Part shown: in pieces, positions 1-64,000 of the stretch
Position numbering within the stretch: position 1 is the stretch's first letter
Layout of the letters: the number at the start of each line of letters is the position of its first letter
Assembly: GCA_002698785.1 (NCBI GenBank)
Contig: PAAG01000059.1
Span: forward strand, 1 to 64,000
Length of the DNA: 64,000 nt
Source of the DNA: Verrucomicrobiales bacterium
GTDB lineage: Bacteria > Verrucomicrobiota > Verrucomicrobiia > Verrucomicrobiales > DEV007
Reading direction: 5' to 3'
Made by a program: the position numbers and the translations under genes
Notes under the pieces: generated by a model
What the model saw: only the letters and a program-made list of their open reading frames with translations
What the model was told of the DNA's origin: nothing
The model's database searches: none

Positions 1-90
1 TCAGCATTTCAGCATTTCAGCATTTCAGCATTTCAGCATTTCAGCATTTCAGCATTTCAGCATTTCAGCATTTCAGCATTTCAGCATTTC
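1..90. repeat. 8-bp tandem repeat (TCAGCATT)n ending at the ugd start codon
   Basis: Eleven perfect copies of the octamer TCAGCATT run from base 1 to 88. They are followed by TC and then directly by the ATG at 91. The array is cut by the window edge, so the true copy number is unknown. No Shine-Dalgarno sequence fits between array and start codon. Perfect short-period arrays are prone to slippage, and here a length change would move any upstream promoter relative to the start codon. That regulatory role is inference. Confidence 0.95.
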
Positions 91-1467
91 ATGATTCCCC
101 CCCGCATCTGTTGTATCGGAGCCGGCTACGTCGGTGGCCCAACCATGGCGATGATCGCCAACAAGTGCCCCGACATCACTGTTGAAGTTGTGGACATCAA
201 CGAAGCGCGAATCGCTGCTTGGAACTCCGATTCCCTCCCTGTCTACGAGCCAGGGCTCTACGAAATCGTTGAAGATGCTCGCGGTCGGAATCTCCATTTC
301 TCCACCGAAGTCGGACGTTCCATCAAAGAAGCCGATATCATCTTCGTCAGCGTCAACACACCGACCAAGACCTACGGTCTCGGAGCCAATCGCGCGGCCG
401 ACCTCCGGTTTGTCGAGTCTGTCGCCCGCTCCATTGCCGAGCACGCCGAAGAACCCAAAATCATTGTCGAAAAAAGCACCATACCTGTTCGCACTGCCGA
501 GGCGATTCGCAGCATTCTCGACTCCAGCGAGCAACACTTCGACCACCAGGTTCTCTCCAATCCCGAATTCCTCGCCGAAGGCACCGCCGTCCGTGACTTG
601 GAAAATCCCGACCGCATTCTCATCGGAGGTGAACAGACCCCCGAAGGACTTGCCGCCATTGAGAAGCTCGTGAGCGTCTACGCAGGCTGGGTTCCCCGTG
701 AGCGCATCCTTACCACCAACCTCTGGTCGTCCGAGCTCGCCAAGCTCGTCGCCAACGCCTTCCTCGCCCAGAGGATTTCCTCCATCAACAGCATCTCCGC
801 CCTCTGCGAAGCCACCGAGGCGGATGTCGACGAGGTCGCCCACGCCATCGGCACTGACAGCCGGATTGGTCCCAAATTCCTCAAATCATCAGTCGGGTTC
901 GGCGGCTCCTGCTTCCAGAAAGACGTCCTCAACCTCGTCTACCTTTGCGGACACTTCGGCCTCCCCGAAGTCGCCGAATACTGGGAACAGGTCATCACGA
1001 TGAACCAGTGGCAGAAGCAGCGCTTCGCCGACGCCGTCGTTCAGGCCTTCTACAACACCGTCAACAACAAGCGCATCGCCGTCCTTGGATTCGCCTTCAA
1101 AAAAGACACCAACGACACCCGCGAAACGCCCGCCATCGACGTGTGCAAGCACCTCCTTGAAGAGCGCGCCAGCCTCGCCATCTACGATCCCAAAGTAGAG
1201 ACCGAAAAAATCTATCAGGATCTCGACTGCGCCGAAAACGATCACCACCTCGAAATCTGCGACTCAGCCGAAGCCGCCACAGCCGGCGCCAACGCCATCC
1301 TCATCATCACCGAATGGGATGAGTTCAAAGATCTCGATTTTGAAAAGATCTACGACTCCATGGTCAAACCCGCCTGGATCTTCGACGGCCGGAATCTCCT
1401 CGATCACTCAAAGCTGCAAGAGATTGGATTTAAAGTCCGAGCCATCGGGAAGTCGGTCGAAACCTGA
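91..1467 (+). CDS. ugd: UDP-glucose 6-dehydrogenase
   Basis: Oxidises UDP-glucose to UDP-glucuronate with two NAD+, supplying an acidic sugar for surface polysaccharide in the cytoplasm. The 458-residue protein opens with the Rossmann motif GAGYVGGPT (about residues 10-18) and contains the catalytic thiohemiacetal cysteine in [10 protein letters not shown] (Cys274). The C-terminal UDP-binding half includes [15 protein letters not shown]. Length and the [11 protein letters not shown] start resemble the eukaryotic-like branch of the family. The ATG at 91 follows the octamer array directly, and codons 3-5 contain a C7 run (97-103). Upstream regulatory sequence lies outside the window. The identification is secure; assignment to this locus follows from the adjoining nucleotide-sugar genes. 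Confidence 0.96.
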
Positions 1468-1548
1468 GAATTCCTAATTTCAGAATTCACCGTGGTTACA
1501 CAGACGCTGGAAGCGATGATATAACTTGCGCCGAAGACGGGCTTTCCC

Positions 1549-1620
1549 TTTTCAGTGTTTCACGATTTCAGAATCTCAAAATTTCTGCCGCAGGCACCTT
1601 TTCAGCTTTTCAAAATTTCA
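1549..1620. repeat. Degenerate TTTCAG/TTTCAAAATTTCA repeat run
   Basis: The stretch is a string of imperfect units of the type TTTTCAG, TTTCACGATTTCAG, TCTCAAAATTTC and TTTTCAGCTTTTCAAAATTTCA. It resembles a decayed version of the octamer array in front of ugd. The same 17-base core TTTTCAGCTTTTCAAAA recurs near 2611. Here the run meets the 3' end of the minus-strand gene at 1618 instead of a start codon. Function unknown. Confidence 0.7.
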
Positions 1621-1836
1621 TGAATCGTCAGATTCATATTTATCCAGCGCTTCTTCCAAACGGCGCAGGGTCTTCAGAACGTCACGCAGATAGGGGCGAA
1701 CGCCTCCCTTATCGGCATTCGCAGACGAAATCGCCTTACCGTCTTCGGTTCGAGGTCCCGTTGATTCGGTCCATGGCTTCCAACTTCGAATGGCTTGGGA
1801 CTGCTTTTCTCGGGCTTCTGGGGTCCAGCGGGGCAT
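1618..1836 (-). CDS. Small conserved-looking protein of unknown function (MPRWTPEA type)
   Basis: A 72-residue protein beginning MPRWTPEAREKQSQAIRSW, with a central STGPRTEDGKAISSANADKGG-like segment and an acidic, probably helical tail (LRRLEEALDKYESDD). Short bacterial hypothetical proteins with this WTPEAR...STGPxTxxGKAxxxxNA pattern are familiar from other genomes, but I know of no assigned function. The ATG at 1836 was chosen because the recognisable pattern begins there; the frame stays open further upstream, but that part looks like out-of-frame reading of the neighbour. It overlaps the 3' end of the preceding minus-strand gene by 101 bp in another frame. That is long for a random overlap and suggests co-transcription. 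The last codons contain the small dyad ATGAATC/GATTCAT. Confidence 0.6.
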   Translation of the reverse strand: MPRWTPEAREKQSQAIRSWKPWTESTGPRTEDGKAISSANADKGGVRPYLRDVLKTLRRLEEALDKYESDDS

Positions 1837-2431
1837 GGGTTTTCTCGGGTTTGCGTTTTGCTTTAGAGGAGCGATTGGGTAGAGCGTTGGTCTCCCCATC
1901 GGAAGAAAGACCTTTATTGTCCTCCAGTTCGGCATCACTGACATCGAGCGTCGCTTGCTCCTTCCCCGCATTATTTCGATGAATCGCAACAGCCGCCTGA
2001 ACTGTTTTGACTGCCTGAGCCTGCGCGCGCATCGCCACTCGGTAATAAAGTTCGGAAACTTGCACGCTCTGCTCCGGGTGATTCGCCAGCTGAACGGAGC
2101 GTTGAAACAGAGAATTCAGCGTGAAAGCCTGCGCCGTGAGAATCTCCGCCAGATGAGACGTATCCCCTTTCTCCAGTTGCTCAGCCTGCCATTCAAGTGC
2201 CTCTTTCACATCGATGGCATGTTCTCCCAGACCGGGAAACAGCTTCATGTGAGTAAGTCCGGCGCTAATACATGGATCGATCAGCAGCCTACCGTAATGC
2301 TTCTCATCCTCCACCGATGCATGCTTTTCCCCAAGGTCATCATCCGATGAGCTGCTTTCGTCCGGTTCACAATTCTCTTCTGGATCCGAAGTCCCTGTAA
2401 ATTCGTCAAAGTCGCCTTTCATAGAAATCAT
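1736..2431 (-). CDS. Protein of unknown function, acidic N-terminus and helical core
   Basis: A 231-residue protein. Residues 1-45 are very acidic and Ser-rich. The centre (about 70-155) is rich in Ala, Gln and Leu and looks all-helical (VKEALEWQAEQLEKG, EILTAQAFTLNSLFQRSVQLA, ELYYRVAMRAQAQAVKTVQAAVAI). The C-terminal 60 residues are basic, Pro-rich and probably disordered. It resembles the helical partner proteins found beside small STGPRT/GK proteins in other bacteria, but I cannot name a family. A second ATG lies three codons in, at 2422. The gene runs against its sugar-gene neighbours and sits in repeat-rich DNA, so the pair may be an insertion. A perfect dyad lies just upstream of the start. 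Confidence 0.6.
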   Translation of the reverse strand: MISMKGDFDEFTGTSDPEENCEPDESSSSDDDLGEKHASVEDEKHYGRLLIDPCISAGLTHMKLFPGLGEHAIDVKEALEWQAEQLEKGDTSHLAEILTAQAFTLNSLFQRSVQLANHPEQSVQVSELYYRVAMRAQAQAVKTVQAAVAIHRNNAGKEQATLDVSDAELEDNKGLSSDGETNALPNRSSKAKRKPEKTHAPLDPRSPRKAVPSHSKLEAMDRINGTSNRRR

Positions 2432-2440
2432 ATCGTGAGA

Positions 2441-2461
2441 TGGTGTATCATTTTTACACCA
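2441..2461. promoter_or_regulatory. Perfect 7-bp inverted repeat, operator-like
   Basis: TGGTGTA (2441-2447) and TACACCA (2455-2461) are exact inverted copies separated by seven AT-rich bases. The dyad lies 10 bp upstream of the minus-strand start at 2431 and in the leader of the plus-strand epimerase gene. Size and position fit a repressor site or a small RNA hairpin. No T-run follows on either strand, so a terminator is unlikely. Confidence 0.4.
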
Positions 2462-2610
2462 ATTCGGGAGTTAGGGCCAGAAGAAAATTAGCTATTCTCA
2501 GGTTCTCTGCGCGAGGAACCTCCGCTTCTCACCTTTCCTCCCGCGCATCAGTTTTCCCAATTTCAGCTTTCCGGCGGCCCTCTCGCTGGGCCCGGATCTT
2601 CCCGATCGCC

Positions 2611-2649
2611 TTTTTCAGCTTTTCAAAATCTCAAACTTTCAGAATTTCC
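2611..2649. repeat. Degenerate TTTCAG repeat run touching a TTG start
   Basis: TTTTTCAGCTTTTCAAAA is followed by TCTCAAACTTTCAGAATTTCC, ending immediately before the TTG start at 2650. It matches the run at 1600-1620 almost base for base over its first 18 positions. No Shine-Dalgarno sequence is seen. Another TTTCAGCTTT copy lies at about 2561-2570. Confidence 0.7.
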
Positions 2650-3771
2650 TTGAAACTTCTCCTTACAGGAATCTGCGGCTTCGTTGGCTCAACTCTCGCC
2701 CGTGAAATCCGCAAACAACATCCCTCTTGGGATCTTATCGGCATCGACAACTTCTGTCGCGCCGGATCCGAGTTGAATCGAACGTTAATCGAGAAAGAGC
2801 TTCAGATTGAATTCTACCGCGGCGATATTCGGAGCCAATCTGACATCGATGCCCTGCCTGCTGCAGACTTTGTCATCGATTGTGCAGCCAACCCCACCGT
2901 CCTCGCCGGCGTTGACGGCAAGACAAGCGCTCGACAGTTGGTGGAACACAATCTCCTTGGCACCGTCAACTTGCTCGATTACTGCGCCCGACATAGCGCT
3001 GGATTCATCCTACTCTCCACCAGCAGAGTCTACTCCATTGCAGGACTCACAAGTTTTGAAACAGTGCTCAAGCAGTCCTCAGATTCTGATGCTCCTCTCG
3101 GGGTCCCTTTCGATCGATACACCCCTTCTAATCCCGAATCTTACCCACAAGGTTTCTCCGACAACGGGATCGAAGAAACCTTCTCCTGCGAACCACCATC
3201 ATCACTCTACGGAACCACCAAAACCGCCAGCGAACTCCTCGCTCTTGAGTATGGATCAATGAACGAATTCCCCGTCTGGATCAATCGCTGCAGCGTCATG
3301 GGAGGTGCCGGTCAGTTCGCACACCCTGCCCAGGGGATATTTGGATTTTGGATTCATTCCTTTCGAGAAAGCCGGCCTGTGAAATATATCGGATTTGATG
3401 GACTTGGACATCAGGTCCGCGACGGCTTTCATCCCCGCGATCTTTTGCCAATCCTAGAGAAGCAAATCGCCGAACCAGCCGCTTCCACCAAACCACGGAT
3501 AACTAATCTCGGTGGCGGCCTTAAAAATTCCGCCTCACTCGCAGAACTCACCGCTTGGTGCAAGTCACGGTTCCCTAGCTCAAAAACCGAGATCCCCGCG
3601 CCAGAGACAAAGCCCGAAGTTAGGAAATTCGACTTGCCTTGGTATGTCTCCGACAACTCGCGGGCAAAGAAAGCATGGGGTTGGACGCCACAAACGTCTC
3701 TTCCCGAACTCTGCGAAGAAATCGCCAAATTTGCCGAGGAAAATCCTGATTGGCTCGCAATGACGAAGTGA
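2650..3771 (+). CDS. NAD-dependent epimerase/dehydratase (CDP-paratose 2-epimerase-like)
   Basis: A short-chain dehydrogenase-type sugar-nucleotide enzyme of 373 residues, starting LKLLLTGICGFVGSTLA at a TTG codon. The frame is open further upstream to 2440, but that part is low-complexity repeat translation and does not match the family. Visible features: NAD-binding TGxxGFVGS at 6-14, the Thr/Ser motif STSRVYS, the catalytic YxxxK as YGTTK (Tyr187, Lys191), and a C-terminal GGGLKNSASLAEL segment. That last segment resembles the family of Salmonella RfbE (CDP-tyvelose epimerase). The substrate cannot be read from sequence. It is followed by a second epimerase, and the two probably act in one pathway that makes an unusual deoxy- or branched sugar. 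Confidence 0.8.
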   Translation: MKLLLTGICGFVGSTLAREIRKQHPSWDLIGIDNFCRAGSELNRTLIEKELQIEFYRGDIRSQSDIDALPAADFVIDCAANPTVLAGVDGKTSARQLVEHNLLGTVNLLDYCARHSAGFILLSTSRVYSIAGLTSFETVLKQSSDSDAPLGVPFDRYTPSNPESYPQGFSDNGIEETFSCEPPSSLYGTTKTASELLALEYGSMNEFPVWINRCSVMGGAGQFAHPAQGIFGFWIHSFRESRPVKYIGFDGLGHQVRDGFHPRDLLPILEKQIAEPAASTKPRITNLGGGLKNSASLAELTAWCKSRFPSSKTEIPAPETKPEVRKFDLPWYVSDNSRAKKAWGWTPQTSLPELCEEIAKFAEENPDWLAMTK

Positions 3772-3809
3772 AATTACCATTCGTCCGTCTCCAATCGCAG
3801 TTCCTTTCT

Positions 3810-3918
3810 CGGTTTCAGCTTTCAAAATTTCTGATTTTCACCCTGCCCTGCTTGCCCTCAGCCTGCCGAAGGGAGCTTTTCCTAGTTTCAAAATTTCAGT
3901 TTTCAGCTTTTCAGTATT
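3810..3918. repeat. Degenerate TTTCAG repeats flanking a GC-rich REP-like element
   Basis: TTTCAGCTTTCAAAATTTCTGATTTTCA (written in parts) spans about 3812-3840. A GC-rich block with CTCAGCCTGCCGAAGGG follows at about 3857-3873. Then TTTCAAAATTTCAG, TTTTCAGCTTTTCAG and TATT run into the TTG start at 3919. The GC-rich block resembles the widespread CTGAGCCTGTCGAAGGG intergenic repeat seen in many bacterial genomes. That comparison is from memory and not checked. Confidence 0.6.
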
Positions 3919-4974
3919 TTGAAATCTCTTCTCGTCACAGGTTCGTCTGGACTTATCGGATCTGAGGTCTGCGTCCACTATTCCGAACTCGGATGGAAGA
4001 TCCACGGTGTCGACAACAACCAGCGCGCCGTATTTTTCGGACCGCAGGGTGACACCCGATGGAATCAGGAGCGACTCGAACGAACCCTCAAAGGTTTCCA
4101 TCACCACGAGCTCGACATCCGCAACCGGGAAGGCGTCCTCGATCTCGTCAATGAACTTCGTCCCGACGCCATCGTTCACACCGCAGCCCAACCCTCTCAC
4201 GACCGCGCCGCCGCCATCCCATTCGACGATTTCGACACCAACGCCGTTGGAACACTGAATCTACTCGAAGCTGCTCGGCAAGCCTGTCCCGAATCGCCCT
4301 TCGTCCACATGTCGACCAACAAGGTCTACGGTGACAGACCGAATACTATCAAACTCAAAGAACTCGAAACTCGCTGGGACTACGACGATCCTGCCTACGA
4401 AAACGGCATTTCCGAAGACTTTCCCATCGACCAGTCGAAGCATTCCCTCTTCGGAGCTTCCAAAGTAGCCGCCGACATCATGGTCCAGGAATACGGTCGC
4501 TATTTCGGAATGCCCACCTGCTGCCTGCGAGGAGGCTGCCTCACCGGCCCCAATCACTCCGGAGTCGAACTGCATGGTTTCCTCTCTTACCTCGTGAAGT
4601 GCAACTTGGAAGGACGAGAATACAAGGTCTTCGGATACAAAGGCAAGCAGGTCCGTGACAACATCCATTCCCATGATGTAGCTCGCTTCATCGAGGAGTT
4701 CATCAAATCCCCTCGCTCTGGCGAAGTCTACAATATCGGTGGTGGTCGCAACAACTCCTGCTCCATCTGGGAAGCCTTCCAACTCGCCGAGAAGTTTTCT
4801 GGGAAGCCCCAGATCTACCAGTATGTCGACGAGAACCGCATCGGCGACCATATTTGTTACATCTCTGATCTCAGCATGATGCGAACACAATATCCGGAGT
4901 GGGATATTTCAATCAGCCTGGAGGAAACCGTGAGGCAGATCACAGAGGCTTACAGAGTTGCAATTACCAAATGA
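3919..4974 (+). CDS. NAD-dependent epimerase with Phe at the catalytic Tyr position
   Basis: A 351-residue SDR-type sugar-nucleotide enzyme starting at a TTG ([19 protein letters not shown]). It shows the glycine-rich NAD motif (7-13), STNKVYGD as in CDP-paratose 2-epimerases, [10 protein letters not shown], and [16 protein letters not shown] near the C-terminus. The usual YxxxK reads FGASK here (Phe178, Lys182), so the general-base tyrosine is missing. Similar SLFGASK sequences seem typical of a subfamily that sits beside the preceding gene's type, so the change is probably not random decay. It may catalyse a different reaction or act together with the upstream partner. The gene overlaps wzm by 4 bp (ATGA). 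Confidence 0.8.
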
Positions 4975-5879
4975 CTTTGCGGGGAAAATCAGATTCTAAT
5001 TCTGATGAAGAAAGCAATATTTCATCAGAACACGCTCCCTGTGATTGGGACTTAGTAATCAAACCCAGGAATGCATGGTGGAATTTTCAACTCACAGAGG
5101 TATGGCGATATCGAGACCTGCTATGGCTTTTCGTCAGGAGAGATTTTGTTTCGGTGTATAAACAGACAATTCTAGGACCCATTTGGTTTTTTGCTCAGCC
5201 ACTACTCACAACTACGATGTTCACGGTTGTATTCAGTGGTATTGCCAAAATCCCTACCGACGGAATACCCCCCATGTTGTTTTATCTGGCTGGTACGACT
5301 CCCTGGAACTACTTCTCTGCTTGCCTCAATAAGACTTCGACAACCTTTATAACTAATGCCGCGATATTCGGTAAGGTTTATTTCCCGCGCCTGATCTCTC
5401 CGCTTTCAGTAGTGATTTCAACTCTAATTCAGTTCGGGATTCAATTCATTTTATTCCTTGTTTTCCTCATCTATTACCAAAACGTCGGTGCAGACATCTC
5501 TCCTGATTTATTACAAATCATTTTCCTAACACCTCCTCTTTTAGTGCTCATGGGCTTACTCGGTCTCGGAACAGGGATAATTATTTCTTCCCTCACCACA
5601 AAATACCGTGATCTAACATTTTTAATAGGATTCGGAGTTCAGCTTGCGATGTATGCAACGCCGGTCATCTACCCCCTATCATCTGTACCTCAACAACACC
5701 GCTGGTTAATCCTCAGCAATCCAATGTCCTCGATCATCGAAACGTTTCGATCCATATTTCTGGGGGGCGAAATCCCGTGGCATGGATTGGCAATCTCGAC
5801 AAGTATCACCCTGATAATTCTATTTGTAGGGGTTTTGATGTTCAACAAAGTCGAAAAAACATTCATGGATACGGTCTGA
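4971..5879 (+). CDS. wzm: ABC-2 type polysaccharide exporter, permease subunit
   Basis: Inner-membrane permease of an ABC transporter for lipid-linked polysaccharide. From the ATG at 4971 the protein has 302 residues. An acidic soluble N-terminus (1-45) leads to [25 protein letters not shown], the typical amphipathic entry of Wzm/TagG-type permeases. About six membrane segments follow, including [19 protein letters not shown] and [19 protein letters not shown]. The start was placed at the ATG that overlaps the upstream stop (ATGA) because coupling is likely and the longer frame adds unrelated residues. The next gene supplies the ATPase. Substrate is inferred to be an O-antigen or capsule-type glycan. 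Confidence 0.9.
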
Positions 5880-5898
5880 CAGTGGCTTATTTCACAAA

Positions 5899-7182
5899 AT
5901 GGGTTCCGTAATAGATGTACGAAGCGTTTCGAAGCAATATCGGCTAGGCCAGGTGGGAACAGGTACGCTCGCTCACGATCTTAATCGCTGGTGGCACAAG
6001 ATACGTAGCAGGGAGGACCCGTATCTAAAAATCGGGGAAAGCAATGATCGAGCGAGCAAAGGAAAATCAAAATATTCCTGGGCTCTTCGCAACATCTCCT
6101 TTCAAGTCGACCAGGGAGAAGTGCTTGGAATCATCGGGAAAAATGGTGCTGGCAAATCGACACTGCTTAAGGTTCTTTCCAGAGTCACCTCACCCACCGA
6201 AGGCTCAATAGGTGTTAAGGGGCGTATCGCCTCTCTTTTGGAAGTGGGCACGGGTTTTCACCCTGAGCTATCGGGAAAGGAAAATATATTTTTGAATGGT
6301 GCCATTCTCGGCATGAGCAAAACTGAAATCACATCCAAGTTTGATGAAATTGTCGACTTTTCCGGTTGCGAACGCTACATCGACACCCCGGTAAAACGCT
6401 ACAGTTCCGGTATGTATGTTCGACTTGCATTCGCTGTGGCGGCGCACCTCGAACCCGAAATCCTTATTGTTGACGAAGTCCTTGCCGTGGGAGACGCCGA
6501 ATTTCAAAACAAATGTCTCGGCAAAATGCAATCAGTCGCTGGAAGTGGAAGGACAGTAATTTTTGTTAGTCACAACATGGCCTCAATTTCCCGGCTTACT
6601 AATCGTTGCCTCCTTATGCAACACGGGGAACTAAACTTCGATGGCCCGACATCGACCGCAATTGAATCATATCTCAAATCCAGTAGAGAACGTTCTCGCA
6701 ACCTAACGGACATATCGGAAGTCCCCAGGCCCCCTGGCTGCAACCATGCAGCAAGCTTCTTGCAAATCGGATTCGAGTCAGAGGTAACAATTTTTCGCAT
6801 CGGGCAGGACATTCAATTGCGTACTTTAATCAAAGCAAACGCCAGAGTTTCCCGATTGCGGTTTCAAATTACCGTGTTTTCGTCAGACGCTACTCCTGTG
6901 GGAACTTCATGTAGCAGTGACGAGTTTGATTTGTCACAGGAGGAAGAGTTTCAAGCGATTGTGCGGTTGCCAACACCACGCCTGGCACCGGGAAATTATT
7001 ACTGTGATGTCGCGCTGTTAGCGGGGCATTCGTCGGAGAAAGGTGCTGTTTTCGATGTAGTTCCCGAAGCATTGCACTTTGAAATTGAGTCAAGGCCGCT
7101 GGGGACTGACAAAGTATCGCACTGGAACAGTGCCTGGGGTAGCGTTTGCTTTTCCGATCTCATCGTCCGCAGCCAAGACTAG
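5899..7182 (+). CDS. wzt: ABC exporter ATP-binding protein with C-terminal glycan-binding domain
   Basis: ATPase partner of the permease. The 427-residue protein has Walker A GKNGAGKST (about 80-88), the signature-region sequence RYSSGMYVRLAFA (about 168), Walker B ILIVDEVLAVGD (about 189) and a switch histidine in VIFVSHNM. An extra domain from about residue 275 to the end (beta-rich, with GLCRIGQDI-like and LAPGNYYCDVALL segments) corresponds to the Wzt C-terminal carbohydrate-binding domain. In O9a-type systems that domain recognises the capped non-reducing end of the finished chain. This predicts that chain ends carry a specific modification; the nearby methyltransferases are candidates. 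It lies 19 bp downstream of wzm. Confidence 0.93.
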   Translation: MGSVIDVRSVSKQYRLGQVGTGTLAHDLNRWWHKIRSREDPYLKIGESNDRASKGKSKYSWALRNISFQVDQGEVLGIIGKNGAGKSTLLKVLSRVTSPTEGSIGVKGRIASLLEVGTGFHPELSGKENIFLNGAILGMSKTEITSKFDEIVDFSGCERYIDTPVKRYSSGMYVRLAFAVAAHLEPEILIVDEVLAVGDAEFQNKCLGKMQSVAGSGRTVIFVSHNMASISRLTNRCLLMQHGELNFDGPTSTAIESYLKSSRERSRNLTDISEVPRPPGCNHAASFLQIGFESEVTIFRIGQDIQLRTLIKANARVSRLRFQITVFSSDATPVGTSCSSDEFDLSQEEEFQAIVRLPTPRLAPGNYYCDVALLAGHSSEKGAVFDVVPEALHFEIESRPLGTDKVSHWNSAWGSVCFSDLIVRSQD

Positions 7183-7272
7183 ACAGATTCGACAAATGTT
7201 CCGCCATTCTCGGCCAGTCATAGTCAGGCCCTCTCCAGCAGGCTGACATCGCATTTGGAGCCCCCTAATAAC

Positions 7273-8022
7273 ATGAATCTCGCCAAGAAACTGTTATGGC
7301 ATATCGGCATAGATGTCCGCCTAAGGAGAAATGTGGAAGCCTACTATCAACGTGAATGGGAGGAGAAATGGGCAGATAATTACCTCTTTCTAAAGGATCT
7401 CGGAATAAAGACGGTATTGGATATTGGAGCCAATCGCGGCCAATTCGCAAAGATGATCCGACATGCTTGCCCCGATCTTCACGAAATCCACTCGTTTGAA
7501 CCCCTGACAGAATGCCATTCAGATTTAGAATGTGCGGTGAGAGATAGCAATTTAACTCACAAGATTCATGCCTTTGGCCTAGGGGATAAGAACGAGGGCA
7601 TCCAAATCAACCATTGTGAATTTTCTCCTTGTTCATCCATTCTTACGCCATCTGATCGGCTAGTGGCCGACCGCCCTGGTGCGGGCAAGTTTGAGAAAAA
7701 AACAATACGGGTGAGACGACTGGATGACTTCGCCGCAGAACACTCACTTCCGGAGGCGGATTTAATTAAGATCGATGTCCAGGGATATGAAGACAAGGTG
7801 ATATCCGGGGGATCCGCAACACTCTCGAAAGCACGGTTCGTGATCATTGAAATGCCTTTTCACTCACTTTATGAGAAGCAGCCAAGTTTTCATGATGTTT
7901 ACATGATGCTGCACAATCTGGGCTTCACCTTCCAAGGGAATGCTGGACAGAATGTGAGCAAAAAGGACCACAAGATCCTCGAGGCTGATTCCATCTTCGA
8001 GAATCAGAACATTTCTCAATAG
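7273..8022 (+). CDS. FkbM-family SAM-dependent methyltransferase
   Basis: Predicted O-methyltransferase of 249 residues, probably acting on a sugar hydroxyl. The SAM motif I reads VLDIGANRGQFAKMI. The family hallmark LIKIDVQGYEDKVISGG is present, as is the C-terminal VIIEMPFHSLY...LGFTF block. The ATG at 7273 (MNLAKKLLWHIG) is preferred over a TTG six codons upstream. It follows the Wzt gene by 90 bp, a likely place for a terminal-methyl enzyme if the glycan is capped, but acceptor and timing are inference. Confidence 0.85.
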   Translation: MNLAKKLLWHIGIDVRLRRNVEAYYQREWEEKWADNYLFLKDLGIKTVLDIGANRGQFAKMIRHACPDLHEIHSFEPLTECHSDLECAVRDSNLTHKIHAFGLGDKNEGIQINHCEFSPCSSILTPSDRLVADRPGAGKFEKKTIRVRRLDDFAAEHSLPEADLIKIDVQGYEDKVISGGSATLSKARFVIIEMPFHSLYEKQPSFHDVYMMLHNLGFTFQGNAGQNVSKKDHKILEADSIFENQNISQ

Positions 8023-8044
8023 CTTCGGCTCGAAAGCGAATTCG

Positions 8045-9205
8045 ATGTTTCGCATTGCCATCATTTCAAGCGTACCGCCAGATCCAAACAGGATTGCCGG
8101 CGCGTTGATTCTCTGCCGCTGGCTGGACCACCCTCAAATTGATTGGACCTACCTTGAGCCGCCAGCCAAACCTAAAAGTTTGTTTTGGCATGGACTTGAG
8201 CGGTTGAGTCGCACGCGACTCCATAGAGTTTTTGGTCCCGTAAAGCTCTTCTACGAACAGAACAAACTTGCTGTTTACCTGAGAAACAATGCCTTCTTCC
8301 GCTACTGTGCAAAAAATGTTCGCGAGCATGCACCGGACACGATCCTGAGTATCGCTCACGGCCCGTTTTACAAGATAGCCCATCGCGTGAGCAAGTACAC
8401 AGGAACTCCGCTCATCCTCCTTGCCCAGGATTGGTGGCCTGCCTTCCCTAAAGTGAATCCAAAATATCGGGAGAAAGAAGAACGTGATTTCATCTCTATT
8501 TGCGGGGACAGCGATGCCACAATCGCTGTTTCGGAAGGAATGTTCGAAGCGCTGGGTAAGCCTGAAAATACCGAAGTTCTTCACGACCTCCCGTCTGAAG
8601 TCTCGCAAGACGTAGTCCAGACATTCGAGGCATCCGCGCATCCCTTAAGGATTATTTATGCGGGCAACATTTCCACTTACGGCCCCATGGTGGAACAGGC
8701 GGCACGGTCCTGCATGGATAGTACATCGGTTCGTCTGGAAATTTATGGTCGCGAGCCAATCCGATGGTCAGAGGGAACAGAAGAACAATTCAGACGAGAT
8801 GGTATCTACCGCGGTTTTGTTTCCCCCGGTGATTTTCCGAAAGTGGCAGCAGACTATGATTTCGTACTGGCAATCATGTCCTTCGCACCGGAACTGCGAC
8901 AGCGGATGAGGACCTGCTTTCTTTCGAAAATCATCGAACTGGCGCAGTTGGGAAAACCGATTGTAATCTGGGGGCCGGAAGATGGTTCTGCTGCTGTATG
9001 GGCACGCAAGTCTGCCGCAGCACTTTGTGTTACTGATGAGTCTCCTGAAGCACTTCGCGTTGCTCTTGAGCATCTTGCAAATGACAAAGATGAGCAGGTC
9101 AGGTTGGCCAATGCTATCAAGGAATCAGCAGCCAATGAGTTCAATCCATTGAAAATTCGCCAGAAATTCATGAGCATCCTGAAGCGGGTTGTCGCGAGCA
9201 AATAG
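8045..9205 (+). CDS. Glycosyltransferase, GT4-like
   Basis: Predicted GT-B fold sugar transferase of 386 residues working at the cytoplasmic face. The N-terminus (MFRIAIISSVPPDPNRIAG) and the central LRIIYAGNISTYGPMVEQAA, which opens the nucleotide-sugar-binding half, are typical. The C-terminal half has LSKIIELAQLGKPIVIWGPEDGSA in place of the classical E-x7-E block, so it is a divergent member. Donor and acceptor cannot be read from sequence. It is spaced 22 bp from the methyltransferase and 15 bp from the next transferase, consistent with one operon. Confidence 0.75.
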   Translation: MFRIAIISSVPPDPNRIAGALILCRWLDHPQIDWTYLEPPAKPKSLFWHGLERLSRTRLHRVFGPVKLFYEQNKLAVYLRNNAFFRYCAKNVREHAPDTILSIAHGPFYKIAHRVSKYTGTPLILLAQDWWPAFPKVNPKYREKEERDFISICGDSDATIAVSEGMFEALGKPENTEVLHDLPSEVSQDVVQTFEASAHPLRIIYAGNISTYGPMVEQAARSCMDSTSVRLEIYGREPIRWSEGTEEQFRRDGIYRGFVSPGDFPKVAADYDFVLAIMSFAPELRQRMRTCFLSKIIELAQLGKPIVIWGPEDGSAAVWARKSAAALCVTDESPEALRVALEHLANDKDEQVRLANAIKESAANEFNPLKIRQKFMSILKRVVASK

Positions 9206-9220
9206 TACTGCCACTGTCTT

Positions 9221-10357
9221 TTGAAAGATCAATTCTTATTCGTTGTCGTAAAGCACACAAGAAGTCTCGGAGCAAGTGAAGATCTTGTTGTGGCTGCGGC
9301 TGAGAGAATGGCCACCAGCGGAAATGCACCAGCCTTCTGGTTTAATTTCCGCCCGCCCGAAACAGACTTGAGAATCAAGCGCCTGCGGGCTGCGAAATGT
9401 CAGATTCATTTCCACGATTGGAATGATCCCTTGCTGCGAATCCGTCGCCGATTTTCCTGCTCTGCGGACCGGACAGCCATCGAATCTTCTCTGCGCTCTA
9501 CTATAAGAACAGAGAGGCCCACTCACATCGTCCTGAATCAGGGAGGGAACAGTGATGCATCAGTCGAAGCCCCAATATTACAACAGGAGAACGTTCCTTA
9601 CTCAGTCCTATGCCATGCCGCAACGGAGTCGAGCTGGCCAGGTCCGGATTTTCTCCCTGCGATGCGTGCAATTTTCTCTGGTGCTATGCAGTGCCTGTTT
9701 GTCTCGGAGTGGATCTGGCAACTAACAGAAGTCCAAGTGGGAATGAAGTTCGACAATGCCACAGTGGTTTACAACCCATGCAAGTTTTCCACCATTCAGT
9801 CCTCGCCCTGGCCCCCTACAAACACTGCATTTAGCCTCGCAGCTGTTTCAAGAATCGAAAATAAGCAAAAAGGACACGACCTAATTTTGCGAACACTTGC
9901 TTTGCCAGAATGGCGGGCGCGTCCACTCAATGTCACATTCTACGGTGAAGGCCCTCATAGAAAGACACTGGAATCCTATTCCGACGCAATTGAACTGGAT
10001 TCCATTCACTTTGCGGGGCATGTCGAAGACATTAGAGCCATCTGGCACAGACACCACGGTTTCATTCAAGCATCCCGCTACGAAGGCTACGGTCTTTCCC
10101 TGCTTGAGGCCATGTTTTGCGAGCGCATGGCGATCACCACGCCGATCCCAGCCGCAAGAGAGTTTATGTCTGAAGGTGAAACCGGATTTCTTGCACGAGC
10201 TGCATCTGTAGAGGAAATGTCTAAGGCGCTCGACCGCGCGTGGAAACATCGCACTCGCTGGCAGGAAATGGGCGCTGCTGCTGCAATCCGAGTTGAGGCC
10301 GATTACCCCAAGGATCCGGTCGCAGAGTTTATGACCTTAACCCGGAGTTTTCATTAG
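9221..10357 (+). CDS. Glycosyltransferase family 4
   Basis: A 378-residue GT-B transferase. The N-terminal SLGASEDLVVAAAERMA is the acceptor-side Rossmann helix. The C-terminal donor site reads ASRYEGYGLSLLEAM, with Glu-x7-Glu spacing between EGYG and LLEA, followed by ERMAITTPIPAAREFM. Translation appears to start at a TTG (9221), with no good ATG nearby. Only one base separates it from the next gene, implying coupling. Sugar specificity is unknown. Confidence 0.85.
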   Translation: MKDQFLFVVVKHTRSLGASEDLVVAAAERMATSGNAPAFWFNFRPPETDLRIKRLRAAKCQIHFHDWNDPLLRIRRRFSCSADRTAIESSLRSTIRTERPTHIVLNQGGNSDASVEAPILQQENVPYSVLCHAATESSWPGPDFLPAMRAIFSGAMQCLFVSEWIWQLTEVQVGMKFDNATVVYNPCKFSTIQSSPWPPTNTAFSLAAVSRIENKQKGHDLILRTLALPEWRARPLNVTFYGEGPHRKTLESYSDAIELDSIHFAGHVEDIRAIWHRHHGFIQASRYEGYGLSLLEAMFCERMAITTPIPAAREFMSEGETGFLARAASVEEMSKALDRAWKHRTRWQEMGAAAAIRVEADYPKDPVAEFMTLTRSFH

Positions 10358-10358
10358 T

Positions 10359-11729
10359 TTGAGAATTCTTATCATTTCGTCCGGGTTACGACCTGAAAGG
10401 TTTGGAGGGCTTCCTTCGCACGTTGAAGATTTGGTAAGGGCATTGGCTGAAACAGGCAAAGAAGTTGCTTACCTGAACGTGGGGGCAAAATCTAAATGGC
10501 CGAAAACAAGCGTTTGGAAACGCAATGACCTACCCTGCCCTGCATGGAATCTTTCCAGTGAATTTTCCTATAGTCAATATTGGACCGGCACAATCCGACC
10601 GCTCTCACAAATTCGAGTCACTCCGGCATATCGCAGGGCTTTCTCCTCTATCGTCGCGGAGTTTCGTCCAGATATTGTGCATATTCACGAGCTTACCAGC
10701 TTTCCACTCGCGATGATAGACGAATTGAGACAGAAAGCGATCAAGACGATCTTTTCGGCTGCCGATTTTTATGTGTTGTGCCCAACAAGTAAGTTATTCA
10801 GGCCTGACCATTCATTTTGCGACAAAACTCCCGAACAGCTTGATTGCCATAATTGCAGCAAGGAGGCTCGGTGTGCTCGAGCCATCCAATGGAATTATGC
10901 AAACGATCAATGGTTAAATAGATTGGTTCGAATAAGAAATCTCGGCAGGCGTATCATTCGAAAAATCGAAAAACTCTTGTGTAAACCCGCTCCTCCACAA
11001 CTATATATTGAACGTAGGCAGGCTTTCGAAATCTTGTTCCGTAATGTTGATGTCGTCCTGACTACATCCCGGGCGCAAGAGCGTATTTTCAAAGAACGCA
11101 CTCAAGGTTGGAACATTCGATTTCTTCAGCGTTCCAGAAACACAATAAAAGCCGAGGTTCCCGAACCTCGCACCGAAACAAGATCAAAAGACAAACTGGT
11201 TTTCCTCGCTCTCAACATCGTCAACCCGGCGAAAGGCCTTTCTTTACTCGAGGAGGCGTTTGACGCAGTTCATAAGGACCATCCCGAAGTCGAATTACAC
11301 ATTTACGGATTGTCGGAAGGAACTGCTCCAGGCATCAAGTATTTCGGTCCATATGATGACAGCCAACTCGACTCAATCATTGGTTCCGCAGACTTCGGAA
11401 TCTTGCCCTCTATCTGGCCTGAGGCATTCGGCTATGTAGGTCCCGAAATGCTTTCGAGGGGTCTTCCAGTAATTGCCAGCAAAATTGGGGCAATGCCAGA
11501 TTATGTGATAGACGAGGAAAACGGCATGCTGTTCGACCCCAAGATTCCTGAAGCACTTGAAAGCGTCTTCTTTCGAATTTCCAAAGATGCCGAATTGCGA
11601 AAAAAGCTCTGGCAAGGAGCTGCTTACGGAGAGCGCCAGTATTTGGACATGGATCAGCACCTAAATAAATTGCTGCAAATCTACAATAGCATTCCCACAA
11701 ACAATCCGCTGGCTTCAGAGCCAAGATGA
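10359..11729 (+). CDS. Glycosyltransferase family 4 with Cys-rich insertion
   Basis: A 456-residue GT-B enzyme. It opens LRILIISSGLRPERFGGLPSHVEDL, the GG-x-x-x-H-V signature of GT4 acceptor domains, at a TTG start. A Cys-rich insertion lies about residues 147-172 (CPTSKLF...CDKTPEQLDCHNC...ARC) and may bind a metal; similar insertions occur in some GT4 subfamilies. The donor domain has LPSIWPEAFGYVGPEMLSRGLPVIAS. The stop overlaps the next start by 4 bp. Acceptor and donor are not determinable. Confidence 0.83.
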   Translation: MRILIISSGLRPERFGGLPSHVEDLVRALAETGKEVAYLNVGAKSKWPKTSVWKRNDLPCPAWNLSSEFSYSQYWTGTIRPLSQIRVTPAYRRAFSSIVAEFRPDIVHIHELTSFPLAMIDELRQKAIKTIFSAADFYVLCPTSKLFRPDHSFCDKTPEQLDCHNCSKEARCARAIQWNYANDQWLNRLVRIRNLGRRIIRKIEKLLCKPAPPQLYIERRQAFEILFRNVDVVLTTSRAQERIFKERTQGWNIRFLQRSRNTIKAEVPEPRTETRSKDKLVFLALNIVNPAKGLSLLEEAFDAVHKDHPEVELHIYGLSEGTAPGIKYFGPYDDSQLDSIIGSADFGILPSIWPEAFGYVGPEMLSRGLPVIASKIGAMPDYVIDEENGMLFDPKIPEALESVFFRISKDAELRKKLWQGAAYGERQYLDMDQHLNKLLQIYNSIPTNNPLASEPR

Positions 11730-13621
11730 GCATGAGCTATAGACCTGAAATCGATGGATTGCGCAGTGTAGCAGTCTTTGCTGTACTCATATTCCATCTG
11801 GAGAAGGATTGGCTCCCTGGGGGATTTCTCGGAGTTGATGTGTTCTTTACGATATCGGGGTACCTTATCACTGCAATCATCTTGCGGGAATGCGAGCAGG
11901 GCTCTTTCAGTTTAAAGAATTTTTGGCTACGTCGCATAAAGCGACTGTTTCCGGCATTGGTATTCATGGTAGGCAGCGTTCTACTTGCTGGCTTTTTTTT
12001 ATTGATTCGCCCCGAGAGATTTGAACTCCCATGGCAGGCTACTTCGAGTCTATTTTCGTTCGCGAATATTTATTTCTGGAGAACTACTGGAGGCTACTGG
12101 ACTCAAAGCTCTGAATCGAATCCATTGCTTCACACCTGGTCACTGTCGCTTGAGGAGCAGTTTTATTTGTGTTTCCCAATCATCCTAATCATCCTACGAC
12201 GTTTTGGAGTCAAAGCTCAATTCACCGCTACTGTAATTCTCACAGCAGCCAGTTTAGCGCTGTCTATCTTGGCCACCCCTGCCTTTCGCAGCGCATCATT
12301 CTATCTACTTCCACCCCGAATGTGGGAACTACTTCTAGGTGCGCTTTTGGCATTTCTTCACATTAAGACGAAGCACACCTCATCTAGGTCCTCAAGCATA
12401 TCGCGATTCCTTCCTGATCTTGGCCTCGCACTAATCATATTCTCGTTTTTTGCAATTCCGAACGACGAATCCTTTCCCGGCTGGAAACCTTTGCTGCCCT
12501 GTGCCGGAACCTTACTGCTATTGAACTCAAACACAGAGAAATCTTGCCCATCGCTCACATTATTAAGTAAAACGTTTTTCGTATTCTCAGGTAAGATGTC
12601 ATATTCCCTATACCTCTGGCATTGGCCTATATATGTCTTTCTTCCTTTCACCGGGCACACTAGTGTTCTCGTCAAACTATCGCTAACAGTCCTATTTGCG
12701 CTAATCAGTTATTTCTTCGTCGAGAGACCCTTACGGTATGGTTCGCCGCGTTCTACCCTGGGGTGGATGGCTATTCCCGGATTTGCCGCTATTGCATTCA
12801 GCTTGCTCGCCACGAGCCCAGTATCCCCCCTTCTGCGTAATTTTGGCAATTTGGACACCGAAGAATCTTTAACTCGCGGTCGTGAGTATGAGGCTCTTGA
12901 TCAGTTGAGGCGGCATGGCGAGGGTGTGTTTGTCGGAAACCCGGATCATCGTCCTCTAATTTGCCTCTATGGCTCTTCGCACGCACGTGTCTTAGGTGAG
13001 CCAATCCGTGCATATTCAGAGTCACAACATTTCAGTTTTTTATCTCTCGCGACAAGCAATCTCGGGATTACGGCTTTACCCCGCACAGAGGTGCCGGACG
13101 CCAATGAAGTGAACTCAGTCCGTCTTCAAATCATAAAAGATCTTCATCCAGACATAGTGATTGTTGCGGGGATGTGGTCCGGAGAGATTCGCCGAAATGA
13201 TTTCGAAACGGTCCTCACCGACTCCTTGATCAAGATTGCAAATTTCAGTGATAAGGTCTTCGTTCTCGCACAAGTACCAATGATTGATGTTCCCCGGGAA
13301 TATCACAATGATCTACGAAAATACATAATTTCAAAGCAATTCAGTGGTGCCTCTCTTCGAGTAACGCCTCACCCGGATGTCATCGCGGCAAACAATTCGG
13401 TAAGTGGCGCAATCGACAGGCTCAACCGTGCCGATGTTATCTTTCTCGACACCATGTCTCCTTTACTGGAACAAACCACAGTACGATTGGTCGAACAGAG
13501 TCGCTTTTTATACTCCGACTACCATCATGTCAACAATGATGGGGCTAGTTTACTTTTCGAAGCCGTCCTTCGCGATGCAATCGATACCGAAGTGACAGCG
13601 GGTCCACTTGTGAAGGATTGA
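11726..13621 (+). CDS. Acyltransferase-3 family O-acetylase with SGNH domain (OafA-like)
   Basis: Integral membrane O-acyltransferase of 631 residues that probably acetylates the glycan. The N-terminal module (about 1-370) begins YRPEIDGLRSVAVFAVLIFH, and the LGVDVFFTISGYLIT and LHTWSLSLEEQFYL motifs are diagnostic of acyltransferase family 3. The C-terminal periplasmic SGNH-type domain shows LYGSSHARVLGE (block I) and SDYHHVNNDG (Asp/His block V). This two-domain layout matches OafA and related enzymes. A T8 run (11993-12000) lies in the coding sequence. The ATG overlaps the upstream stop, and the next gene follows after 3 bp. Confidence 0.92.
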   Translation: MSMSYRPEIDGLRSVAVFAVLIFHLEKDWLPGGFLGVDVFFTISGYLITAIILRECEQGSFSLKNFWLRRIKRLFPALVFMVGSVLLAGFFLLIRPERFELPWQATSSLFSFANIYFWRTTGGYWTQSSESNPLLHTWSLSLEEQFYLCFPIILIILRRFGVKAQFTATVILTAASLALSILATPAFRSASFYLLPPRMWELLLGALLAFLHIKTKHTSSRSSSISRFLPDLGLALIIFSFFAIPNDESFPGWKPLLPCAGTLLLLNSNTEKSCPSLTLLSKTFFVFSGKMSYSLYLWHWPIYVFLPFTGHTSVLVKLSLTVLFALISYFFVERPLRYGSPRSTLGWMAIPGFAAIAFSLLATSPVSPLLRNFGNLDTEESLTRGREYEALDQLRRHGEGVFVGNPDHRPLICLYGSSHARVLGEPIRAYSESQHFSFLSLATSNLGITALPRTEVPDANEVNSVRLQIIKDLHPDIVIVAGMWSGEIRRNDFETVLTDSLIKIANFSDKVFVLAQVPMIDVPREYHNDLRKYIISKQFSGASLRVTPHPDVIAANNSVSGAIDRLNRADVIFLDTMSPLLEQTTVRLVEQSRFLYSDYHHVNNDGASLLFEAVLRDAIDTEVTAGPLVKD

Positions 13622-13624
13622 GAC

Positions 13625-15592
13625 ATGAAACTCACCACCTACGACATTTGGGACACCTGCCTCACCCGTGCGGTGATCGATCCGAAACATCTTTTCATGG
13701 AAGCCGCATCACGACTCACAGGCAGAAAGGTTTACGAAGACCCGGCGGTCATTGAATTGGCCTCCCGGCGAAGACAAGCGGAAATGAGTGCACGAACGAA
13801 AGCACCCAGTGGAGAATGCACGTTCAAGGAAATCGAAACCGAGCTCGCTCAATTAGTCGGAAATGATACTGCTAGGTCCTTTGCCGAACTCGAACTTCAA
13901 ATGGAGCAAGAATATGTCCGCCCAGTCGAATCGATGCGATCGAGCGTAAAAGAGACTCGATCGCACGGTGGGCAAATTGCATTCATCAGCGACATGTATC
14001 TACCAGCTTCGTTCCTCCAGGCACTTCTGATTCAGCACGGTTTTTCGGAAGGAGGCGATCTAGTATTTGTCTCCAGCGAGTGGCGAGCCAATAAACGCTC
14101 TGGAAGATTATATGATTTGGTGCGGCAGGAACTGGGTGTGAACACCAAAGACTGGAAACACATCGGTGACAAAGCCGGGGCTGACTATCAAGTACCAAAG
14201 CGAAAAGGAATCAGTTCGAAGCACTTTGCTGAAGCGATACATACTCCTGCCGAATACAACGCCATTGAATGCTCTGCAGCATCGGCCCGGGACGGAAGTC
14301 ACTTGGCGGGAGGGATGCGGGCAACTCGCCTTGGGCTTCCCATCAGCACTGACCGCGCTGGGTTACTCGCCAATGTTGTAGCTCCCTGGATATGCGCACT
14401 TGCGGCTCAGATGGTAAAACTGGCTGAAAAACACAACCTCAAGAGATTGTATTTCCTTTCGAGGGACGGAGAAATCCTGATGCGAGTTGCTCAGCGGATC
14501 GCCCCATCCACCCTGGAGTGCCGCTACCTCTACAGCTCACGGCGCGCTTGGTGTTTCCCGGGAATGTTGGCCGACGATAAGGCATCACGAAGATGGTTGG
14601 AAACCTTCGCCGTTAGCCCCAAAAGCATCTTGAACAGCCTTGAATTCCAAGAGGACGAAACGGGCAAAATACTGGATGAGCTCGGTTTGTCAGAAGAGGA
14701 ATCTCTTCAACGAGCTGATCCCATGGAACGTGCCTTTGTGTGGGACCACCTTCGTACAACAGGTCGGATGGAGCAAGTATTGGAACGGGCGAAACGTAGC
14801 CGCGAAGCGTGCCTGGCCTACCTCAAACAGGAAGGGCTTTTCGATACGACCGACTGGGCAGTATGCGATGTTGGTTGGGTACTTAACGGACAAGCTGCGC
14901 TGACACGTCTCCTACGAACACAGGATCCGCAAGCGGTTGCACGTGGCCTTTACTTCATGGTCAACCGGAGGCGCCCACCCCTCAGTGAGACCGGTCCTTT
15001 CCATAGCTGGTTGCTGGACGAAGCTCTACCTTGCGGTTCAGGAGCCATGACCGAAACACTGACTTGGATGAGCGGATTGATCGAGGAATTCTTTCTCTCA
15101 AGCTCGGAACAAAGCGTGAGAGGTTACACGAGTGACGAAGCATCCCAGCAATCCGAGCCAATCTTCACACGGAATACAATTGACCAGACGACCAAGAGAC
15201 ACGCCCAGGAGCTACGTAACGCTGTTGATTTTTTGACCGAAGAATGGGCAGCTAGACTGCGCGAGCCAGGCTTTGTTCAGCAACTCAGTCAATATTCTTT
15301 GACGGAACTCCTTCGATTCTTGCGAAAGCCCACCAAGGAAGAGGCTGCTGTCGTTGCCTCTCTCAGTCACTCTTCCGAAACCACAAACGCCCGTGAGCAC
15401 GAACAAAAATTGGCTAGAGCTTGGCATATCGGGGATACGTTCCAAATACTCGCTCGCCGTTTTAGGCTGATTGATGCCCGTCGCGTCAAGGAACCCTTAT
15501 GGGCAGCTGGGTGTGATTCCTTAACTACTCCTTTCAACCGATGCGTTCGAAGAATCGCCCTTCAACCGTTACGACGTGTACAGAAAGTGTAG
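13625..15592 (+). CDS. HAD-superfamily protein, predicted hydrolase of the COG5610 type
   Basis: A 655-residue protein with an N-terminal HAD domain (1-205). Motif I is TYDIWDTCLTR with the nucleophile Asp, motif II is FISDMYLP, and the acidic motif is HIGDKAGADYQVP. A second domain starts at about 250 (LKRLYFLSRDGEILMRVAQRI) and contains a conserved-looking CDVGWVLNGQAAL near 415. Proteins of this two-domain type occur in O-antigen clusters, often fused to glycosyltransferases. Their reaction is not established to my knowledge; sugar-phosphate chemistry is a guess. An AAGGA sequence lies at usual Shine-Dalgarno distance from the ATG. Confidence 0.75.
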   Translation: MKLTTYDIWDTCLTRAVIDPKHLFMEAASRLTGRKVYEDPAVIELASRRRQAEMSARTKAPSGECTFKEIETELAQLVGNDTARSFAELELQMEQEYVRPVESMRSSVKETRSHGGQIAFISDMYLPASFLQALLIQHGFSEGGDLVFVSSEWRANKRSGRLYDLVRQELGVNTKDWKHIGDKAGADYQVPKRKGISSKHFAEAIHTPAEYNAIECSAASARDGSHLAGGMRATRLGLPISTDRAGLLANVVAPWICALAAQMVKLAEKHNLKRLYFLSRDGEILMRVAQRIAPSTLECRYLYSSRRAWCFPGMLADDKASRRWLETFAVSPKSILNSLEFQEDETGKILDELGLSEEESLQRADPMERAFVWDHLRTTGRMEQVLERAKRSREACLAYLKQEGLFDTTDWAVCDVGWVLNGQAALTRLLRTQDPQAVARGLYFMVNRRRPPLSETGPFHSWLLDEALPCGSGAMTETLTWMSGLIEEFFLSSSEQSVRGYTSDEASQQSEPIFTRNTIDQTTKRHAQELRNAVDFLTEEWAARLREPGFVQQLSQYSLTELLRFLRKPTKEEAAVVASLSHSSETTNAREHEQKLARAWHIGDTFQILARRFRLIDARRVKEPLWAAGCDSLTTPFNRCVRRIALQPLRRVQKV

Positions 15593-15669
15593 CACGTAAT
15601 CAACCTTCTTTTAAACGGTTGTTTTATACTAATCATCAGAAGCAAGGCGCTTTGAAATCGCCCCTGAAA

Positions 15670-15988
15670 ATGGCCCCTAATAAAGATAAACATCCCAGCC
15701 GGAGACGCATATTACTTAGATCTGTATAGGTATACCGAAATCCATGGAGGAGAAATACCAACATTTAGAAGGGTTGCCCGTAAAATCGCAAGCGCAACCA
15801 TAGTTCTCAGAAATCATATGCCTGCCAACCTCAATTCACGTACTCAATATATTCTCTGCGACGCTGACGATTTAACCAAACTCCTCATAGACCAGGCTTT
15901 CATCGAACATACTAAGTGGCGGGCGTTATTCCGCAAAGCATCAATTCAAAATGAAGCAGTTGATAAAAAAAATCCTACCTCGGATTAG
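15670..15988 (+). pseudogene. Possible small frameshifted gene or fragment
   Basis: Between the HAD gene and the next sulfotransferase-like gene, one frame stays open for 105 codons (15671-15985). It encodes a plausible sequence (INIPAGDAYYLDLYRY..., ...QYILCDADDLTKLLIDQAF). No ATG, GTG or TTG opens it, but an ATG at 15670 would be in frame if one C were missing from the GGCCCC run just after it. This fits a frameshifted or truncated gene. The 3' end overlaps the next start by 38 bp. I recognise no family. It may also be chance, since the region is short. Confidence 0.3.
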
Positions 15989-16796
15989 TTGTATTTCAGA
16001 TGCTAAAAACCCTATGAAGTCGATATTCGTGAGCTTCGGATTGCAGCGCTCTGGTCAACATCTAATGATAGAATGGATTTGCAGAGGATTGCTTCCCGAT
16101 ACCCTCCATTTAAACCACTGTGTATTCTTTCGCGACGGGCTATCATTTAAATTGACCCCATTCAATGGGCGTCGGGTAATCTACTGCAATGAAACAATCG
16201 ATGACTCGGGCGCTCAAGGCCAATCCGACTTCAACAAGAGCCTTCCTTATCCGTCACCGCAGCACCTTTTCTTCTCTCTGGAAGATAGATCTCCCGAGGA
16301 AAATGATGAGAAGGCATTCATCAAATCACATAATCCCTTCCTTGTGTTTTTTTTGCGAGATCCAGCCAACTGGCTGGCGAGCGGTCTTCGCCATGGGCTA
16401 CACGATCCAGAATCTCTGAGAGATAATAAGGAGATATTAAAACTGTATTTAGAGATTGCGTTAAAACACAAGCAACTAAATTCGAAATACATCGACATCA
16501 ATTACAATAGATTTTGTCAGGATATTCAATACCGGTCAAAACTCTCTACTTGCTTCAAACCATTCAATTTTAAACATGCAGAGCACGCCTTGGAAAAAAT
16601 CGCAAAGTTTGGCGGAGGAAGCAGCTTTAGCAATGGCGCAACATCTTCATCCAATACCTTCGACCGATGGAGAGATTATGAGCACGATGAAACCTTTCGC
16701 TCAATACTGAACGATCGCAAACTACTAGAACTCTCACAAAACTACTTCGGAGACATTCCCGCCATATCCTTTTTGAGCAAAGTGACAGAAGACTAA
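15951..16796 (+). CDS. Sulfotransferase-like P-loop protein
   Basis: A 281-residue protein with a PAPS-binding-like loop GLQRSGQHLMIEW (about 30-42) and a downstream VFFLRDPANWLASGLRHG (about 131-148). The latter matches the 3'-phosphate-binding RDPxxxxxS pattern of sulfotransferases. It would transfer sulfate from PAPS to a sugar hydroxyl, giving an anionic glycan typical of marine bacteria. The assignment rests on these two motifs only. Coding sequence is visibly AT-richer than its neighbours and contains A8 (15965-15972) and T8 (16347-16354) runs. It is preceded by the possible gene fragment and followed by 142 bp of non-coding DNA. Confidence 0.65.
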   Translation: MKQLIKKILPRISCISDAKNPMKSIFVSFGLQRSGQHLMIEWICRGLLPDTLHLNHCVFFRDGLSFKLTPFNGRRVIYCNETIDDSGAQGQSDFNKSLPYPSPQHLFFSLEDRSPEENDEKAFIKSHNPFLVFFLRDPANWLASGLRHGLHDPESLRDNKEILKLYLEIALKHKQLNSKYIDINYNRFCQDIQYRSKLSTCFKPFNFKHAEHALEKIAKFGGGSSFSNGATSSSNTFDRWRDYEHDETFRSILNDRKLLELSQNYFGDIPAISFLSKVTED

Positions 16797-16938
16797 AACC
16801 AAAGAAAAATAGTCTCGGGAAGCAAACCATTCATTGCTTCAAGGCCCAAAAACAACACTAGCAACCAAAAATCCGCATTCTGTAAGGGTCGCCCTAAATG
16901 CCATTCACACCAGATATGCACCATGACGCGAACACCGA

Positions 16939-17907
16939 TTGCCCTACGTCCTTGGCGAACGGATTGTTAGGGGCCTACATCCCGAATTGCCGAGTGAAAT
17001 CAATGAGCTCAGCCTCAGATTTTTGTCGGACGACGATATACTAATCATGAACTGCTGCAAATCCGGTGAGCACAGAAGAAGCGGGAGGAATCGGATCGAT
17101 CTTTCAATGGTAGTGAATTGCTATTTTGATAAAGAATCGGCAGCACTCGACGACCTGCTGAATCTCTACGCTTCCTATGACCCCATGCTTCTAGACAGGC
17201 TTCAGTTGGTGATTGTAGATGACGGCTCGCCCTTGAAAATCACACCTGAGAAGCTCCCACTCAATCTGGCATTTTTGAGAATAATGGAGAACATTCCCTG
17301 GAATCAGGGTGGCGCACGAAACCTGGGCGTTGTGTATGCACCATCGGAAAAAATTATCATGACTGACCTCGATCACTACTTTACGGAATCAGCACTGTTT
17401 GGCATGTTGGACAGAAAGGTGCCTCGCAAGGTAATTTACAAGATGCCCCGATATCGCGAAGAACAACTCGTGAGGCATCATCCTAATACATTTCTGCTAT
17501 GCAGATCTCGATTTCTTGAGCTGTTTGGCTATGATGAGGAATTTAGTGGCAATTACGGATGCGATGATGCCATGTTTGTGAATTGGCAATACATGATGGG
17601 TACGAGTTTTCGATGGCTCCCTGAAAAATGTGCCGTGCGTCTCCGCGATTTCGACGTGGAAAGGGAGACTCATTCTCTTGTGCGCGACCGGGAGCAAAAT
17701 CTTGAACTTTTGAATTTGCGCACCAAGGCGTTGCGTGAATACGGCCCCGGTGCAGGCCACAGCCGCAAATTTTTGTCATTTAATTGGGAAACTGTAACGA
17801 GCTCACACAGATCGACTATCAATCAGAACACCCCCACCAGTTTTTGGTGGCGTTTCCGTTTGCAAGTGCTAGGACGTCTCAATCGACGTAGCAACCGATA
17901 TACGTAG
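16939..17907 (+). CDS. Glycosyltransferase family 2-like (GT-A)
   Basis: A 322-residue protein with a GT-A core: SMVVNCYFDKES at the first strand, LVIVDDGSP (about 90-98), NQGGARNLGVVYA, then IIMTDLDHYF as the DxD-like metal site, and GNYGCDDAMFVNW as the distal acidic motif. These are the landmarks of family 2-type inverting transferases. The start is uncertain. The TTG at 16939 is the first candidate after an in-frame stop; an ATG at 17047 is possible but would shorten the N-terminus by 36 residues. Flanking gaps of 142 and 64 bp leave operon membership likely but unproven. Confidence 0.78.
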   Translation: MPYVLGERIVRGLHPELPSEINELSLRFLSDDDILIMNCCKSGEHRRSGRNRIDLSMVVNCYFDKESAALDDLLNLYASYDPMLLDRLQLVIVDDGSPLKITPEKLPLNLAFLRIMENIPWNQGGARNLGVVYAPSEKIIMTDLDHYFTESALFGMLDRKVPRKVIYKMPRYREEQLVRHHPNTFLLCRSRFLELFGYDEEFSGNYGCDDAMFVNWQYMMGTSFRWLPEKCAVRLRDFDVERETHSLVRDREQNLELLNLRTKALREYGPGAGHSRKFLSFNWETVTSSHRSTINQNTPTSFWWRFRLQVLGRLNRRSNRYT

Positions 17908-17971
17908 TGACCTAATGAGTTGACGAGATGAAGATGCATCTTAATACGCACTTTTCGCAAATCCGGCTGAA

Positions 17972-19159
17972 ATGAAAGCCAAACCCATCAAGATTTTTCA
18001 CTCCTATCCAAGTTGGATGCTCAGTGGGGTTTGTTCGTGGTCAATGAAGATGCTCGATCGTTTGGACTCCCAAGAATTTGATCAGAAGATTTTAATTACA
18101 GGCCAGCCTGATACGAGTGGGAAATACCACCTTCCCCCTAAGGATCTGCCCTCCATCAACTTGCAAACGCCACTGAAAGCCTCGCCAAGACTTTATCGAA
18201 AGACTCTTCACTCATTCCTGGCACGAGAAGCACCCTGCGTTTTCCTCCCGAATTTTGATTTTGATGCTGCTTCTTTGAGTGGATTGTTGCCCAAAAACGT
18301 CGCTATCTGCGCTGGAATACGTAGCGATGACCCTGTGTATTATCGCTATGCGAAAACGTTCGGGCGTTATTGGGATTCTGCGGTAGCTGTAAGCCGCCAC
18401 CTTTATGATACATTCGGCAGCTGTTACCCAAGCCTACGAGATAGGCTTCATTACATCCCCAACGGAGTTGAAGTTTCCGCGGCCCCTTCTCAAGTCGAGA
18501 AAAATCCCGCGAGGATAGTATATTGCAACCGGATTGTGGAAGAGCAGAAGAGGGTGTTCGATGTCCTTGCTGTCGCAAATCATTTACGGGACAAAAATAT
18601 ATCCTTCGAAATAGATGTACTGGGGAGTGGACCTGATGAAAAGAGATTTGAGGCTCAAATCGTAGAGCAAGGTCTCGAAAGATTCGTGCGATTCAAGGGG
18701 CAGCAAACGCACGCTGAAACATTGAATGCCCTCAAAAGCGCCTCCTACTTTATTTTACCTTCGGAGTATGAGGGTATGCCAAACAGCTTGCTAGAAGCGA
18801 TGGCTGCCAGTGCCATTCCTTTCACATATGATATACCAAGCGGTATTCCTGAGATCATTGAACATGGTGTGAATGGCTATATCTTTCCGGTCGGCAGCAC
18901 AGCAGAATTGGCCAGAAAGCTGGGAGAACACCTTATCCATCCGGAGATGCATCAATTTCTGGCAAAGAAAGCAAAGGCTAAGATTGAGCGGTTTTTCTCG
19001 ATCGAAGCGATGGTTGAAGCATATAGCTCGCATTTTCGGTCCCTTGGCGTCATGGCTAAACGTTCACAGTGCGCTCAACGTGACGGACGATGCCGGCTTC
19101 TTGAGAAGAACTCAATTCTCAAGAGAGTAAAAAGAAAACTCGACCAGCGACTTCATTAA
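17972..19159 (+). CDS. Glycosyltransferase family 4
   Basis: A 395-residue GT-B enzyme. The N-terminus has IFHSYPSWMLSGVCSWSMKML, the start of an acceptor domain. The donor domain reads IVYCNRIVEEQKRVFDVLAVA, then ILPSEYEGMPNSLLEAMAASAIPF with the E-x7-E pair, and IPEIIEHGVNGYIF. All are typical of retaining GT4 transferases. Substrate unknown. A gap of 158 bp follows it, so the next gene may have its own promoter, though none is obvious. Confidence 0.87.
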   Translation: MKAKPIKIFHSYPSWMLSGVCSWSMKMLDRLDSQEFDQKILITGQPDTSGKYHLPPKDLPSINLQTPLKASPRLYRKTLHSFLAREAPCVFLPNFDFDAASLSGLLPKNVAICAGIRSDDPVYYRYAKTFGRYWDSAVAVSRHLYDTFGSCYPSLRDRLHYIPNGVEVSAAPSQVEKNPARIVYCNRIVEEQKRVFDVLAVANHLRDKNISFEIDVLGSGPDEKRFEAQIVEQGLERFVRFKGQQTHAETLNALKSASYFILPSEYEGMPNSLLEAMAASAIPFTYDIPSGIPEIIEHGVNGYIFPVGSTAELARKLGEHLIHPEMHQFLAKKAKAKIERFFSIEAMVEAYSSHFRSLGVMAKRSQCAQRDGRCRLLEKNSILKRVKRKLDQRLH

Positions 19160-19317
19160 AATAATTAACTTTGTCCTTCTATGTCTTCGTATCTCGCAGA
19201 AGATTAGGAATTTTGGGCTGTACACTCAAACTGAGATTCCAGTAAACCCTCATTTATCCGGTCCTCTGGACAATAGCAATACTCTATTTTGCTAGAAATA
19301 GCCTTACAGTCCCTATC

Positions 19318-20142
19318 ATGAGTCGACAATATCTTGTCAACGTTCATATACCGAAATGCGGTGGAACGACTTTTCTGGAGGTTTTGCAAAGGAATTTTGG
19401 AAACCGCTATGATTGTTCATACGGTCATATTTGGCGCGAATTCTACACTGCGGAACAGATTCAGAAATTTATTGTTTCCGATCTGCGGTTCGAGGCCTTC
19501 AGCAGCCATGAAATCTCTTTGGATCTTCCTTTCAATTCAGAGATTATTGACCTCGTTTGTACTGTTTCATTGCGGGATCCATTACAGCGGTGTGTGTCCC
19601 ATTACTTCTTCGAGCGGCAACGAGGGACAACAAAATTCAAAGACGTCTTGACCCTGTCGCTAAACGGCTTCCTCGAAGAGATATTGAATCACGACGATCA
19701 TTGGCTGTTTGATTACCAAACCAAACACCTGGTAAAGAATACCAGCTTTAAAGGTGCGGCGGACATAATCAAATTTGCCGGAACGGCGAGAATTTTCCCC
19801 ATTGTGTTGGAGCGATTTTCAGAATCCATGGTTTCTCTTGAACAGCGACTGCCGCACTGGTTCTCCGATTGCTCTTTCACTCCGACAAACCAATCAAAGC
19901 ACACTGAACATGCGGACGCAGAACTGACGGCAGAATTTTGTAAACGAAGTTCTCAAGATGCTAAGCTTCTGGAATGGGCAAATGGCACTTTGGACGAATT
20001 TGTAACCCAAGATCCTGATGCACATCAATTGCTAGTGGCCCGCTTCAATAAACGATGTCGAAAACTCGCTCGGCGGAATGCGATTTTCGATAAATTGCGC
20101 GGTTTCGCGAGATGGAACCGAAATCTGATGCTGAACAGATAA
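19318..20142 (+). CDS. Sulfotransferase-family protein
   Basis: A 274-residue protein with VHIPKCGGTTFLEVL at 9-23, the 5'-phosphosulfate loop of the heparan/chondroitin-type sulfotransferase family (Sulfotransfer_2). CTVSLRDPLQRCVSHYFFE (about 80-98) is the matching 3'-phosphate motif. It is more canonical than the other sulfotransferase-like gene at 15951. Together they suggest that the glycan carries sulfate at two positions, or that one enzyme sulfates a different target. Spacing to the next gene is 25 bp. Acceptor unknown. Confidence 0.83.
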   Translation: MSRQYLVNVHIPKCGGTTFLEVLQRNFGNRYDCSYGHIWREFYTAEQIQKFIVSDLRFEAFSSHEISLDLPFNSEIIDLVCTVSLRDPLQRCVSHYFFERQRGTTKFKDVLTLSLNGFLEEILNHDDHWLFDYQTKHLVKNTSFKGAADIIKFAGTARIFPIVLERFSESMVSLEQRLPHWFSDCSFTPTNQSKHTEHADAELTAEFCKRSSQDAKLLEWANGTLDEFVTQDPDAHQLLVARFNKRCRKLARRNAIFDKLRGFARWNRNLMLNR

Positions 20143-20167
20143 ACCTAGGAATGAAAACAAATCAGCG

Positions 20168-21157
20168 ATGACCGATATTAAGAATCGTTACTCCTCCTAC
20201 CACTACGTGTTTGTGGGTGCCGATTTTCATTCGGAGGGTGGAGCTTGGCGTTCCATCTACCAATTTTACAAATATTTGGATGAGAAGGGTGTGCCAACAC
20301 TGCTTATTGACCTGCGAAGGCGGCACGGCTGGAAGCAGTGGTTGTGCGCACTGGCATTTTCTCCTCGGATTGTAGTGAACGGAATGGCTGCGGTAGAGCG
20401 ATGGCGTGTCTTATCGGGCCTCTTTTTCTGTAGGACCTCGGCGATCTATCTGCATGACACCGAATACATGTTGGATTCCCTGAAAGAGTCTAAGCCCTTT
20501 CGCTATCACCTCATATCACGCCTTCTTAAGTCCAGGCGTGTATTTTGCGTTTCCAAGCAAATGGCAGAACTCTATCATCATCGGTTCGGCTCTCAGAGAA
20601 CCACCGTGATATACGAGATAACGGATGAAGATTCCAAACCGAAGCTTGAACCGGACAAGGTGCATATCGTTATGGTAGGTTCGCTGAATCGGCGCAAAGG
20701 CTATCCACTATTTGTCGAAACATCCGAATTGGCTGCAGAGCGGGGCTTACCTTGGCAGTTCCACTGGGTAGGCGGGCTGGGTGATAGCGACCTCGCACCG
20801 GTTTCCTCCACTATTCGCTGGTGGGGGTGGCAAGATTCAGCTCAGCATTTTCTCGAACAGGCTGATGTGTTTTTTCTCTCCTCCGTTGATGATCCCCAGC
20901 CACTCGCCTGCCTTGAGGCTCTGGCTTTAGGGAAGCGAGCAGTGGTCTATTCCGGAACCGGAAGCTCGGAAGTTTTAGCTGGATTGGCCGGTTGCCGAGT
21001 GTTTTCGAACTATTCAGCAGAAGAAGCACTTATGAAGCTAGAGGAAGCACTCAGTGAAGAAATGGATGTTTCTGCAGCCCGGAATCACATCTTGGAATTC
21101 GCAGGAGTGGAAGCTTTTCAAGGCCGACTGGAATCCGCATTTGACGATGGGGGGTGA
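20168..21157 (+). CDS. Glycosyltransferase family 4
   Basis: A 329-residue GT-B transferase, slightly short for the family. HYVFVGADFHSEGGAWRSIYQF forms the acceptor start. VHIVMVGSLNRRKGYPLFVETSELA opens the donor domain, and FFLSSVDDPQPLACLEALALGKRAVVY is the degenerate E-x7-E region (Asp/Glu). Donor and acceptor are unknown. Its 3' end overlaps the next gene by 11 bp, implying translational coupling. Confidence 0.82.
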   Translation: MTDIKNRYSSYHYVFVGADFHSEGGAWRSIYQFYKYLDEKGVPTLLIDLRRRHGWKQWLCALAFSPRIVVNGMAAVERWRVLSGLFFCRTSAIYLHDTEYMLDSLKESKPFRYHLISRLLKSRRVFCVSKQMAELYHHRFGSQRTTVIYEITDEDSKPKLEPDKVHIVMVGSLNRRKGYPLFVETSELAAERGLPWQFHWVGGLGDSDLAPVSSTIRWWGWQDSAQHFLEQADVFFLSSVDDPQPLACLEALALGKRAVVYSGTGSSEVLAGLAGCRVFSNYSAEEALMKLEEALSEEMDVSAARNHILEFAGVEAFQGRLESAFDDGG

Positions 21158-22376
21158 ACGGGTGAAAGTTCTAATCGTAGAAGAAGCGCTCAAAGGCCTG
21201 CATGGACATTGGTTTCAATATATCGGGGACATTTGTGATGGCGGCAAAGAAGCAGGACATGAGATCGAAGTTGCAGTGCATAAAGATGCCAGCCCTGAGA
21301 TACTCACACGGTTTTTCTGTCACCCCATTCTTGGCGAAAGTGTCTTTGGCGCAGAAATAAAAGGGGGGGGGCTCAGTGGTCTTTGTCGAATGTTCCGGAG
21401 AAACATCTCACTGTTTCTCGAACTACGCGCTCATTTCAAGGAAGGACACCACTATGACGCAGTGATCGCCACAACACCGCGAATTGATCATATTTACGCA
21501 CACCTCCTTCTGAATTCGATCTGGGCGGGTAAGGCATACAAACAACTCATTCTGATATTCGTGGAATCGGTGGGTGTTTATTCACAAGATTTCAGTTCTG
21601 TTCACTTTGGAAAGAAGTCCTTACCTCTGAAATGGGGAATGAAATTGTCATGCTTTCTACCAGGATCGAAGCGGATCGAACTGGCAACCGAATCCGAAGG
21701 ACTAGCGAGGCAATTCCGTGCATTTTGCGGGGTCACCTTCGCACAGGTTCCCCATGTGACTCGCTGGATCGAATCAGAGAATGATCCGGTCCATCGAAAT
21801 GGTAGTAAGCTCATCCTTGGAACATTCGGATTCACGCGCTATGACAAAGGTGTGGATGTTCTACAGACGGCATTACGAAGACTGCAAGACGTAGAACAGC
21901 CAGAAGATACTCAGTTTGTGATCCAATGGACGGGCGATTTTACTTTGCCGGATGGAACGCTGGTGAAGCGCGACCCTGAGCTTGAGAAACGGAGTGACGT
22001 GATATATCTGGAGCCGTTTACTCAGCCGCGTGAGTTTCCGGATTGGTTGGCGAAAACAGATGTCATGATTCTTCCCTATCGGAGACATTTCTATTATGAC
22101 AAGCTATCTCGGGTAGCGATTGATGCTGCAGAGGCAGGTATTCCAATGATCTATCCTCAAGGAACATGGCTTGAAGAGTTCGTAGCAGATTATGGAGCGG
22201 GAGTGAGTTTCGTTCCGGAAGACGCAGACTCGTTGTCGTGCGCAGTAACAGAGATAGTCAAGAATCACGCTCAATTTAAAGAAGCTGCTGTTGCACGGGC
22301 AGAATTGGCTCGGGAGCACTTTTCCGCAAAGCACTTTTTCGAGATCATTGGTGGATTGCCGGGAATGAGAAAATGA
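21147..22376 (+). CDS. Glycosyltransferase family 4 containing a G9 tract
   Basis: A 409-residue GT-B type protein. The ATG at 21147 (MGGERVKVLIVEEALKG) is chosen because the first beta-strand VKVLIVEEA follows directly; a GTG at 21162 is also possible. The donor half contains LILGTFGFTRYDKGVDVLQTAL, VMILPYRRHFYYDKLSRVAIDAAEAGIPMIY and VSFVPEDADSL. The last of these are weaker GT4 signatures, so function is family-level only. Codons for Gly-Gly-Gly at 21363-21371 form an uninterrupted G9. A slip of one base there would truncate the protein within about the first fifth, so the enzyme could be phase variable. Confidence 0.78.
   Translation: MGGERVKVLIVEEALKGLHGHWFQYIGDICDGGKEAGHEIEVAVHKDASPEILTRFFCHPILGESVFGAEIKGGGLSGLCRMFRRNISLFLELRAHFKEGHHYDAVIATTPRIDHIYAHLLLNSIWAGKAYKQLILIFVESVGVYSQDFSSVHFGKKSLPLKWGMKLSCFLPGSKRIELATESEGLARQFRAFCGVTFAQVPHVTRWIESENDPVHRNGSKLILGTFGFTRYDKGVDVLQTALRRLQDVEQPEDTQFVIQWTGDFTLPDGTLVKRDPELEKRSDVIYLEPFTQPREFPDWLAKTDVMILPYRRHFYYDKLSRVAIDAAEAGIPMIYPQGTWLEEFVADYGAGVSFVPEDADSLSCAVTEIVKNHAQFKEAAVARAELAREHFSAKHFFEIIGGLPGMRK
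21363..21371 (+). repeat. Homopolymeric G9 tract inside a glycosyltransferase gene
   Basis: Nine consecutive G bases encode three glycines in the frame as sequenced (the on state). It is the longest G or C run I noticed in the window. Poly-G tracts of 8-12 in surface-glycan genes are classical contingency loci in Campylobacter and Neisseria. The same role here is inference. Confidence 0.85.
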
Positions 22377-22495
22377 AGGGAAACCCCCAAATAATTCAGT
22401 AGATGTTCAATTCACCAAAATCAATCCATCCCTCTGAGAACTAGGTGAAGTCATCCCTTATTTAATTCTAGCTTCTATTTGAGACTTCTACGATA

Positions 22496-23470
22496 ATGAA
22501 AAAGGCACTTATTACCGGAATCACCGGTCAAGACGGAAGCTACCTTGCCGACCTGCTCCTTGAACTTGGTTACGAAGTGCATGGAATCGCCAGACAAGCG
22601 GGATTCGAAGCTCCCGAGCAACGCTTTCACCGTATCAAACACATCTCCAATCGCCTAACACTACATAGCGCTACGTTGGAGAGCTATGCCAGCCTGTTTC
22701 GGGTGCTCGCACGAAATCAGTTCGATGAGATCTACCATCTAGCAGCTCAAAGCTTTGTCGCCGAAAGTTTTATTGATGGATTCTCAACTTTAAATACGAA
22801 TATCAATGGAACCCATCACCTGCTCGCTGCCATCTACGAGACAAACCCGAACGCAAAATTCTATTATGCCGGAAGCAGCGAAATGTTCGGGCTGGTAGAA
22901 GAAAGCCCTCAGAATGAACAGACGCGATATCATCCTCGTAGCCCATACGGTATAAGTAAGGTAACGGGCTTCCATCTCACGCGAAGTTTTCGTGAGGCTT
23001 ACTCAATGTTTTGTTGTACGGGAATTCTCTTCAATCACGAAAGCCCCCGACGAGGTCACGAATATGTGACAAGAAAAATTACCAGTGCAGTGGCCAGGAT
23101 TAGCAAGGGATTACAAAAGGAGCTTCGCCTCGGGAACCTCGATGCATCGCGTGACTGGGGCCACGCTAAAGACTATGTAAAGGCCATGCAACTGATGCTC
23201 CAGCTTGAAACCCCAAATGACATCGTTATTGCCACGGGAAAATCGAGAACAGTGCGCGAATTTTGCGATCTTGCCTTTGGCCATGTGGGCCTTTCCTACA
23301 ATGACTACGTTGTTGTTGACGAACGTTTCTTTCGCCCGGCAGAAACAGTATCTCTACTCGGCGATGCAAGCTATGCGAAACAAATTTTGGGTTGGGTTCC
23401 GAGCATTACATTCGAGAATATGGTAATTGAAATGCTGGAGGCAGATCTCGCAGCAATCAATAAAGCATAG
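22496..23470 (+). CDS. gmd: GDP-mannose 4,6-dehydratase
   Basis: Converts GDP-mannose to GDP-4-keto-6-deoxymannose, precursor of fucose, rhamnose, perosamine or colitose nucleotides. The 324-residue SDR enzyme starts MKKALITGITGQDGSYLADLLLE (NADP loop GxTGQDGS). It has AAQSFVAESF, SSEMFG, the catalytic YGISK, and NHESPRRGHEYVTRKI, all diagnostic of Gmd. No epimerase-reductase for fucose (WcaG-type) is seen nearby, so the 4-keto product may be reduced or aminated by an enzyme elsewhere. It is preceded by 119 bp without a gene, possibly holding a promoter. Confidence 0.94.
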   Translation: MKKALITGITGQDGSYLADLLLELGYEVHGIARQAGFEAPEQRFHRIKHISNRLTLHSATLESYASLFRVLARNQFDEIYHLAAQSFVAESFIDGFSTLNTNINGTHHLLAAIYETNPNAKFYYAGSSEMFGLVEESPQNEQTRYHPRSPYGISKVTGFHLTRSFREAYSMFCCTGILFNHESPRRGHEYVTRKITSAVARISKGLQKELRLGNLDASRDWGHAKDYVKAMQLMLQLETPNDIVIATGKSRTVREFCDLAFGHVGLSYNDYVVVDERFFRPAETVSLLGDASYAKQILGWVPSITFENMVIEMLEADLAAINKA

Positions 23471-23477
23471 TCTGGTG

Positions 23478-24638
23478 ATGCCAAATCAGCGAAAATTACT
23501 CATCTTCAATCCTCTACCCGCTGGAGGCATCACCGACTACCTTCATTTTCAGGCAAATGCGCTGGAAGATCAGGGGGTGTCAGTCACGATGATTGTTTGC
23601 CCCCGGTTCAAGCGAAGAACATTTACCAAGTATAATCTGGAAGTCACATTGGGTTCCCCCCCGCAAGGCAGGCCATTCTTCATCAGAAAAATCCGTCACC
23701 TGATCGTAATTGTCCGAAACGTTCGAAAATTAGCGCGCTACACGCTATCCCACGATCACTATCACATAATGCTTGGCGCATTCGCAGAATATGCGAGCCC
23801 CCTATGGGCAAGTACTCTACGAAAACTCTCCCGGAAAGGCCGGATCATTGGATGCATAATCCACGATCCGGTTCGTGATTATGCAGTGGGACCAAAATGG
23901 CTGCATAAACTGTCTATCAAACGCCATTACGAAATAATCGATTTCGCGTTCGTGCATCATTCAATCGAACTGAATATGCAAGGAGCTCGCCGACGACCTT
24001 CGATTATCGTAATACCCTTTCCTTATTACCCTTTCGAAAAATCAAAACTCCAGCTGTCCAATGTTAGAGAATCGTTAGGAATAGCGAAGAATGAGATTGC
24101 ACTCCTTTCGTTCGGCCACATTCGTGACGACAAAAACATCGACCTGGTGATTCAGGCGCTAACACATCACCCCGACATGCACCTGATACAAGCAGGGAAG
24201 GAACAATCTTCAGGCGCCCGCCCGGCTAAATTCTATGAAGATCTCGCAGAACGACTTGAAGTAAGTGCCCGTTTCCATTTAATGAATCGCTTCATTGAGC
24301 AAGACGAACTAGAAGGTCTTTTCGACGCTGCCGATTTTGCAGTCCTCACCTACTCTTCCAATTTCTACTCCGGGAGTGCGGCTTTGGGCACTTGCGTAAA
24401 CTTTTCAAAGCCAATGCTGGTCTCTGCAGCAGAAGGCCCCCTCATTGATTCGGTATCGAAATACGATCTCGGTCTTGCTGTTCTGCCCGATTCCAAATCG
24501 GCCATTGTTGAAGGTTTGACGCGATTGAAATCTTCCCCCCCAACTCCCGATTGGGACTCATTCATGAGGGAGAACGACTGGGAAACAAATGCATCACTTG
24601 TGATCAACTCGCTGTTCTCTACCACAAATGAATCATGA
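23478..24638 (+). CDS. Glycosyltransferase, GT4-like
   Basis: A 386-residue GT-B protein starting MPNQRKLLIFNPLPAGGITDYLHFQA, with the Gly-Gly acceptor loop. The donor half begins EIALLSFGHIRDDKNIDLVIQAL. It contains YSSNFYSGSAALGTCVNFSKPMLVS, a divergent site without the usual E-x7-E, as in some non-canonical sugar or pyruvyl transferases. The ATG at 23478 lies 7 bp after gmd; an earlier in-frame start would overlap gmd. Two C7 runs (23656-23662 and 24535-24541) lie in its coding sequence. The stop overlaps the next gene by 4 bp. Confidence 0.75.
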   Translation: MPNQRKLLIFNPLPAGGITDYLHFQANALEDQGVSVTMIVCPRFKRRTFTKYNLEVTLGSPPQGRPFFIRKIRHLIVIVRNVRKLARYTLSHDHYHIMLGAFAEYASPLWASTLRKLSRKGRIIGCIIHDPVRDYAVGPKWLHKLSIKRHYEIIDFAFVHHSIELNMQGARRRPSIIVIPFPYYPFEKSKLQLSNVRESLGIAKNEIALLSFGHIRDDKNIDLVIQALTHHPDMHLIQAGKEQSSGARPAKFYEDLAERLEVSARFHLMNRFIEQDELEGLFDAADFAVLTYSSNFYSGSAALGTCVNFSKPMLVSAAEGPLIDSVSKYDLGLAVLPDSKSAIVEGLTRLKSSPPTPDWDSFMRENDWETNASLVINSLFSTTNES

Positions 24639-25357
24639 CTGATATTGATACAATTCGCGCAAAATTCCCTAATTGCTCTTCTTTGGAATCGCTTTACCAG
24701 ACCGGTAAAGCAACAAACATTGATGGTAAACCAATCAATGCCACCGGCTTGTCTTCAATTAACAACCTTTTGGCTTTGGAACACCTTGTCAGAACGGAAA
24801 AGCCAAGTAGAACACTGGAGATTGGCCTCGCTTACGGTGGATCTGCGCTAGCTATTATTTCGACTCTTGAGTCAATTGATTCTTCTGGGAATTTTTTTCA
24901 CACCGCTATCGATCCCGGCCAGGACAACTTTGGTCGAGCGGGCATTAACATGGTAGATCTCTCAGGATTTTCACGTTCATTTCGTTGCATAGAACAGTCA
25001 AGTGATCTGGCTCTTCCCACTCTTGCAATCAAGAACGAGCAGTTTGAATTGATTTATATTGACGGTTACCACATTTTCGAAAACGTTTTCATCGACGCCT
25101 ACTACGCCTTCAGACTCCTTAAATCCGGAGGGGTGGTAATTTTCGATGACTGCACCGACCCCCACGTAAGCAAGGTAATCCGTTTCATTGAGACCAATAT
25201 GCGGGGTTACGCCGAAAGGCTTTCGTTCAAAGCAGAAGGCATCAGAAAACCTGTTTGGAAGCGAATCGCCAATCGCTTAGGCTACGCCCAGCTTAAAGCA
25301 TACAGAAAAACACGAGATTTACCTCGAACTTGGAATGCGGATTTTCACAGGTTTTAA
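24635..25357 (+). CDS. Class I SAM-dependent methyltransferase
   Basis: A 240-residue enzyme with LEIGLAYGGSALAIISTLE as SAM motif I (about 61-79), HTAIDPGQDNF as the acidic loop, and ELIYIDGYHIFENVFIDAYYAFRLLKSGGVVIFDDC. The last is typical of the Methyltransf_24 / cephalosporin hydroxylase-like group that modifies sugars. It is the second methyltransferase of the locus after the FkbM gene. Coupled to the preceding glycosyltransferase through ATGA. Acceptor unknown. Confidence 0.83.
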   Translation: MTDIDTIRAKFPNCSSLESLYQTGKATNIDGKPINATGLSSINNLLALEHLVRTEKPSRTLEIGLAYGGSALAIISTLESIDSSGNFFHTAIDPGQDNFGRAGINMVDLSGFSRSFRCIEQSSDLALPTLAIKNEQFELIYIDGYHIFENVFIDAYYAFRLLKSGGVVIFDDCTDPHVSKVIRFIETNMRGYAERLSFKAEGIRKPVWKRIANRLGYAQLKAYRKTRDLPRTWNADFHRF

Positions 25358-25372
25358 ACTTTCGGACGTGAA

Positions 25373-25912
25373 ATGACGGTACGCACACTTGCAGGAACGT
25401 TTTTGTCATATTGCTTCAACGGGATCGTTACATATGTTCCATCTCGAACCATTCGCCATGGCTTCCTCCGCCTTTATTTGCGCGCATACGGAAAGAAACT
25501 CGACATCCAAATGAGATGCCGCTTTCTCAATGCAAAAAGAGTCTCACTGGGGAACAATTGCGTCGTCAACTTTGGTTGTCTGTTCGACGGAAGAAAATAC
25601 AATATTGATATCGGCGACAACGTCTCAATCGGGCCGGAAGCAACAATTCTAACCCTCGGGCACGATCCTCAGTCTCCAATGTTCGAGGATCGCGGAGGAA
25701 GCGTGATTATTGAAAATCGAGCTTGGATTGCATACAGAGCCATTGTTCTTCCCGGAATTAGAATTGGGGAAGGTGCTATTGTGGCTGCTGGCGCCGTGGT
25801 TACAAAAGATGTCATGCCATTCAGCATCGTCGCCGGAAATCCCGCAACAAAGATTGGCGAGAGAAATCGAGATCTTGAATACGATCTCAAATTTCGTTCC
25901 TTCCTTACGTAG
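25373..25912 (+). CDS. Left-handed beta-helix acyltransferase (WcaF/LacA-like)
   Basis: A 179-residue hexapeptide-repeat O-acetyltransferase. Repeats of the [LIV]-G-x4 type run through LGNNCVVNFGCLFDGR, IDIGDNVSIGPEATILT, and IGEGAIVAAGAVVTKDVMPFSIVAGNPATKIG. The last is the conserved end of the trimeric domain. HDPQSPMF supplies a likely catalytic His. Expected to be a cytoplasmic trimer using acetyl-CoA on a sugar or nucleotide sugar. It differs in mechanism and location from the membrane acyltransferase at 11726, so two acylation steps are likely. Confidence 0.88.
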   Translation: MTVRTLAGTFLSYCFNGIVTYVPSRTIRHGFLRLYLRAYGKKLDIQMRCRFLNAKRVSLGNNCVVNFGCLFDGRKYNIDIGDNVSIGPEATILTLGHDPQSPMFEDRGGSVIIENRAWIAYRAIVLPGIRIGEGAIVAAGAVVTKDVMPFSIVAGNPATKIGERNRDLEYDLKFRSFLT

Positions 25913-25925
25913 GGTTGACGTCCCC

Positions 25926-27113
25926 ATGCCTTCAATCGCCATTCAATTCGCACGTTTTGGCCCTTATCACTTGGCTAGAATTAATTCAGCTTTTGAGGCT
26001 TTATCTGAGATTCATTGGAGCGTAATCGGCCTCGAAACCGCGGGGTGCGATACCACATATGAGTGGAAGCAGGAAATCGACGGCCATACTTGGAAGCGCC
26101 ACACAGTATTCCCGAATGATAAATGGGAGCTTATACCCAAATCAAAGGTAGAACGGGAGATTTGCTCGACTTTAAATGCACTGAAACCCGATGCCGTAGC
26201 AATTTCTGGTTGGGGTTCATCGGATGCAAGAGCCTGCCTCAATTGGTGTGCGAAAAATGGATCCATAGCAATTGCAATGAGCGAAACCAGGGAAGGTGAC
26301 GGAACGCGATCCTGGCTTAAAGAGCGATTGAAGAGTCATATTATCCAGAAGTTCGATGGAGGCCTCGTCGGGTCAAGATCACATCGTGACTACCTTTCAA
26401 AGCTGGGCATTCCGAGCGAAAAGATTCGCCTTGGTTATAATGTAGTGGACAATAATTACTTCAGAACCGAGAGCAGCAATTGGAGGAAAGCTGATCGTGA
26501 TATCGAAATTCGTCCTTACTTCCTGGCCTCAAATCGGTTTATCGAGCGGAAAAATTTGGATCGACTGATTTCTGCTTTTGCAAAACTGCCAAAGGATACG
26601 GGTTGGGATTTGTGCCTCCTTGGCGACGGAGAGCTCCGGAACTCTCTGGTAAACCATTGTGGAGACTTGGATCTTGGCATAGAACACTGCGCGTCTTGGG
26701 AATCGCATCGAAGCGACAAAATACCAAACCACCCGACGGTCTATTTTCCGGGATTTCGCCAGATTGAGGAGCTCCCTCGGTTTTACGCCCACGCCGGATG
26801 TTTCATTCATCCAGCTCTCGAAGAGCCGTGGGGACTGGTGATCAACGAAGCGATGGCCTGTGGATTGCCTATCCTATCCAGCTCGAATGTCGGTGCCGCT
26901 GAAGAGTTGGTGGATGAGGGAGTTAATGGCTGGAAGTTCGAACCCGGCTCGCTTGACTCAATCACAAGTTCGATGGAGCAAATTGCTGCACTCAAGGTTG
27001 AAGAGCGCCATGCGATGGGGTCGGAGGGCAGTCGAATTTTGGAAGATCGATGTCCTACCCGTGCTTTTGGTGAGGGACTGGCAAAATGTCTTGAAGTCGC
27101 CGGGGCATTGTAA
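25926..27113 (+). CDS. Glycosyltransferase family 4
   Basis: A 395-residue GT-B enzyme. The ATG at 25926 (MPSIAIQFARFGPYHLARINSAF) was chosen because the open frame upstream overlaps the acyltransferase and does not resemble the family. The donor half is canonical: YFLASNRFIERKNLDRLISAFAKL, FIHPALEEPWGLVINEAMACGLPILSS (E-x7-E), AAEELVDEGVNGWKF. Its stop shares one base with the next ATG (TAATG), indicating coupling. Substrate not determinable. Confidence 0.88.
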   Translation: MPSIAIQFARFGPYHLARINSAFEALSEIHWSVIGLETAGCDTTYEWKQEIDGHTWKRHTVFPNDKWELIPKSKVEREICSTLNALKPDAVAISGWGSSDARACLNWCAKNGSIAIAMSETREGDGTRSWLKERLKSHIIQKFDGGLVGSRSHRDYLSKLGIPSEKIRLGYNVVDNNYFRTESSNWRKADRDIEIRPYFLASNRFIERKNLDRLISAFAKLPKDTGWDLCLLGDGELRNSLVNHCGDLDLGIEHCASWESHRSDKIPNHPTVYFPGFRQIEELPRFYAHAGCFIHPALEEPWGLVINEAMACGLPILSSSNVGAAEELVDEGVNGWKFEPGSLDSITSSMEQIAALKVEERHAMGSEGSRILEDRCPTRAFGEGLAKCLEVAGAL

Positions 27114-28291
27114 TGGAGGCTGATTCGTGGATCGTCTGCCAGCTTGGCGCTAGGGAGCACTATGCGATTCCCAGGGCGCTCGCTCAAAGTGGCCGGCAGG
27201 ACTTGTTGATTACCGATCTCTGGTGTCCGCCAGGTTCTGTTTTCTCCAGCTTACCCTCCACGCGGCGCCTAGGGGATCGATACCATTCCGATTTATCCAA
27301 CGCAGATGTTCAAAGCTTTAATGAGCGATTTATCTCATTTGAGATCGCTTCCCGCTTTCAAAAGCAAAGTGGCTGGAAAACAATCATGGCGAGGAACGAT
27401 TTATTTCAGAATCTTGCGGTCACCCAACTGGAAAAGCGATTCGGCAGAGGCCGTGACACCGGCCCTAATTCCATATTCTCCTATAGCTACGCGGCGCGTG
27501 ATATCTTTGCGCTCGCGGACTCTTTTGGAATCGAGAAAGTCTTAGGCCAAATCGACCCTGGGCCGGAAGAGGAACGAAATGTCGCAGAGGAACATCAAAA
27601 GCATCCGGAGTTAGCTTCTCACTGGCAGCCCGCACCTCATGAATACTGGAGTTCATGGAGAGAAGAAATCCGACTAGCCGACCGAATTGTAGTCAATTCC
27701 GAATGGTCGAAGGAATGCCTTCTCAAAGAAGGAGTTCCAGAGGAAAAAATGAAAGTGATTCCTCTTCTCTTCGTAGACAGATCGAAATCTGCAACACCAC
27801 TAAAATCCGAAAGCGGAAAGTTCCGGGTATTATTCCTCGGCACAATCAGTCTGCGCAAGGGTATCGCTCGCCTTCTCTCTGCGATGGAGTTGCTGAAAAG
27901 TGAAAATGTCGAGTTACTTCTGGCAGGCCCTTCAGAAATTGATCCGAGTGCTTGGGAAGATATGGACAATATCACATGGCTGGGGCCTATTCCTCGAAGC
28001 CAAGTCGCAGAGGTTTATCAAAGTGCCGATGTTTTCATTCTTCCCACTCTTTCGGATGGCTTTGCTCTAACCCAATTGGAAGCTCTGTCGTATGGACTTC
28101 CTGTGATCGCCTCAGTATATTGCGGGGAAGCGGTCATAGAGGGCCAGAATGGCTGGATACTTGAAAATCTGGAGCCGGAAACGATAGCACAGACGATCAT
28201 GAGATCGTCGCATGAGTATCGAAGCCTTCCGAAGATTCAGGCAAACGAGTTCGGGCTCGATTCTCTCGCAGAGGCGCTACTGAAGCGGTGA
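27113..28291 (+). CDS. Glycosyltransferase family 4
   Basis: A 392-residue GT-B transferase. The donor domain shows FRVLFLGTISLRKGIARLLSAMELL, FILPTLSDGFALTQLEALSYGLPVIAS and EGQNGWI. The acceptor domain carries LGQIDPGPEEERNVAEE, an unusual acidic loop. It overlaps the previous stop by one base and lies 3 bp before the next start. Its middle position in a run of three GT4 genes suggests successive additions to the same repeat unit. Confidence 0.86.
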   Translation: MEADSWIVCQLGAREHYAIPRALAQSGRQDLLITDLWCPPGSVFSSLPSTRRLGDRYHSDLSNADVQSFNERFISFEIASRFQKQSGWKTIMARNDLFQNLAVTQLEKRFGRGRDTGPNSIFSYSYAARDIFALADSFGIEKVLGQIDPGPEEERNVAEEHQKHPELASHWQPAPHEYWSSWREEIRLADRIVVNSEWSKECLLKEGVPEEKMKVIPLLFVDRSKSATPLKSESGKFRVLFLGTISLRKGIARLLSAMELLKSENVELLLAGPSEIDPSAWEDMDNITWLGPIPRSQVAEVYQSADVFILPTLSDGFALTQLEALSYGLPVIASVYCGEAVIEGQNGWILENLEPETIAQTIMRSSHEYRSLPKIQANEFGLDSLAEALLKR

Positions 28292-28294
28292 GAA

Positions 28295-29500
28295 ATGCGA
28301 GTCGCGTATATATCGAATTCAGCGAAGTCGGATGGTGGCGGAGTGTCTATCGCAATGCTCGACCTAGCCGCGTCAATTGTGAAGAAAGGCACAGACATTG
28401 AAGTTCATGCCTTGGACACGTCAGGGACCGATATCCCTTCGCAAGGCATCGAACCTCAACTCCATGCAATTTCAGGGCGGTTCCCCTTCCCACATTCAGC
28501 CGATATGCGCAAATCTCTCGCGAGAGACGGCATCGATCTCATGCATGTGCATGGTCTCTGGTCATTTCCATCTTTGGCCGTTCCCAAGATAGGAATGACA
28601 ACGGGTGCTCCGTGGATCATCAGCCCTCATGGGATGCTTGATCCATGGGCTCTTCAGAATTCTCGTTGGAAAAAACAAATCGCCAGGTTGCTCTTCGAAA
28701 ATCGACATCTGGAAAAAGCCTCCTGTTTGCATGCGCTATGCGAAAGTGAAGCGGAATCAATTCGAAGTATTGGGTTAACTAATCCCATTTGCACTATCCC
28801 CAACGGGGTGCAATTGCCAAACATATCTCGAACAGAGACTCAAAGAGAAATCGGCCCAAATTTATTACTTTTCTTGGGCCGACTGCATCCGAAGAAAGGC
28901 CTGGAAAATGCACTGCGGGCTTGGCGCTCTTTGGAGACGTCTAGGCGCGCTGGTTGGAATTTTGTGATTGCAGGATGGGATCAGGGCGGTCATGAAGCAG
29001 AATTGAAAGATCTTTGCGACGAACTGGAGATTGTGTGGAACGACCAGAACCAAGGAACTGAATTCCTGGATAGGCTGATGTCTGCGACAGGATCAGAATC
29101 TCAAGTCTTCTTTCCTGGGCCCTTCTTCGGGAACGAAAAAGCGCGACTTCTGCAGAGCGCCAATGCCTTCATACTGCCGAGCTTTAGCGAGGGATTACCA
29201 ATGGCCGTGCTGGAGGCATGGGCATACGAGCTACCGGTCGTCTTGACAAAGCATTGTAATCTGGAAATTGGTCTTGAATACAATGCTGCCATTTCTGTTG
29301 AAACCGAACCGATATCGATCAGCAATGGACTGGACGAATTGTTTTCTCTGTCCGACGCTCAGCGCTCGTCAATGGGAAAAGCGGGTCGTGATTTGGTGGC
29401 AAATCACTTTTCATGGGACTCGGTAGCGAAGGATATGATAGGTGTCTATGAATGGATCATTGGCGGTGGTCCAGCACCACCGTGTGTCGTTGAAGAGTAA
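28295..29500 (+). CDS. Glycosyltransferase family 4
   Basis: A 401-residue GT-B transferase. MRVAYISNSAKSDGGGVSIAMLDLA forms the acceptor loop. LMHVHGLWSFPSLAVP and WIISPHGMLDPWAL are motifs seen in many GT4 surface-sugar enzymes. The donor half has LLFLGRLHPKKGLENALRAW and ILPSFSEGLPMAVLEAWAYELPVVLT with E-x7-E. The family match is strong; sugar specificity is unknown. Eight bases separate it from the polymerase-like gene. Confidence 0.9.
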   Translation: MRVAYISNSAKSDGGGVSIAMLDLAASIVKKGTDIEVHALDTSGTDIPSQGIEPQLHAISGRFPFPHSADMRKSLARDGIDLMHVHGLWSFPSLAVPKIGMTTGAPWIISPHGMLDPWALQNSRWKKQIARLLFENRHLEKASCLHALCESEAESIRSIGLTNPICTIPNGVQLPNISRTETQREIGPNLLLFLGRLHPKKGLENALRAWRSLETSRRAGWNFVIAGWDQGGHEAELKDLCDELEIVWNDQNQGTEFLDRLMSATGSESQVFFPGPFFGNEKARLLQSANAFILPSFSEGLPMAVLEAWAYELPVVLTKHCNLEIGLEYNAAISVETEPISISNGLDELFSLSDAQRSSMGKAGRDLVANHFSWDSVAKDMIGVYEWIIGGGPAPPCVVEE

Positions 29501-29508
29501 TTATAGGA

Positions 29509-30933
29509 ATGTTCGAAAACCTACCCAACCTACCGCTACCATTCTGGATAAGCGGCTTACTTATCCTCGCAGTCGCTACCCACTTCTGGAATCGACGCCG
29601 GACAGCCTATGGCTTCCCGGCACTAGCCGTAATCGGAACCGTTGCAGTCTGGTATGTCGGCGATGCGTTGTATAACGACTATTCGCTCTACCAAACGGTA
29701 TTTCTTCCTGAGACTCTTGCCAGCGCTTGGTGGCAGGTTACTCTCTTTCTGCTGGCTTTCGTCCTATTGATTCCTTTGGTCGGGTCGGCGATGAATCGCT
29801 CCTTTCTTACACGAGGTAGCTCCGTAGTTAGCTTGATTTCCCGAAATCAAATCGAGACCGCTAAATTTCAAACAGCCCTTACTCGATTTCACTGGGTTTT
29901 GCTCTTTGCCTGGACCTGCCTTATGGCGCTCGCTCTAGTGCGAGTCAATTTTGACTTCAAAGGACTTTTCTTTCCTTGGATGGGTTACAAGAGGGAACCG
30001 TGGGGGCGGGACAGGATTGGAGGAGGATTCGACGCTCTACTCTCGCTAGCTCAGTATTTTCAGATTTTTTTAACAGCAGCATTCGGTGTCATCGCGGCGC
30101 TGTCAAAGAACGCGAAAACCCGCTACACCGCGCTCCTTGTATGCTTTCTCGCGATGCCTTACTTCATTTTTGACCGAACCCGAAACACAATGCTGGCAAC
30201 GGTCATGCCTGGGGTTTTGGCCTGGATCTTCATCCGCCTGAAAGGCGGGCTACCTGTAAAAGCGGCAGTCCTGATATGTGCTTTTCTGGTGACCGAATTC
30301 TGGTTTGGCTTTGTGATGGAGAACAGAACGAATCGGAGCATCGCTTCTGCCTTTGCGCAAAGAGACGATTCGAGCAGGAGAGATCATGAACACTTGGGGT
30401 TGAACATGTTCGAAGAACTCACGTGGGTCAATCACTTCATCGAAGAAGGCACTTACACTCCCAACTGGGGCCAGCGTTATTTCGCCGAAGCCGTCAACCC
30501 GATCCCTCGAGCGCTTTGGCCGAATAAACCTCTAATTGGAATCGACTACGCGATCGCACGTGGTCAAGGAGGAGGACGGGGAAGCGCGGCCGGTGTCCAT
30601 GCAACAATCTCCACCGGAATGATAGGACAGGGAGTAGTCAATTTTGGTCGTTTTTTCGGCCCCATTGCCGCGGCACTCTTGATGGCAATCTGGGTTGCCG
30701 TCTTGGCAAGGCAAGATCTGCTGGGACACAACGAACCAGCAAGGCTTCTTCTGTATGGCTTGGGCCTTATCCTGACTTTCAACATGGGAAGAGACATCAC
30801 TCTCCTTGTTCTTTATCCCTTTCTCTTCGGTCTAATTCTCTATCTTGGTTGGAAAAGATTCTTTCTTCACCCGAGCCAAGAGCCTCAGCGACCACAACCA
30901 ACGAAATTACCACCAAATACCACACCAAGTTGA
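29509..30933 (+). CDS. O-antigen polymerase-like multispanning membrane protein
   Basis: A 474-residue protein with about 10-12 hydrophobic segments and one larger loop (about 265-345) holding RDDSSRRDHEHLGLNMFEELTWVNHFIEEG and PIPRALWPNKPLIG. Such a central periplasmic loop, with a conserved-looking RALWPxKP, is common in oligosaccharide repeat-unit polymerases (Wzy-like). It probably joins repeat units or acts as a glycan ligase in the inner membrane. Wzy proteins have little sequence conservation, so the call rests on topology, the loop motif and the setting. The C-terminus is Pro-rich. Confidence 0.65.
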   Translation: MFENLPNLPLPFWISGLLILAVATHFWNRRRTAYGFPALAVIGTVAVWYVGDALYNDYSLYQTVFLPETLASAWWQVTLFLLAFVLLIPLVGSAMNRSFLTRGSSVVSLISRNQIETAKFQTALTRFHWVLLFAWTCLMALALVRVNFDFKGLFFPWMGYKREPWGRDRIGGGFDALLSLAQYFQIFLTAAFGVIAALSKNAKTRYTALLVCFLAMPYFIFDRTRNTMLATVMPGVLAWIFIRLKGGLPVKAAVLICAFLVTEFWFGFVMENRTNRSIASAFAQRDDSSRRDHEHLGLNMFEELTWVNHFIEEGTYTPNWGQRYFAEAVNPIPRALWPNKPLIGIDYAIARGQGGGRGSAAGVHATISTGMIGQGVVNFGRFFGPIAAALLMAIWVAVLARQDLLGHNEPARLLLYGLGLILTFNMGRDITLLVLYPFLFGLILYLGWKRFFLHPSQEPQRPQPTKLPPNTTPS

Positions 30934-30964
30934 TTAGTTCGTTTCGCCAGTTCTAAATCCCCGT

Positions 30965-32083
30965 ATGCGCATTATCTTCCTCAATCAGTTCATCCCACCC
31001 GACCCATCGCCGACGGCGCGTTTGTTAGGGGAGGTCAGTGAGGAACTGCGCAAACAGGGACACGAAGTCGACCACTTGGGTAACCAAGCCGACTATCGAG
31101 GGAAGAAAACACTTCTCGGAAGCCGAGCGCTACGCGAGGTGACCGCGCTTCTGCGCCTCCTGTTTCGAGGATGGTTCACCCGTAAATGTGATCGTCTCGT
31201 TTGCCTGACATCCCCTCCTCTGGTCCTCTTGGTCGGTCGAACAATTGCCTGGATGCACGACGATGCTCAACTCATTCATTGGCCGATGGATCTGTATCCA
31301 GATGTGGCTATAGCTGTTGGCGAAATCCAGGAGAAATCCCTGCTGCATCGCCTTACTTCATCCTGGATGAAGTCTGCATATCGAGATTGCAATACCATCA
31401 TCGCTCTGGATGAAGACATGGCAGATCGACTCCGATCTTACGATATCGAACCCGTCGTCCAGCCCCCATGGCCTCCCCCATTGGAGTCGAACAAGAAAAG
31501 CAAAAACACTCCTGACACACGCACCGAGGATTCGGCTACATCACGATTCACATGGCTCTATTCAGGAAATCTCGGCCGGGCTCACGAATGGTTCACTCTA
31601 CTCAACGCCCAGGAAATCCTCGAAAGGAACAATGTTCCCGCAGACCTGATCTTCCAAGGAGATGGAACGGAGATCGAAAAGGCAAAAGTCTATGCGACAG
31701 AATTGAACCTGAAGCATTGTCATTTTCGCCCCTACACTCCCCCCGAAGATCTCCTTGATACCCTCTGCGATGCAGATTGCCTTATCGCCACCCAGAACCC
31801 GGCAACTCGCGGATGCCTCTGGCCAAGCAAACTAGCTCTGGCCTCTCTACTCGACCGTCCAATCCTCTGGATCGGCCCGGACAATGGCAGCGTCTGGCGC
31901 TGGCTGGAATCAGAGGGACATGGATGTTTTTCAAAAGGTGATGCGAATGCAGTGGCCCACCACATTGAAACACTCAGCAAAAGCCCCACTCCCTCCTCTG
32001 TCTCCTACGAAGAAGTTCAAGACCGGGTAAACGAGGTGAGAGAAAAGGGAATCCGAACGGTCGCGGATTTCATTCTATCCTAA
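30965..32083 (+). CDS. WbuB-like glycosyltransferase (GT4)
   Basis: A 372-residue transferase opening MRIIFLNQFIPPDPSPTARLLGEVSEEL, a start typical of the WbuB / colanic acid WcaI-like group. The donor half has WLYSGNLGRAHEWFTLLNAQEIL, LIFQGDGTEIEKAKVYA and NPATRGCLWPSKLALASLLDRPILWIG. It may be membrane-associated. It begins the four-gene run leading to the exosortase, with 9 bp to the EpsI-like gene, so it could serve the exosortase-linked polysaccharide and not the upstream ABC-exported one. Confidence 0.8.
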   Translation: MRIIFLNQFIPPDPSPTARLLGEVSEELRKQGHEVDHLGNQADYRGKKTLLGSRALREVTALLRLLFRGWFTRKCDRLVCLTSPPLVLLVGRTIAWMHDDAQLIHWPMDLYPDVAIAVGEIQEKSLLHRLTSSWMKSAYRDCNTIIALDEDMADRLRSYDIEPVVQPPWPPPLESNKKSKNTPDTRTEDSATSRFTWLYSGNLGRAHEWFTLLNAQEILERNNVPADLIFQGDGTEIEKAKVYATELNLKHCHFRPYTPPEDLLDTLCDADCLIATQNPATRGCLWPSKLALASLLDRPILWIGPDNGSVWRWLESEGHGCFSKGDANAVAHHIETLSKSPTPSSVSYEEVQDRVNEVREKGIRTVADFILS

Positions 32084-32092
32084 CAACCACCG

Positions 32093-32845
32093 ATGAACGA
32101 TACGCGCCCTCGTTCTTTGACACCGCAAATCTGGTGGATAGGCGTCGTCGCGATCGTAGCTACCGAGCTGTTTGTGATCTGGTGGTTCTCACTGGAAAAG
32201 ACCCACTGGAGCGAAACTCCTCGACTTGCGATCCGTTTGACGGAAGTCGCTCCCTCACATGCCACCCATCGGAAGGAGAATTCCTCTCCGGAACTTTTCT
32301 CATTCGTTCCACAGCCAGATCGCCTGACTGGCTCAATCGAGCAACTCTCATACTCCAAAGCAGTTTGTGGAATGTTTCTGAAGAGCGAAACACTCACCGC
32401 AGCCAGCCCGGCGATTGACCTCTTCTATTTCGAATACGAAACAGGAAATCCACGATTCATTCATGATGTGTTTGGCCATGCACCTGAGGTCTGCATGCGC
32501 TCGTCGGGAGCACAGTTGCGACAAACACATCCCCCTCGCAACATCACCGTTAGTGGGCAATCCATTCCGGTCCGAGTGCTTGAGTTTGAGTCCCCTCTCC
32601 TTTCCGATTCGCTTTGGGTGTTTCGCATTACCTGGCTTCCGCCCGATGCGCCCTACCAATCCACCGATTCCGCCTCTTCTCTTCGTCGAGAAAAACTGCT
32701 CGCTGCGTTCTACCGAAACCCACGCCCTCCCGCCAGAGTCGTTCTGTCAGGGGCGATGAATTTCGAATCTCTTGAATCTGCGTGGAGCACATTCGAATCG
32801 GTAATTGGAAGCAGACTTGAAATTATTGAAGTCTCCGAAGGTTGA
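32093..32845 (+). CDS. EpsI-like exosortase-associated protein
   Basis: A 250-residue protein with one N-terminal membrane anchor (IWWIGVVAIVATELFVIWWF, about 13-32) and a periplasmic domain. FYFEYETGNPRFIHDVFGHAPEVCMRSSGAQL resembles the H-x-PExC core of EpsI (DUF3485), the usual partner of exosortases. Role in polysaccharide export or exosortase function is known only by association. Identification rests on that motif plus adjacency to the exosortase two genes on. Confidence 0.6.
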   Translation: MNDTRPRSLTPQIWWIGVVAIVATELFVIWWFSLEKTHWSETPRLAIRLTEVAPSHATHRKENSSPELFSFVPQPDRLTGSIEQLSYSKAVCGMFLKSETLTAASPAIDLFYFEYETGNPRFIHDVFGHAPEVCMRSSGAQLRQTHPPRNITVSGQSIPVRVLEFESPLLSDSLWVFRITWLPPDAPYQSTDSASSLRREKLLAAFYRNPRPPARVVLSGAMNFESLESAWSTFESVIGSRLEIIEVSEG

Positions 32846-32852
32846 ATTCAAC

Positions 32853-33431
32853 ATGAGGAAATTCCGCATTGCGAGGCGACTTTTCCCCTTCCTCATTGTT
32901 CTCTCGGGATTCACCTATCTCCTCTTTTCTTTCGTCCCCCTCCTGGTCCCCGAAGGTTTCTACGATGTTTCTCAATCACCCGTTCCTGCGGAGATGATTA
33001 TCATGTTAGGCGGAGATCTTCGGCAAAGACTCCCAAAAGCGATCTCCCTGTATGAGAATGGTTTTGCAGTCCACGTCATCATCTCCGGCGCTGACTCAGG
33101 GCAAACCGAGACTCTGAAAAAAGCGATTCCCTCGGATCGACTGCAGGTCGAACCCGACGCCACTTCCACTTGGGAGAACGCCATTCTCTCACGCCCCCTC
33201 CTTGCAGCAATATTGAAGCCGGGAGATACCGTATTACTCGTCACCGACGCTTGGCACACAAGAAGATCGCTTGCCTGTTTTCGAAAAGCGTGTCCGCAAT
33301 ACCGCTTCGTCCCGGTGGCAGCTGATACCATTTCAGGCCCTTACTTTGATTCCAAGAAGGTCAGGAGGCGAGAGTTCGCTGCCCTTCTGCTTTACGTTTT
33401 CAAATACCAGATTGCCCCTTGGCAATCGTAG
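32853..33431 (+). CDS. YdcF/ElyC-like DUF218 membrane protein
   Basis: A 192-residue protein with an N-terminal membrane segment (FPFLIVLSGFTYLLFSFVPLLV) followed by a DUF218 domain. MIIMLGGDLRQRLPKAISLYENG, VIISGADSG, ATSTWENAI and VLLVTDAWHTRRSLACFRKACP are the typical blocks (GG..., S-T-xEN, TxxxHxxRA). Relatives such as ElyC influence lipid-carrier metabolism and envelope assembly. The biochemical activity is not settled. The start at ATG 32853 avoids a 41-bp overlap with the EpsI-like gene. Its position between EpsI-like and exosortase genes is noteworthy. Confidence 0.8.
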   Translation: MRKFRIARRLFPFLIVLSGFTYLLFSFVPLLVPEGFYDVSQSPVPAEMIIMLGGDLRQRLPKAISLYENGFAVHVIISGADSGQTETLKKAIPSDRLQVEPDATSTWENAILSRPLLAAILKPGDTVLLVTDAWHTRRSLACFRKACPQYRFVPVAADTISGPYFDSKKVRRREFAALLLYVFKYQIAPWQS

Positions 33432-33458
33432 GCACCTCCGCTGTGTTTTGAATCGACT

Positions 33459-34343
33459 TTGAGCAACAAAACCAACATACCCTTCTGGGTTTTTCTTTCG
33501 CTTTTATGGGGCCAGTTTTTTCTGGCCCTTTATCCTAGTTGGGCAGACGGGACCTATTATGACTACGGGTTTCTTGTCCCGCCTCTCCTCGTCTACTTCT
33601 TTTTCGTTCGATGGAAAAGCCTGAAAACGAAGTCAGCACCCGGGATAGAGGATCAAGATTCGCATCCTCTCACTGCCCTGCAGATCAGCATAGCTGTGAT
33701 CGCGATCTTCCTCCTGCTAGCCCTCCGCTTAATCGAAACGATCGACTCCGGATGGCGACTGCCCTTGTATCTTCATGGCTTTATTGTTCTGGCAGTCTCA
33801 ACTGTTCTCCTCGCTTCGAGAACAGGACGAAAGGGAATCACGCATTTTTCCCCGGTCGCTCTACTCGCTTTTTTCGCGGTGCCCCTGCCTTCGTCAGTTG
33901 AGGTAATTCTGATTCAACGCCTCACCGACTCGGTAACAGACACAGCGGTTTTCGCCAACCAGTGGATGGGATACCCAGTCGTGGCGTCGGGTCAGACCCT
34001 CCTGGTGAACAGCATTCCTCTCCATGTAAGTGAGGGCTGCAGCGGAATCCGCTCGTTTCAGGGAAGTATTTTCGCAGGATTCGTTGCTGGAGAGTTCTTC
34101 CTTCTCCCCGTAGTCCATAGGATTGTCCTCATTGCTTCAGGATTGATCATAGCCTTTGTGGCAAACACAACCCGCGTCGTCTATTTGGTTCGGCACGCAG
34201 CACTGAAGGGGGATGACAGTTTGGAAGCAATCCACGATGTCAGCGGATACGTTTCACTGACCGCCACCTTGCTTCTTCTCGTGGGAATTGCCTGGTGGTT
34301 CTCAACGATGAACTCAAGAGAAACTGGAAATCCCCTCCTCTGA
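33459..34343 (+). CDS. Exosortase/archaeosortase-family transpeptidase
   Basis: Integral membrane cysteine transpeptidase of 294 residues, TTG start. About eight membrane segments carry the three catalytic landmarks: Cys in HVSEGCSGIRSFQGS (about 191-205), Arg in ANTTRVVYLVRH, and His in AIHDVSGYVSL. Exosortases process PEP-CTERM-type C-terminal signals and are usually encoded inside exopolysaccharide loci, as here with EpsI-like and export genes. No protein in the window ends with a recognisable PEP-TM-Arg signal, so its targets lie elsewhere or use another signal. The last 30 bp overlap the convergent O-antigen ligase gene. Confidence 0.92.
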   Translation: MSNKTNIPFWVFLSLLWGQFFLALYPSWADGTYYDYGFLVPPLLVYFFFVRWKSLKTKSAPGIEDQDSHPLTALQISIAVIAIFLLLALRLIETIDSGWRLPLYLHGFIVLAVSTVLLASRTGRKGITHFSPVALLAFFAVPLPSSVEVILIQRLTDSVTDTAVFANQWMGYPVVASGQTLLVNSIPLHVSEGCSGIRSFQGSIFAGFVAGEFFLLPVVHRIVLIASGLIIAFVANTTRVVYLVRHAALKGDDSLEAIHDVSGYVSLTATLLLLVGIAWWFSTMNSRETGNPLL

Positions 34344-35753
34344 GCTTTCCACCATTCCCTGTTTCCCCTCTTGAGACAGCTCGCCTTTCCGGCGGGCTTT
34401 TTTGTTGTTGGTAGAATACCCTCGATGAGACCTGGCCCCATCTGCCCATAGCATAGCCAGAAAAATCATCACAAGAAACTGGATCGCCGGGATATGAAAC
34501 GGAAAATCCACTAAGGCGTGCAACAGCACCAGCCCAAGCGCAACGAGCAAACAGTTGGAGGAAATTTGTTTGCCCGTCTTTCTTCGCACTCGAATGATAC
34601 TTTTTGTTCCTAACCAGACACCACCTCCAATCAACACAGCCCAACAGGCTGTTCCGAGATAGCCCCATTCGATCAGCGCCTGCAGGTAATCTTGGTGCGC
34701 GAACACCCACACACCGGAAATCCTGTCACCCAGCTCGGTTGTGTAGTAAGGAAAGACCAGATGGAATGTGCCCGGCCCCGTTCCCAAAATTCCGTTATCC
34801 ACAATGGCATGAAGACAGGCACCGTATGCCAGCCATCGTCCTTTCAGACTTCCTCCTGTAGTGATCGTTTCGTCCCATTTCCCAAAGATCGTCATCGCAC
34901 TGGGCAGGATTGCAAAGACCGCTAACCCGACGACCAGAATCACGCCCACAGTGATCGCTATCGGTGATCCTCCAGAACGCCACACTGATCGACGAAAACG
35001 AAATCCCAAAACGAAAATGCCCAAAAGTCCGAGAATATGCCCCGCCTTCGAAGTGTTGACGAATACAGCAACTAGCGTGACAAGGAACACAGCGAACCAG
35101 ATCGATAACCGTACTCCCGTCTCTCCTCGTTCACGACTCCTTATTACGAGCGCCAGTGCAATCGGCCAGCTGAGATTGAGAAAACTCGCCGCATTGGCAT
35201 GATATCGGAACGCGGCAAAAAATACTTCACCAGACCGATCCGGCCCTACCCATAGCATCGAATCGGCACCCGATGCTTTCTGCGCGATTCCTATCAAAGC
35301 AATCATGCCCCCCGCTATCGCGACTGCAGCTAGTAAATTCCAACGCACTTCCCGACTTCGGCAGTAATCTCCCAGAACCAGAAATGCTCCCAGCAACGCA
35401 CCAAGGTGCAGGGCAACGGGCATACTTGTAGCCCGGTCAACCGTCCCGGGTAACCAGGAAATTGCTGATGGTAATGCAGCGAAAGCCCAGGTGTCAGAAC
35501 GGTGCACATACTTTGCGTTCACCAGATAGCAAACGGTCAATGCGACCAAAACCAGAAGAGCAATCCTGCACACTTTCGGATACACCATCCGAATTCCTTT
35601 TCTTTCCAGAATTCGGTGGATCACCCAACCGATAAATGACACTCCAAGAAGAATGTCGATCGCAGATCGAGAGCCAGGCGTCGTCCCTCCGAATGCAATC
35701 GGGGCCAGGAAAATTGCCAAATAGATGGGAACGAGCGAAATGCGACGCGTCAT
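34314..35753 (-). CDS. O-antigen ligase/polymerase family protein (Wzy_C)
   Basis: A 479-residue membrane protein with about 12 hydrophobic segments. The periplasmic loop contains GRWLAYGACLHAIVDNGILGTGPGTFHLVFPYYT and VFAHQDYLQALIEWGYLG, the Wzy_C/WaaL hallmarks (GxGxGxF...HNxxLQ with Gln/Asp variation). It probably polymerises or ligates glycan on undecaprenyl carrier in the periplasm. It is last in the minus-strand export operon, 76 bp after the tyrosine-kinase gene. The C-terminal tail is hydrophilic and its final 30 bp overlap the exosortase gene on the other strand. Polymerase or ligase cannot be decided from sequence. Confidence 0.85.
   Translation of the reverse strand: MTRRISLVPIYLAIFLAPIAFGGTTPGSRSAIDILLGVSFIGWVIHRILERKGIRMVYPKVCRIALLVLVALTVCYLVNAKYVHRSDTWAFAALPSAISWLPGTVDRATSMPVALHLGALLGAFLVLGDYCRSREVRWNLLAAVAIAGGMIALIGIAQKASGADSMLWVGPDRSGEVFFAAFRYHANAASFLNLSWPIALALVIRSRERGETGVRLSIWFAVFLVTLVAVFVNTSKAGHILGLLGIFVLGFRFRRSVWRSGGSPIAITVGVILVVGLAVFAILPSAMTIFGKWDETITTGGSLKGRWLAYGACLHAIVDNGILGTGPGTFHLVFPYYTTELGDRISGVWVFAHQDYLQALIEWGYLGTACWAVLIGGGVWLGTKSIIRVRRKTGKQISSNCLLVALGLVLLHALVDFPFHIPAIQFLVMIFLAMLWADGARSHRGYSTNNKKARRKGELSQEGKQGMVESSEEGISSFS
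34379..34403 (+). terminator. Rho-independent terminator-like hairpin for the plus-strand locus
   Basis: GCTCGCC (34379-34385) pairs with GGCGGGC (34391-34397) over a TTTCC loop, with one G-U pair, and is followed by T6. It starts 36 bp after the exosortase stop and fits the end of the long plus-strand operon. It lies inside the coding sequence of the convergent ligase gene (residues near the C-terminus). Confidence 0.75.
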
Positions 35754-35829
35754 CCCAACATTCTATCACTCAAACTACGTGCTATTCCACCCTGGGATCC
35801 TCGTTCTTTTCCACGAGCCAATTCCAATA

Positions 35830-37812
35830 CTATTTTGCGTCACTGTAGTTCGCGTAGTTTCCTCCGCCGTAATACGAGTAGTAGTATCCGTAGGCCCCCT
35901 TCGTCCGAGTGCGGGGCAATCCGTTTGCAACTACTCCCACAGGGGCAGAATGGTTGGCCTCAAGCACTCGAATGGCGCGTTTAATAGCACCCCTGGGAGT
36001 CTTCCCTACCCGGCAAACCAGAACGACTGATTCGGCAAGTTTCGCAAGCGGCAGAGAATCAGAAACAGGAACCAGCGGAGCAGAGTCAATGATGATGCGA
36101 TCAAAATATTCCTCAAGCGCACCAATGGCTCCTTTCAAACCCTTCCCGGCCAAGAGCTCGGATGGATTTGCAGAACGGCTCCCCGCCGGCATGATGAACA
36201 AATTCTCCGATTCACGTGTTTTCATCACCACCTCCTTGAGCGGCCTATTCAGAGACAGATGATCTGAAAGCCCAGGGTGTTCTTTGTCGTAATCAAAAAC
36301 CTGCGACTGCACCGGTTTCCGTAAGTCACCGTCGATCAGTAGTGTTCGGTCGCCCTGCGAGGCAAACGATAGAGCCAAATTCGAAGCGACCCAACTTTTC
36401 CCCTCTCCCGGAACGGCACTGGTAATCAGGAAAGTGCGTCTTTCCTCGGACGTTCCAAGAAAAGTCAGTCCCGCTCGTAACGTTCGAATAGCCTCAGCAG
36501 ATTGTGATTGTTCGTCTTCAGCATCCAATGCAAGCGATCCCTTTCGCTCGGTATTTTTCGAGGCGGGCATTGCCCCAATGACTGGAGTTCCTGTCAAAAC
36601 CTCCAGATCCGCGACAGTCCTGACAGTAGGGTCCAGGAAGCCAAGTAAAAGAATTATCCCAACACCGAGTGCAGCACCGCCAAAGAGATATTTCATGGTA
36701 ATCTTCTTCTTGTTTGGTCCTGTGGGATTTGCCGGAAGGCTCGGCGGTTGTACTACATCAAACTGCTTGCTATCGAACCCTTTGGAAACATTCCCCTCTT
36801 TTAGTTTAGTGATGAGGTTGTCGTAAATCTGCTGTTCAGCCTCCAGCTCTCTCTCCAGAACGCTCGCCCGAGTGGATGCAATCTGAATTTGCGAATCGAT
36901 ACGTGTGTCTGCGTCCATCGAAGAAAAGCTTTCGCTATGCTGCTCCCAGAAAGCCTTCTCCTCATCAGAAAGACGGATCACTTGGTCCAGTTCCTTCGAA
37001 AAATTCTTCTTTAAAATCGCTCCGAGTTCTTTGGCTTCAACGAGCGCCGGCCATTTTGGCAAATAGCGCTTTTCCATTTGAGCGATGGCAGTCTCCGATC
37101 CTCGTATTTCATCACTTAATTCGAGACACCGCTTATACAATCGAAGAGCCCTCTCCAGATTCAGCATCTTTTCTTTTACCTTGTCCGAACTCTCCAGAAT
37201 GTAATCGAGAGCAAACTCAGAGGACCCGGCCACTTTGCTTTCCACAGAGCGATCATACTCTTCGATGAGCCCTTCCAGAGTGTCGCGAGCTATCTCGGGA
37301 TCGCTATGAGAAGCGTAAAGGTCGATCAGCGTTGTGTCCTTGCGCCATCTGACTGTTACCCAACCTCGCATCATTCCTCCTAGAGTCTCGGGCGACATAT
37401 CCGCTCCCGAAACCGATGGAACATCCTCCCACGGCATGTGGAATTTCTCTGAAGCTACATCTTCCCGTTCCGCAAATTTAGGAGACGCCGCAATATTTGT
37501 GTAAAGATTAGGTAGTCTCAGCTTCTCCGTAACAGAGAACATTTCCGACGCTCCTCCCATGCGAATCCGTTCTTCCTCATCGACATCCGCATCTTCCTTT
37601 TTCACCCTCTCAATCTCAATCGTCGCCTGCGATTGATACGTGACCGGTGTTAAGGATGCCACGTAGAGCCCAAGGAAATATCCGCCCAAACAGGTAATCA
37701 GGAAAATCCAGAAACGCCGGAGGAACCACCGGACGTAGTCTTTTATTCCTTTCCCGTTAGAAGCAGGCGCTTCATTCCCATACCCATTTTGCGGAGGATC
37801 TACTTCGTTCAT
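35830..37812 (-). CDS. Wzz-BY-kinase fusion (polysaccharide co-polymerase and tyrosine autokinase)
   Basis: Inner-membrane chain-length regulator fused to a bacterial tyrosine kinase, 660 residues. TM1 is near 30-55 (FWIFLITCLGGYFLGLYVASL). A coiled-coil-rich periplasmic domain follows with the Wzz PxxP-type segment PPSLPANPTGPNKK, then TM2 (YLFGGAALGVGIILLLGFL). The kinase has Walker A SAVPGEGKSWVASNLAL, Walker A' LLIDGDLRKP and Walker B RIIIDSAPLVP. The tail GAYGYYYSYYGGGNYANY carries eight tyrosines, the autophosphorylation cluster. This is the Wzc-type single-chain form. It controls chain length together with the Wza-type protein at 42382. Confidence 0.95.
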   Translation of the reverse strand: MNEVDPPQNGYGNEAPASNGKGIKDYVRWFLRRFWIFLITCLGGYFLGLYVASLTPVTYQSQATIEIERVKKEDADVDEEERIRMGGASEMFSVTEKLRLPNLYTNIAASPKFAEREDVASEKFHMPWEDVPSVSGADMSPETLGGMMRGWVTVRWRKDTTLIDLYASHSDPEIARDTLEGLIEEYDRSVESKVAGSSEFALDYILESSDKVKEKMLNLERALRLYKRCLELSDEIRGSETAIAQMEKRYLPKWPALVEAKELGAILKKNFSKELDQVIRLSDEEKAFWEQHSESFSSMDADTRIDSQIQIASTRASVLERELEAEQQIYDNLITKLKEGNVSKGFDSKQFDVVQPPSLPANPTGPNKKKITMKYLFGGAALGVGIILLLGFLDPTVRTVADLEVLTGTPVIGAMPASKNTERKGSLALDAEDEQSQSAEAIRTLRAGLTFLGTSEERRTFLITSAVPGEGKSWVASNLALSFASQGDRTLLIDGDLRKPVQSQVFDYDKEHPGLSDHLSLNRPLKEVVMKTRESENLFIMPAGSRSANPSELLAGKGLKGAIGALEEYFDRIIIDSAPLVPVSDSLPLAKLAESVVLVCRVGKTPRGAIKRAIRVLEANHSAPVGVVANGLPRTRTKGAYGYYYSYYGGGNYANYSDAK

Positions 37813-38000
37813 GCGGGGCGGAGTTCTTCGACGAAACCTGAAATTTCAGAGGTCCTATCGATCATCTGGAAATAAGGACCATTCTCCGTAAGAACCAAGT
37901 CAAAATACGACCGATACGATACTTCAATTCCCTCAAAACTGTGAAAATTGTTCTGACTCGGGCATTTTCGGCCTACCCTCGAAACGATTCGGCAAAACAT
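37809..38000 (-). CDS. Possible 63-residue leader protein coupled to the kinase gene
   Basis: A short frame starting at ATG 38000 whose stop overlaps the kinase start in an ATGA arrangement, the pattern used by several coupled pairs in this window. The product (ending FDLVLTENGPYFQMIDRTSEISGFVEELRPA) has no signal peptide or known motif. It could be a real small protein or a translational leader; chance is also plausible at this length. Confidence 0.3.
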   Translation of the reverse strand: MFCRIVSRVGRKCPSQNNFHSFEGIEVSYRSYFDLVLTENGPYFQMIDRTSEISGFVEELRPA

Positions 38001-38054
38001 TAGAAAAAGCGTAATTTCAACCCAGATTCAACCACAGTTCAGTGCATAACGAGA

Positions 38055-38081
38055 GGGCCCGATGAACAACCCATCGAGCCC
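38055..38081. repeat. Inverted repeat, possible factor-independent hairpin
   Basis: GGGCCCGATG (38055-38064) and CATCGAGCCC (38072-38081) pair with one mismatch over a 7-base loop. A second perfect 8-bp dyad, CCCTCTGC (38101-38108) and GCAGAGGG (38123-38130), lies beside it at the end of the SdrD-like gene. Neither is followed by a T-run on the minus strand. Possibly RNA processing or stability structures between the two genes. Confidence 0.4.
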
Positions 38082-38115
38082 CGGGAGAATACCCATCAAT
38101 CCCTCTGCGCCACTC

Positions 38116-38697
38116 TCACGGAGCAGAGGGAGATATCACCTGACTGGGCGGAATAATTGTCTGCACTGTAGTGGATTTCGTGACATTCGTTGATCGAGTG
38201 CTGGTTGTCCCACTCGTAGAATCGCCAGAAGTGACAACGAATTGGGGGGTATTCGCAGGGTTTACCAAAGAAGCATCGGCAAACTTTGGACCATCCTTCT
38301 CTTCCGGTATGGCCACTGCAAGGAAAGCTCCACCGTTCAGCTCTGCAACATCATATTCCTCCGTGACCAGAGAACGCCCTGAAGGAAAAGTAACTTCAAG
38401 TGGATACTTTCCTGGGGGCACCTTTTCGAAAACATAGACACCTTTTTCATCCGTCTTGGCCGTGGCGATAGCGAGCCGGGTTTCCGAATGTAAGAGCGAC
38501 ACACTTGCACCTTCGGTGACCGGTTCACCTTCGTCTTGAGCACCATTCCCGTTCGAGTCCCGAAACACAACACCAGTAAAAGAAATCAATCCGGTCTCCG
38601 GACTACTATTATCTTCGATGACGACCTCATCGTCCGCGCTGAGAGCCCCGCAAGAGAGCACCAGAGTTAAACCGAGTAATTTTCGTAGCGATTTCAT
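38116..38697 (-). CDS. Secreted SdrD-B-like (Cna_B-type) domain protein
   Basis: A 193-residue secreted protein. The signal peptide is MKSLRKLLGLTLVLSCGALSA. One SdrD_B/Cna_B-type beta-sandwich follows (about 38-135), with calcium-loop-like DSNGNGAQDEGEP and the closing KVPPGKYPLEVTFPSG. The C-terminal 55 residues are Ser/Thr-rich and contain LVNPAN and a final ISPSAP. A second protein with the same plan is encoded at 43324. The start follows the WecA-like gene stop by 4 bp, so it is co-translated with it. A structural or scaffold role in glycan export is inference. Confidence 0.8.
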   Translation of the reverse strand: MKSLRKLLGLTLVLSCGALSADDEVVIEDNSSPETGLISFTGVVFRDSNGNGAQDEGEPVTEGASVSLLHSETRLAIATAKTDEKGVYVFEKVPPGKYPLEVTFPSGRSLVTEEYDVAELNGGAFLAVAIPEEKDGPKFADASLVNPANTPQFVVTSGDSTSGTTSTRSTNVTKSTTVQTIIPPSQVISPSAP

Positions 38698-38701
38698 TGA
38701 A

Positions 38702-40249
38702 TTAACTTTCTTTACGTAGTTTCTGTATCTCCAAAATTTCAGCTCCCCCCGTTACCCTCACCACTGGATCGTTCTCAGTGAAATATTCCTTTTCGCCTGA
38801 TTCTCCGAGAGAACTTGAGCGAAGTGAAAAACCACACCGCTCGGGTAGTTTTCCCCATCTTGTTTTCGCCTCGAAAATGACCGGAATGAAGCAGTGCAAA
38901 ACTCGCTCCCACTGCTCTCGATCAGACCGTAGGGGCAAACAAAGATGAACAACATCCACGTCGGAAATTTCAAAGGTAACCGGACAGGAATCAGCACTGC
39001 AGCGACTGCCCGATCGACCGGAAACGGCAGCAGGGTGAGCGTTCAGCCGAGCTAGAGACGCAGTAAATCTCTCCCAGAAAATCCTCTCCGAATCGACTCG
39101 CAACAGATCTTGCTGGAGCACTCTCACGAGCCTGTGTGCGTAGCGAATATTAGACCTGGAACCCAGAACTTCTCTCAGCCTCTCCCTGGCGTCAGAAATA
39201 CTCAGTGGGATACCTGCTAACCTGCCCCCGATCAGTGCGAAAACGGTGAAAGCCATCCCGACGATCGGAAAAGCATCACCCTGCAAAATAAACACAGCAA
39301 TACCAAGTGTGCTGAACACAGCGAAGATCGAGTATATCGTCAAGAGAAGTCCCTTTTTGGAAATTCCACTGCTATTTAACTTGTGTAAAAGCGTCCTCTG
39401 ATCTCCGCCTGAAATCGGAAGTCCGGAAAGACTCCGACGAATTAATGTGACGAAGCTTTCGAGGATTGGAAGGCCCAGAATCACCAAGACCACAAGCATA
39501 GGCCCAACAACAGAACCTTTATTAGAAGTCACGAGAGACAGAGATGCGATTAGATTCCCAAGCACAAAAGCACCTCCCCTACCGAGACAAATCCTGGCAG
39601 GCGGCAGATTAAAAAGGAGGAAGGCAGACAACGTCCCAACCAACACAAGGCTCAGAGCTGCTAAGAGAACATTGCCCGTTAGAACACCAATAACTAATAA
39701 GGTTAAACACAGGAACAAGCCGATACCTCCAGCAATTCCGTCCATGCTGTCGAGAAGACCAATCAGATTTGGTAATGCAACAAACCAGAGAATGGTCAGA
39801 ATCAAACCAAACTCTCCCAACTCGAAGGTGTCCCCACTCACAGGATGCGACATGGTGTCGATCCGCATACCGCTGTTGTAGGCACAAATCGCGAGCGCAA
39901 TATGAAGAGCTAGACGGATACTCCCCGGTAGCTTCAGGAGATCGTCAGCAAACCCGATAAGAAAAGCTGCCCCAGCGATAATAAACACCCACTCAGAAAG
40001 AAGAGGGCCACTAATCCCTGCCGACACTGCAAAGTGATGGCAAACAACAAACCCTGCAGCCACCCCCAAAAATATAGGGAGCCCTCCAAATCTAACAACT
40101 GGCAAGGAAATGCCTGAATCTACCCCCGTTCCTTGCCTCCGAATTTCACCCTTCCGAAACCATCCTCGAAGCAGCAACAAGGAAGCAACCCATGAGGCTA
40201 GAAATGCCGCCAGAAGACAACCGCCTCCAATATGGATCAATTCCTTCAT
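38702..40249 (-). CDS. WecA/MraY-like protein lacking catalytic residues, with C-terminal extension
   Basis: A polytopic membrane protein of 515 residues (ATG 40249; a TTG five codons earlier is possible). The first 340 residues follow the undecaprenyl-phosphate sugar-1-phosphate transferase fold, with FADDL (Asp102-Asp103) and LLDSMDGIAGG. The canonical MGDGGA motif reads LGRGGA (Arg224) and the HIHHR loop reads TLLHK (286-290). The paralogue at 45213 keeps both motifs. Transferase activity is therefore doubtful. The cytoplasmic C-terminal extension (about 345-515), rich in Arg, Glu and Leu, is shared only with the paralogue. A regulatory or scaffolding role is inferred. Confidence 0.82.
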   Translation of the reverse strand: MKELIHIGGGCLLAAFLASWVASLLLLRGWFRKGEIRRQGTGVDSGISLPVVRFGGLPIFLGVAAGFVVCHHFAVSAGISGPLLSEWVFIIAGAAFLIGFADDLLKLPGSIRLALHIALAICAYNSGMRIDTMSHPVSGDTFELGEFGLILTILWFVALPNLIGLLDSMDGIAGGIGLFLCLTLLVIGVLTGNVLLAALSLVLVGTLSAFLLFNLPPARICLGRGGAFVLGNLIASLSLVTSNKGSVVGPMLVVLVILGLPILESFVTLIRRSLSGLPISGGDQRTLLHKLNSSGISKKGLLLTIYSIFAVFSTLGIAVFILQGDAFPIVGMAFTVFALIGGRLAGIPLSISDARERLREVLGSRSNIRYAHRLVRVLQQDLLRVDSERIFWERFTASLARLNAHPAAVSGRSGSRCSADSCPVTFEISDVDVVHLCLPLRSDREQWERVLHCFIPVIFEAKTRWGKLPERCGFSLRSSSLGESGEKEYFTENDPVVRVTGGAEILEIQKLRKES

Positions 40250-40276
40250 GATAATCGGAATCAAAAAAGTGAGTTC

Positions 40277-41548
40277 TTACTTAATGAAAATCGGGCGAAA
40301 TCTTACCGCATCCTGCAGTGCAGGATTACCCACGGAAGTCGCGAGCAACCTGATTTGATACCTGGCGCGGCCTCTGTTCTTCTTCCTCAATCGCCTTTTC
40401 GCCTTCCCCTGAAGCTTACTCTCGGTTGAGACCACCACCCGGCTCCTCGGGGGCATCTCCATTTGATAAACTCCCCGTAAGACAGCTCCCGTAATGTTGA
40501 TACGGCCACCAGTCAGCATGAAGACACGAGTCCTCGCAATATTCTTGCTACTCTCGAAACCGCTAAGGTCGATAGTATCCATGAGCCCTCCATCATTCTC
40601 CATCCTCATGTATGCAGACGCCCTTCCCCTGTAATCCAAACGCTCCCTCAGTGCAGTTCCTCCGCCGGGCGTATACACATTATTTCCCTTGTAGCGGCCT
40701 CCACGGGTATCATTGATCGACAAGTCAGGGCGATAATCACCAACCAGAATAAAATCCGCGGAGAAGTTGTCCCAGTAGGCGTCATAAGCGTCTGAACTCT
40801 GATAGATTGGGTCCAGACGGCTGTCATTGTAGTTGTATGCTTGCAACACTGCCTGATCGAACTGAAACGCTCCATTTGAATCGATTCGCCCGACTTCGAG
40901 ATCATTCACGACGTAAATGATTTTTCCGTCACGGAGGAGAATATCGAATCGATACCATTGCCCAACTACCGGCTGAATCACCGTATTTGTCCAAAGACCA
41001 GTGCTCGAATTGAAAAACCGAATAACAGGCGTGCCATCATTATTCGCGATTCCAATGATCGGGATAATGGCGAGCTCCGCTGACTCGTTAGACGCTACCA
41101 CCCAGAGATCTGATCTACGTCGCGTTGTCGCACCTTCCCAATCCGCCGGGAAGTAAATCATAGCCGACACCTGTACCGTCTCAGGATCCAGATCGTATTG
41201 TCGCCCCTGTGTATTGTAGAATCCCTCCGGGTCGTCAGACACAAACTGTGACGGGCGGTCCTGGGCTCCGTCCCCTGGGTCGATCCCGATCCGCAAAACA
41301 TTCTCACCATTTAAGTCGTAGGACTCGAATACGTCCGGGGCATAACGGTCTGGATACCAAACACCAACTCCCTGGGAGACTCCCAGTAGCACAGGATCAT
41401 CGAATGTCTCCACTGTACTGTAAACAATCCCCCCGTTCGAAGTCATCGAGACCAACGAGATTGTCATCAAAGGGAGAAATATGTGTTTTCTCCGGAACTC
41501 TACTAATAGATTCCTCGTTGAACTAAAAATTGATACCTTATGTGTCAT
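40277..41548 (-). CDS. Secreted LamG-like protein with C-terminal LTGGR domain
   Basis: A 423-residue exported protein. The start at 41548 (MTHKVSIFSS) gives a plausible if long signal segment ending near NGGIVYS. The middle (about 45-270) looks like a concanavalin/LamG-type jelly-roll: VETFDDP, NVLRIGIDPGDG, YDLDPETVQVSAMIYFPADW, GQWYRFDILLRDGKIIYVVNDLEVGRI. The last 150 residues, from PDLSINDTRGGRYKGNNVY, contain MENDGGLMDTIDL and RVFMLTGGRINITGAV. They match the C-termini of the proteins at 49606 and 52810. It sits 27 bp upstream of the degenerate WecA-like gene. Possibly a secreted glycan-binding matrix protein. Confidence 0.7.
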   Translation of the reverse strand: MTHKVSIFSSTRNLLVEFRRKHIFLPLMTISLVSMTSNGGIVYSTVETFDDPVLLGVSQGVGVWYPDRYAPDVFESYDLNGENVLRIGIDPGDGAQDRPSQFVSDDPEGFYNTQGRQYDLDPETVQVSAMIYFPADWEGATTRRRSDLWVVASNESAELAIIPIIGIANNDGTPVIRFFNSSTGLWTNTVIQPVVGQWYRFDILLRDGKIIYVVNDLEVGRIDSNGAFQFDQAVLQAYNYNDSRLDPIYQSSDAYDAYWDNFSADFILVGDYRPDLSINDTRGGRYKGNNVYTPGGGTALRERLDYRGRASAYMRMENDGGLMDTIDLSGFESSKNIARTRVFMLTGGRINITGAVLRGVYQMEMPPRSRVVVSTESKLQGKAKRRLRKKNRGRARYQIRLLATSVGNPALQDAVRFRPIFIK

Positions 41549-42381
41549 CATTCGCGCAGCTTCCAACTCCATATTCCAGAGATCGACTAAATACATTGCA
41601 GGTTTGCAACAATTTCGAAGCCGCCCCCTCGCAAGAGTTCTAACTATATTTTTTGAAGAATACTTAGCCCTCCAGCTACCTCCCATATAGCCGCAACTAT
41701 GCCATTCAAAAACAGAAAACGACTATTAAAAACCCAATCCACGCGCAGCCCCCTCATCCACACAATCAACTCTACTTCAACAACTTACATAAACCTCCCC
41801 TTTCCGGAATCCAGTATCTTTTCCGAAAGCATTTCCCGACGGACAAATCTTTTCCCAATTCACCGAACGTCCGTTTTCTAGTAGGCGTTCAAAACTGCGT
41901 TTATATATTTTTTCTCACAATTACAACCATCACCCATATCAAGCCTTCCCTGACCTAAGTGGTCAAATGCTAGCAGAGGCATTTTCGGATAGCCTAAGCA
42001 CAATTTTTTTCTTGGAAGCCTGTCACAGTTGGGGAATCAACTTTTCTGCCAATCCGGTCAAAAGAATTGCCATGTGAGCAGGTGCCATACTAACGATTCC
42101 AAGTCGCCACATCTATTCCCGGTGGTATCCCGTCGTTGTGAGCCATACTGTCCTCGATTACCCTGGCTTCGTTTCTCAGACAGAGAAACACACCAACACA
42201 ACCTCTCCCCTTAGGTCCTAACCGAAATCAAAAATGATGTTGATCAAATTCCTTCACACCGACTCGAACAGACCAGAGGCATAAAGCCGTTCATCAAAAT
42301 CACCCACGTCAAAGGGAGTAGACTCCCCCCTACTAATCTGAGGAATCCGATACCCATCCCAATCCCAAATATCGAGCTGAT
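41549..42381. other. 833-bp intergenic region without a gene
   Basis: This is the longest gap in the minus-strand cluster. I see no credible gene on either strand. It must contain the promoter for the LamG-like gene; an AT-rich stretch at about 41898-41913 (TTTATATATTTTTT on the plus strand) is a candidate -10 region on the minus strand. A 6-bp dyad ACGGAC/GTCCGT lies at about 41839-41874. Nothing more can be supported. Confidence 0.5.
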
Positions 42382-43257
42382 CTAAAAAATACTCTCAGGC
42401 ACGGTTACAGTATCTCCAGGCTGGAGCATAAACGGCTGAGTCTGATCTTTCTGCATCCTGGACACATTTACTTCGTATGTCCGGATCCCTTGCGGGGTGT
42501 TCCTCCGGACAACCACTTTCGAAGGTCTGGCAAGATCTGTGAATCCACCTGCACGCGCGATGGCTCCGATCAAATCTAAAGGAACCTCAGGGTCCATTTC
42601 CAGAGCGCCAGGTGACTTTACTTCACCAATCAGTGTAACGGTTGCCATCTTCTTTTCCTCGACGACGACCTCAGGGATCGCGTGAACGATCAGGGTATCT
42701 CCGTTTTGCATCCGATAGACCCGGTCACTATCAAGGGACAGAAATTGGGTTCGCAAGTCGTCACCAAACCGTCTCTTTAGCTCAATTCGACTTCGATTCC
42801 CTCTTTCAGCAAGACCGCCTGCGGAGGCAATAGCGGTAAAAAGATCAAGGGAACTACCCGCTTTGAAAGTCACTTGCCCCGGAGTTTCGACCTGCCCAAT
42901 CACTGTCACCGCTTGCGGCGGCAGTTCAGATTCCTCAGCTAGAGCAACCACCACCTGCGCATCACGAATGTAATCCTGTTCGAGTTTTGATTCTATATCG
43001 GAAGCAATTTCGGAGGGGTTTCTGCCAACAGCTGCAATGCTTCCAAGGAGAGGAAACACGATCGTCCCATCCGGCCCTACGGAAAAAACACCCGATAGAG
43101 ACGCCTCATCAAAAACATTCACACTCACCGTGTCTCCCGATTTCAGTTCGACATTTCGAACTGCAGGCGCATCGTCGTCTTGCGCCTCTCCCTCAACGAT
43201 CAGTAAAGAGAAAGGGAGCCAGCAAAAAATTACGGTAAAATAAATATTACGAGCCAT
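42382..43257 (-). CDS. Polysaccharide export protein (Wza-like, SLBB domains)
   Basis: Periplasmic or outer-membrane export component of 291 residues from ATG 43257. The signal segment is YFTVIFCWLPFSLLIVEGEAQ. The Poly_export domain follows (LKSGDTVSVNVFDEASLSGVFSVGPDGTIVFPLLG), then two SLBB domains (AVTVIGQVETPGQVTFKAGSSLDLFTAIASAGGL and TVTLIGEVKSPGALEMDPEVPLDLIGAIARAGGF). It ends PFMLQPGDTVTVPESIF. There is no lipobox cysteine and no C-terminal amphipathic helix like that of E. coli Wza, so the pore may depend on another protein such as the beta-barrel at 43807. It partners with the Wzz-kinase. Confidence 0.93.
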   Translation of the reverse strand: MARNIYFTVIFCWLPFSLLIVEGEAQDDDAPAVRNVELKSGDTVSVNVFDEASLSGVFSVGPDGTIVFPLLGSIAAVGRNPSEIASDIESKLEQDYIRDAQVVVALAEESELPPQAVTVIGQVETPGQVTFKAGSSLDLFTAIASAGGLAERGNRSRIELKRRFGDDLRTQFLSLDSDRVYRMQNGDTLIVHAIPEVVVEEKKMATVTLIGEVKSPGALEMDPEVPLDLIGAIARAGGFTDLARPSKVVVRRNTPQGIRTYEVNVSRMQKDQTQPFMLQPGDTVTVPESIF

Positions 43258-43323
43258 AGGATACGACAATCGGTTCAGTAGGAGACCGCTGAGAGAACCC
43301 ATGGACCAGATTGCTGCAACAAT

Positions 43324-43767
43324 CTACGGCGCAAATGGCGATACTTCCCTGCCTCGAACATTCGCCGGGTTCACAAGCGTCAGATTCGAAAACCTTTGAA
43401 TCGTTCCTCCCGTGACAACCGGAATCGCCAGGAACGGTCCATCAATCCCGGCAGCAACTACAAACGGATCGGTTATAACAGTTATGCCGGAAGGAAAGGT
43501 TATCTGAATCTGGTACTCCCCTGGAGGGACTGCACCGAAAGTGTATGACCCGTCTGGACCGCTCGTAACAGTTTCCAACTCCTCTTCTTCAGGAAAAGAG
43601 AAAAGAACGACCTTAGCACCCGGAACGACCTTTTCACCGCCGTCCATGACACCGTTCCCGTTTTCATCCTCGTAGACGACGCCACTAACAACCCCTTCTT
43701 GGGCCAGACCTTGCACAGAAAATAAAACTCCGGCAAATACAGCGAGCAGCACTCTAGAATTCATCAT
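43324..43767 (-). CDS. Secreted SdrD-B-like domain protein, second copy
   Basis: A 147-residue exported protein (MMNSRVLLAVFAGVLFSVQGLAQ as signal). One SdrD_B/Cna_B-type domain carries VVYEDENGNGVMDGGEKVVPGAKVVLF and GAVPPGEYQIQITFPSG. The tail SNLTLVNPANVRGREVSPFAP mirrors the LVNPAN...SPxAP tail of the protein at 38116. It lies between the beta-barrel gene (39 bp) and the Wza-type gene (66 bp), which places it in the export operon. Function not known; a small periplasmic or surface adaptor is possible. Confidence 0.78.
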   Translation of the reverse strand: MMNSRVLLAVFAGVLFSVQGLAQEGVVSGVVYEDENGNGVMDGGEKVVPGAKVVLFSFPEEEELETVTSGPDGSYTFGAVPPGEYQIQITFPSGITVITDPFVVAAGIDGPFLAIPVVTGGTIQRFSNLTLVNPANVRGREVSPFAP

Positions 43768-43806
43768 CACCCGTAAAATTACCATAAAGTCAGTTTCTTA
43801 CCAACA

Positions 43807-45138
43807 TCAATATGTGACGCCCATGCGGACACCCGTAATGTGCTGATCAAATTCGACAAGATTCGAGTTGGAGCTGTTCTCGTTATAATTGTAGAACACG
43901 CTCACGTCTCCTTGCAGATGATCGGTCAACCTGAGAGGGTGCCCGAGATTTACACCGAGACGGAAGTAGTCATCCTCTCGCCCTGACGGTAAACCGCCTA
44001 AACCTGTCTGAAAGTAATCTGCCGTCTCGTATCCAGCTGATGTCGAGAGACTGAAATTCCCCGGCAGTTGGTGAGACATCACAAGAATCACTCCCGTAGA
44101 TCGAAAGTCCTCACCTCCTGTTACATACGAGGGGGACACAGTCCTGTAAGAGTTCAGGTCGAGAGTCGTTTTCGCAGTGGCCGCCCAAGTTACTCCTGTT
44201 CGATAAACGAAGTTATTAGTATCTCTCCCTCCAAGCCCGCTTGTAGAACGGAACTCTTGCCCCACAGAGCTGTACAAATTCGTTTTCCCGGAAAGACGAT
44301 ACCTCCAGCGAAATGACGGAGTCACATACTCCTGATCACCATTCCTGTCGAAATTATCGCTTCCAGCCCTTACCCCGAAACCATAACTTGAGCGAGGTGC
44401 AAACCCGGGGCGATAAAACCACGCAAAATCACCATAGTATCCCGAGCCATCATTCAACAGTGTGCCTGCCTCAAAATCCCTCAAAGAATACCCAGTCCCC
44501 ACCTCAATGCTCCCATGCGGCAATTGCCTGACGACGGACAAATCAAAACCGAAATCATCACTCTCCGCAGCCCTCACCTCTCGGTCGAAGTCCGCAAAAT
44601 CGAGCGAGTTCCCACTGTTATGGAAGTAACTCGTTGCAAAGCGCACCTTTGTCTTAGATCCGTTGACTCCAAAATCAGCACCAAACCTGTGATTCAAATT
44701 ATCCCTGCCAGCCTGAGCTGGAGAATCTTCATAGAAAAACGAACTCCCGGTGTAATTGAATCCATAAAAGGTCCCTCTTCCCGACTCACTGCCTTTGGAG
44801 AAAGTAAACCCAAAATCAGCAACTCCCAGAGATGAGCCTTCCGAATTCGGCAACTGCCTCGTGTTGGAGTCGTACGCATAGGAAAGCCCCAAAAAGACAT
44901 CCACCTGATACTTTGAAACAGGAAGAACCGTTCCTTCGCTTACGTACTTGTCGTCGTAATAGATCGGTGACTTGTCATACACAGGCGCTTTATCACTGGC
45001 GAAGCTAGGCTGCTTAGCGCTCATGCGATAACTCGGCATATCAACCGCCACGTCACCTCCGTCAGCTATTCCCTCGAAGGAAATCGCGGCAAGGCACGGC
45101 AGTGCACAAAAATAAGCACGAAATGAGTTGGCGGTCAT
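43807..45138 (-). CDS. Outer-membrane beta-barrel protein
   Basis: A 443-residue protein with an N-terminal signal (MTANSFRAYFCALPCLAAISFEGIADG) and a long series of alternating amphipathic strands (YQVDVFLGLSYAYDSN, GTFYGFNYTGSSFFYED, TKVRFATSYFHNSG, and so on). It ends HITGVRMGVTY, whose terminal aromatic residue fits the BAM recognition signal. It resembles putative beta-barrel porins found with exosortase/EPS loci. Likely the outer-membrane conduit or anchor of the Wza-type exporter. The family is not named with certainty. Confidence 0.78.
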   Translation of the reverse strand: MTANSFRAYFCALPCLAAISFEGIADGGDVAVDMPSYRMSAKQPSFASDKAPVYDKSPIYYDDKYVSEGTVLPVSKYQVDVFLGLSYAYDSNTRQLPNSEGSSLGVADFGFTFSKGSESGRGTFYGFNYTGSSFFYEDSPAQAGRDNLNHRFGADFGVNGSKTKVRFATSYFHNSGNSLDFADFDREVRAAESDDFGFDLSVVRQLPHGSIEVGTGYSLRDFEAGTLLNDGSGYYGDFAWFYRPGFAPRSSYGFGVRAGSDNFDRNGDQEYVTPSFRWRYRLSGKTNLYSSVGQEFRSTSGLGGRDTNNFVYRTGVTWAATAKTTLDLNSYRTVSPSYVTGGEDFRSTGVILVMSHQLPGNFSLSTSAGYETADYFQTGLGGLPSGREDDYFRLGVNLGHPLRLTDHLQGDVSVFYNYNENSSNSNLVEFDQHITGVRMGVTY

Positions 45139-45212
45139 TGCACAGAACTTGGAAAGGTCGATCTTCTAAGTCGATATGTCAAAATATAGGGCATGCTATT
45201 TTTCTCTTCGAT

Positions 45213-46727
45213 TCATCCATGCGTAAAACCGCATGGATTCATGTCAATTTTGCGATTTAGTTGCTCTTCTAACAACTCAGGACACTGTTCTTTCGGTAGT
45301 TCTTCAATACCAAGATCTTCCGGCAGAGACTCCCACCTCGACAATCCATTCATCAATGCCGGGAGAAAACACCGGATCACTCTGTCCCATTGACGCCTGG
45401 TCGTCTTCTCTTTTGGTTCCGGGCAACACAATTTCCAAACTCTCTCGTTCCGCAGCGGGAAAACGATCAGGCAACGCCCCTCGCCGCATGGTTCACTGTT
45501 TGGGGCCTTGGATGCCGGTGAAATATCCAACCTCAGCAAAGATTCCCGAACACGCCCCCAGTATTCCTCAGCGCTGGCGGACCTCTCGATATCATGTTCG
45601 AGGACCTGAGAAAGGTTATAGGCGTAGCGAATATCTTTCCTTGCAGCCACAATGTCGCCGAGGGCTTCCCGAACCTGGCGAACGCTGTGCGGAAGCCCGA
45701 TGGAACGAAACCCGAGGAAAACTCCCACCGTGACAACCATTCCCACCACGGGAAGCGTGTATCCGGATGTTACAAAAACACTGAGCCCCAGCAGGCAAAG
45801 TCCTGCAAAGACCCCATAAAGGACAAGAAGGATCGTTCTCTTCGAAAATCCCAGAGTCATCAAGCGGTGATGAATGTGCCGTGCGTCAGGTGCCATAATC
45901 GGCAACCCCGAAATCGCCCGGCGACACATGGCGAAAAGAGTATCCAGAATGGGAAAGCCCAAAGCAATTACTACAACAAGGAGAGCTCCGAACATCGACC
46001 CCTTATTTGATGTCACCAGCGATGATCCGGCGATAAAATACCCAAGCAGATAGGCCCCACCATCACCCATATAAACCCTGGCTGGTGGCAAATTAAAACA
46101 GAGAAAAGCGACCACGCCTGCCGCGATAGAGGCCCCAAACAAAAGCAGCGCCAAATCACCGGTCATTCCTCCAAGAACTGCCAGCGTCGCACTGAGAAAA
46201 AGAACCACACCACCGGCAAGACCATCCAATCCATCAACGAGATTGACCAGATTGGGGATCGCAACAAACCACAATACGGTGACAATCAAAGAGAACCCAC
46301 CGACATCAATACTCCCCTCGCCAATCGGATTTGAGATGATCCCGATTCGCATCCCCGCCAGATAGGCAGCGACCCCGATTGCAATCTGCACAGCAAGCTT
46401 AATGGCGCCAGACAAACCAAACAAGTCGTCTGTAAATCCCAGAAGAAAGATCAGCGTTCCCAGGATAAGAAAGGGAATTCCAGCGAGCTCGCTATCAGCC
46501 TCACCTGTGAAAAACGACGAGATCAACCAGCCAGCCAAAAATGCTATGTAGAGTGCGATTCCTCCTACTCGGATGACTGGGGCTTCTTGATGCTTTCTAA
46601 CTCCATCAGGATGATCAACCCCCGTCGAGAACTTCCAAAACCGGCACAGGCAGATGAGCACTGCGAAGGTGAGCAAGAATGCCCCTCCAATCGCTGCAAT
46701 TAGCTCTGTAGTAATGCCCCCCATCAC
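45213..46727 (-). CDS. WecA/MraY-like undecaprenyl-phosphate sugar-1-phosphate transferase with C-terminal extension
   Basis: Starts glycan synthesis by moving a sugar-1-phosphate (often GlcNAc-1-P) from UDP-sugar to undecaprenyl phosphate. The 504-residue protein has about 11 membrane segments and all family motifs: FTDDL (Asp100-Asp101), NLVNLVDGLDGLAGG (Asp165, Asp168), YMGDGGAYLLG (Asp222) and HIHHR (284-288). Beyond residue 340 lies an extension of about 165 residues, with RQWDRVIRCFLPALMNGLSRWESLPEDLGI, shared with the degenerate paralogue at 38702 and absent from ordinary WecA. No other priming transferase is visible in the window, so this is the best candidate initiator. Confidence 0.92.
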   Translation of the reverse strand: MMGGITTELIAAIGGAFLLTFAVLICLCRFWKFSTGVDHPDGVRKHQEAPVIRVGGIALYIAFLAGWLISSFFTGEADSELAGIPFLILGTLIFLLGFTDDLFGLSGAIKLAVQIAIGVAAYLAGMRIGIISNPIGEGSIDVGGFSLIVTVLWFVAIPNLVNLVDGLDGLAGGVVLFLSATLAVLGGMTGDLALLLFGASIAAGVVAFLCFNLPPARVYMGDGGAYLLGYFIAGSSLVTSNKGSMFGALLVVVIALGFPILDTLFAMCRRAISGLPIMAPDARHIHHRLMTLGFSKRTILLVLYGVFAGLCLLGLSVFVTSGYTLPVVGMVVTVGVFLGFRSIGLPHSVRQVREALGDIVAARKDIRYAYNLSQVLEHDIERSASAEEYWGRVRESLLRLDISPASKAPNSEPCGEGRCLIVFPLRNERVWKLCCPEPKEKTTRRQWDRVIRCFLPALMNGLSRWESLPEDLGIEELPKEQCPELLEEQLNRKIDMNPCGFTHG

Positions 46728-47065
46728 GTAAGTCTTCTCTCAGTCGGATATTTTTAGAAAAATTCCCAGCACTTGGGAGCACCATTTATGCCACCAGCGC
46801 ACATATATCAGGCCCAAGAAGTAAGTATTCTTTATCTCATGTATCTATGTTTCCACAACTTGTTTTTCATTACAGAGTTGTCAGGAAAGGAATGGGCACG
46901 TTCTTTTAAAAACCCAGAAGAGAAAGAAAAAATTTCTCAACCCTCTCCAGCCCAGACCCATCGCACTATGCTCAGGTGACCACCGAAATCTCGTTCCAGA
47001 CCGCCAAAGATTATCTCGGAAAACGACTTTCTTCACACCATCCAATTTTCCCAAATCTCCCCTTT
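46728..47065. other. 338-bp intergenic region
   Basis: Lies between the 3' end of the PAS-AraC gene and the start of the WecA-like gene. It should hold the promoter of the minus-strand export operon. A small dyad TCCCA/TGGGA is at about 46767-46781, and an AT-rich TTTTTAGAAAAATT at about 46749-46763. No gene is supported. Confidence 0.45.
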
Positions 47066-47914
47066 TCATAGTTTGGTGCCACTTCCATTGCATTCCCGGT
47101 ATGATCTCGGCGTCAGACCCGTAGATTTTCGAAACCATGCTGTAAAAGAACTCTGATCTCCAAAGCCGAGATCGAGAGCAATCTCAACAATCGGCACCAC
47201 ACCCTGCCGCAGTCGCCTGCACGCATTGTCGAGCTTGATCGTCGACAGAAATCGCTGCGGTGTTGTGTTGAACTCTTTCTGAAACAACCGCCCCAGCTGC
47301 CTGGTCGAAACGTGAACTTCCTCCGCGATGTGCTCATTCTCGAGTTCCCTGTCTGTGTTTTGAAACATCCAGTGTATCGCCCTGTCGAGCCTCTCATCCT
47401 GTCCGCAATTCGCCAGTATCGCAGCGTTCTCGCTGAATCTGCAGATTGTCCGCACCAGCCCACATACTCCGACCACTGCTCCGGCTTCGTCATTCACGGC
47501 AAACTTACTCACTCGTACCCATTCCACCCCGGCTCGAAGCAGAAGGTGCCACCGAGGGTGGGCGTGGATGGCTTTTCGCCGCTCACGAACTTCCTTTTCT
47601 TCTCGGATATGACTCTCGGCCTGAAGCGGTGCATAAAAGTCGTAGTCCCTTGAAAGAATAAAATTCGACGAATCATCTGCGCCGAGTTTTTCTCTGAAAC
47701 ACGGTGTTCCAAACATGTAGCGGGATCTGGAGTCTTTCAGAAAAATGGAGACATCATCCATCAGGCTCAGGACTTCCAATACATGATTCAGGTTCGGAAT
47801 TTGACTAATGAAGTCTTCCGCATCCACTTGCTTCGACGCATTTCGAATGTCTTCGAGCAATAGTTTCGCGATGAGGTCTCCGTTCTCATCTTCGTTCTGT
47901 AAACTTCTGCTCAT
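47066..47914 (-). CDS. AraC-family regulator with N-terminal PAS-like domain
   Basis: A transcription factor of 282 residues (ATG 47914; an ATG 11 codons earlier is possible). The N-terminal PAS-type sensor (about 50-160) reads VSIFLKDSRSRYMFGT...SRDYDFYAPLQAE...WVRVSKFAVNDEAGAVVGVCGLV. The C-terminal AraC DNA-binding domain has two helix-turn-helix units (EEVHVSTRQLGRLFQKEF and ALDLGFGDQSSFTAWFRKSTGLTPRSYR). It lies upstream of the export operon on the same strand and may control it. Ligand unknown. It forms a pair with the regulator at 48311. Confidence 0.9.
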   Translation of the reverse strand: MSRSLQNEDENGDLIAKLLLEDIRNASKQVDAEDFISQIPNLNHVLEVLSLMDDVSIFLKDSRSRYMFGTPCFREKLGADDSSNFILSRDYDFYAPLQAESHIREEKEVRERRKAIHAHPRWHLLLRAGVEWVRVSKFAVNDEAGAVVGVCGLVRTICRFSENAAILANCGQDERLDRAIHWMFQNTDRELENEHIAEEVHVSTRQLGRLFQKEFNTTPQRFLSTIKLDNACRRLRQGVVPIVEIALDLGFGDQSSFTAWFRKSTGLTPRSYRECNGSGTKL

Positions 47915-48310
47915 CAGGTATTTGCCAACAATAAAGGTAAATTGCATCCCTCCTGTGCGGACATCGCCACGGTTAGTGACACGCCACCACAGAATAGAGA
48001 ATTTTCTCCAGTCTCCTATTTTATACGTAATTGTGGAACGATGGGTCCTCCTCTTGCCGAGAGCCCCCTCCAGAACTCCCTCAGGAATCGAACGAAATCA
48101 CCACTCTATGTAGAAAACAAAATTGCTCCCACAGAGGTATTACCCTTCTATTGTCTCAGGTTATTGTTCAGGGCAGACATAAATCTTTTCTAGATTTGTT
48201 CTGCATGACCAAAAACTCGAAAAAATGGCAGTGGTTCTTAGCTAAACCGAAATCACAAAGTTCCATTGGTAGGTGATTCGTTCAGCACCATGACCTGTAA
48301 AGAATACCAC
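47915..48310. other. 396-bp intergenic region between two regulators
   Basis: No gene is supported on either strand. It should carry the promoter for the regulator at 47066. I found no strong dyad or -35/-10 pair. Confidence 0.4.
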
Positions 48311-49135
48311 TCAGTTCTGAACACCAGCTACCTGGTGCCTTCGCTCTTCCCAGTTTTTTCGTAACTCCATGGGCGTCACACCAGTGGCTTTCCCAAAACG
48401 CACACAAAACGCACTGGCACTCTGAAATCCAAAACGCTCTGCGATATTGCCGATCTGGTCATTTGATAATAGGAGTTCCCTAGCAATACTCTGAAAACGA
48501 ACCCGTTCCACAAACTTCGCAACACTCATCTCGAAGAGACTGTTCACCACTTTTGTAATCTTCCCTTCACTTACCCCGATACGCTTGGAAAGGTCTCTCA
48601 CAGTGAGACGTTTCGAGAGGTTCTCCTGCACGATTGCCACGATTTGGAAGGAAAGAGAGTCTAAAGTCCCACGGAATTTCATCGGTAAACTCGTCTCGCT
48701 GCCTTGAAATTGCCGAATCACGCCCACCAGACCAATGACATCTCCTTGCCGGTCAGCGACGGGAAACTTCGTTGTTTGAACAAGACGGGCCGAAGAGGCC
48801 AACGGAGAGAAGAGCTCGAACTGATCCTTCATCACCACATTCTCGCGGACTACCCTCTGGTCGTCTTTCAAATACTCGTCAGCAACCGAGGGTAAAACGA
48901 AGTCATAGTCATTTTTCCCAAACACATCTGCAGAATTGAGACATCCGAGCCGTAATTGTAAACCCGGCGAGACCGCAACATAGTTGCTCTCCCTGGTCTT
49001 CACGAAGAACTCGACCTGAGGCACAGACGTGAGAAGGTTCACCACCATCTCAAGCCGCCCGTCGTGCAGGAAATCACGTTGCCGCGCCTTCTTCTCGCCT
49101 GCCGTTAATGGTCCGTTGCCTCCAAACTTATCCAT
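48311..49135 (-). CDS. AraC-family regulator with N-terminal PAS-like domain, second copy
   Basis: A 274-residue regulator with the same plan as the one at 47066. The PAS-like domain (about 35-150) has VEFFVKTRESNYVAVSPGLQLRLG, FGKNDYDFVLPSVADEY and VADRQGDVIGLVGVIRQF. The AraC domain has VRDLSKRIGVSEGKITKVVNSLFEMS and IAERFGFQSASAFCVRFGKATGVTPMELRK. The shared K/R-DYDF motif in both PAS domains suggests related signals. It is divergent from the secreted-protein gene at 49606. Target genes are inferred only from position. Confidence 0.9.
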   Translation of the reverse strand: MDKFGGNGPLTAGEKKARQRDFLHDGRLEMVVNLLTSVPQVEFFVKTRESNYVAVSPGLQLRLGCLNSADVFGKNDYDFVLPSVADEYLKDDQRVVRENVVMKDQFELFSPLASSARLVQTTKFPVADRQGDVIGLVGVIRQFQGSETSLPMKFRGTLDSLSFQIVAIVQENLSKRLTVRDLSKRIGVSEGKITKVVNSLFEMSVAKFVERVRFQSIARELLLSNDQIGNIAERFGFQSASAFCVRFGKATGVTPMELRKNWEERRHQVAGVQN

Positions 49136-49605
49136 TTTCCAGGGGTATCACCTCTCCCTCTATTTTCATGACATCTTTTTTCACATAATAGGTAATTTCG
49201 CTCATCTGAGGTATCGCCTTTGTTCATGGGATGAGCACTCAATTCGATTTGGCTGAACTACTCAGAAAAAAATATTTGACTTTTTGTTTTCAGTAAATCC
49301 ACCGGACGAGATTCTAAATTTCCCGAGTCATAAGCATTCACTTTTCGGAGCCCTACAATAGGCCGAAATTCCGTATTCAACCATTGTATTACAGAGCATT
49401 ACACACAAGACACAATCAATGAACAACCCTTCTGAAAATTACAGATGGAGGCTTCATAAGCTCGGCATCATCACCCTTCTTTTCTGCGGTTCGAGACCAA
49501 AAACGCCCGCTGTGTCCTGCATAAAAATTACCCCGCTGCGTCCTTTTTTGCGAAGGCTGCTGATGTGGAATTGGTCGGCGTCTCGAACCCAAACATTCTC
49601 GCACA
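49136..49605. other. 470-bp divergent intergenic region
   Basis: Separates the second PAS-AraC gene (minus) from the secreted repeat protein (plus), so it should contain two divergent promoters and perhaps the regulator's own binding sites. A short open frame from 49419 overlaps the next gene and is not convincing. No clear motif was found. Confidence 0.45.
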
Positions 49606-51318
49606 ATGAACTTCTCAAGAAAGATTCGAATCGGTCTCGCCGCCATCATCCTTGTAGCAGGTTTCGCGAACGATACCGCAGTAGCAACAGAGGATACACT
49701 GGTTGCGCTCGGATACGTTACCCGGCACGCTCCAAGACACAGGGTTGTTAATGCGACCGACGGATTCCTGAATATTACCGAAGGGAGCCATGGGCAGTAT
49801 TACATCAACATCGAATCCTTCGGCGAATTCACCACGGCATCGCCAAACGATTTTGTCATTGAAGTGGGGAACAACTACACTGGCTCGAATGACAAGATAG
49901 CTGTCGCTCATGTCTCCTATCTCGATCCGAACCGTCTCACAGTCGCAGTCTCGCTCTCCGATACGGAAGATACCATTGATCCCCACCTCGCTGCCTCGAG
50001 TAGTCACGATTTCTACTTTGTCATCCGTCGCTTACCCGGGAATGGGATAGGATCGACCACGGGTTCGCCCCATGCCGGATACAATCCCGGCCATACCGTT
50101 CCCCGTCCCCCTCGCCGGCCATCTGATGACCGCATTTCCGGCGATACAAAATACCTTGCCGCGTTTGGGAAAATCAATTCAGATGGCAGCCTCGCCAGCG
50201 GCTTCGGAGTCAATGGCTTGGAAATCACCACGTCACGAAACACGCTGGGTGAATACGAATTGATCCTGCAGCAGAACGATTCCTTCGCTACTGACACGAG
50301 CGCTGACTACCTCATCTTTGTCACTCCCATGGTGCAGGGGACTAATGATGTAATCGGCTCTGGAACCTGTTCCGACACTTCCAGCGACAACGAGGCTGTT
50401 TTCCTCTTTCACACCGACGACGCTCAGAATGGGAATAGCACCGACTTTCCCAACGGCAAGGATATCGACTTCTGCTTTCAGATTTACCGTATGGATCCCA
50501 GTCTTTCGGAACATCCTGCACGAAGCCGCCTCATCAAAGCAATCGCCACATTTCACTCAAACGGAGCACTCACTTCAGGAGCCACAGCCTACAAGAACGG
50601 AACCATCCAGGTCGTCCACGAAGCATACGGCGCATTCAAAGTCGTAGTCCATGCCCCGGGAGAATTTGCCGGGCGCTATGCGAATGAGTTCATAGTTGGT
50701 GCATCACTGAATCAGGACGCAACTTCCGATCACGAACCGAACGCACTGGTCAACATCATCGACGCCAACACGCTCGAAGTCGAAATATTCGTCAACGACC
50801 TCGAATACGGGGACGAAACGAATGGCGTCGCCGCCAACTCACCCGTTTACTTTCTTCTCTTCGATTCCCAGCCCGAAACACGCCCGGACATGAAAATCGG
50901 CAACAAGAAAAGGGCTGCAAAAATGCGGGGAAATGACGTCTACAATCAGACCGGAGCAGGTCAGACGGCCAAATTGAAAAGCAAAGGCAAAAGAAAAACC
51001 GGTAAGCTTTTTCTCGAAGTCGAGAACGACGGGGACATCGCAGACAACATTCGCCTGATCGAGCAAGGCTCCGGTTCTGGCTTTAAGGTGAAACTTTTCC
51101 AACTCACAGGAGGAAGAAAGAACATCACAGCTCAAGTGAAAGGGCATGGCATTATCGCCGGTGATCTCCTCCCCGGGCGTCGGATACAAATAGAAGCACG
51201 CATTTCCGCCCGGAAGAAATCTAAGTCGAAGCGAGCAAAGGTAAAATTTACCGGCATGTCCTCATCTTCCCCGGGTGCTGCAGACACAGCACGAGCCAAA
51301 TTAAAGATAAGGAGCTGA
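49606..51318 (+). CDS. Secreted triple-repeat protein with C-terminal LTGGR domain
   Basis: A 570-residue exported protein (signal MNFSRKIRIGLAAIILVAGFANDTAVA). Three related units of about 115-130 residues follow (from about 30, 185 and 305). Each begins near an LxALGxV / LAAFGKI / IKAIATF strand and ends in a (F/Y)F(V/L)(I/L) strand, with inner Y-I-N-I/Y-E-L-I/F-K-V-V and acidic loops. The last 150 residues (PDMKIGNKK...GNDVYNQTGAGQ...VENDGDIADNIRL...KVKLFQLTGGRKNITAQV) match the ends of the proteins at 40277 and 52810. The tail is very basic. I recognise no enzyme motif; a secreted adhesin or matrix role is inference. Confidence 0.75.
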   Translation: MNFSRKIRIGLAAIILVAGFANDTAVATEDTLVALGYVTRHAPRHRVVNATDGFLNITEGSHGQYYINIESFGEFTTASPNDFVIEVGNNYTGSNDKIAVAHVSYLDPNRLTVAVSLSDTEDTIDPHLAASSSHDFYFVIRRLPGNGIGSTTGSPHAGYNPGHTVPRPPRRPSDDRISGDTKYLAAFGKINSDGSLASGFGVNGLEITTSRNTLGEYELILQQNDSFATDTSADYLIFVTPMVQGTNDVIGSGTCSDTSSDNEAVFLFHTDDAQNGNSTDFPNGKDIDFCFQIYRMDPSLSEHPARSRLIKAIATFHSNGALTSGATAYKNGTIQVVHEAYGAFKVVVHAPGEFAGRYANEFIVGASLNQDATSDHEPNALVNIIDANTLEVEIFVNDLEYGDETNGVAANSPVYFLLFDSQPETRPDMKIGNKKRAAKMRGNDVYNQTGAGQTAKLKSKGKRKTGKLFLEVENDGDIADNIRLIEQGSGSGFKVKLFQLTGGRKNITAQVKGHGIIAGDLLPGRRIQIEARISARKKSKSKRAKVKFTGMSSSSPGAADTARAKLKIRS

Positions 51319-51412
51319 AAAGAAGGTATTGGAACCACCCAGAACACACTCAATACCAACTATCATTTCTCTTTTCCAAGGCACACAACTCCGCGCTCCG
51401 CGATTGAATTAA

Positions 51413-51442
51413 TTGACAATACCAAAGCTCAACTGATTGTAT
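51413..51442 (+). promoter_or_regulatory. Weak sigma-70-like promoter candidate upstream of the ECF gene
   Basis: A perfect TTGACA (51413-51418) is followed after 18 bp by TTGTAT, a poor -10 match. It lies about 50 bp upstream of the chosen ECF start. The position is plausible and the match is weak. Confidence 0.25.
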
Positions 51443-51493
51443 CTCATCAAGGGCCGGAGACCACGAAAGGGAATCGGTCTTCCCTGTGCCCCA

Positions 51494-52051
51494 ATGAGTA
51501 ACGAAGAATCTGAAGATCCGGAAAACCCCTCAAAGTCCGATCAAACGGTAATCCGTCTCGTCTCAAAGTATCACACCCACCTTTTTCGTTACATACTCAC
51601 GCTTGTCCCCAATGATTCTGACGCCAACGACATTCTACAGGAAACCTGTGTAGACTTAGTACGCCGAGCGGAAGAATACGATGTAAATAAGGAGTTTCTT
51701 CCTTGGGCTTACCGATTTGCCTACATCGAGGTCTTGAATTTTCGAAAGCGCCAGGGAAGATCGAAATTGATCTTCGACAACGACGTTCTCGAACTCCTTG
51801 CTTCAGATCCGGAAGAAAGCGAAGACCCTGGCATCAACACACAGATTGACGCACTGGAGGAGTGCATCGATTCCCTCCCACCACAGGATCGCGAATTGGT
51901 CGAAGTTCGTTATTTCCAGCCCGAAGCGTTCAAAGATATCCTGCCCGATCTGGGAATGAGCAGGAGAACTGTATTCCGACAGCTTTCTCGCATTCGCCAA
52001 GTCCTTCTTGATTGTATCAACACCCGCCTGGCCAGAGATTCAGATTCGTGA
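51494..52051 (+). CDS. ECF sigma-70 factor (Rhodopirellula/Verrucomicrobium type)
   Basis: RNA polymerase sigma factor of 185 residues from ATG 51494. Region 2 is seen in YHTHLFRYILTLVPNDSDANDILQETCVDLVRRAEEYDVNKEFLPWAYRFAYIEVLNFRKRQGR. Region 4 is seen in CIDSLPPQDRELVEVRYFQPEAFKDILPDLGMSRRTVFRQLSRIRQVLLDCI. Spacing and motifs match the family typical of Verrucomicrobiota and Planctomycetota. Relatives are often paired with an FecR-like anti-sigma factor, but none follows here; the next gene is convergent 5 bp away. Regulon unknown. Confidence 0.92.
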   Translation: MSNEESEDPENPSKSDQTVIRLVSKYHTHLFRYILTLVPNDSDANDILQETCVDLVRRAEEYDVNKEFLPWAYRFAYIEVLNFRKRQGRSKLIFDNDVLELLASDPEESEDPGINTQIDALEECIDSLPPQDRELVEVRYFQPEAFKDILPDLGMSRRTVFRQLSRIRQVLLDCINTRLARDSDS

Positions 52052-52056
52052 TTCGA

Positions 52057-52740
52057 CTACGAACGTGTGACCAGCTCAGTGGTAAAGGGGCTCAACGCGG
52101 CAACCGTGCAGGCAGCATTCTTATGAGACAGATCCACCGCCTGGATATGGGCGGACGGCTCCACTGGAGCGACACACTCTCTGGGATACTCACCGGCGAA
52201 GAGAATCTCGATCCTCTTGGGTTCGAGTCGAAAACCCTCGCCAGTCGCTTTCATTCGGGCTTCCTTCGCAGTCCAGGTCCAGAAGAACGCTCTTACTTTA
52301 TCATCCCCTCCGAGCGACTGCATTCGTTTGATCTCTGATTCTCGGAAGCAACGATTGCCTAAGCCATCGATATCCACCTCCCTGCTGAAAAGCTCCACAT
52401 CTACCCCAATGGATGGAACCCGAGACACGGCAACCACAGCGAGGTCCTCAGAGTGGGAAAGGTTGAAATGCACCTCACCATCGGGCAAATACGGCTTTCC
52501 CATCTCATCGATCAAAAGAGGCACTTCGTTCGGCGAGCACCCTAGGCACTCGCCCAGAACCGTCCGCAGCTTTCCTCGAGAACGAACATACCGCTCCCGA
52601 TGCACATCAAAGCGAAAGCTCTGGGCCCTATCGTTTTCCTCTTGGTTCAAACACGGCAACGCATCTCCAAGACGGATATCAGAATCGTCCCCGATGGAGA
52701 ATGCATACACTTTTACAAGATTCGACTCGCCCGGCAGCAT
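52057..52740 (-). CDS. 4'-phosphopantetheinyl transferase (Sfp type)
   Basis: Attaches the phosphopantetheine arm of CoA to a serine of carrier proteins. The 227-residue two-lobe protein has the N-terminal SFRFDVHRERYVRSRGKLR and LPDGEVHFNLSHSEDLAVVAVS blocks. The metal site is GVDVE (Asp114, Glu116), and the C-terminal FFWTWTAKEARMKATGEGF contains the W-x-x-KEA signature (Lys159-Glu160). Size and pseudo-twofold layout match Sfp, not AcpS. No polyketide or peptide synthetase lies in the window, so its target is elsewhere. Confidence 0.93.
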   Translation of the reverse strand: MLPGESNLVKVYAFSIGDDSDIRLGDALPCLNQEENDRAQSFRFDVHRERYVRSRGKLRTVLGECLGCSPNEVPLLIDEMGKPYLPDGEVHFNLSHSEDLAVVAVSRVPSIGVDVELFSREVDIDGLGNRCFRESEIKRMQSLGGDDKVRAFFWTWTAKEARMKATGEGFRLEPKRIEILFAGEYPRECVAPVEPSAHIQAVDLSHKNAACTVAALSPFTTELVTRS

Positions 52741-52809
52741 GATAACAAGAAACAGAGCTACGTTACGACTGATGCCGCCGCTCGTCTAATCTCCTGATTC
52801 GTAGCAAAC

Positions 52810-55032
52810 TCAGCGCTTAGACTGCTTCACTTTCGCTTTCACTCCGTCCACGGAAGAAGCACTCACACTTCGTCCCTGGAAAGTAAGGTTCTGGCGTGCC
52901 CGCCGTTTTGATGACCGAGCTTTGGCTTGTACTTGAAAAACCACTGTCCCGCCCGGAGCCACAGCGCCCAGTGAATACCCAGATCTCATAGCACCGGTCA
53001 CGTTTACTCGGCCACCAGTCAGGCGAAAGGTTTTCAGCTTAAGAGTCTTGTTCGCCCTCGGACCGGACAAGATAAGCTGGTCTTCGATTGCTCCGTCGTT
53101 CTGGAGAGAAAAATGGAACTTACTTTTACGGCGCCCCGCCAACTTCACCCGCAATACCTGTCCCGCGCCGGAGGCTGAGTAAAAATTATCGACCTTCTGC
53201 GCGGCGGGATTCGACTTCTTCCCGATTTTCGCATCGACCTGTATCCCTACCTCAACGGCTCCCAAATCTGGTGCACCATTCTTCGGCCGACTTTCTCCTC
53301 TCTGGTCGGTCAGCAGCGGGTTGGAAATCGTTCCCCCTCCATCAATCAAAGGGCTCAGCGCCTGTGGAATCAATGTGCGAGTAAATCCCCCATTGTCCTC
53401 AAATGGTCCCAGCACGGGATTACCACTGGTGAGGTTGTTCCCTTCACTCGTAAAAAAGCTTCCTACATTAGCATTCGAATCGGCAATATTCGAAGCAACC
53501 ACACAGTTGGCGAGCGTCAGCCCTGCAGGCAGACTGGTCCAGATTCCCCCACCTTCTGCTTCGAACCCGTCTTCACCGTCAGTACCCAGATCACCTCCGC
53601 CCGGATTTCCTCCAGTGTTGCTTATGATCGTGAGATGGGAAAGAAGCGCTGTGTAATTCACATTAATCAAATCGAGTCCGATACCCCCTCCGCTGCCAGC
53701 GTCGCCACCGATTCCACCCGTGTTAGGCCCACTACCGATCCCTCCTCCGCCACCGTTCCCGGCTGAGTTCTGGTAGAAGGTCGAATTTTCGACAGTTAGC
53801 ACCGGGCTACCCGACGAGGAAAGTGATGTCGCAAAGACTCCTCCTCCGGACCCACCGAAACCGCCATCAGTCCCATCTCCGCTTACACTACCTTCGGCCG
53901 TACCGCCTATAGCGCCATTTCCCGCCGTATTCGCATAGAAAAGGCATCTCTCTACTTCCGCGCCACCTGACAAAGCCTGAATCGAGAGAAACATTCCACC
54001 GCCTTGTCCGCCATCTCCCCCTTTTCCTTGAACATCGGCAGATACCATCGAGACGCGCCCGCCGGCTCCGCCATTTCCAGCATAATTCGCAACAAACTCA
54101 CAATCCTGCACGACCGGGTCAATCTCAATAACGGCTAGACCGCCACCATCACCGCCCTCTCCACCAGTCTGTCCAGTGCCATCGTCCCCATCATATCCTC
54201 CGATTCCTCCACTGCCTGCTTCATTGCCATCCAAGACAGAACGAATCAGGGTCAATTCTCCACGAATACAGTAGATTCCACCACCGCTTCCGCCTTTTCC
54301 GCCCACATTCGCATTTCCTGTGCGTCCTGACGCGACACCACCGCCCGTTCCTCCGTCTCCCGCATAGTTCACCGTAACAAGGCTATCTATCAAAGTTAGT
54401 GAGGCATCCTCGCCGTCGCTGTAGATACCACCACCAAGTCCACCGATACCACCAACGCCCGCAAACCCGGAATCAGCATCCAGCTCACCGGCTGCTCCCC
54501 CATCGCCGGCCCGGTTAAACACCACTTCACAACTGTCGACCGTGAGAATGCCCAGATTGTAAATCCCACCACCGTTGCCGCCATCTCCCCCATCATCACC
54601 GGTCGCCCCATCCATTCCGTTGAGGCCATGAGGCGCGCGCCCTCCAGTGATCACGAGATTGATCAGCTCAAGCTCAGCATTCAGACTCACTTCGAAGACT
54701 CGCTGCCTACTCCCAGTGTCTCCCAGTAAAACAATACCATCCACCAGCGCGCTCGCATCGATAGTGGTCTTGTGCGAGACCTCCGTGATTTGCAGCGCTC
54801 CGCCAGTCAGTTCGATTTCCCCGTCGTTTAAAGCTGCCGCGAATGTGATGGTATCCGGCTCATCATTAGAGTTCGCGATGTCAATCGCCTCGCGCAAAGT
54901 CACTCCACCAGAACCGTCGTCTTCCGCACTCGTGACCTCAATATTCGCAGCGTGACTAAAGGATCCCGTTGCCAGCAGAAAAGCTAGGCAGAACCAGACA
55001 GAAGACAATCCAGACGAGCGTCGAAATTTCAT
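52810..55032 (-). CDS. Secreted Gly-rich beta-helix protein with choice-of-anchor Q motif and C-terminal LTGGR domain
   Basis: A 740-residue exported protein (signal to about SFSHA, residue 29). After an N-terminal pectate-lyase-like cap (VTLREAIDIANSNDEPDTITFA), about nine repeats of 40-60 residues follow. Each has a Gly-rich loop (GGDGGNGGGIY, GGIGGLGGGIY, GGKGGSGGGIY) then a beta-helix rung. The PLIDGGGTISNPLLTDQRGESRPKNGAPDLGAVEV block matches the choice-of-anchor Q region. The last 150 residues (AQKVDNFYSASGAGQ...LQNDGAIEDQLIL...LKTFRLTGGRVNVTGAM) match the proteins at 40277 and 49606 and end very basic. Likely a surface or extracellular structural protein. Confidence 0.82.
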   Translation of the reverse strand: MKFRRSSGLSSVWFCLAFLLATGSFSHAANIEVTSAEDDGSGGVTLREAIDIANSNDEPDTITFAAALNDGEIELTGGALQITEVSHKTTIDASALVDGIVLLGDTGSRQRVFEVSLNAELELINLVITGGRAPHGLNGMDGATGDDGGDGGNGGGIYNLGILTVDSCEVVFNRAGDGGAAGELDADSGFAGVGGIGGLGGGIYSDGEDASLTLIDSLVTVNYAGDGGTGGGVASGRTGNANVGGKGGSGGGIYCIRGELTLIRSVLDGNEAGSGGIGGYDGDDGTGQTGGEGGDGGGLAVIEIDPVVQDCEFVANYAGNGGAGGRVSMVSADVQGKGGDGGQGGGMFLSIQALSGGAEVERCLFYANTAGNGAIGGTAEGSVSGDGTDGGFGGSGGGVFATSLSSSGSPVLTVENSTFYQNSAGNGGGGGIGSGPNTGGIGGDAGSGGGIGLDLINVNYTALLSHLTIISNTGGNPGGGDLGTDGEDGFEAEGGGIWTSLPAGLTLANCVVASNIADSNANVGSFFTSEGNNLTSGNPVLGPFEDNGGFTRTLIPQALSPLIDGGGTISNPLLTDQRGESRPKNGAPDLGAVEVGIQVDAKIGKKSNPAAQKVDNFYSASGAGQVLRVKLAGRRKSKFHFSLQNDGAIEDQLILSGPRANKTLKLKTFRLTGGRVNVTGAMRSGYSLGAVAPGGTVVFQVQAKARSSKRRARQNLTFQGRSVSASSVDGVKAKVKQSKR

Positions 55033-55143
55033 AGCAAAGAAAAAGGGCGCCGAGAGTAACAGCCACCCGGAGGGGTTTCAAAACACTTCTTGCCGCAAAA
55101 CAGGACTTTGTGACCATCAATCTACCGCCACAATATCGCCGGA

Positions 55144-56481
55144 TCACTCCGTTTTCGCCGACTTTTCTATCAGCAGATTCCTCTCATCAGAGTGCTCTTT
55201 CTCTTCCTCAATCTGCTCGTCAATCGAATGATCCGCAGCAAGATCTTCCTCGCTGACGACAACCTCCTTAACAGGCTTGGCAAATTCGCCCTTCTCTTCA
55301 AGCTCCTGAGGCGCCTCAGCAGATGCACTCATCGCAACAGGCACACCATCCAGATTCAAACGATAAATCGGCTCAGGCATCTCGATTTCCGCGTTATCGA
55401 AAGCACACTTCACCAGCCGAATCGACTCGCTCTTGGTCTTCAAAAAATCGTGCTTCGTCTGATCCAGCCAGGCAAAAAATTTCAGAACCACCGAGCTGTC
55501 CCCCAGGCTGTCGATAAACGCGATCGGCTTCGGATCCGCCAATATACCCGGATTTTTCCGAAGCGTCTCCAGAGCCAGAGACCTGGCCTCCGTCAGATCT
55601 GCATCAACAGATACTCCAACCGTGAACTCAAAACGCCTTCTCGGATTCCGGGTAAAATTCAGCAACTCCGAATTGATCACGATACTGTTCGGAATCCGCA
55701 GATGATTCCCATCCAGCGTGATCAGCACTGTATCTCTCGGAGTCAGCACAGCCACCTTCCCCGTGCGTCCATTAATCTCTATCACATCACCAATTTCAAA
55801 CGGATTCCTCGTACTCAACAAGATCCCCGACAGGTAATTCTCAATTATATTCTTAAAAGCAAAACCGACCGCCAGACCCACCAGACCAGCCGCACCGAGC
55901 ACAGCACCGACCATCGAAGTCGCATCCAGCAACTCAAGCGCCAGCAGCACCCCGATGCCGATCACTACCACCCTGACCGTTCGGCGAACCAGATTCTGCG
56001 CCAGCGAAGAAACCTTCAGCCTCTGATACCAGATCTCTTTGCCGTGAAACAGGTTGCCCAGCCACACGAACAAAAAGACGGTAATAATAGCCAAGCCAAT
56101 CAAAGGCAGTTTCACCTTCGTCTTCGTCCACATGTCCCTCAGCTTCTGAAGCGCAGGAGAAAGTTGCGAAGCCACTTCGGTTTCCTCAGCCATGCGGTCG
56201 AGAGTCATCACGACCCCTTCCGTGCGTTTCACCAGACCTACCGCCTCTTCAGCAATCGCCCTACTCGGGACTCTACCACTCAAGGTCACCACACCAGATC
56301 GCACAGATACCTGGATCTCTTGAAGAGCCTCAACTTCGGAAAAAATATCGTAAAGCCGCGATTCAATCTCCTCATCTTGAACCCCGCTCTTTACCTTAAC
56401 CTCAGTAGCCGGTGCCGCATCCTCACCAAGGACAACCCCGCTTAAAGCCAAAAATAAAAGACAAAAGAAAACCGACCTCAT
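55144..56481 (-). CDS. MscS-family mechanosensitive channel with N-terminal BON domain
   Basis: Inner-membrane channel of 445 residues from ATG 56481 (signal MRSVFFCLLFLALSGVVLG). A BON domain lies at about 38-105 (ESRLYDIFSEVEALQEIQVSVRSGVVTLSGRVPSRAIAEEAVGLVKRTEGV). The MscS core follows: three membrane helices with a Gly/Ala-rich pore helix (VGAVLGAAGLVGLAVGFAFKNIIENYLSGILL) and the beta domain (NPFEIGDVIEINGRTGKVAVLTPRDTVLITLDGNHLRIPNS). The C-terminal 65 residues are highly charged. The BON fusion may contact lipid or outer envelope. It probably protects the cell from hypo-osmotic shock. Confidence 0.92.
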   Translation of the reverse strand: MRSVFFCLLFLALSGVVLGEDAAPATEVKVKSGVQDEEIESRLYDIFSEVEALQEIQVSVRSGVVTLSGRVPSRAIAEEAVGLVKRTEGVVMTLDRMAEETEVASQLSPALQKLRDMWTKTKVKLPLIGLAIITVFLFVWLGNLFHGKEIWYQRLKVSSLAQNLVRRTVRVVVIGIGVLLALELLDATSMVGAVLGAAGLVGLAVGFAFKNIIENYLSGILLSTRNPFEIGDVIEINGRTGKVAVLTPRDTVLITLDGNHLRIPNSIVINSELLNFTRNPRRRFEFTVGVSVDADLTEARSLALETLRKNPGILADPKPIAFIDSLGDSSVVLKFFAWLDQTKHDFLKTKSESIRLVKCAFDNAEIEMPEPIYRLNLDGVPVAMSASAEAPQELEEKGEFAKPVKEVVVSEEDLAADHSIDEQIEEEKEHSDERNLLIEKSAKTE

Positions 56482-56539
56482 TTCTAATAACACACTCAAT
56501 AGATCCTCGCAGACAAAGCAAGACTCGTGCTTGGACAGC

Positions 56540-57847
56540 CTACTGAAAATACGGAGACCCCAGCGGCACCAGCTCAATCGCTATTTTTACCACACCTGCC
56601 ACCAGGACCGCCATACTCACCCATCCGAGAAATCGGATACTCAAACGAGTCCTCTCTGGTGCCAGATTCAACCACGGATAAAAGACCAGCCCCAGCACCA
56701 CCCCACCGACAAAACCACCCGCGTGCGCAGCATTATCGATAAAAAGACTCCCCAGCAGACCAAAAATTGTAACCACGATCGCCGATTGTATCAAACTCAG
56801 ACGGAGATAACCCGGTATCACTCCCTTGTATTTATAGGTGATCACCAACAGAAACCCGAGGCAGCCCAGGATTCCTCCAGAAGCCCCCACCGATGCCCTC
56901 GGCATCGTGACACCTTCGAAAGTCACCTCACTCGGCCCCAGGTACAAACTCGCAATCGATCCCGTAATCACCGTCACCAGAAACACCACGCTCAAAAGAG
57001 AGCGGCTTACCACCGCAGTAATCACCCTTCCCAGGCTATACAGCGCCATCCCATTAAAAAGAATGTGGATCAAATTCGCGTGCATCAGGCCTGTCGTCAC
57101 AGTCCGCCACCATTCCCCTCCCTCCGTGACATCCTTTTTCACGAGAGCAGCCGCCTGCACCGATTGGCCCAGATTGAACAAGCCTCCATCCACAGCGCAT
57201 TGTCCCAGGAAAACCAGGACCAGAACCCCGATTGCGATCTGCATCGATCGCTTTGGTCGAGACAACATCCAGCGTTGGAAGAACTCGTGATTCACGAGCC
57301 TCCGATTCAGTTCAGGTACCGACACCTCATCGATTTTTCGAAACCACGTCATCGCCACCTCAACGAGCGGAAAGAGCCCATAGATCGTCGCTCCCAACAG
57401 CGCCAACATCAGGAACTCCTTCATCCAGAAACCGATTCCCAACAAAACCACCGTGATCAGTAGCGCCTTCTGGAACTTCGCAGCCAGTCCTCTACGGAAC
57501 TCCGCCTTGTCGATCTGGCGCTGGTAGGGAGTCAACAAAGTCGCCGGCACAATGCGGTCGAACCAAGGCACAATAATGCCAAGGATATTCTCCGAGCGGG
57601 AGAAAAGCCGAACGAACTCCTCCCTCGTGTCCACAACCGCAATTTGACCACTCTGATAACGGGTCCCATCCACCGTCGAATCTCCTGCAAACTTCACCCC
57701 GAACTCACCCCTTGCTGTTTCCGGGACCTCGTCGAGAAATTCCTCATTCCCCCAGGGATACTCTTCGGGAATCAAGTCTCGAAACCAGACCTGATCATCT
57801 TTCCATTCCCTTAGGATCACCTCACCTGCTGAATTGTTCTCCGACAT
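56540..57847 (-). CDS. Rhomboid-family intramembrane serine protease
   Basis: A 435-residue polytopic protein. The catalytic dyad is visible: Ser323 in RASVGASGGILGCLGF and His375 in NAAHAGGFVGGVVLG. HANLIHILFNGMALYSLG (about 256-273) is the conserved N-terminal helix of the fold. The first 195 residues form an extra domain with two hydrophobic stretches (about 130-165) and no recognised motif, followed by NRRLVNHEFFQRWMLSRPKRSMQ. Cleaves membrane proteins within the bilayer. Substrate unknown. It lies 58 bp upstream of the MscS gene on the same strand. Confidence 0.92.
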   Translation of the reverse strand: MSENNSAGEVILREWKDDQVWFRDLIPEEYPWGNEEFLDEVPETARGEFGVKFAGDSTVDGTRYQSGQIAVVDTREEFVRLFSRSENILGIIVPWFDRIVPATLLTPYQRQIDKAEFRRGLAAKFQKALLITVVLLGIGFWMKEFLMLALLGATIYGLFPLVEVAMTWFRKIDEVSVPELNRRLVNHEFFQRWMLSRPKRSMQIAIGVLVLVFLGQCAVDGGLFNLGQSVQAAALVKKDVTEGGEWWRTVTTGLMHANLIHILFNGMALYSLGRVITAVVSRSLLSVVFLVTVITGSIASLYLGPSEVTFEGVTMPRASVGASGGILGCLGFLLVITYKYKGVIPGYLRLSLIQSAIVVTIFGLLGSLFIDNAAHAGGFVGGVVLGLVFYPWLNLAPERTRLSIRFLGWVSMAVLVAGVVKIAIELVPLGSPYFQ

Positions 57848-57973
57848 TTCCGGACATTACGAGCGGCAAATCAGTTTAGAAAGTCCGGATCGAACGGAAA
57901 ATCACTCCCTTCTTTACGTTCTCGACTCCATCCACTACCTGCCCTTAGCGTTCCCCAATATAAGTTTGCACCC

Positions 57974-59527
57974 ATGACCCGAATTCTACTCGCCCTCCTG
58001 TCCCTCACTGTCTGGCTACTTTCTCCTGCCACAGCCGCCGAAAAGCCCAACATCATCTTCATCCTCGCAGACGACCAGGGCTTTGGAGACGTCACAGCTC
58101 TGAACCCAGAGGGGAAAATCCCCACGCCCAACATCGACCGCATCGCCCACGAGGGCATGATCTTTACCGACGGTCACACCTCATCCGCCGTCTGCACACC
58201 CACACGCTACTCGGTCCTTACCGGCCGTTACCATTGGCGCACCCGTCTCCAGAAAGGCGTTCTCGGCGGATACTCTCCACCCCTCATCACCCCCGATCGA
58301 CTCACCGTAGCCGGCCTCCTCAAAGAAAACGGCTACTACACCGCCTGCGTCGGAAAATGGCACCTCGGCTTTGACTGGCAGTTGAAAGGTGGCGGCATCG
58401 CGAATGACGAAGGCGACTTTTCCGGCGGCTTCAAAGACGGATGGAATGTCGACTACACCGCCCCCATCAAAAACGGCCCCGTCGACGTCGGCTTCGACAC
58501 CTTCTTCGGCATCAGCGCCTCCCTCGATATGCCTCCCTATGTCTACATCCAGGACCGCATCGCCACCGAAGAAGCCACCGTGGAGAAAGCCTTTCACCGC
58601 CCCGGCCCTGCGGGAGAATCCTTCGAGGCCGTCGACGTCCTGCCAAAGATCACCGAGAAGACCGTCTCCATCATCGACGAGCGCGCTGCCGCATCGAAAG
58701 AAGGTGATCCCTTCTTCATCTACTTTCCCCTCAACGCCCCTCACACCCCCATTGTCCCGACCGACGAATGGAAGGGCAAAAGCGGCATCAACATCTACGC
58801 CGATTTCACCATGCAGGTCGACTGGACCGTAGGACAGGTGCTCGAGGCCCTCGATAGAAACGGCATCGCCGACAACACCCTCATCTTCTTCACCACCGAC
58901 AACGGCTGCTCGCCACAGGCAAAATTCGACGAACTTCAGGCCGCAGGTCACGAACCCAGTTACATCTACCGAGGCCACAAAGCCGACATCTACGAGGGTG
59001 GCCATCGCGTTCCATTCGTGGCACGCTGGCCCGGAAAAGTGAAAGCCGGGAGCAAGACCGACCAGCTCGTCGGCCAGATCGACCTACTCGCCACCGCAGC
59101 CGAAATCGTCGGAGCCAAAGTTCCCGAAGATATGGGCGAAGACAGCGTATCCTTCCTTCCCATCCTTCTCGGTAAAGACGAGGCCCCCATCCGGAATTCC
59201 ATCATTTCCCAGTCCATCAACGGCAGCTTTGCCATCCGTGACGGTGATTGGAAACTCTGCGTTTGTCCCGGATCCGGCGGCTGGAGCGACCCTCGTCCGG
59301 GGCGCAGCGACATGACAGGTCTTCCACCCGTTCAGCTCTACGACCTCTCCAAAAATCCGGAAGAAACCAACAACCTGGCCGAAGGACATCCTGACCGCGT
59401 CACCAAAATGAAAGCCCAACTTCAGGAACTCATCGACCGCGGCCGCTCCACTCCCGGCCCCATTCTGGAAAACGACGTGCCCATCCAGATGGTCAAAGAA
59501 ATCCCGAAGCCAAAAGCGAAAAAGTGA
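57974..59527 (+). CDS. Exported sulfatase (arylsulfatase type)
   Basis: Hydrolyses sulfate esters, probably on algal or host polysaccharides. The 517-residue protein has a signal peptide (MTRILLALLSLTVWLLSPATA), metal-binding LADDQGFGD (Asp33-Asp34), and the formylglycine motif C-x-P-x-R as CTPTR at Cys74. GKWHLG and ITDNGCSPQ-type metal motifs (TTDNG) also occur. It requires an activating formylglycine-generating enzyme encoded elsewhere. Divergent from the rhomboid gene, with a 126-bp promoter region between them. GC-rich third positions contrast with the glycosyltransferase region. Confidence 0.95.
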   Translation: MTRILLALLSLTVWLLSPATAAEKPNIIFILADDQGFGDVTALNPEGKIPTPNIDRIAHEGMIFTDGHTSSAVCTPTRYSVLTGRYHWRTRLQKGVLGGYSPPLITPDRLTVAGLLKENGYYTACVGKWHLGFDWQLKGGGIANDEGDFSGGFKDGWNVDYTAPIKNGPVDVGFDTFFGISASLDMPPYVYIQDRIATEEATVEKAFHRPGPAGESFEAVDVLPKITEKTVSIIDERAAASKEGDPFFIYFPLNAPHTPIVPTDEWKGKSGINIYADFTMQVDWTVGQVLEALDRNGIADNTLIFFTTDNGCSPQAKFDELQAAGHEPSYIYRGHKADIYEGGHRVPFVARWPGKVKAGSKTDQLVGQIDLLATAAEIVGAKVPEDMGEDSVSFLPILLGKDEAPIRNSIISQSINGSFAIRDGDWKLCVCPGSGGWSDPRPGRSDMTGLPPVQLYDLSKNPEETNNLAEGHPDRVTKMKAQLQELIDRGRSTPGPILENDVPIQMVKEIPKPKAKK

Positions 59528-59589
59528 CTTACAAAGAAACAGGTAGAGGTAGCACCTTGTATCGAACTCGTAGCCTGCTAGGATGAGAA

Positions 59590-62500
59590 TTGTTGAACAC
59601 GTCGCCCTTCAACCGCTGTCCGACCTGCGACACCCCGATCCCGCAAAATTCACCGGGGGGGACTTGTCCGCGCTGTTTGGTTCGAGGTATAGGCGCGCAT
59701 CTGGCATCTGATCTGGATGATAATGACGAAGATGCCACACCCGAATTGCCCATCACCGCAGAATGGGTAAAAACTCCGAAGGGAGTAACACCTACCTCAT
59801 CTGGCAGCGCGCCGATATTCGCCATTCCTCCCGAAGAACTCAATCGACTCTTTCCAGACCTCGAAATTCTCGAACTCCTCGGTCAGGGAGGAATGGGAGC
59901 CGTATACAAAGCCCGGCAACCACGTCTTGACCGGATCGTGGCACTAAAAGTTCTCTCGTGCGCCCCCGAATTACAGGAGCCATTCTCACTTCGCTTCGAA
60001 CAGGAGGCACAACTCCTCGCAAAACTTCACCACCCGAAAATCGTCACCCTTTTTGACTTCGGAGAAATAAAAGACGGCCCGGAAGGATACCCGATCTTTT
60101 TCTTTCTCATGGAATTCATCGACGGCGGGAATCTCGAAGAGAAGCTTCTGTCAGGAAATGAAATTTCACCCGGCGATACATTTCGCCTCATCTTGGAATG
60201 CTGCGAAGCCCTCGCATTTGCCCATTCCAAGGGCATCCTCCACCGTGACATTAAACCCGCAAACCTACTCATTGATCGAGAAGGCATACTTCGTGTAGCC
60301 GATTTTGGAGTAGCCAAGATCCTGTCAGATGACGAATCACCTGTCGCCTCAGGTTTGACGATCACCGGCACTACCGTCGGCACCCCGCACTACATGGCAC
60401 CAGAGATGTGGGATCGTCCCGACAAAGCGGACCACCGAGCTGACCTTTATTCTCTCGGCGTAGTATTTTATCAGCTACTCACAGGAGAAAGACCTGCCGG
60501 AGTATTCGAAGCCCCCTCGCAGCTGGCCGCAGTAGATCGAAAGGTCGACACCGTTGTCTTAAAGGCACTCGAGAAAAATCCTGACCGCCGCTATCAGGAT
60601 GCGAATGAAATGCACGATGCCGTGAAACGGGTCGCAAAACGACACCAGCAACGAGCAAACCGGAAACGGAAAAACACCTCACTCTTCACCGTAGCTTCTT
60701 TGCTTATCCTCGCCGTCGCAGTCTGGTTCACCACCGAGCTGTTCAAGGGAGAAAACACAACACCTCCATCCGCCGAACATTCTGACAGAGTTACCAAAGT
60801 CGTTTCCGAAGCCGCAGCCCAAAATCACTCCCCCTCGCTTTTCTCCCGTGCAAAGCCCGGTCGCCTGAAAGCCTTGATGGCAAATACCGAAGTCAATCTC
60901 TCCGAGGCAAAAGGAATCACCGACTTCGTCCAGGTAGGCTTTCTCACCGGTCGTTCTTCGCCTTGGCTCGGCCTGCGTGAGGATGGCGAATTGATACACT
61001 CAGAAAAGGGAATCATCGGAGAAGACGTTCGTGCCATCGTCCCGGAAAAAGGTTTGGCAGTCGGGACACCTGTCGCCTATCTCAGCGAGAGTGGGACGCT
61101 ACATTCTTTCGATGATCGACTGGCTCCGATCTCACTGCCCCCAGTTCGACATCTATTCCTATGGAGAGCGTCTCCCGGGTATCACGTCCTCGCAATTCTC
61201 GAAAACGGCGATGTAGATGCAATCAAGTGGGGACAACCCAGTGCTGACATTCCGAGTCCTCCGCCAGATTCACTTCTCAACGAAGTGGCCGAACTGCGAA
61301 GCCGGGATGGGATATCCTGGCTCATCAAATATCTCGACGGACAGGCCATCGCCTGGTCCCCGGAAAGAACCTTCGAGTATCCCGCAGGGACCCCTCGGCT
61401 TCTTGATATCGAGCCCGGCAAAGAACCCGATTGGTGGCCAGCTGTCACACCAGACCCGGTCCAATCAGACGACGCCTCCTACCGCCCCATTCTGCGCAGC
61501 ATCGACGGAAATTGGTTCCTCCAAAGAGACGTTCAAAAGCAATTCCCGGAACTGACAGACTGGTTTGGCCACGTCAGGGACCTTCCCATCTCAGCATTTT
61601 CTGTCGGTATACGATCTAACTCCGGCGACGAAGCGGTGAAGATTCTATGGATCGAGCCAGAACCGGCAAACACAAATAGCTTCTCGCAGTCCGATGAGAA
61701 TAAGAAAAAAATCACCCCCGGCCGTCTCCGCGCCTACGGAAACTTCCCACTGACCGGCCACGATGTCGACCTTTCCGTTGCTTCTTCCTACGACGACTTC
61801 GTAGATGTCGTCGGAACATCGAGTCGCTGGGTCGCCCTCAGGCAAAACGGGCAATCAATATCCTCAGATGGAAAATTAAACCGTGAGGGCATTAGCAAAC
61901 TCGTGAGAGGACTCGACAATGATATAGCACTCATCACAGTCGATGGTCAGGTGGTCTTTCCGATCGGCGAAACTCCCGAAGGTTTCCCCTCCTCTTCCAG
62001 CTACCCTCCCATAATAGATGCCGCACTGGGTATTGGGCACGGAATACTCCTGGCAAAAAACGGATATGCCATTCCGTGGAGCTCGGAAGGCGACTGGGAA
62101 CTCCCTCCTGACAAATCCCTGAAAAATGTCATCCGTGTCGGAGCCATTGGGGATTACGCCGCCACTCTTCTCGAAAATGGAGAGTTCCACATCTGGGGAC
62201 GATCCGGTCCCGTCAACCTCTCCATTCCAAAAGAACTCGGAGAAATTCGAGATTTCGCCCACATCAACATGGATCACTTCAACATCGAAAGTGATCAGGA
62301 TCACCTCTGGAAACTCTCGTTTCCCAGGGATCTTCCCCCATCCAACGCGACGTTCACTTCCCTCGGTGACGGCGCTCTGAAATGCGGCAAATTCTACATA
62401 GATGAAAATGGCGGGTGGAAACTGGCCGGAGTCGCCTTTGCTGCGCAGAACCATCAGGACCTCATCGGCACTCACGTCCCAAAAGGCATTGAGGTCATGT

Positions 62501-63522
62501 CAGGATACGGCAGAGAAAATCAGCGCGAAGACCCATCATGGTCATGGAGAGGATACGCAATCTGGATAGAACCGTCAGAAACTCTCTCCCAGCGCCTCCC
62601 CGATCTGAATGCACTTCCGCGCGGCCGCCTGAGAGCCACTGGCACCCGCCCCAATCAAGAACCGGCGAACCTCGAGAAAGCAGACTTCGACGACTTCGTG
62701 GACGTAGGTGGACGGCTCGGCCAGTGGGTCGCTCTACGATCAAACGGCGAGACCATTTCATCCGATGGAAGTGCCGACTTCTCTGGAATCGCAAAAATCG
62801 GACACAGCTACGGAAATAGATATGTGTTGATTGGTTCCGACGGAAAACTCCGTTTCCGAGAAAGGGACAGAATGAGTATACCCCCCGAATTCGAAAACGC
62901 GTTTTGTATCGATGCAAAATTGGGCATGGGACATGGCATAGCCCTCACAACTGATGGGCGAGCTCTCGTATTCGGCCAGAGATACGAAGAAGACTTTATT
63001 TCTCCAGATCCATCTTACGAGAGTCCGCAGTGGCCTACTCCACCTGCCAGCGTTTTGTCAGACATCAAAGACATCGCAGTCTCCCAGACACATGCCGCCA
63101 CACTAAAAGGCGACGGAACCCTATCAATCTTCGGATGGAAAGGAGTCATTCCTTTGCCAGAAGACCGCGAGTTTGAAAAGGTCGTGGACATAGCGAGTTC
63201 AGAAGATGAATTCTGGATTCTCGATGACCAGCAACAAGTGTGGCGCCTCGGACTCGACCGTGGCCCAAACAAGAATCCAGTCGGCCACGCCGGCAAACTC
63301 ATCAAGACAGCGAAAAACGCTTTAAAATTGGGAACCGAGTCTTGGCTGGAGCCCAACCTTTCCTGGCGATCCAACAGGCCGGAGATGGATGAAATGTTGA
63401 GAGCGAATCAAATCCGCAACAAAACCCGCTTCGCGCTCAGCGACGGATTGCACGACGGAGAGCATTATCACTCACTACTCTGGATCGACACCCCTGCTCC
63501 AGAAAATTCTTCTCCCCAATAA
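59590..63522 (+). CDS. Ser/Thr protein kinase with zinc ribbon and three large propeller-like repeats
   Basis: A 1310-residue single-pass membrane kinase. An N-terminal zinc ribbon (Cys-Pro-x-Cys pairs at 10-13 and 26-29) precedes the kinase domain. That domain has GQGGMGAVYK (98-107), Lys120, HRD at 218-220 and DFG at 238-240. A membrane helix lies at about 364-386. The outer part consists of three repeats of about 290-300 residues starting near 423, 710 and 1011. Each opens with GRL(K/R)A, then DFV...V...WVALR-NG-(T/S)ISSDG, and closes L/AIWIEP. Each seems RCC1-like. TTG start, with no in-frame ATG upstream. A G7 run lies at 59655-59661. Probably senses an extracellular signal; substrate unknown. 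Confidence 0.88.
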   Translation: MLNTSPFNRCPTCDTPIPQNSPGGTCPRCLVRGIGAHLASDLDDNDEDATPELPITAEWVKTPKGVTPTSSGSAPIFAIPPEELNRLFPDLEILELLGQGGMGAVYKARQPRLDRIVALKVLSCAPELQEPFSLRFEQEAQLLAKLHHPKIVTLFDFGEIKDGPEGYPIFFFLMEFIDGGNLEEKLLSGNEISPGDTFRLILECCEALAFAHSKGILHRDIKPANLLIDREGILRVADFGVAKILSDDESPVASGLTITGTTVGTPHYMAPEMWDRPDKADHRADLYSLGVVFYQLLTGERPAGVFEAPSQLAAVDRKVDTVVLKALEKNPDRRYQDANEMHDAVKRVAKRHQQRANRKRKNTSLFTVASLLILAVAVWFTTELFKGENTTPPSAEHSDRVTKVVSEAAAQNHSPSLFSRAKPGRLKALMANTEVNLSEAKGITDFVQVGFLTGRSSPWLGLREDGELIHSEKGIIGEDVRAIVPEKGLAVGTPVAYLSESGTLHSFDDRLAPISLPPVRHLFLWRASPGYHVLAILENGDVDAIKWGQPSADIPSPPPDSLLNEVAELRSRDGISWLIKYLDGQAIAWSPERTFEYPAGTPRLLDIEPGKEPDWWPAVTPDPVQSDDASYRPILRSIDGNWFLQRDVQKQFPELTDWFGHVRDLPISAFSVGIRSNSGDEAVKILWIEPEPANTNSFSQSDENKKKITPGRLRAYGNFPLTGHDVDLSVASSYDDFVDVVGTSSRWVALRQNGQSISSDGKLNREGISKLVRGLDNDIALITVDGQVVFPIGETPEGFPSSSSYPPIIDAALGIGHGILLAKNGYAIPWSSEGDWELPPDKSLKNVIRVGAIGDYAATLLENGEFHIWGRSGPVNLSIPKELGEIRDFAHINMDHFNIESDQDHLWKLSFPRDLPPSNATFTSLGDGALKCGKFYIDENGGWKLAGVAFAAQNHQDLIGTHVPKGIEVMSGYGRENQREDPSWSWRGYAIWIEPSETLSQRLPDLNALPRGRLRATGTRPNQEPANLEKADFDDFVDVGGRLGQWVALRSNGETISSDGSADFSGIAKIGHSYGNRYVLIGSDGKLRFRERDRMSIPPEFENAFCIDAKLGMGHGIALTTDGRALVFGQRYEEDFISPDPSYESPQWPTPPASVLSDIKDIAVSQTHAATLKGDGTLSIFGWKGVIPLPEDREFEKVVDIASSEDEFWILDDQQQVWRLGLDRGPNKNPVGHAGKLIKTAKNALKLGTESWLEPNLSWRSNRPEMDEMLRANQIRNKTRFALSDGLHDGEHYHSLLWIDTPAPENSSPQ

Positions 63523-63562
63523 ACCTTCGCTCCCAGGCGAAACATCCCCCAAAAGCCCCCAA

Positions 63563-64000
63563 ATGAATCGCCGTAAATTTCTGGCTGCCTCAACAGCAGC
63601 CAGCACGCTCCCTCTCCTCGGTAAATCAGCAGACGACAACTTCGTCGCATCCATCTCCACCGAAATTCTTCGCCGCAATCGCAACGGCGAAGAAGGCATC
63701 ACGTGGTTCCATCCCCGCGCCTGCGTCATCCCCGGAGAACCAAACAAACAATTCATGTGCCTGCAGGAGATTGCAGGCTCCGACTACTTCGGTCCCGTCC
63801 ACTGGATGGAGTCCACCGACCTCGGCCACACTTGGACCGAGCCTGCGCCAATCCCTCCACTCGGACGCATACCCGTTCCCGCCCACGAAGGACTCGAAGC
63901 GGGCGTTTGCGACGTCGTGCCCCAATACCACCCTCAGACTGACACCACCCTCTGCCTCGGCCACGTCGTCTTCTATCGCGGTCCCCGCTTCTCCAAAAAA
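63563..64000 (+). CDS. Sialidase/BNR-repeat-like protein, N-terminal part
   Basis: The gene runs off the window after 146 codons with no stop. MNRRKFLAASTAASTLPLLGKSA looks like a twin-arginine signal (RRKFL). The mature start contains AACVIPGE-type strands and HWMESTDLGHTWTEPAPIP, matching the S-x-D-x-G-x-T-W Asp-box of sialidases and related exo-glycosidases. Likely an exported carbohydrate-active protein. It follows the kinase gene by 40 bp and the sulfatase on the same strand. Active site lies outside the window. Confidence 0.75.
   Translation, partial: MNRRKFLAASTAASTLPLLGKSADDNFVASISTEILRRNRNGEEGITWFHPRACVIPGEPNKQFMCLQEIAGSDYFGPVHWMESTDLGHTWTEPAPIPPLGRIPVPAHEGLEAGVCDVVPQYHPQTDTTLCLGHVVFYRGPRFSKK

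Follow-up and report, generated by a model that had tools for sequence, protein, structure and literature searches.

A positively charged, Ig-like domain of about 150 residues closes three proteins encoded within a 64,000-nucleotide stretch (hereafter the window) of the Verrucomicrobiales contig PAAG01000059.1, and in this genome dozens of exported proteins that are otherwise unrelated to one another end in the same homologous domain. Our preferred reading, to which we give a probability of about 0.5, is that the shared C-terminus acts as a non-covalent polycationic anchor, by which exported proteins would be tethered to some anionic polymer, either of the envelope or of the matrix. To our knowledge, the way in which large exported proteins are retained at the surface is poorly known in Gram-negative bacteria outside the well-studied phyla. 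Here a set of such proteins is marked by a domain family that numbers up to about 60 per genome and that neither Pfam nor NCBIfam matches convincingly. If charge alone were the anchor, this would be a simple display principle, and C-terminal sorting need not imply either a sortase or secretion machinery dedicated to it. The features of the window are listed below.

33459–34343, + strand: exosortase (PF09721, E 1.1e-37) beside polysaccharide genes; a neighbour, judged to lie outside the system
40277–41686, − strand: exported protein 1; a signal peptide is probable, although the start codon is uncertain; body of no known family, followed by the C-terminal domain
40280–40750, − strand: basic Ig-like C-terminal domain of protein 1 (pairwise BLASTP, alignment, genome profile)
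49606–51318, + strand: exported protein 2, with a signal peptide, a body of no known family and the C-terminal domain
50863–51315, + strand: basic Ig-like C-terminal domain of protein 2 (BLASTP, alignment, profile, AlphaFold2 pLDDT 94.7)
52810–55032, − strand: exported protein 3, with a signal peptide, a body of Gly-rich repeats, choice-of-anchor Q and the C-terminal domain
52816–53259, − strand: basic Ig-like C-terminal domain of protein 3 (pairwise BLASTP, alignment, genome profile)
53248–53421, − strand: choice-of-anchor Q (NF041518) of protein 3, directly preceding the C-terminal domain (E 8.2e-15 and 1.0e-15)

The open reading frames at 40277, 49606 and 52810 were found where the sequence-only reading had put them, and its central claim of a homologous C-terminus of about 150 residues in all three proteins was borne out by pairwise BLASTP (E values of 3e-11, 9e-16 and 3e-13) and by an alignment of 163 columns, 24 of them invariant. 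Some of its details had to be amended. The LTGGR-x-N-[VI]-T motif is present, but in its exact form in just 11 of the 61 own-genome members described below, and the ‘IG’ and ‘GxGQ’ elements said to be common to all three are replaced in protein 1 by SI-ND and GGGT. The body at 40277 has no Pfam or NCBIfam match at E ≤ 1, so that its ‘LamG-like’ label is unconfirmed, and the exosortase lies outside the interval 40277–55032 given for the observation.

A degenerate DNA pattern, F-x-[LF]-T-G-G-[RS]-x-N, gave 10 matches in the genome against 0 for the reversed control, and a profile built from the three window C-termini found 60 places at E ≤ 1. Local iteration of the profile on the surroundings of these matches yielded 61 open reading frames, each with a single copy of the domain. 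The domain is C-terminal in 61/61, in line with the sequence-only reading, is never internal and never repeated, and ends 0–31 residues before the stop codon (at most 5 residues in 49 of the 61; 10–31 residues in 9). The wider signature of the 61 members comprises PD..IG.K, G.N.YN..G.GQ, NDG....D and N[VI]T, together with a late D.

The bodies that carry the domain include NHL propellers, beta-helices, FG-GAP repeats, an M36 protease and other families. NCBI families matched by the 61 bodies include choice-of-anchor Q (9), PEP-CTERM ScyF (10, probably through their NHL repeats), T9SS-dependent M36 (1, E 1.4e-197) and rhombosortase-dependent M36 (1), as read from an output that lacks NCBI's curated cut-offs; that the names of these families bear other C-terminal signals was counted in favour of anchoring. 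Export beyond the cytoplasm is suggested by signal-like N-termini in 57 of the 59 open reading frames with a closed N-terminus, as called by a lenient, uncalibrated heuristic (the remaining 2 of the 61 are open at the N-terminus and were excluded). C-terminal sorting and anchoring domains are in general paralogous regions that end proteins with signal peptides but dissimilar bodies, and the domain, which has this form, would probably belong among them. Counting against surface anchoring, the N-terminal segment of four long members (L070, L084, L085 and L092) is possibly an uncleaved anchor, in which case their basic end would stay in the periplasm.

AlphaFold2 predicted, with confidence (pLDDT 94.7), an Ig-like beta-sandwich of nine strands and about 150 residues for the domain of protein 2, the one of the three window domains that was modelled. 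The suggestion of an Ig-like module thus agrees with the fold, as it does with Foldseek and VIA-align matches to Ig-like domains; the alternatives offered by the sequence-only reading, an anchoring domain or an Ig-like module, both fit the form of the domain and are in that measure partly supported. Among the matches listed, the fold searches returned the common Ig-like sandwich known from integrins, GH123-type enzymes and other proteins (highest VIA Z 10.7, lowest Foldseek E 1.9e-7), at 3–16% identity, a likeness of fold without functional meaning. Searched by sequence, solved structures gave a best match of E 0.58. At E ≤ 0.1 the 61 domains matched 16 Pfam families (best 0.0039, each in at most 2 members) and 10 NCBIfam families (best StpA at 0.00041 in 1 member, and choice_anch_T at 0.0058 in 3 members), all of which we take to be chance matches. 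In a search of the open-access literature no paper was recognised as treating such a domain.

From the start of the domain to the stop codon the net charge of the own-genome members is positive in 61/61 (+7 to +29, median +21), whereas the bodies are net negative in 61/61 (median −7.8 per 100 residues). In favour of a reading by charge, across 464 kb of the genome a last-50-residue charge of at least +8 was found in 7 of 105 secreted-called open reading frames of at least 200 residues, 4 of them ending in the Ig-like domain and 1 in the helical module described below. Some observations count against it. Taken without the trailing residues, the domain spans 0 to +29 (median +20) and lies below +10 in 3 of the 61. 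In the 464 kb, 6 of 117 cytoplasmic-called frames also reach +8, so that basic ends are not limited to exported proteins. A 297-kb sample of the domain-rich genome G422 gave 0 of 68 secreted-called frames at or above +8, the one domain gene in the sample having been classed as cytoplasmic because the chosen start codon missed its signal.

Among 33 congeneric genomes the domain occurs in 15, with 1 to 62 copies, and is absent from 18. Its distribution on a one-gene tree is patchy, requiring 8 changes, at least 4 of them forced, a number as low in 56 of 500 shuffles (30 of the 33 genomes had the marker gene; that of G020, on a very long branch, is probably another paralogue). A pattern scan of named genomes recovered 4 loci from 19 stretches, all from Verrucomicrobiales or Verrucomicrobiia MAGs, although a pattern that includes LTGGR detects close relatives only. 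A sample of 387 genomes from the phylum, in each of which no more than 10 candidates were scored, gave relatives in 2, and tblastn of plasmids with two members gave no match. GspD-like secretins, considered as a type II secretion discriminator, occur in 33/33 genomes, none above the family cut-off, and are for that reason uninformative on the distribution of the domain. PEP-CTERM was likewise set aside as a mirror image of the domain, since 18 of 33 genomes have a match at E ≤ 0.1 and the two show no association (Spearman −0.06 over 23 genomes). As a separate observation, the domain-rich genomes G000, G005 and G419 have no PEP-CTERM match at E ≤ 0.1.

The Ig-like domain is exchanged for other basic modules on the same type of body. 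All 15 choice-of-anchor Q open reading frames of the genome end basic, 10 in the Ig-like domain, 3 in a two-helix hairpin (by structure prediction) and 2 in a second module which, from its sequence, is probably beta. Comparison of the domain with the helical and the second module by hhalign gave no relation (probability 0.7% and 0.1%). Of 30 helical-module loci (from 73 places found), 28 end at most 8 residues from the stop codon, the other two being L244, which runs off its contig, and L240, a wrong open reading frame; all 17 second-module loci are C-terminal, at most 13 residues from the stop. Either alternative module is present in 9 of 10 well-assembled domain-positive genomes against 1 of 13 domain-negative ones (Fisher p 1e-4), and in 10 of 15 against 1 of 18 when all 33 are taken, although these Fisher values are optimistic since the genomes sharing modules are related. 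Helical-module places are also found 5 kb or less from a domain gene more often than expected (7 of 21 against 7%, p 4e-4), the 21 including C39, which was unlisted at E ≤ 0.01 and confirmed by separate examination. It was their basic character that drew attention to these two modules, so that their charge is in part a product of how they were chosen. Two further observations count against a general rule: the single helical-module protein of domain-negative G012 has a neutral body, and choice-of-anchor Q proteins of G001 (C513), G015 (two on C74, one on C77) and G008 (C22) carry other, mildly basic ends (+7 to +10 over the last 60 residues). Six domain-negative genomes have choice-of-anchor Q proteins; the end is visible for that of G022, where it is acidic (−12), the others fetched running off their stretch.

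A basic domain common to dozens of exported proteins, with other basic modules on their relatives, suggests retention by charge. The protein would be exported by Sec, its acidic body would do its work beyond the cytoplasm, and its basic end would bind non-covalently to an anionic polymer such as capsular polysaccharide, exopolysaccharide or LPS; surface retention, the anionic partner and charge as the deciding property are all parts of this proposal. A precedent for such a mechanism is BT0996-C, a C-terminal beta-sandwich with a broad lysine-rich surface that binds polygalacturonate by electrostatics (PMC9843283). It resembles our domain in position, fold and charge, but is there proposed as a binder of a substrate polymer and not as an anchor, resembles CBM families 6 and 35, and is a single protein rather than a genome-wide family. 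Because two or more further basic modules fill this C-terminal slot in the genus, the principle would be positive charge and not a fold or motif. Taken further, and only tentatively, this would amount to a fold-independent display code in the genus, in which at least three C-terminal modules with no detectable relation would be interchangeable because the anionic surface polymer reads their charge only, the polycation keeping exported proteins on the cell with no need of an enzyme, lipid or transmembrane anchor.

The most serious competitor of the charge anchor, although we consider it unlikely, is that a dedicated machine of the outer membrane, resembling T9SS and serving secretion or attachment, recognises the folded domain as a signal, passes the protein out and possibly cleaves the domain off. 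C-terminal homology domains that are specific to a lineage and are carried by signal-peptide proteins of unrelated body have earlier pointed to sorting systems (PMC3237569), and copy numbers from 0 to 62 among congeners, together with the match of one body to T9SS-dependent M36, are consistent with such a role. T9SS signals, as described for one species in PMC11969387, are likewise C-terminal beta structures common to many signal-peptide proteins with unrelated bodies, 40–51 or 69–82 residues long with up to seven strands and a conserved basic residue in the last motif; our domain differs from that description in its length of about 150 residues, its nine strands and a basic character over most of its length. 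Against a secretion signal, modules with no detectable relation occupy the same slot and could hardly be read by one receptor, 9 of the 61 members run on past the domain, and the 10 NCBIfam families matching the domains at E ≤ 0.1 include no T9SS sorting-domain model. SprA_N (PF14349) was matched in 0 of 33 genomes, as in the control genomes, which were also without a match.

It is improbable, in our estimate, that the domain is an ordinary Ig-like module (a spacer, an adhesion module or an outward polysaccharide binder) that spread by duplication at C-termini and neither sorts nor anchors. The sandwich fold is a common one, and a relative of the domain (E 5.7e-6) lies internally in a giant open reading frame from another family of the phylum, which lends weak support to the earlier expectation of distant relatives elsewhere. 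This neutral, internal relative suggests the recruitment of an ordinary Ig-like module. However, its charge is −2 where the domain is basic; in the 61 own-genome proteins the domain is never internal or repeated, and other basic modules replace it on the same type of body. Very improbable is the idea that, in place of a polysaccharide, the partner of the basic ends is nucleic acid, extracellular or cytoplasmic, or the acidic bodies of these same proteins in an ionic protein matrix: a basic end is joined to an acidic body in 61/61, but nothing was found in favour of nucleic acid and the signal peptides speak against a cytoplasmic role.

That the neighbouring exosortase uses the domain as its substrate tag is hardly credible, since proximity (33459 against 40280 in the window; a domain gene within 10 kb of both exosortases of the genome, p 0.016, but within 5 kb of neither) is not matched by distribution: 5 of 15 domain-positive genomes have no exosortase, and 8 of 18 domain-negative genomes do have one. 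With no association across the 33 genomes (Fisher p 0.30, or 0.20 for the 23 well-assembled), the exosortase was rejected as a partner and judged to lie outside the system. Three of the five domain-positive genomes without PF09721 are less than 90% complete, the solid cases being G422 (93%), which has 39 domain copies, and G020 (96%). The domain shares with PEP-CTERM/exosortase systems a C-terminal homology region on varied exported bodies, some of them ScyF-like, and with GlyGly-CTERM/rhombosortase its place as a suffix on secreted enzymes, one body matching rhombosortase-dependent M36. It differs from the former in having neither a transmembrane helix nor co-occurrence with exosortase, and from the latter in that the motif–helix–basic architecture is missing in 61/61, as no member has a transmembrane stretch: in the last 120 residues no segment exceeds a hydropathy of 1.6 (largest 19-residue mean 1.29). 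PEP-CTERM (TIGR02595) was absent among matches to the 61 domains, and from the genome itself, at E ≤ 0.1. The second exosortase of the genome adjoins a 664-residue protein that has its own C-terminal hydrophobic stretch and basic cluster.

The three secreted proteins singled out by the sequence-only reading are real open reading frames (ORFs), placed as follows.

40277–41686, − strand: protein 1
49606–51318, + strand: protein 2
52810–55032, − strand: protein 3

Their last ~150 residues are homologous, as had been proposed (pairwise BLASTP E 3e-11, 9e-16 and 3e-13; 24 invariant columns), and upstream of this C-terminal domain pairwise BLASTP gave chance-level matches only. No Pfam family matched any of the three proteins at E ≤ 1, and the sole NCBIfam match was choice-of-anchor Q, directly N-terminal of the C-terminal domain of protein 3. 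The LTGGR motif by which the domain had been described is present, but in its exact form in only 11 of the 61 members in the window's source genome (hereafter own genome); family-wide conservation lies in an early PD, in G.N.YN..G.GQ, NDG and N[VI]T, and in a D towards the end. Of the three window domains, that of protein 2 was modelled with AlphaFold2 (61-sequence alignment, pLDDT 94.7), yielding nine strands and one helix of at least four residues. With this model Foldseek and VIA-align retrieved Ig-like sandwiches (Z up to 10.7, identity 3–16%), in line with an earlier suggestion of an Ig-like module; the predicted Ig-like sandwich is a widespread fold, and it names no function.

A profile built from the three C-termini found 60 places in the own genome at E ≤ 1; with their flanking sequence retrieved and the profile iterated on it locally, the set came to 61 ORFs. 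The domain is C-terminal throughout this set, as the first reading had noted for the three window proteins: all 61 ORFs carry a single copy ending 0–31 residues from the stop (at most 5 residues in 49), and the residues that follow, where present, are often lysine/arginine runs. Signal-peptide-like starts, scored with a lenient heuristic, were likewise found in 57 of the 59 domain ORFs with a closed N-terminus. The bodies span many families, including, among the matches listed (the first 25 of 64 and the first 25 of 51), NHL repeats (11 ORFs), choice-of-anchor Q (9 of 61 at the body-scan cut-off, 10 by genome-wide search), FG-GAP repeats, beta-helices, Ig-like repeats, cytochrome c peroxidase types and M36 metallopeptidase. 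Some bodies are mutually related, e.g. four paralogues of ~910–930 residues on contig 46 (locus L094, 57000–76500), which end in the basic Ig-like domain and are interleaved with genes whose ends are a basic helical hairpin.

From domain to stop, net charge is positive in all 61 ORFs (+7 to +29, median +21), and the bodies are net negative in all 61 (median −7.8 per 100 residues); the domain alone carries 0 to +29, and three of the 61 fall short of +10. On own-genome contig 2 (464 kb), the last 50 residues of 105 secreted-called ORFs of at least 200 residues had a median charge of −1, and seven reached +8 or more, comprising four with the Ig-like domain, one with the helical module described below and two others. 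Since 6 of 117 cytoplasmic-called ORFs in the same 464 kb also reached +8, a basic end alone is unremarkable; the special feature is the basic end combined with an acidic exported body, rather than the basic end per se. Secreted ORFs at or above +8 numbered 0 of 76 in a 400 kb sample of genome G012 and 0 of 68 in a 297 kb sample of G422, where one domain gene, classed cytoplasmic, fell outside the secreted set. In the protein 2 model, basic positions are scattered across the domain and are densest at residues 105–123, which include the loop joining strands 107–116 and 124–133.

NCBI's choice-of-anchor name denotes a domain preceding differing C-terminal anchors. Choice-of-anchor Q was found in 16 of the 33 congeneric genomes, with 16 matches in 15 ORFs of the own genome. 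All 15 ORFs end in a basic module: ten in the Ig-like domain, three in a lysine/arginine-rich helical module of ~55 residues, predicted to be a two-helix hairpin (pLDDT 86, helices 13–38 and 42–61), and two in a second module of ~95 residues, beta by sequence reading. By hhalign, the helical and second modules show no relation to the Ig-like domain profile (probability 0.7% and 0.1%). The helical module occupies 73 places in 9 of 33 genomes; among the 30 read, 28 were C-terminal with a stop, one ran off its contig and one was misread. All 17 places of the second module (8 of 33 genomes) are C-terminal. End charges of both modules are +11 to +27 with the misread locus excluded, partly by construction, basicity being how they were first noticed; position, co-occurrence and clustering are independent of that. 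Some choice-of-anchor Q proteins outside the own genome have mildly basic ends of other kinds (+7 to +10). The C-termini at loci L282, L285 and L295, on this body type in other genomes, are mildly basic and read as Ig-like and choice-of-anchor D-like, possibly a further end module. In four domain-negative congeners (G004, G007, G418 and G421; loci L154, L156, L150 and L155), choice-of-anchor Q lies mostly inside giant open frames of ~3,400 to >18,000 residues; G421 also has frames of 503 and 1,905.

Within the genus the Ig-like domain is present in 15 of 33 genomes (62, 62, 45, 40, 39, 35, 28, 27, 8, 8, 6, 3, 3, 2 and 1 copies). The three-sequence profile found it in 0 of 13 genomes from the order's other families; a phylum-wide draw gave 2 positives in 387, the own genome and G407, and the four matches among named genomes were all Verrucomicrobiales or Verrucomicrobiia MAGs. 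The G407 match is weak (E 5.7e-6) and has a charge of −2; it sits inside an ORF that, as fetched, exceeds 5,000 residues. This neutral internal relative points to the basic C-terminal form being the derived one. Mapped onto a secretin tree covering 30 genomes, the domain requires ~8 changes, of which supported branches make at least 4 unavoidable; 56 of 500 shuffles gave a count as low as the observed one, so its distribution is patchy. The helical or second module occurs in 9 of 10 well-assembled domain-positive genomes versus 1 of 13 negative ones (Fisher p 1e-4, optimistic as the genomes are related), and the second module alone in 7 of 10 versus 0 of 13. Of the own genome's 21 helical-module places, 7 have a domain gene within 5 kb, against an expectation of 7% (p 4e-4, optimistic given tandem gene families).

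Signal peptides route such proteins via Sec. We propose that the proteins would leave through Sec by their signal peptide and that the basic C-terminal modules would retain them by charge on an anionic polymer. The shared C-terminal domain, its position, predicted fold and charge, module exchange on one body type and co-occurrence are observations; to charge-based retention as the modules' common function we assign a probability of about 0.5. Charge retention is likelier than a single protein receptor because modules without detectable relation have strong positive charge in common. Electrostatic binding of an anionic polysaccharide has been reported for one basic beta-sandwich at a protein C-terminus (PMC9843283).

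The chief rival, a hypothetical dedicated T9SS-type secretion machine reading the domain, draws on earlier predictions of sorting systems from paralogous C-terminal domains (PMC3237569); we consider it less likely, as modules without detectable relation share one slot, making recognition by a single protein receptor less likely. Proximity had also raised a link to the neighbouring exosortase.

33459–34343: exosortase

Such a tie is very improbable. One result does speak for it: each of the two own-genome exosortases has a domain gene within 10 kb, though not within 5 kb (p 0.016 for two events). The second of them, however, adjoins a separate protein that has its own hydrophobic stretch and basic end. 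The domain lacks any transmembrane stretch, and the association is absent across the genus (exosortase in 10 of 15 domain-positive versus 8 of 18 domain-negative genomes; p 0.30 for 33 genomes, 0.20 for 23 well-assembled ones), G422 (39 copies, 93% complete) and G020 (8 copies, 96%) being clear cases of the domain without an exosortase. The second exosortase locus was seen in G000 and G001, at L338:7378–10676 (−) and L339:15634–17637 (+), the latter by an exosortase match at 17703–18422. The neighbour there (~665 residues) has a C-terminal hydrophobic stretch and basic cluster, and together with this exosortase looks like a dedicated one-to-one pair.

PEP-CTERM, GlyGly-CTERM and T9SS signal identities for the domain were rejected on the features tested, and no Pfam or NCBIfam model matched it convincingly. 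The general kind, a C-terminal anchoring or sorting domain, is already known; what is new is the strongly basic globular form and its exchange with a helical hairpin.

Other genes were noted in the window.

38116–40264 and 43324–46727, − strand: small SdrD_B-domain protein plus MraY/WecA-like transferase, a pair occurring twice
47066–47947 and 48311–49135, − strand: adjacent AraC-like regulators with an N-terminal sensor region (by reading)
51437–52051, + strand: sigma-70-family factor of ECF size (Pfam regions 2 and 4), directly after protein 2
52057–52740, − strand: phosphopantetheinyl transferase-like (by reading), between the sigma factor and protein 3

The AraC-like pair sits between polysaccharide export genes and protein 2. 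The transferase copy at 38702–40264 has GRGGAF and that at 45213–46727 has GDGGAY, a position which we take to be the catalytic motif of these transferases (themselves identified by reading); the first copy may have lost it.
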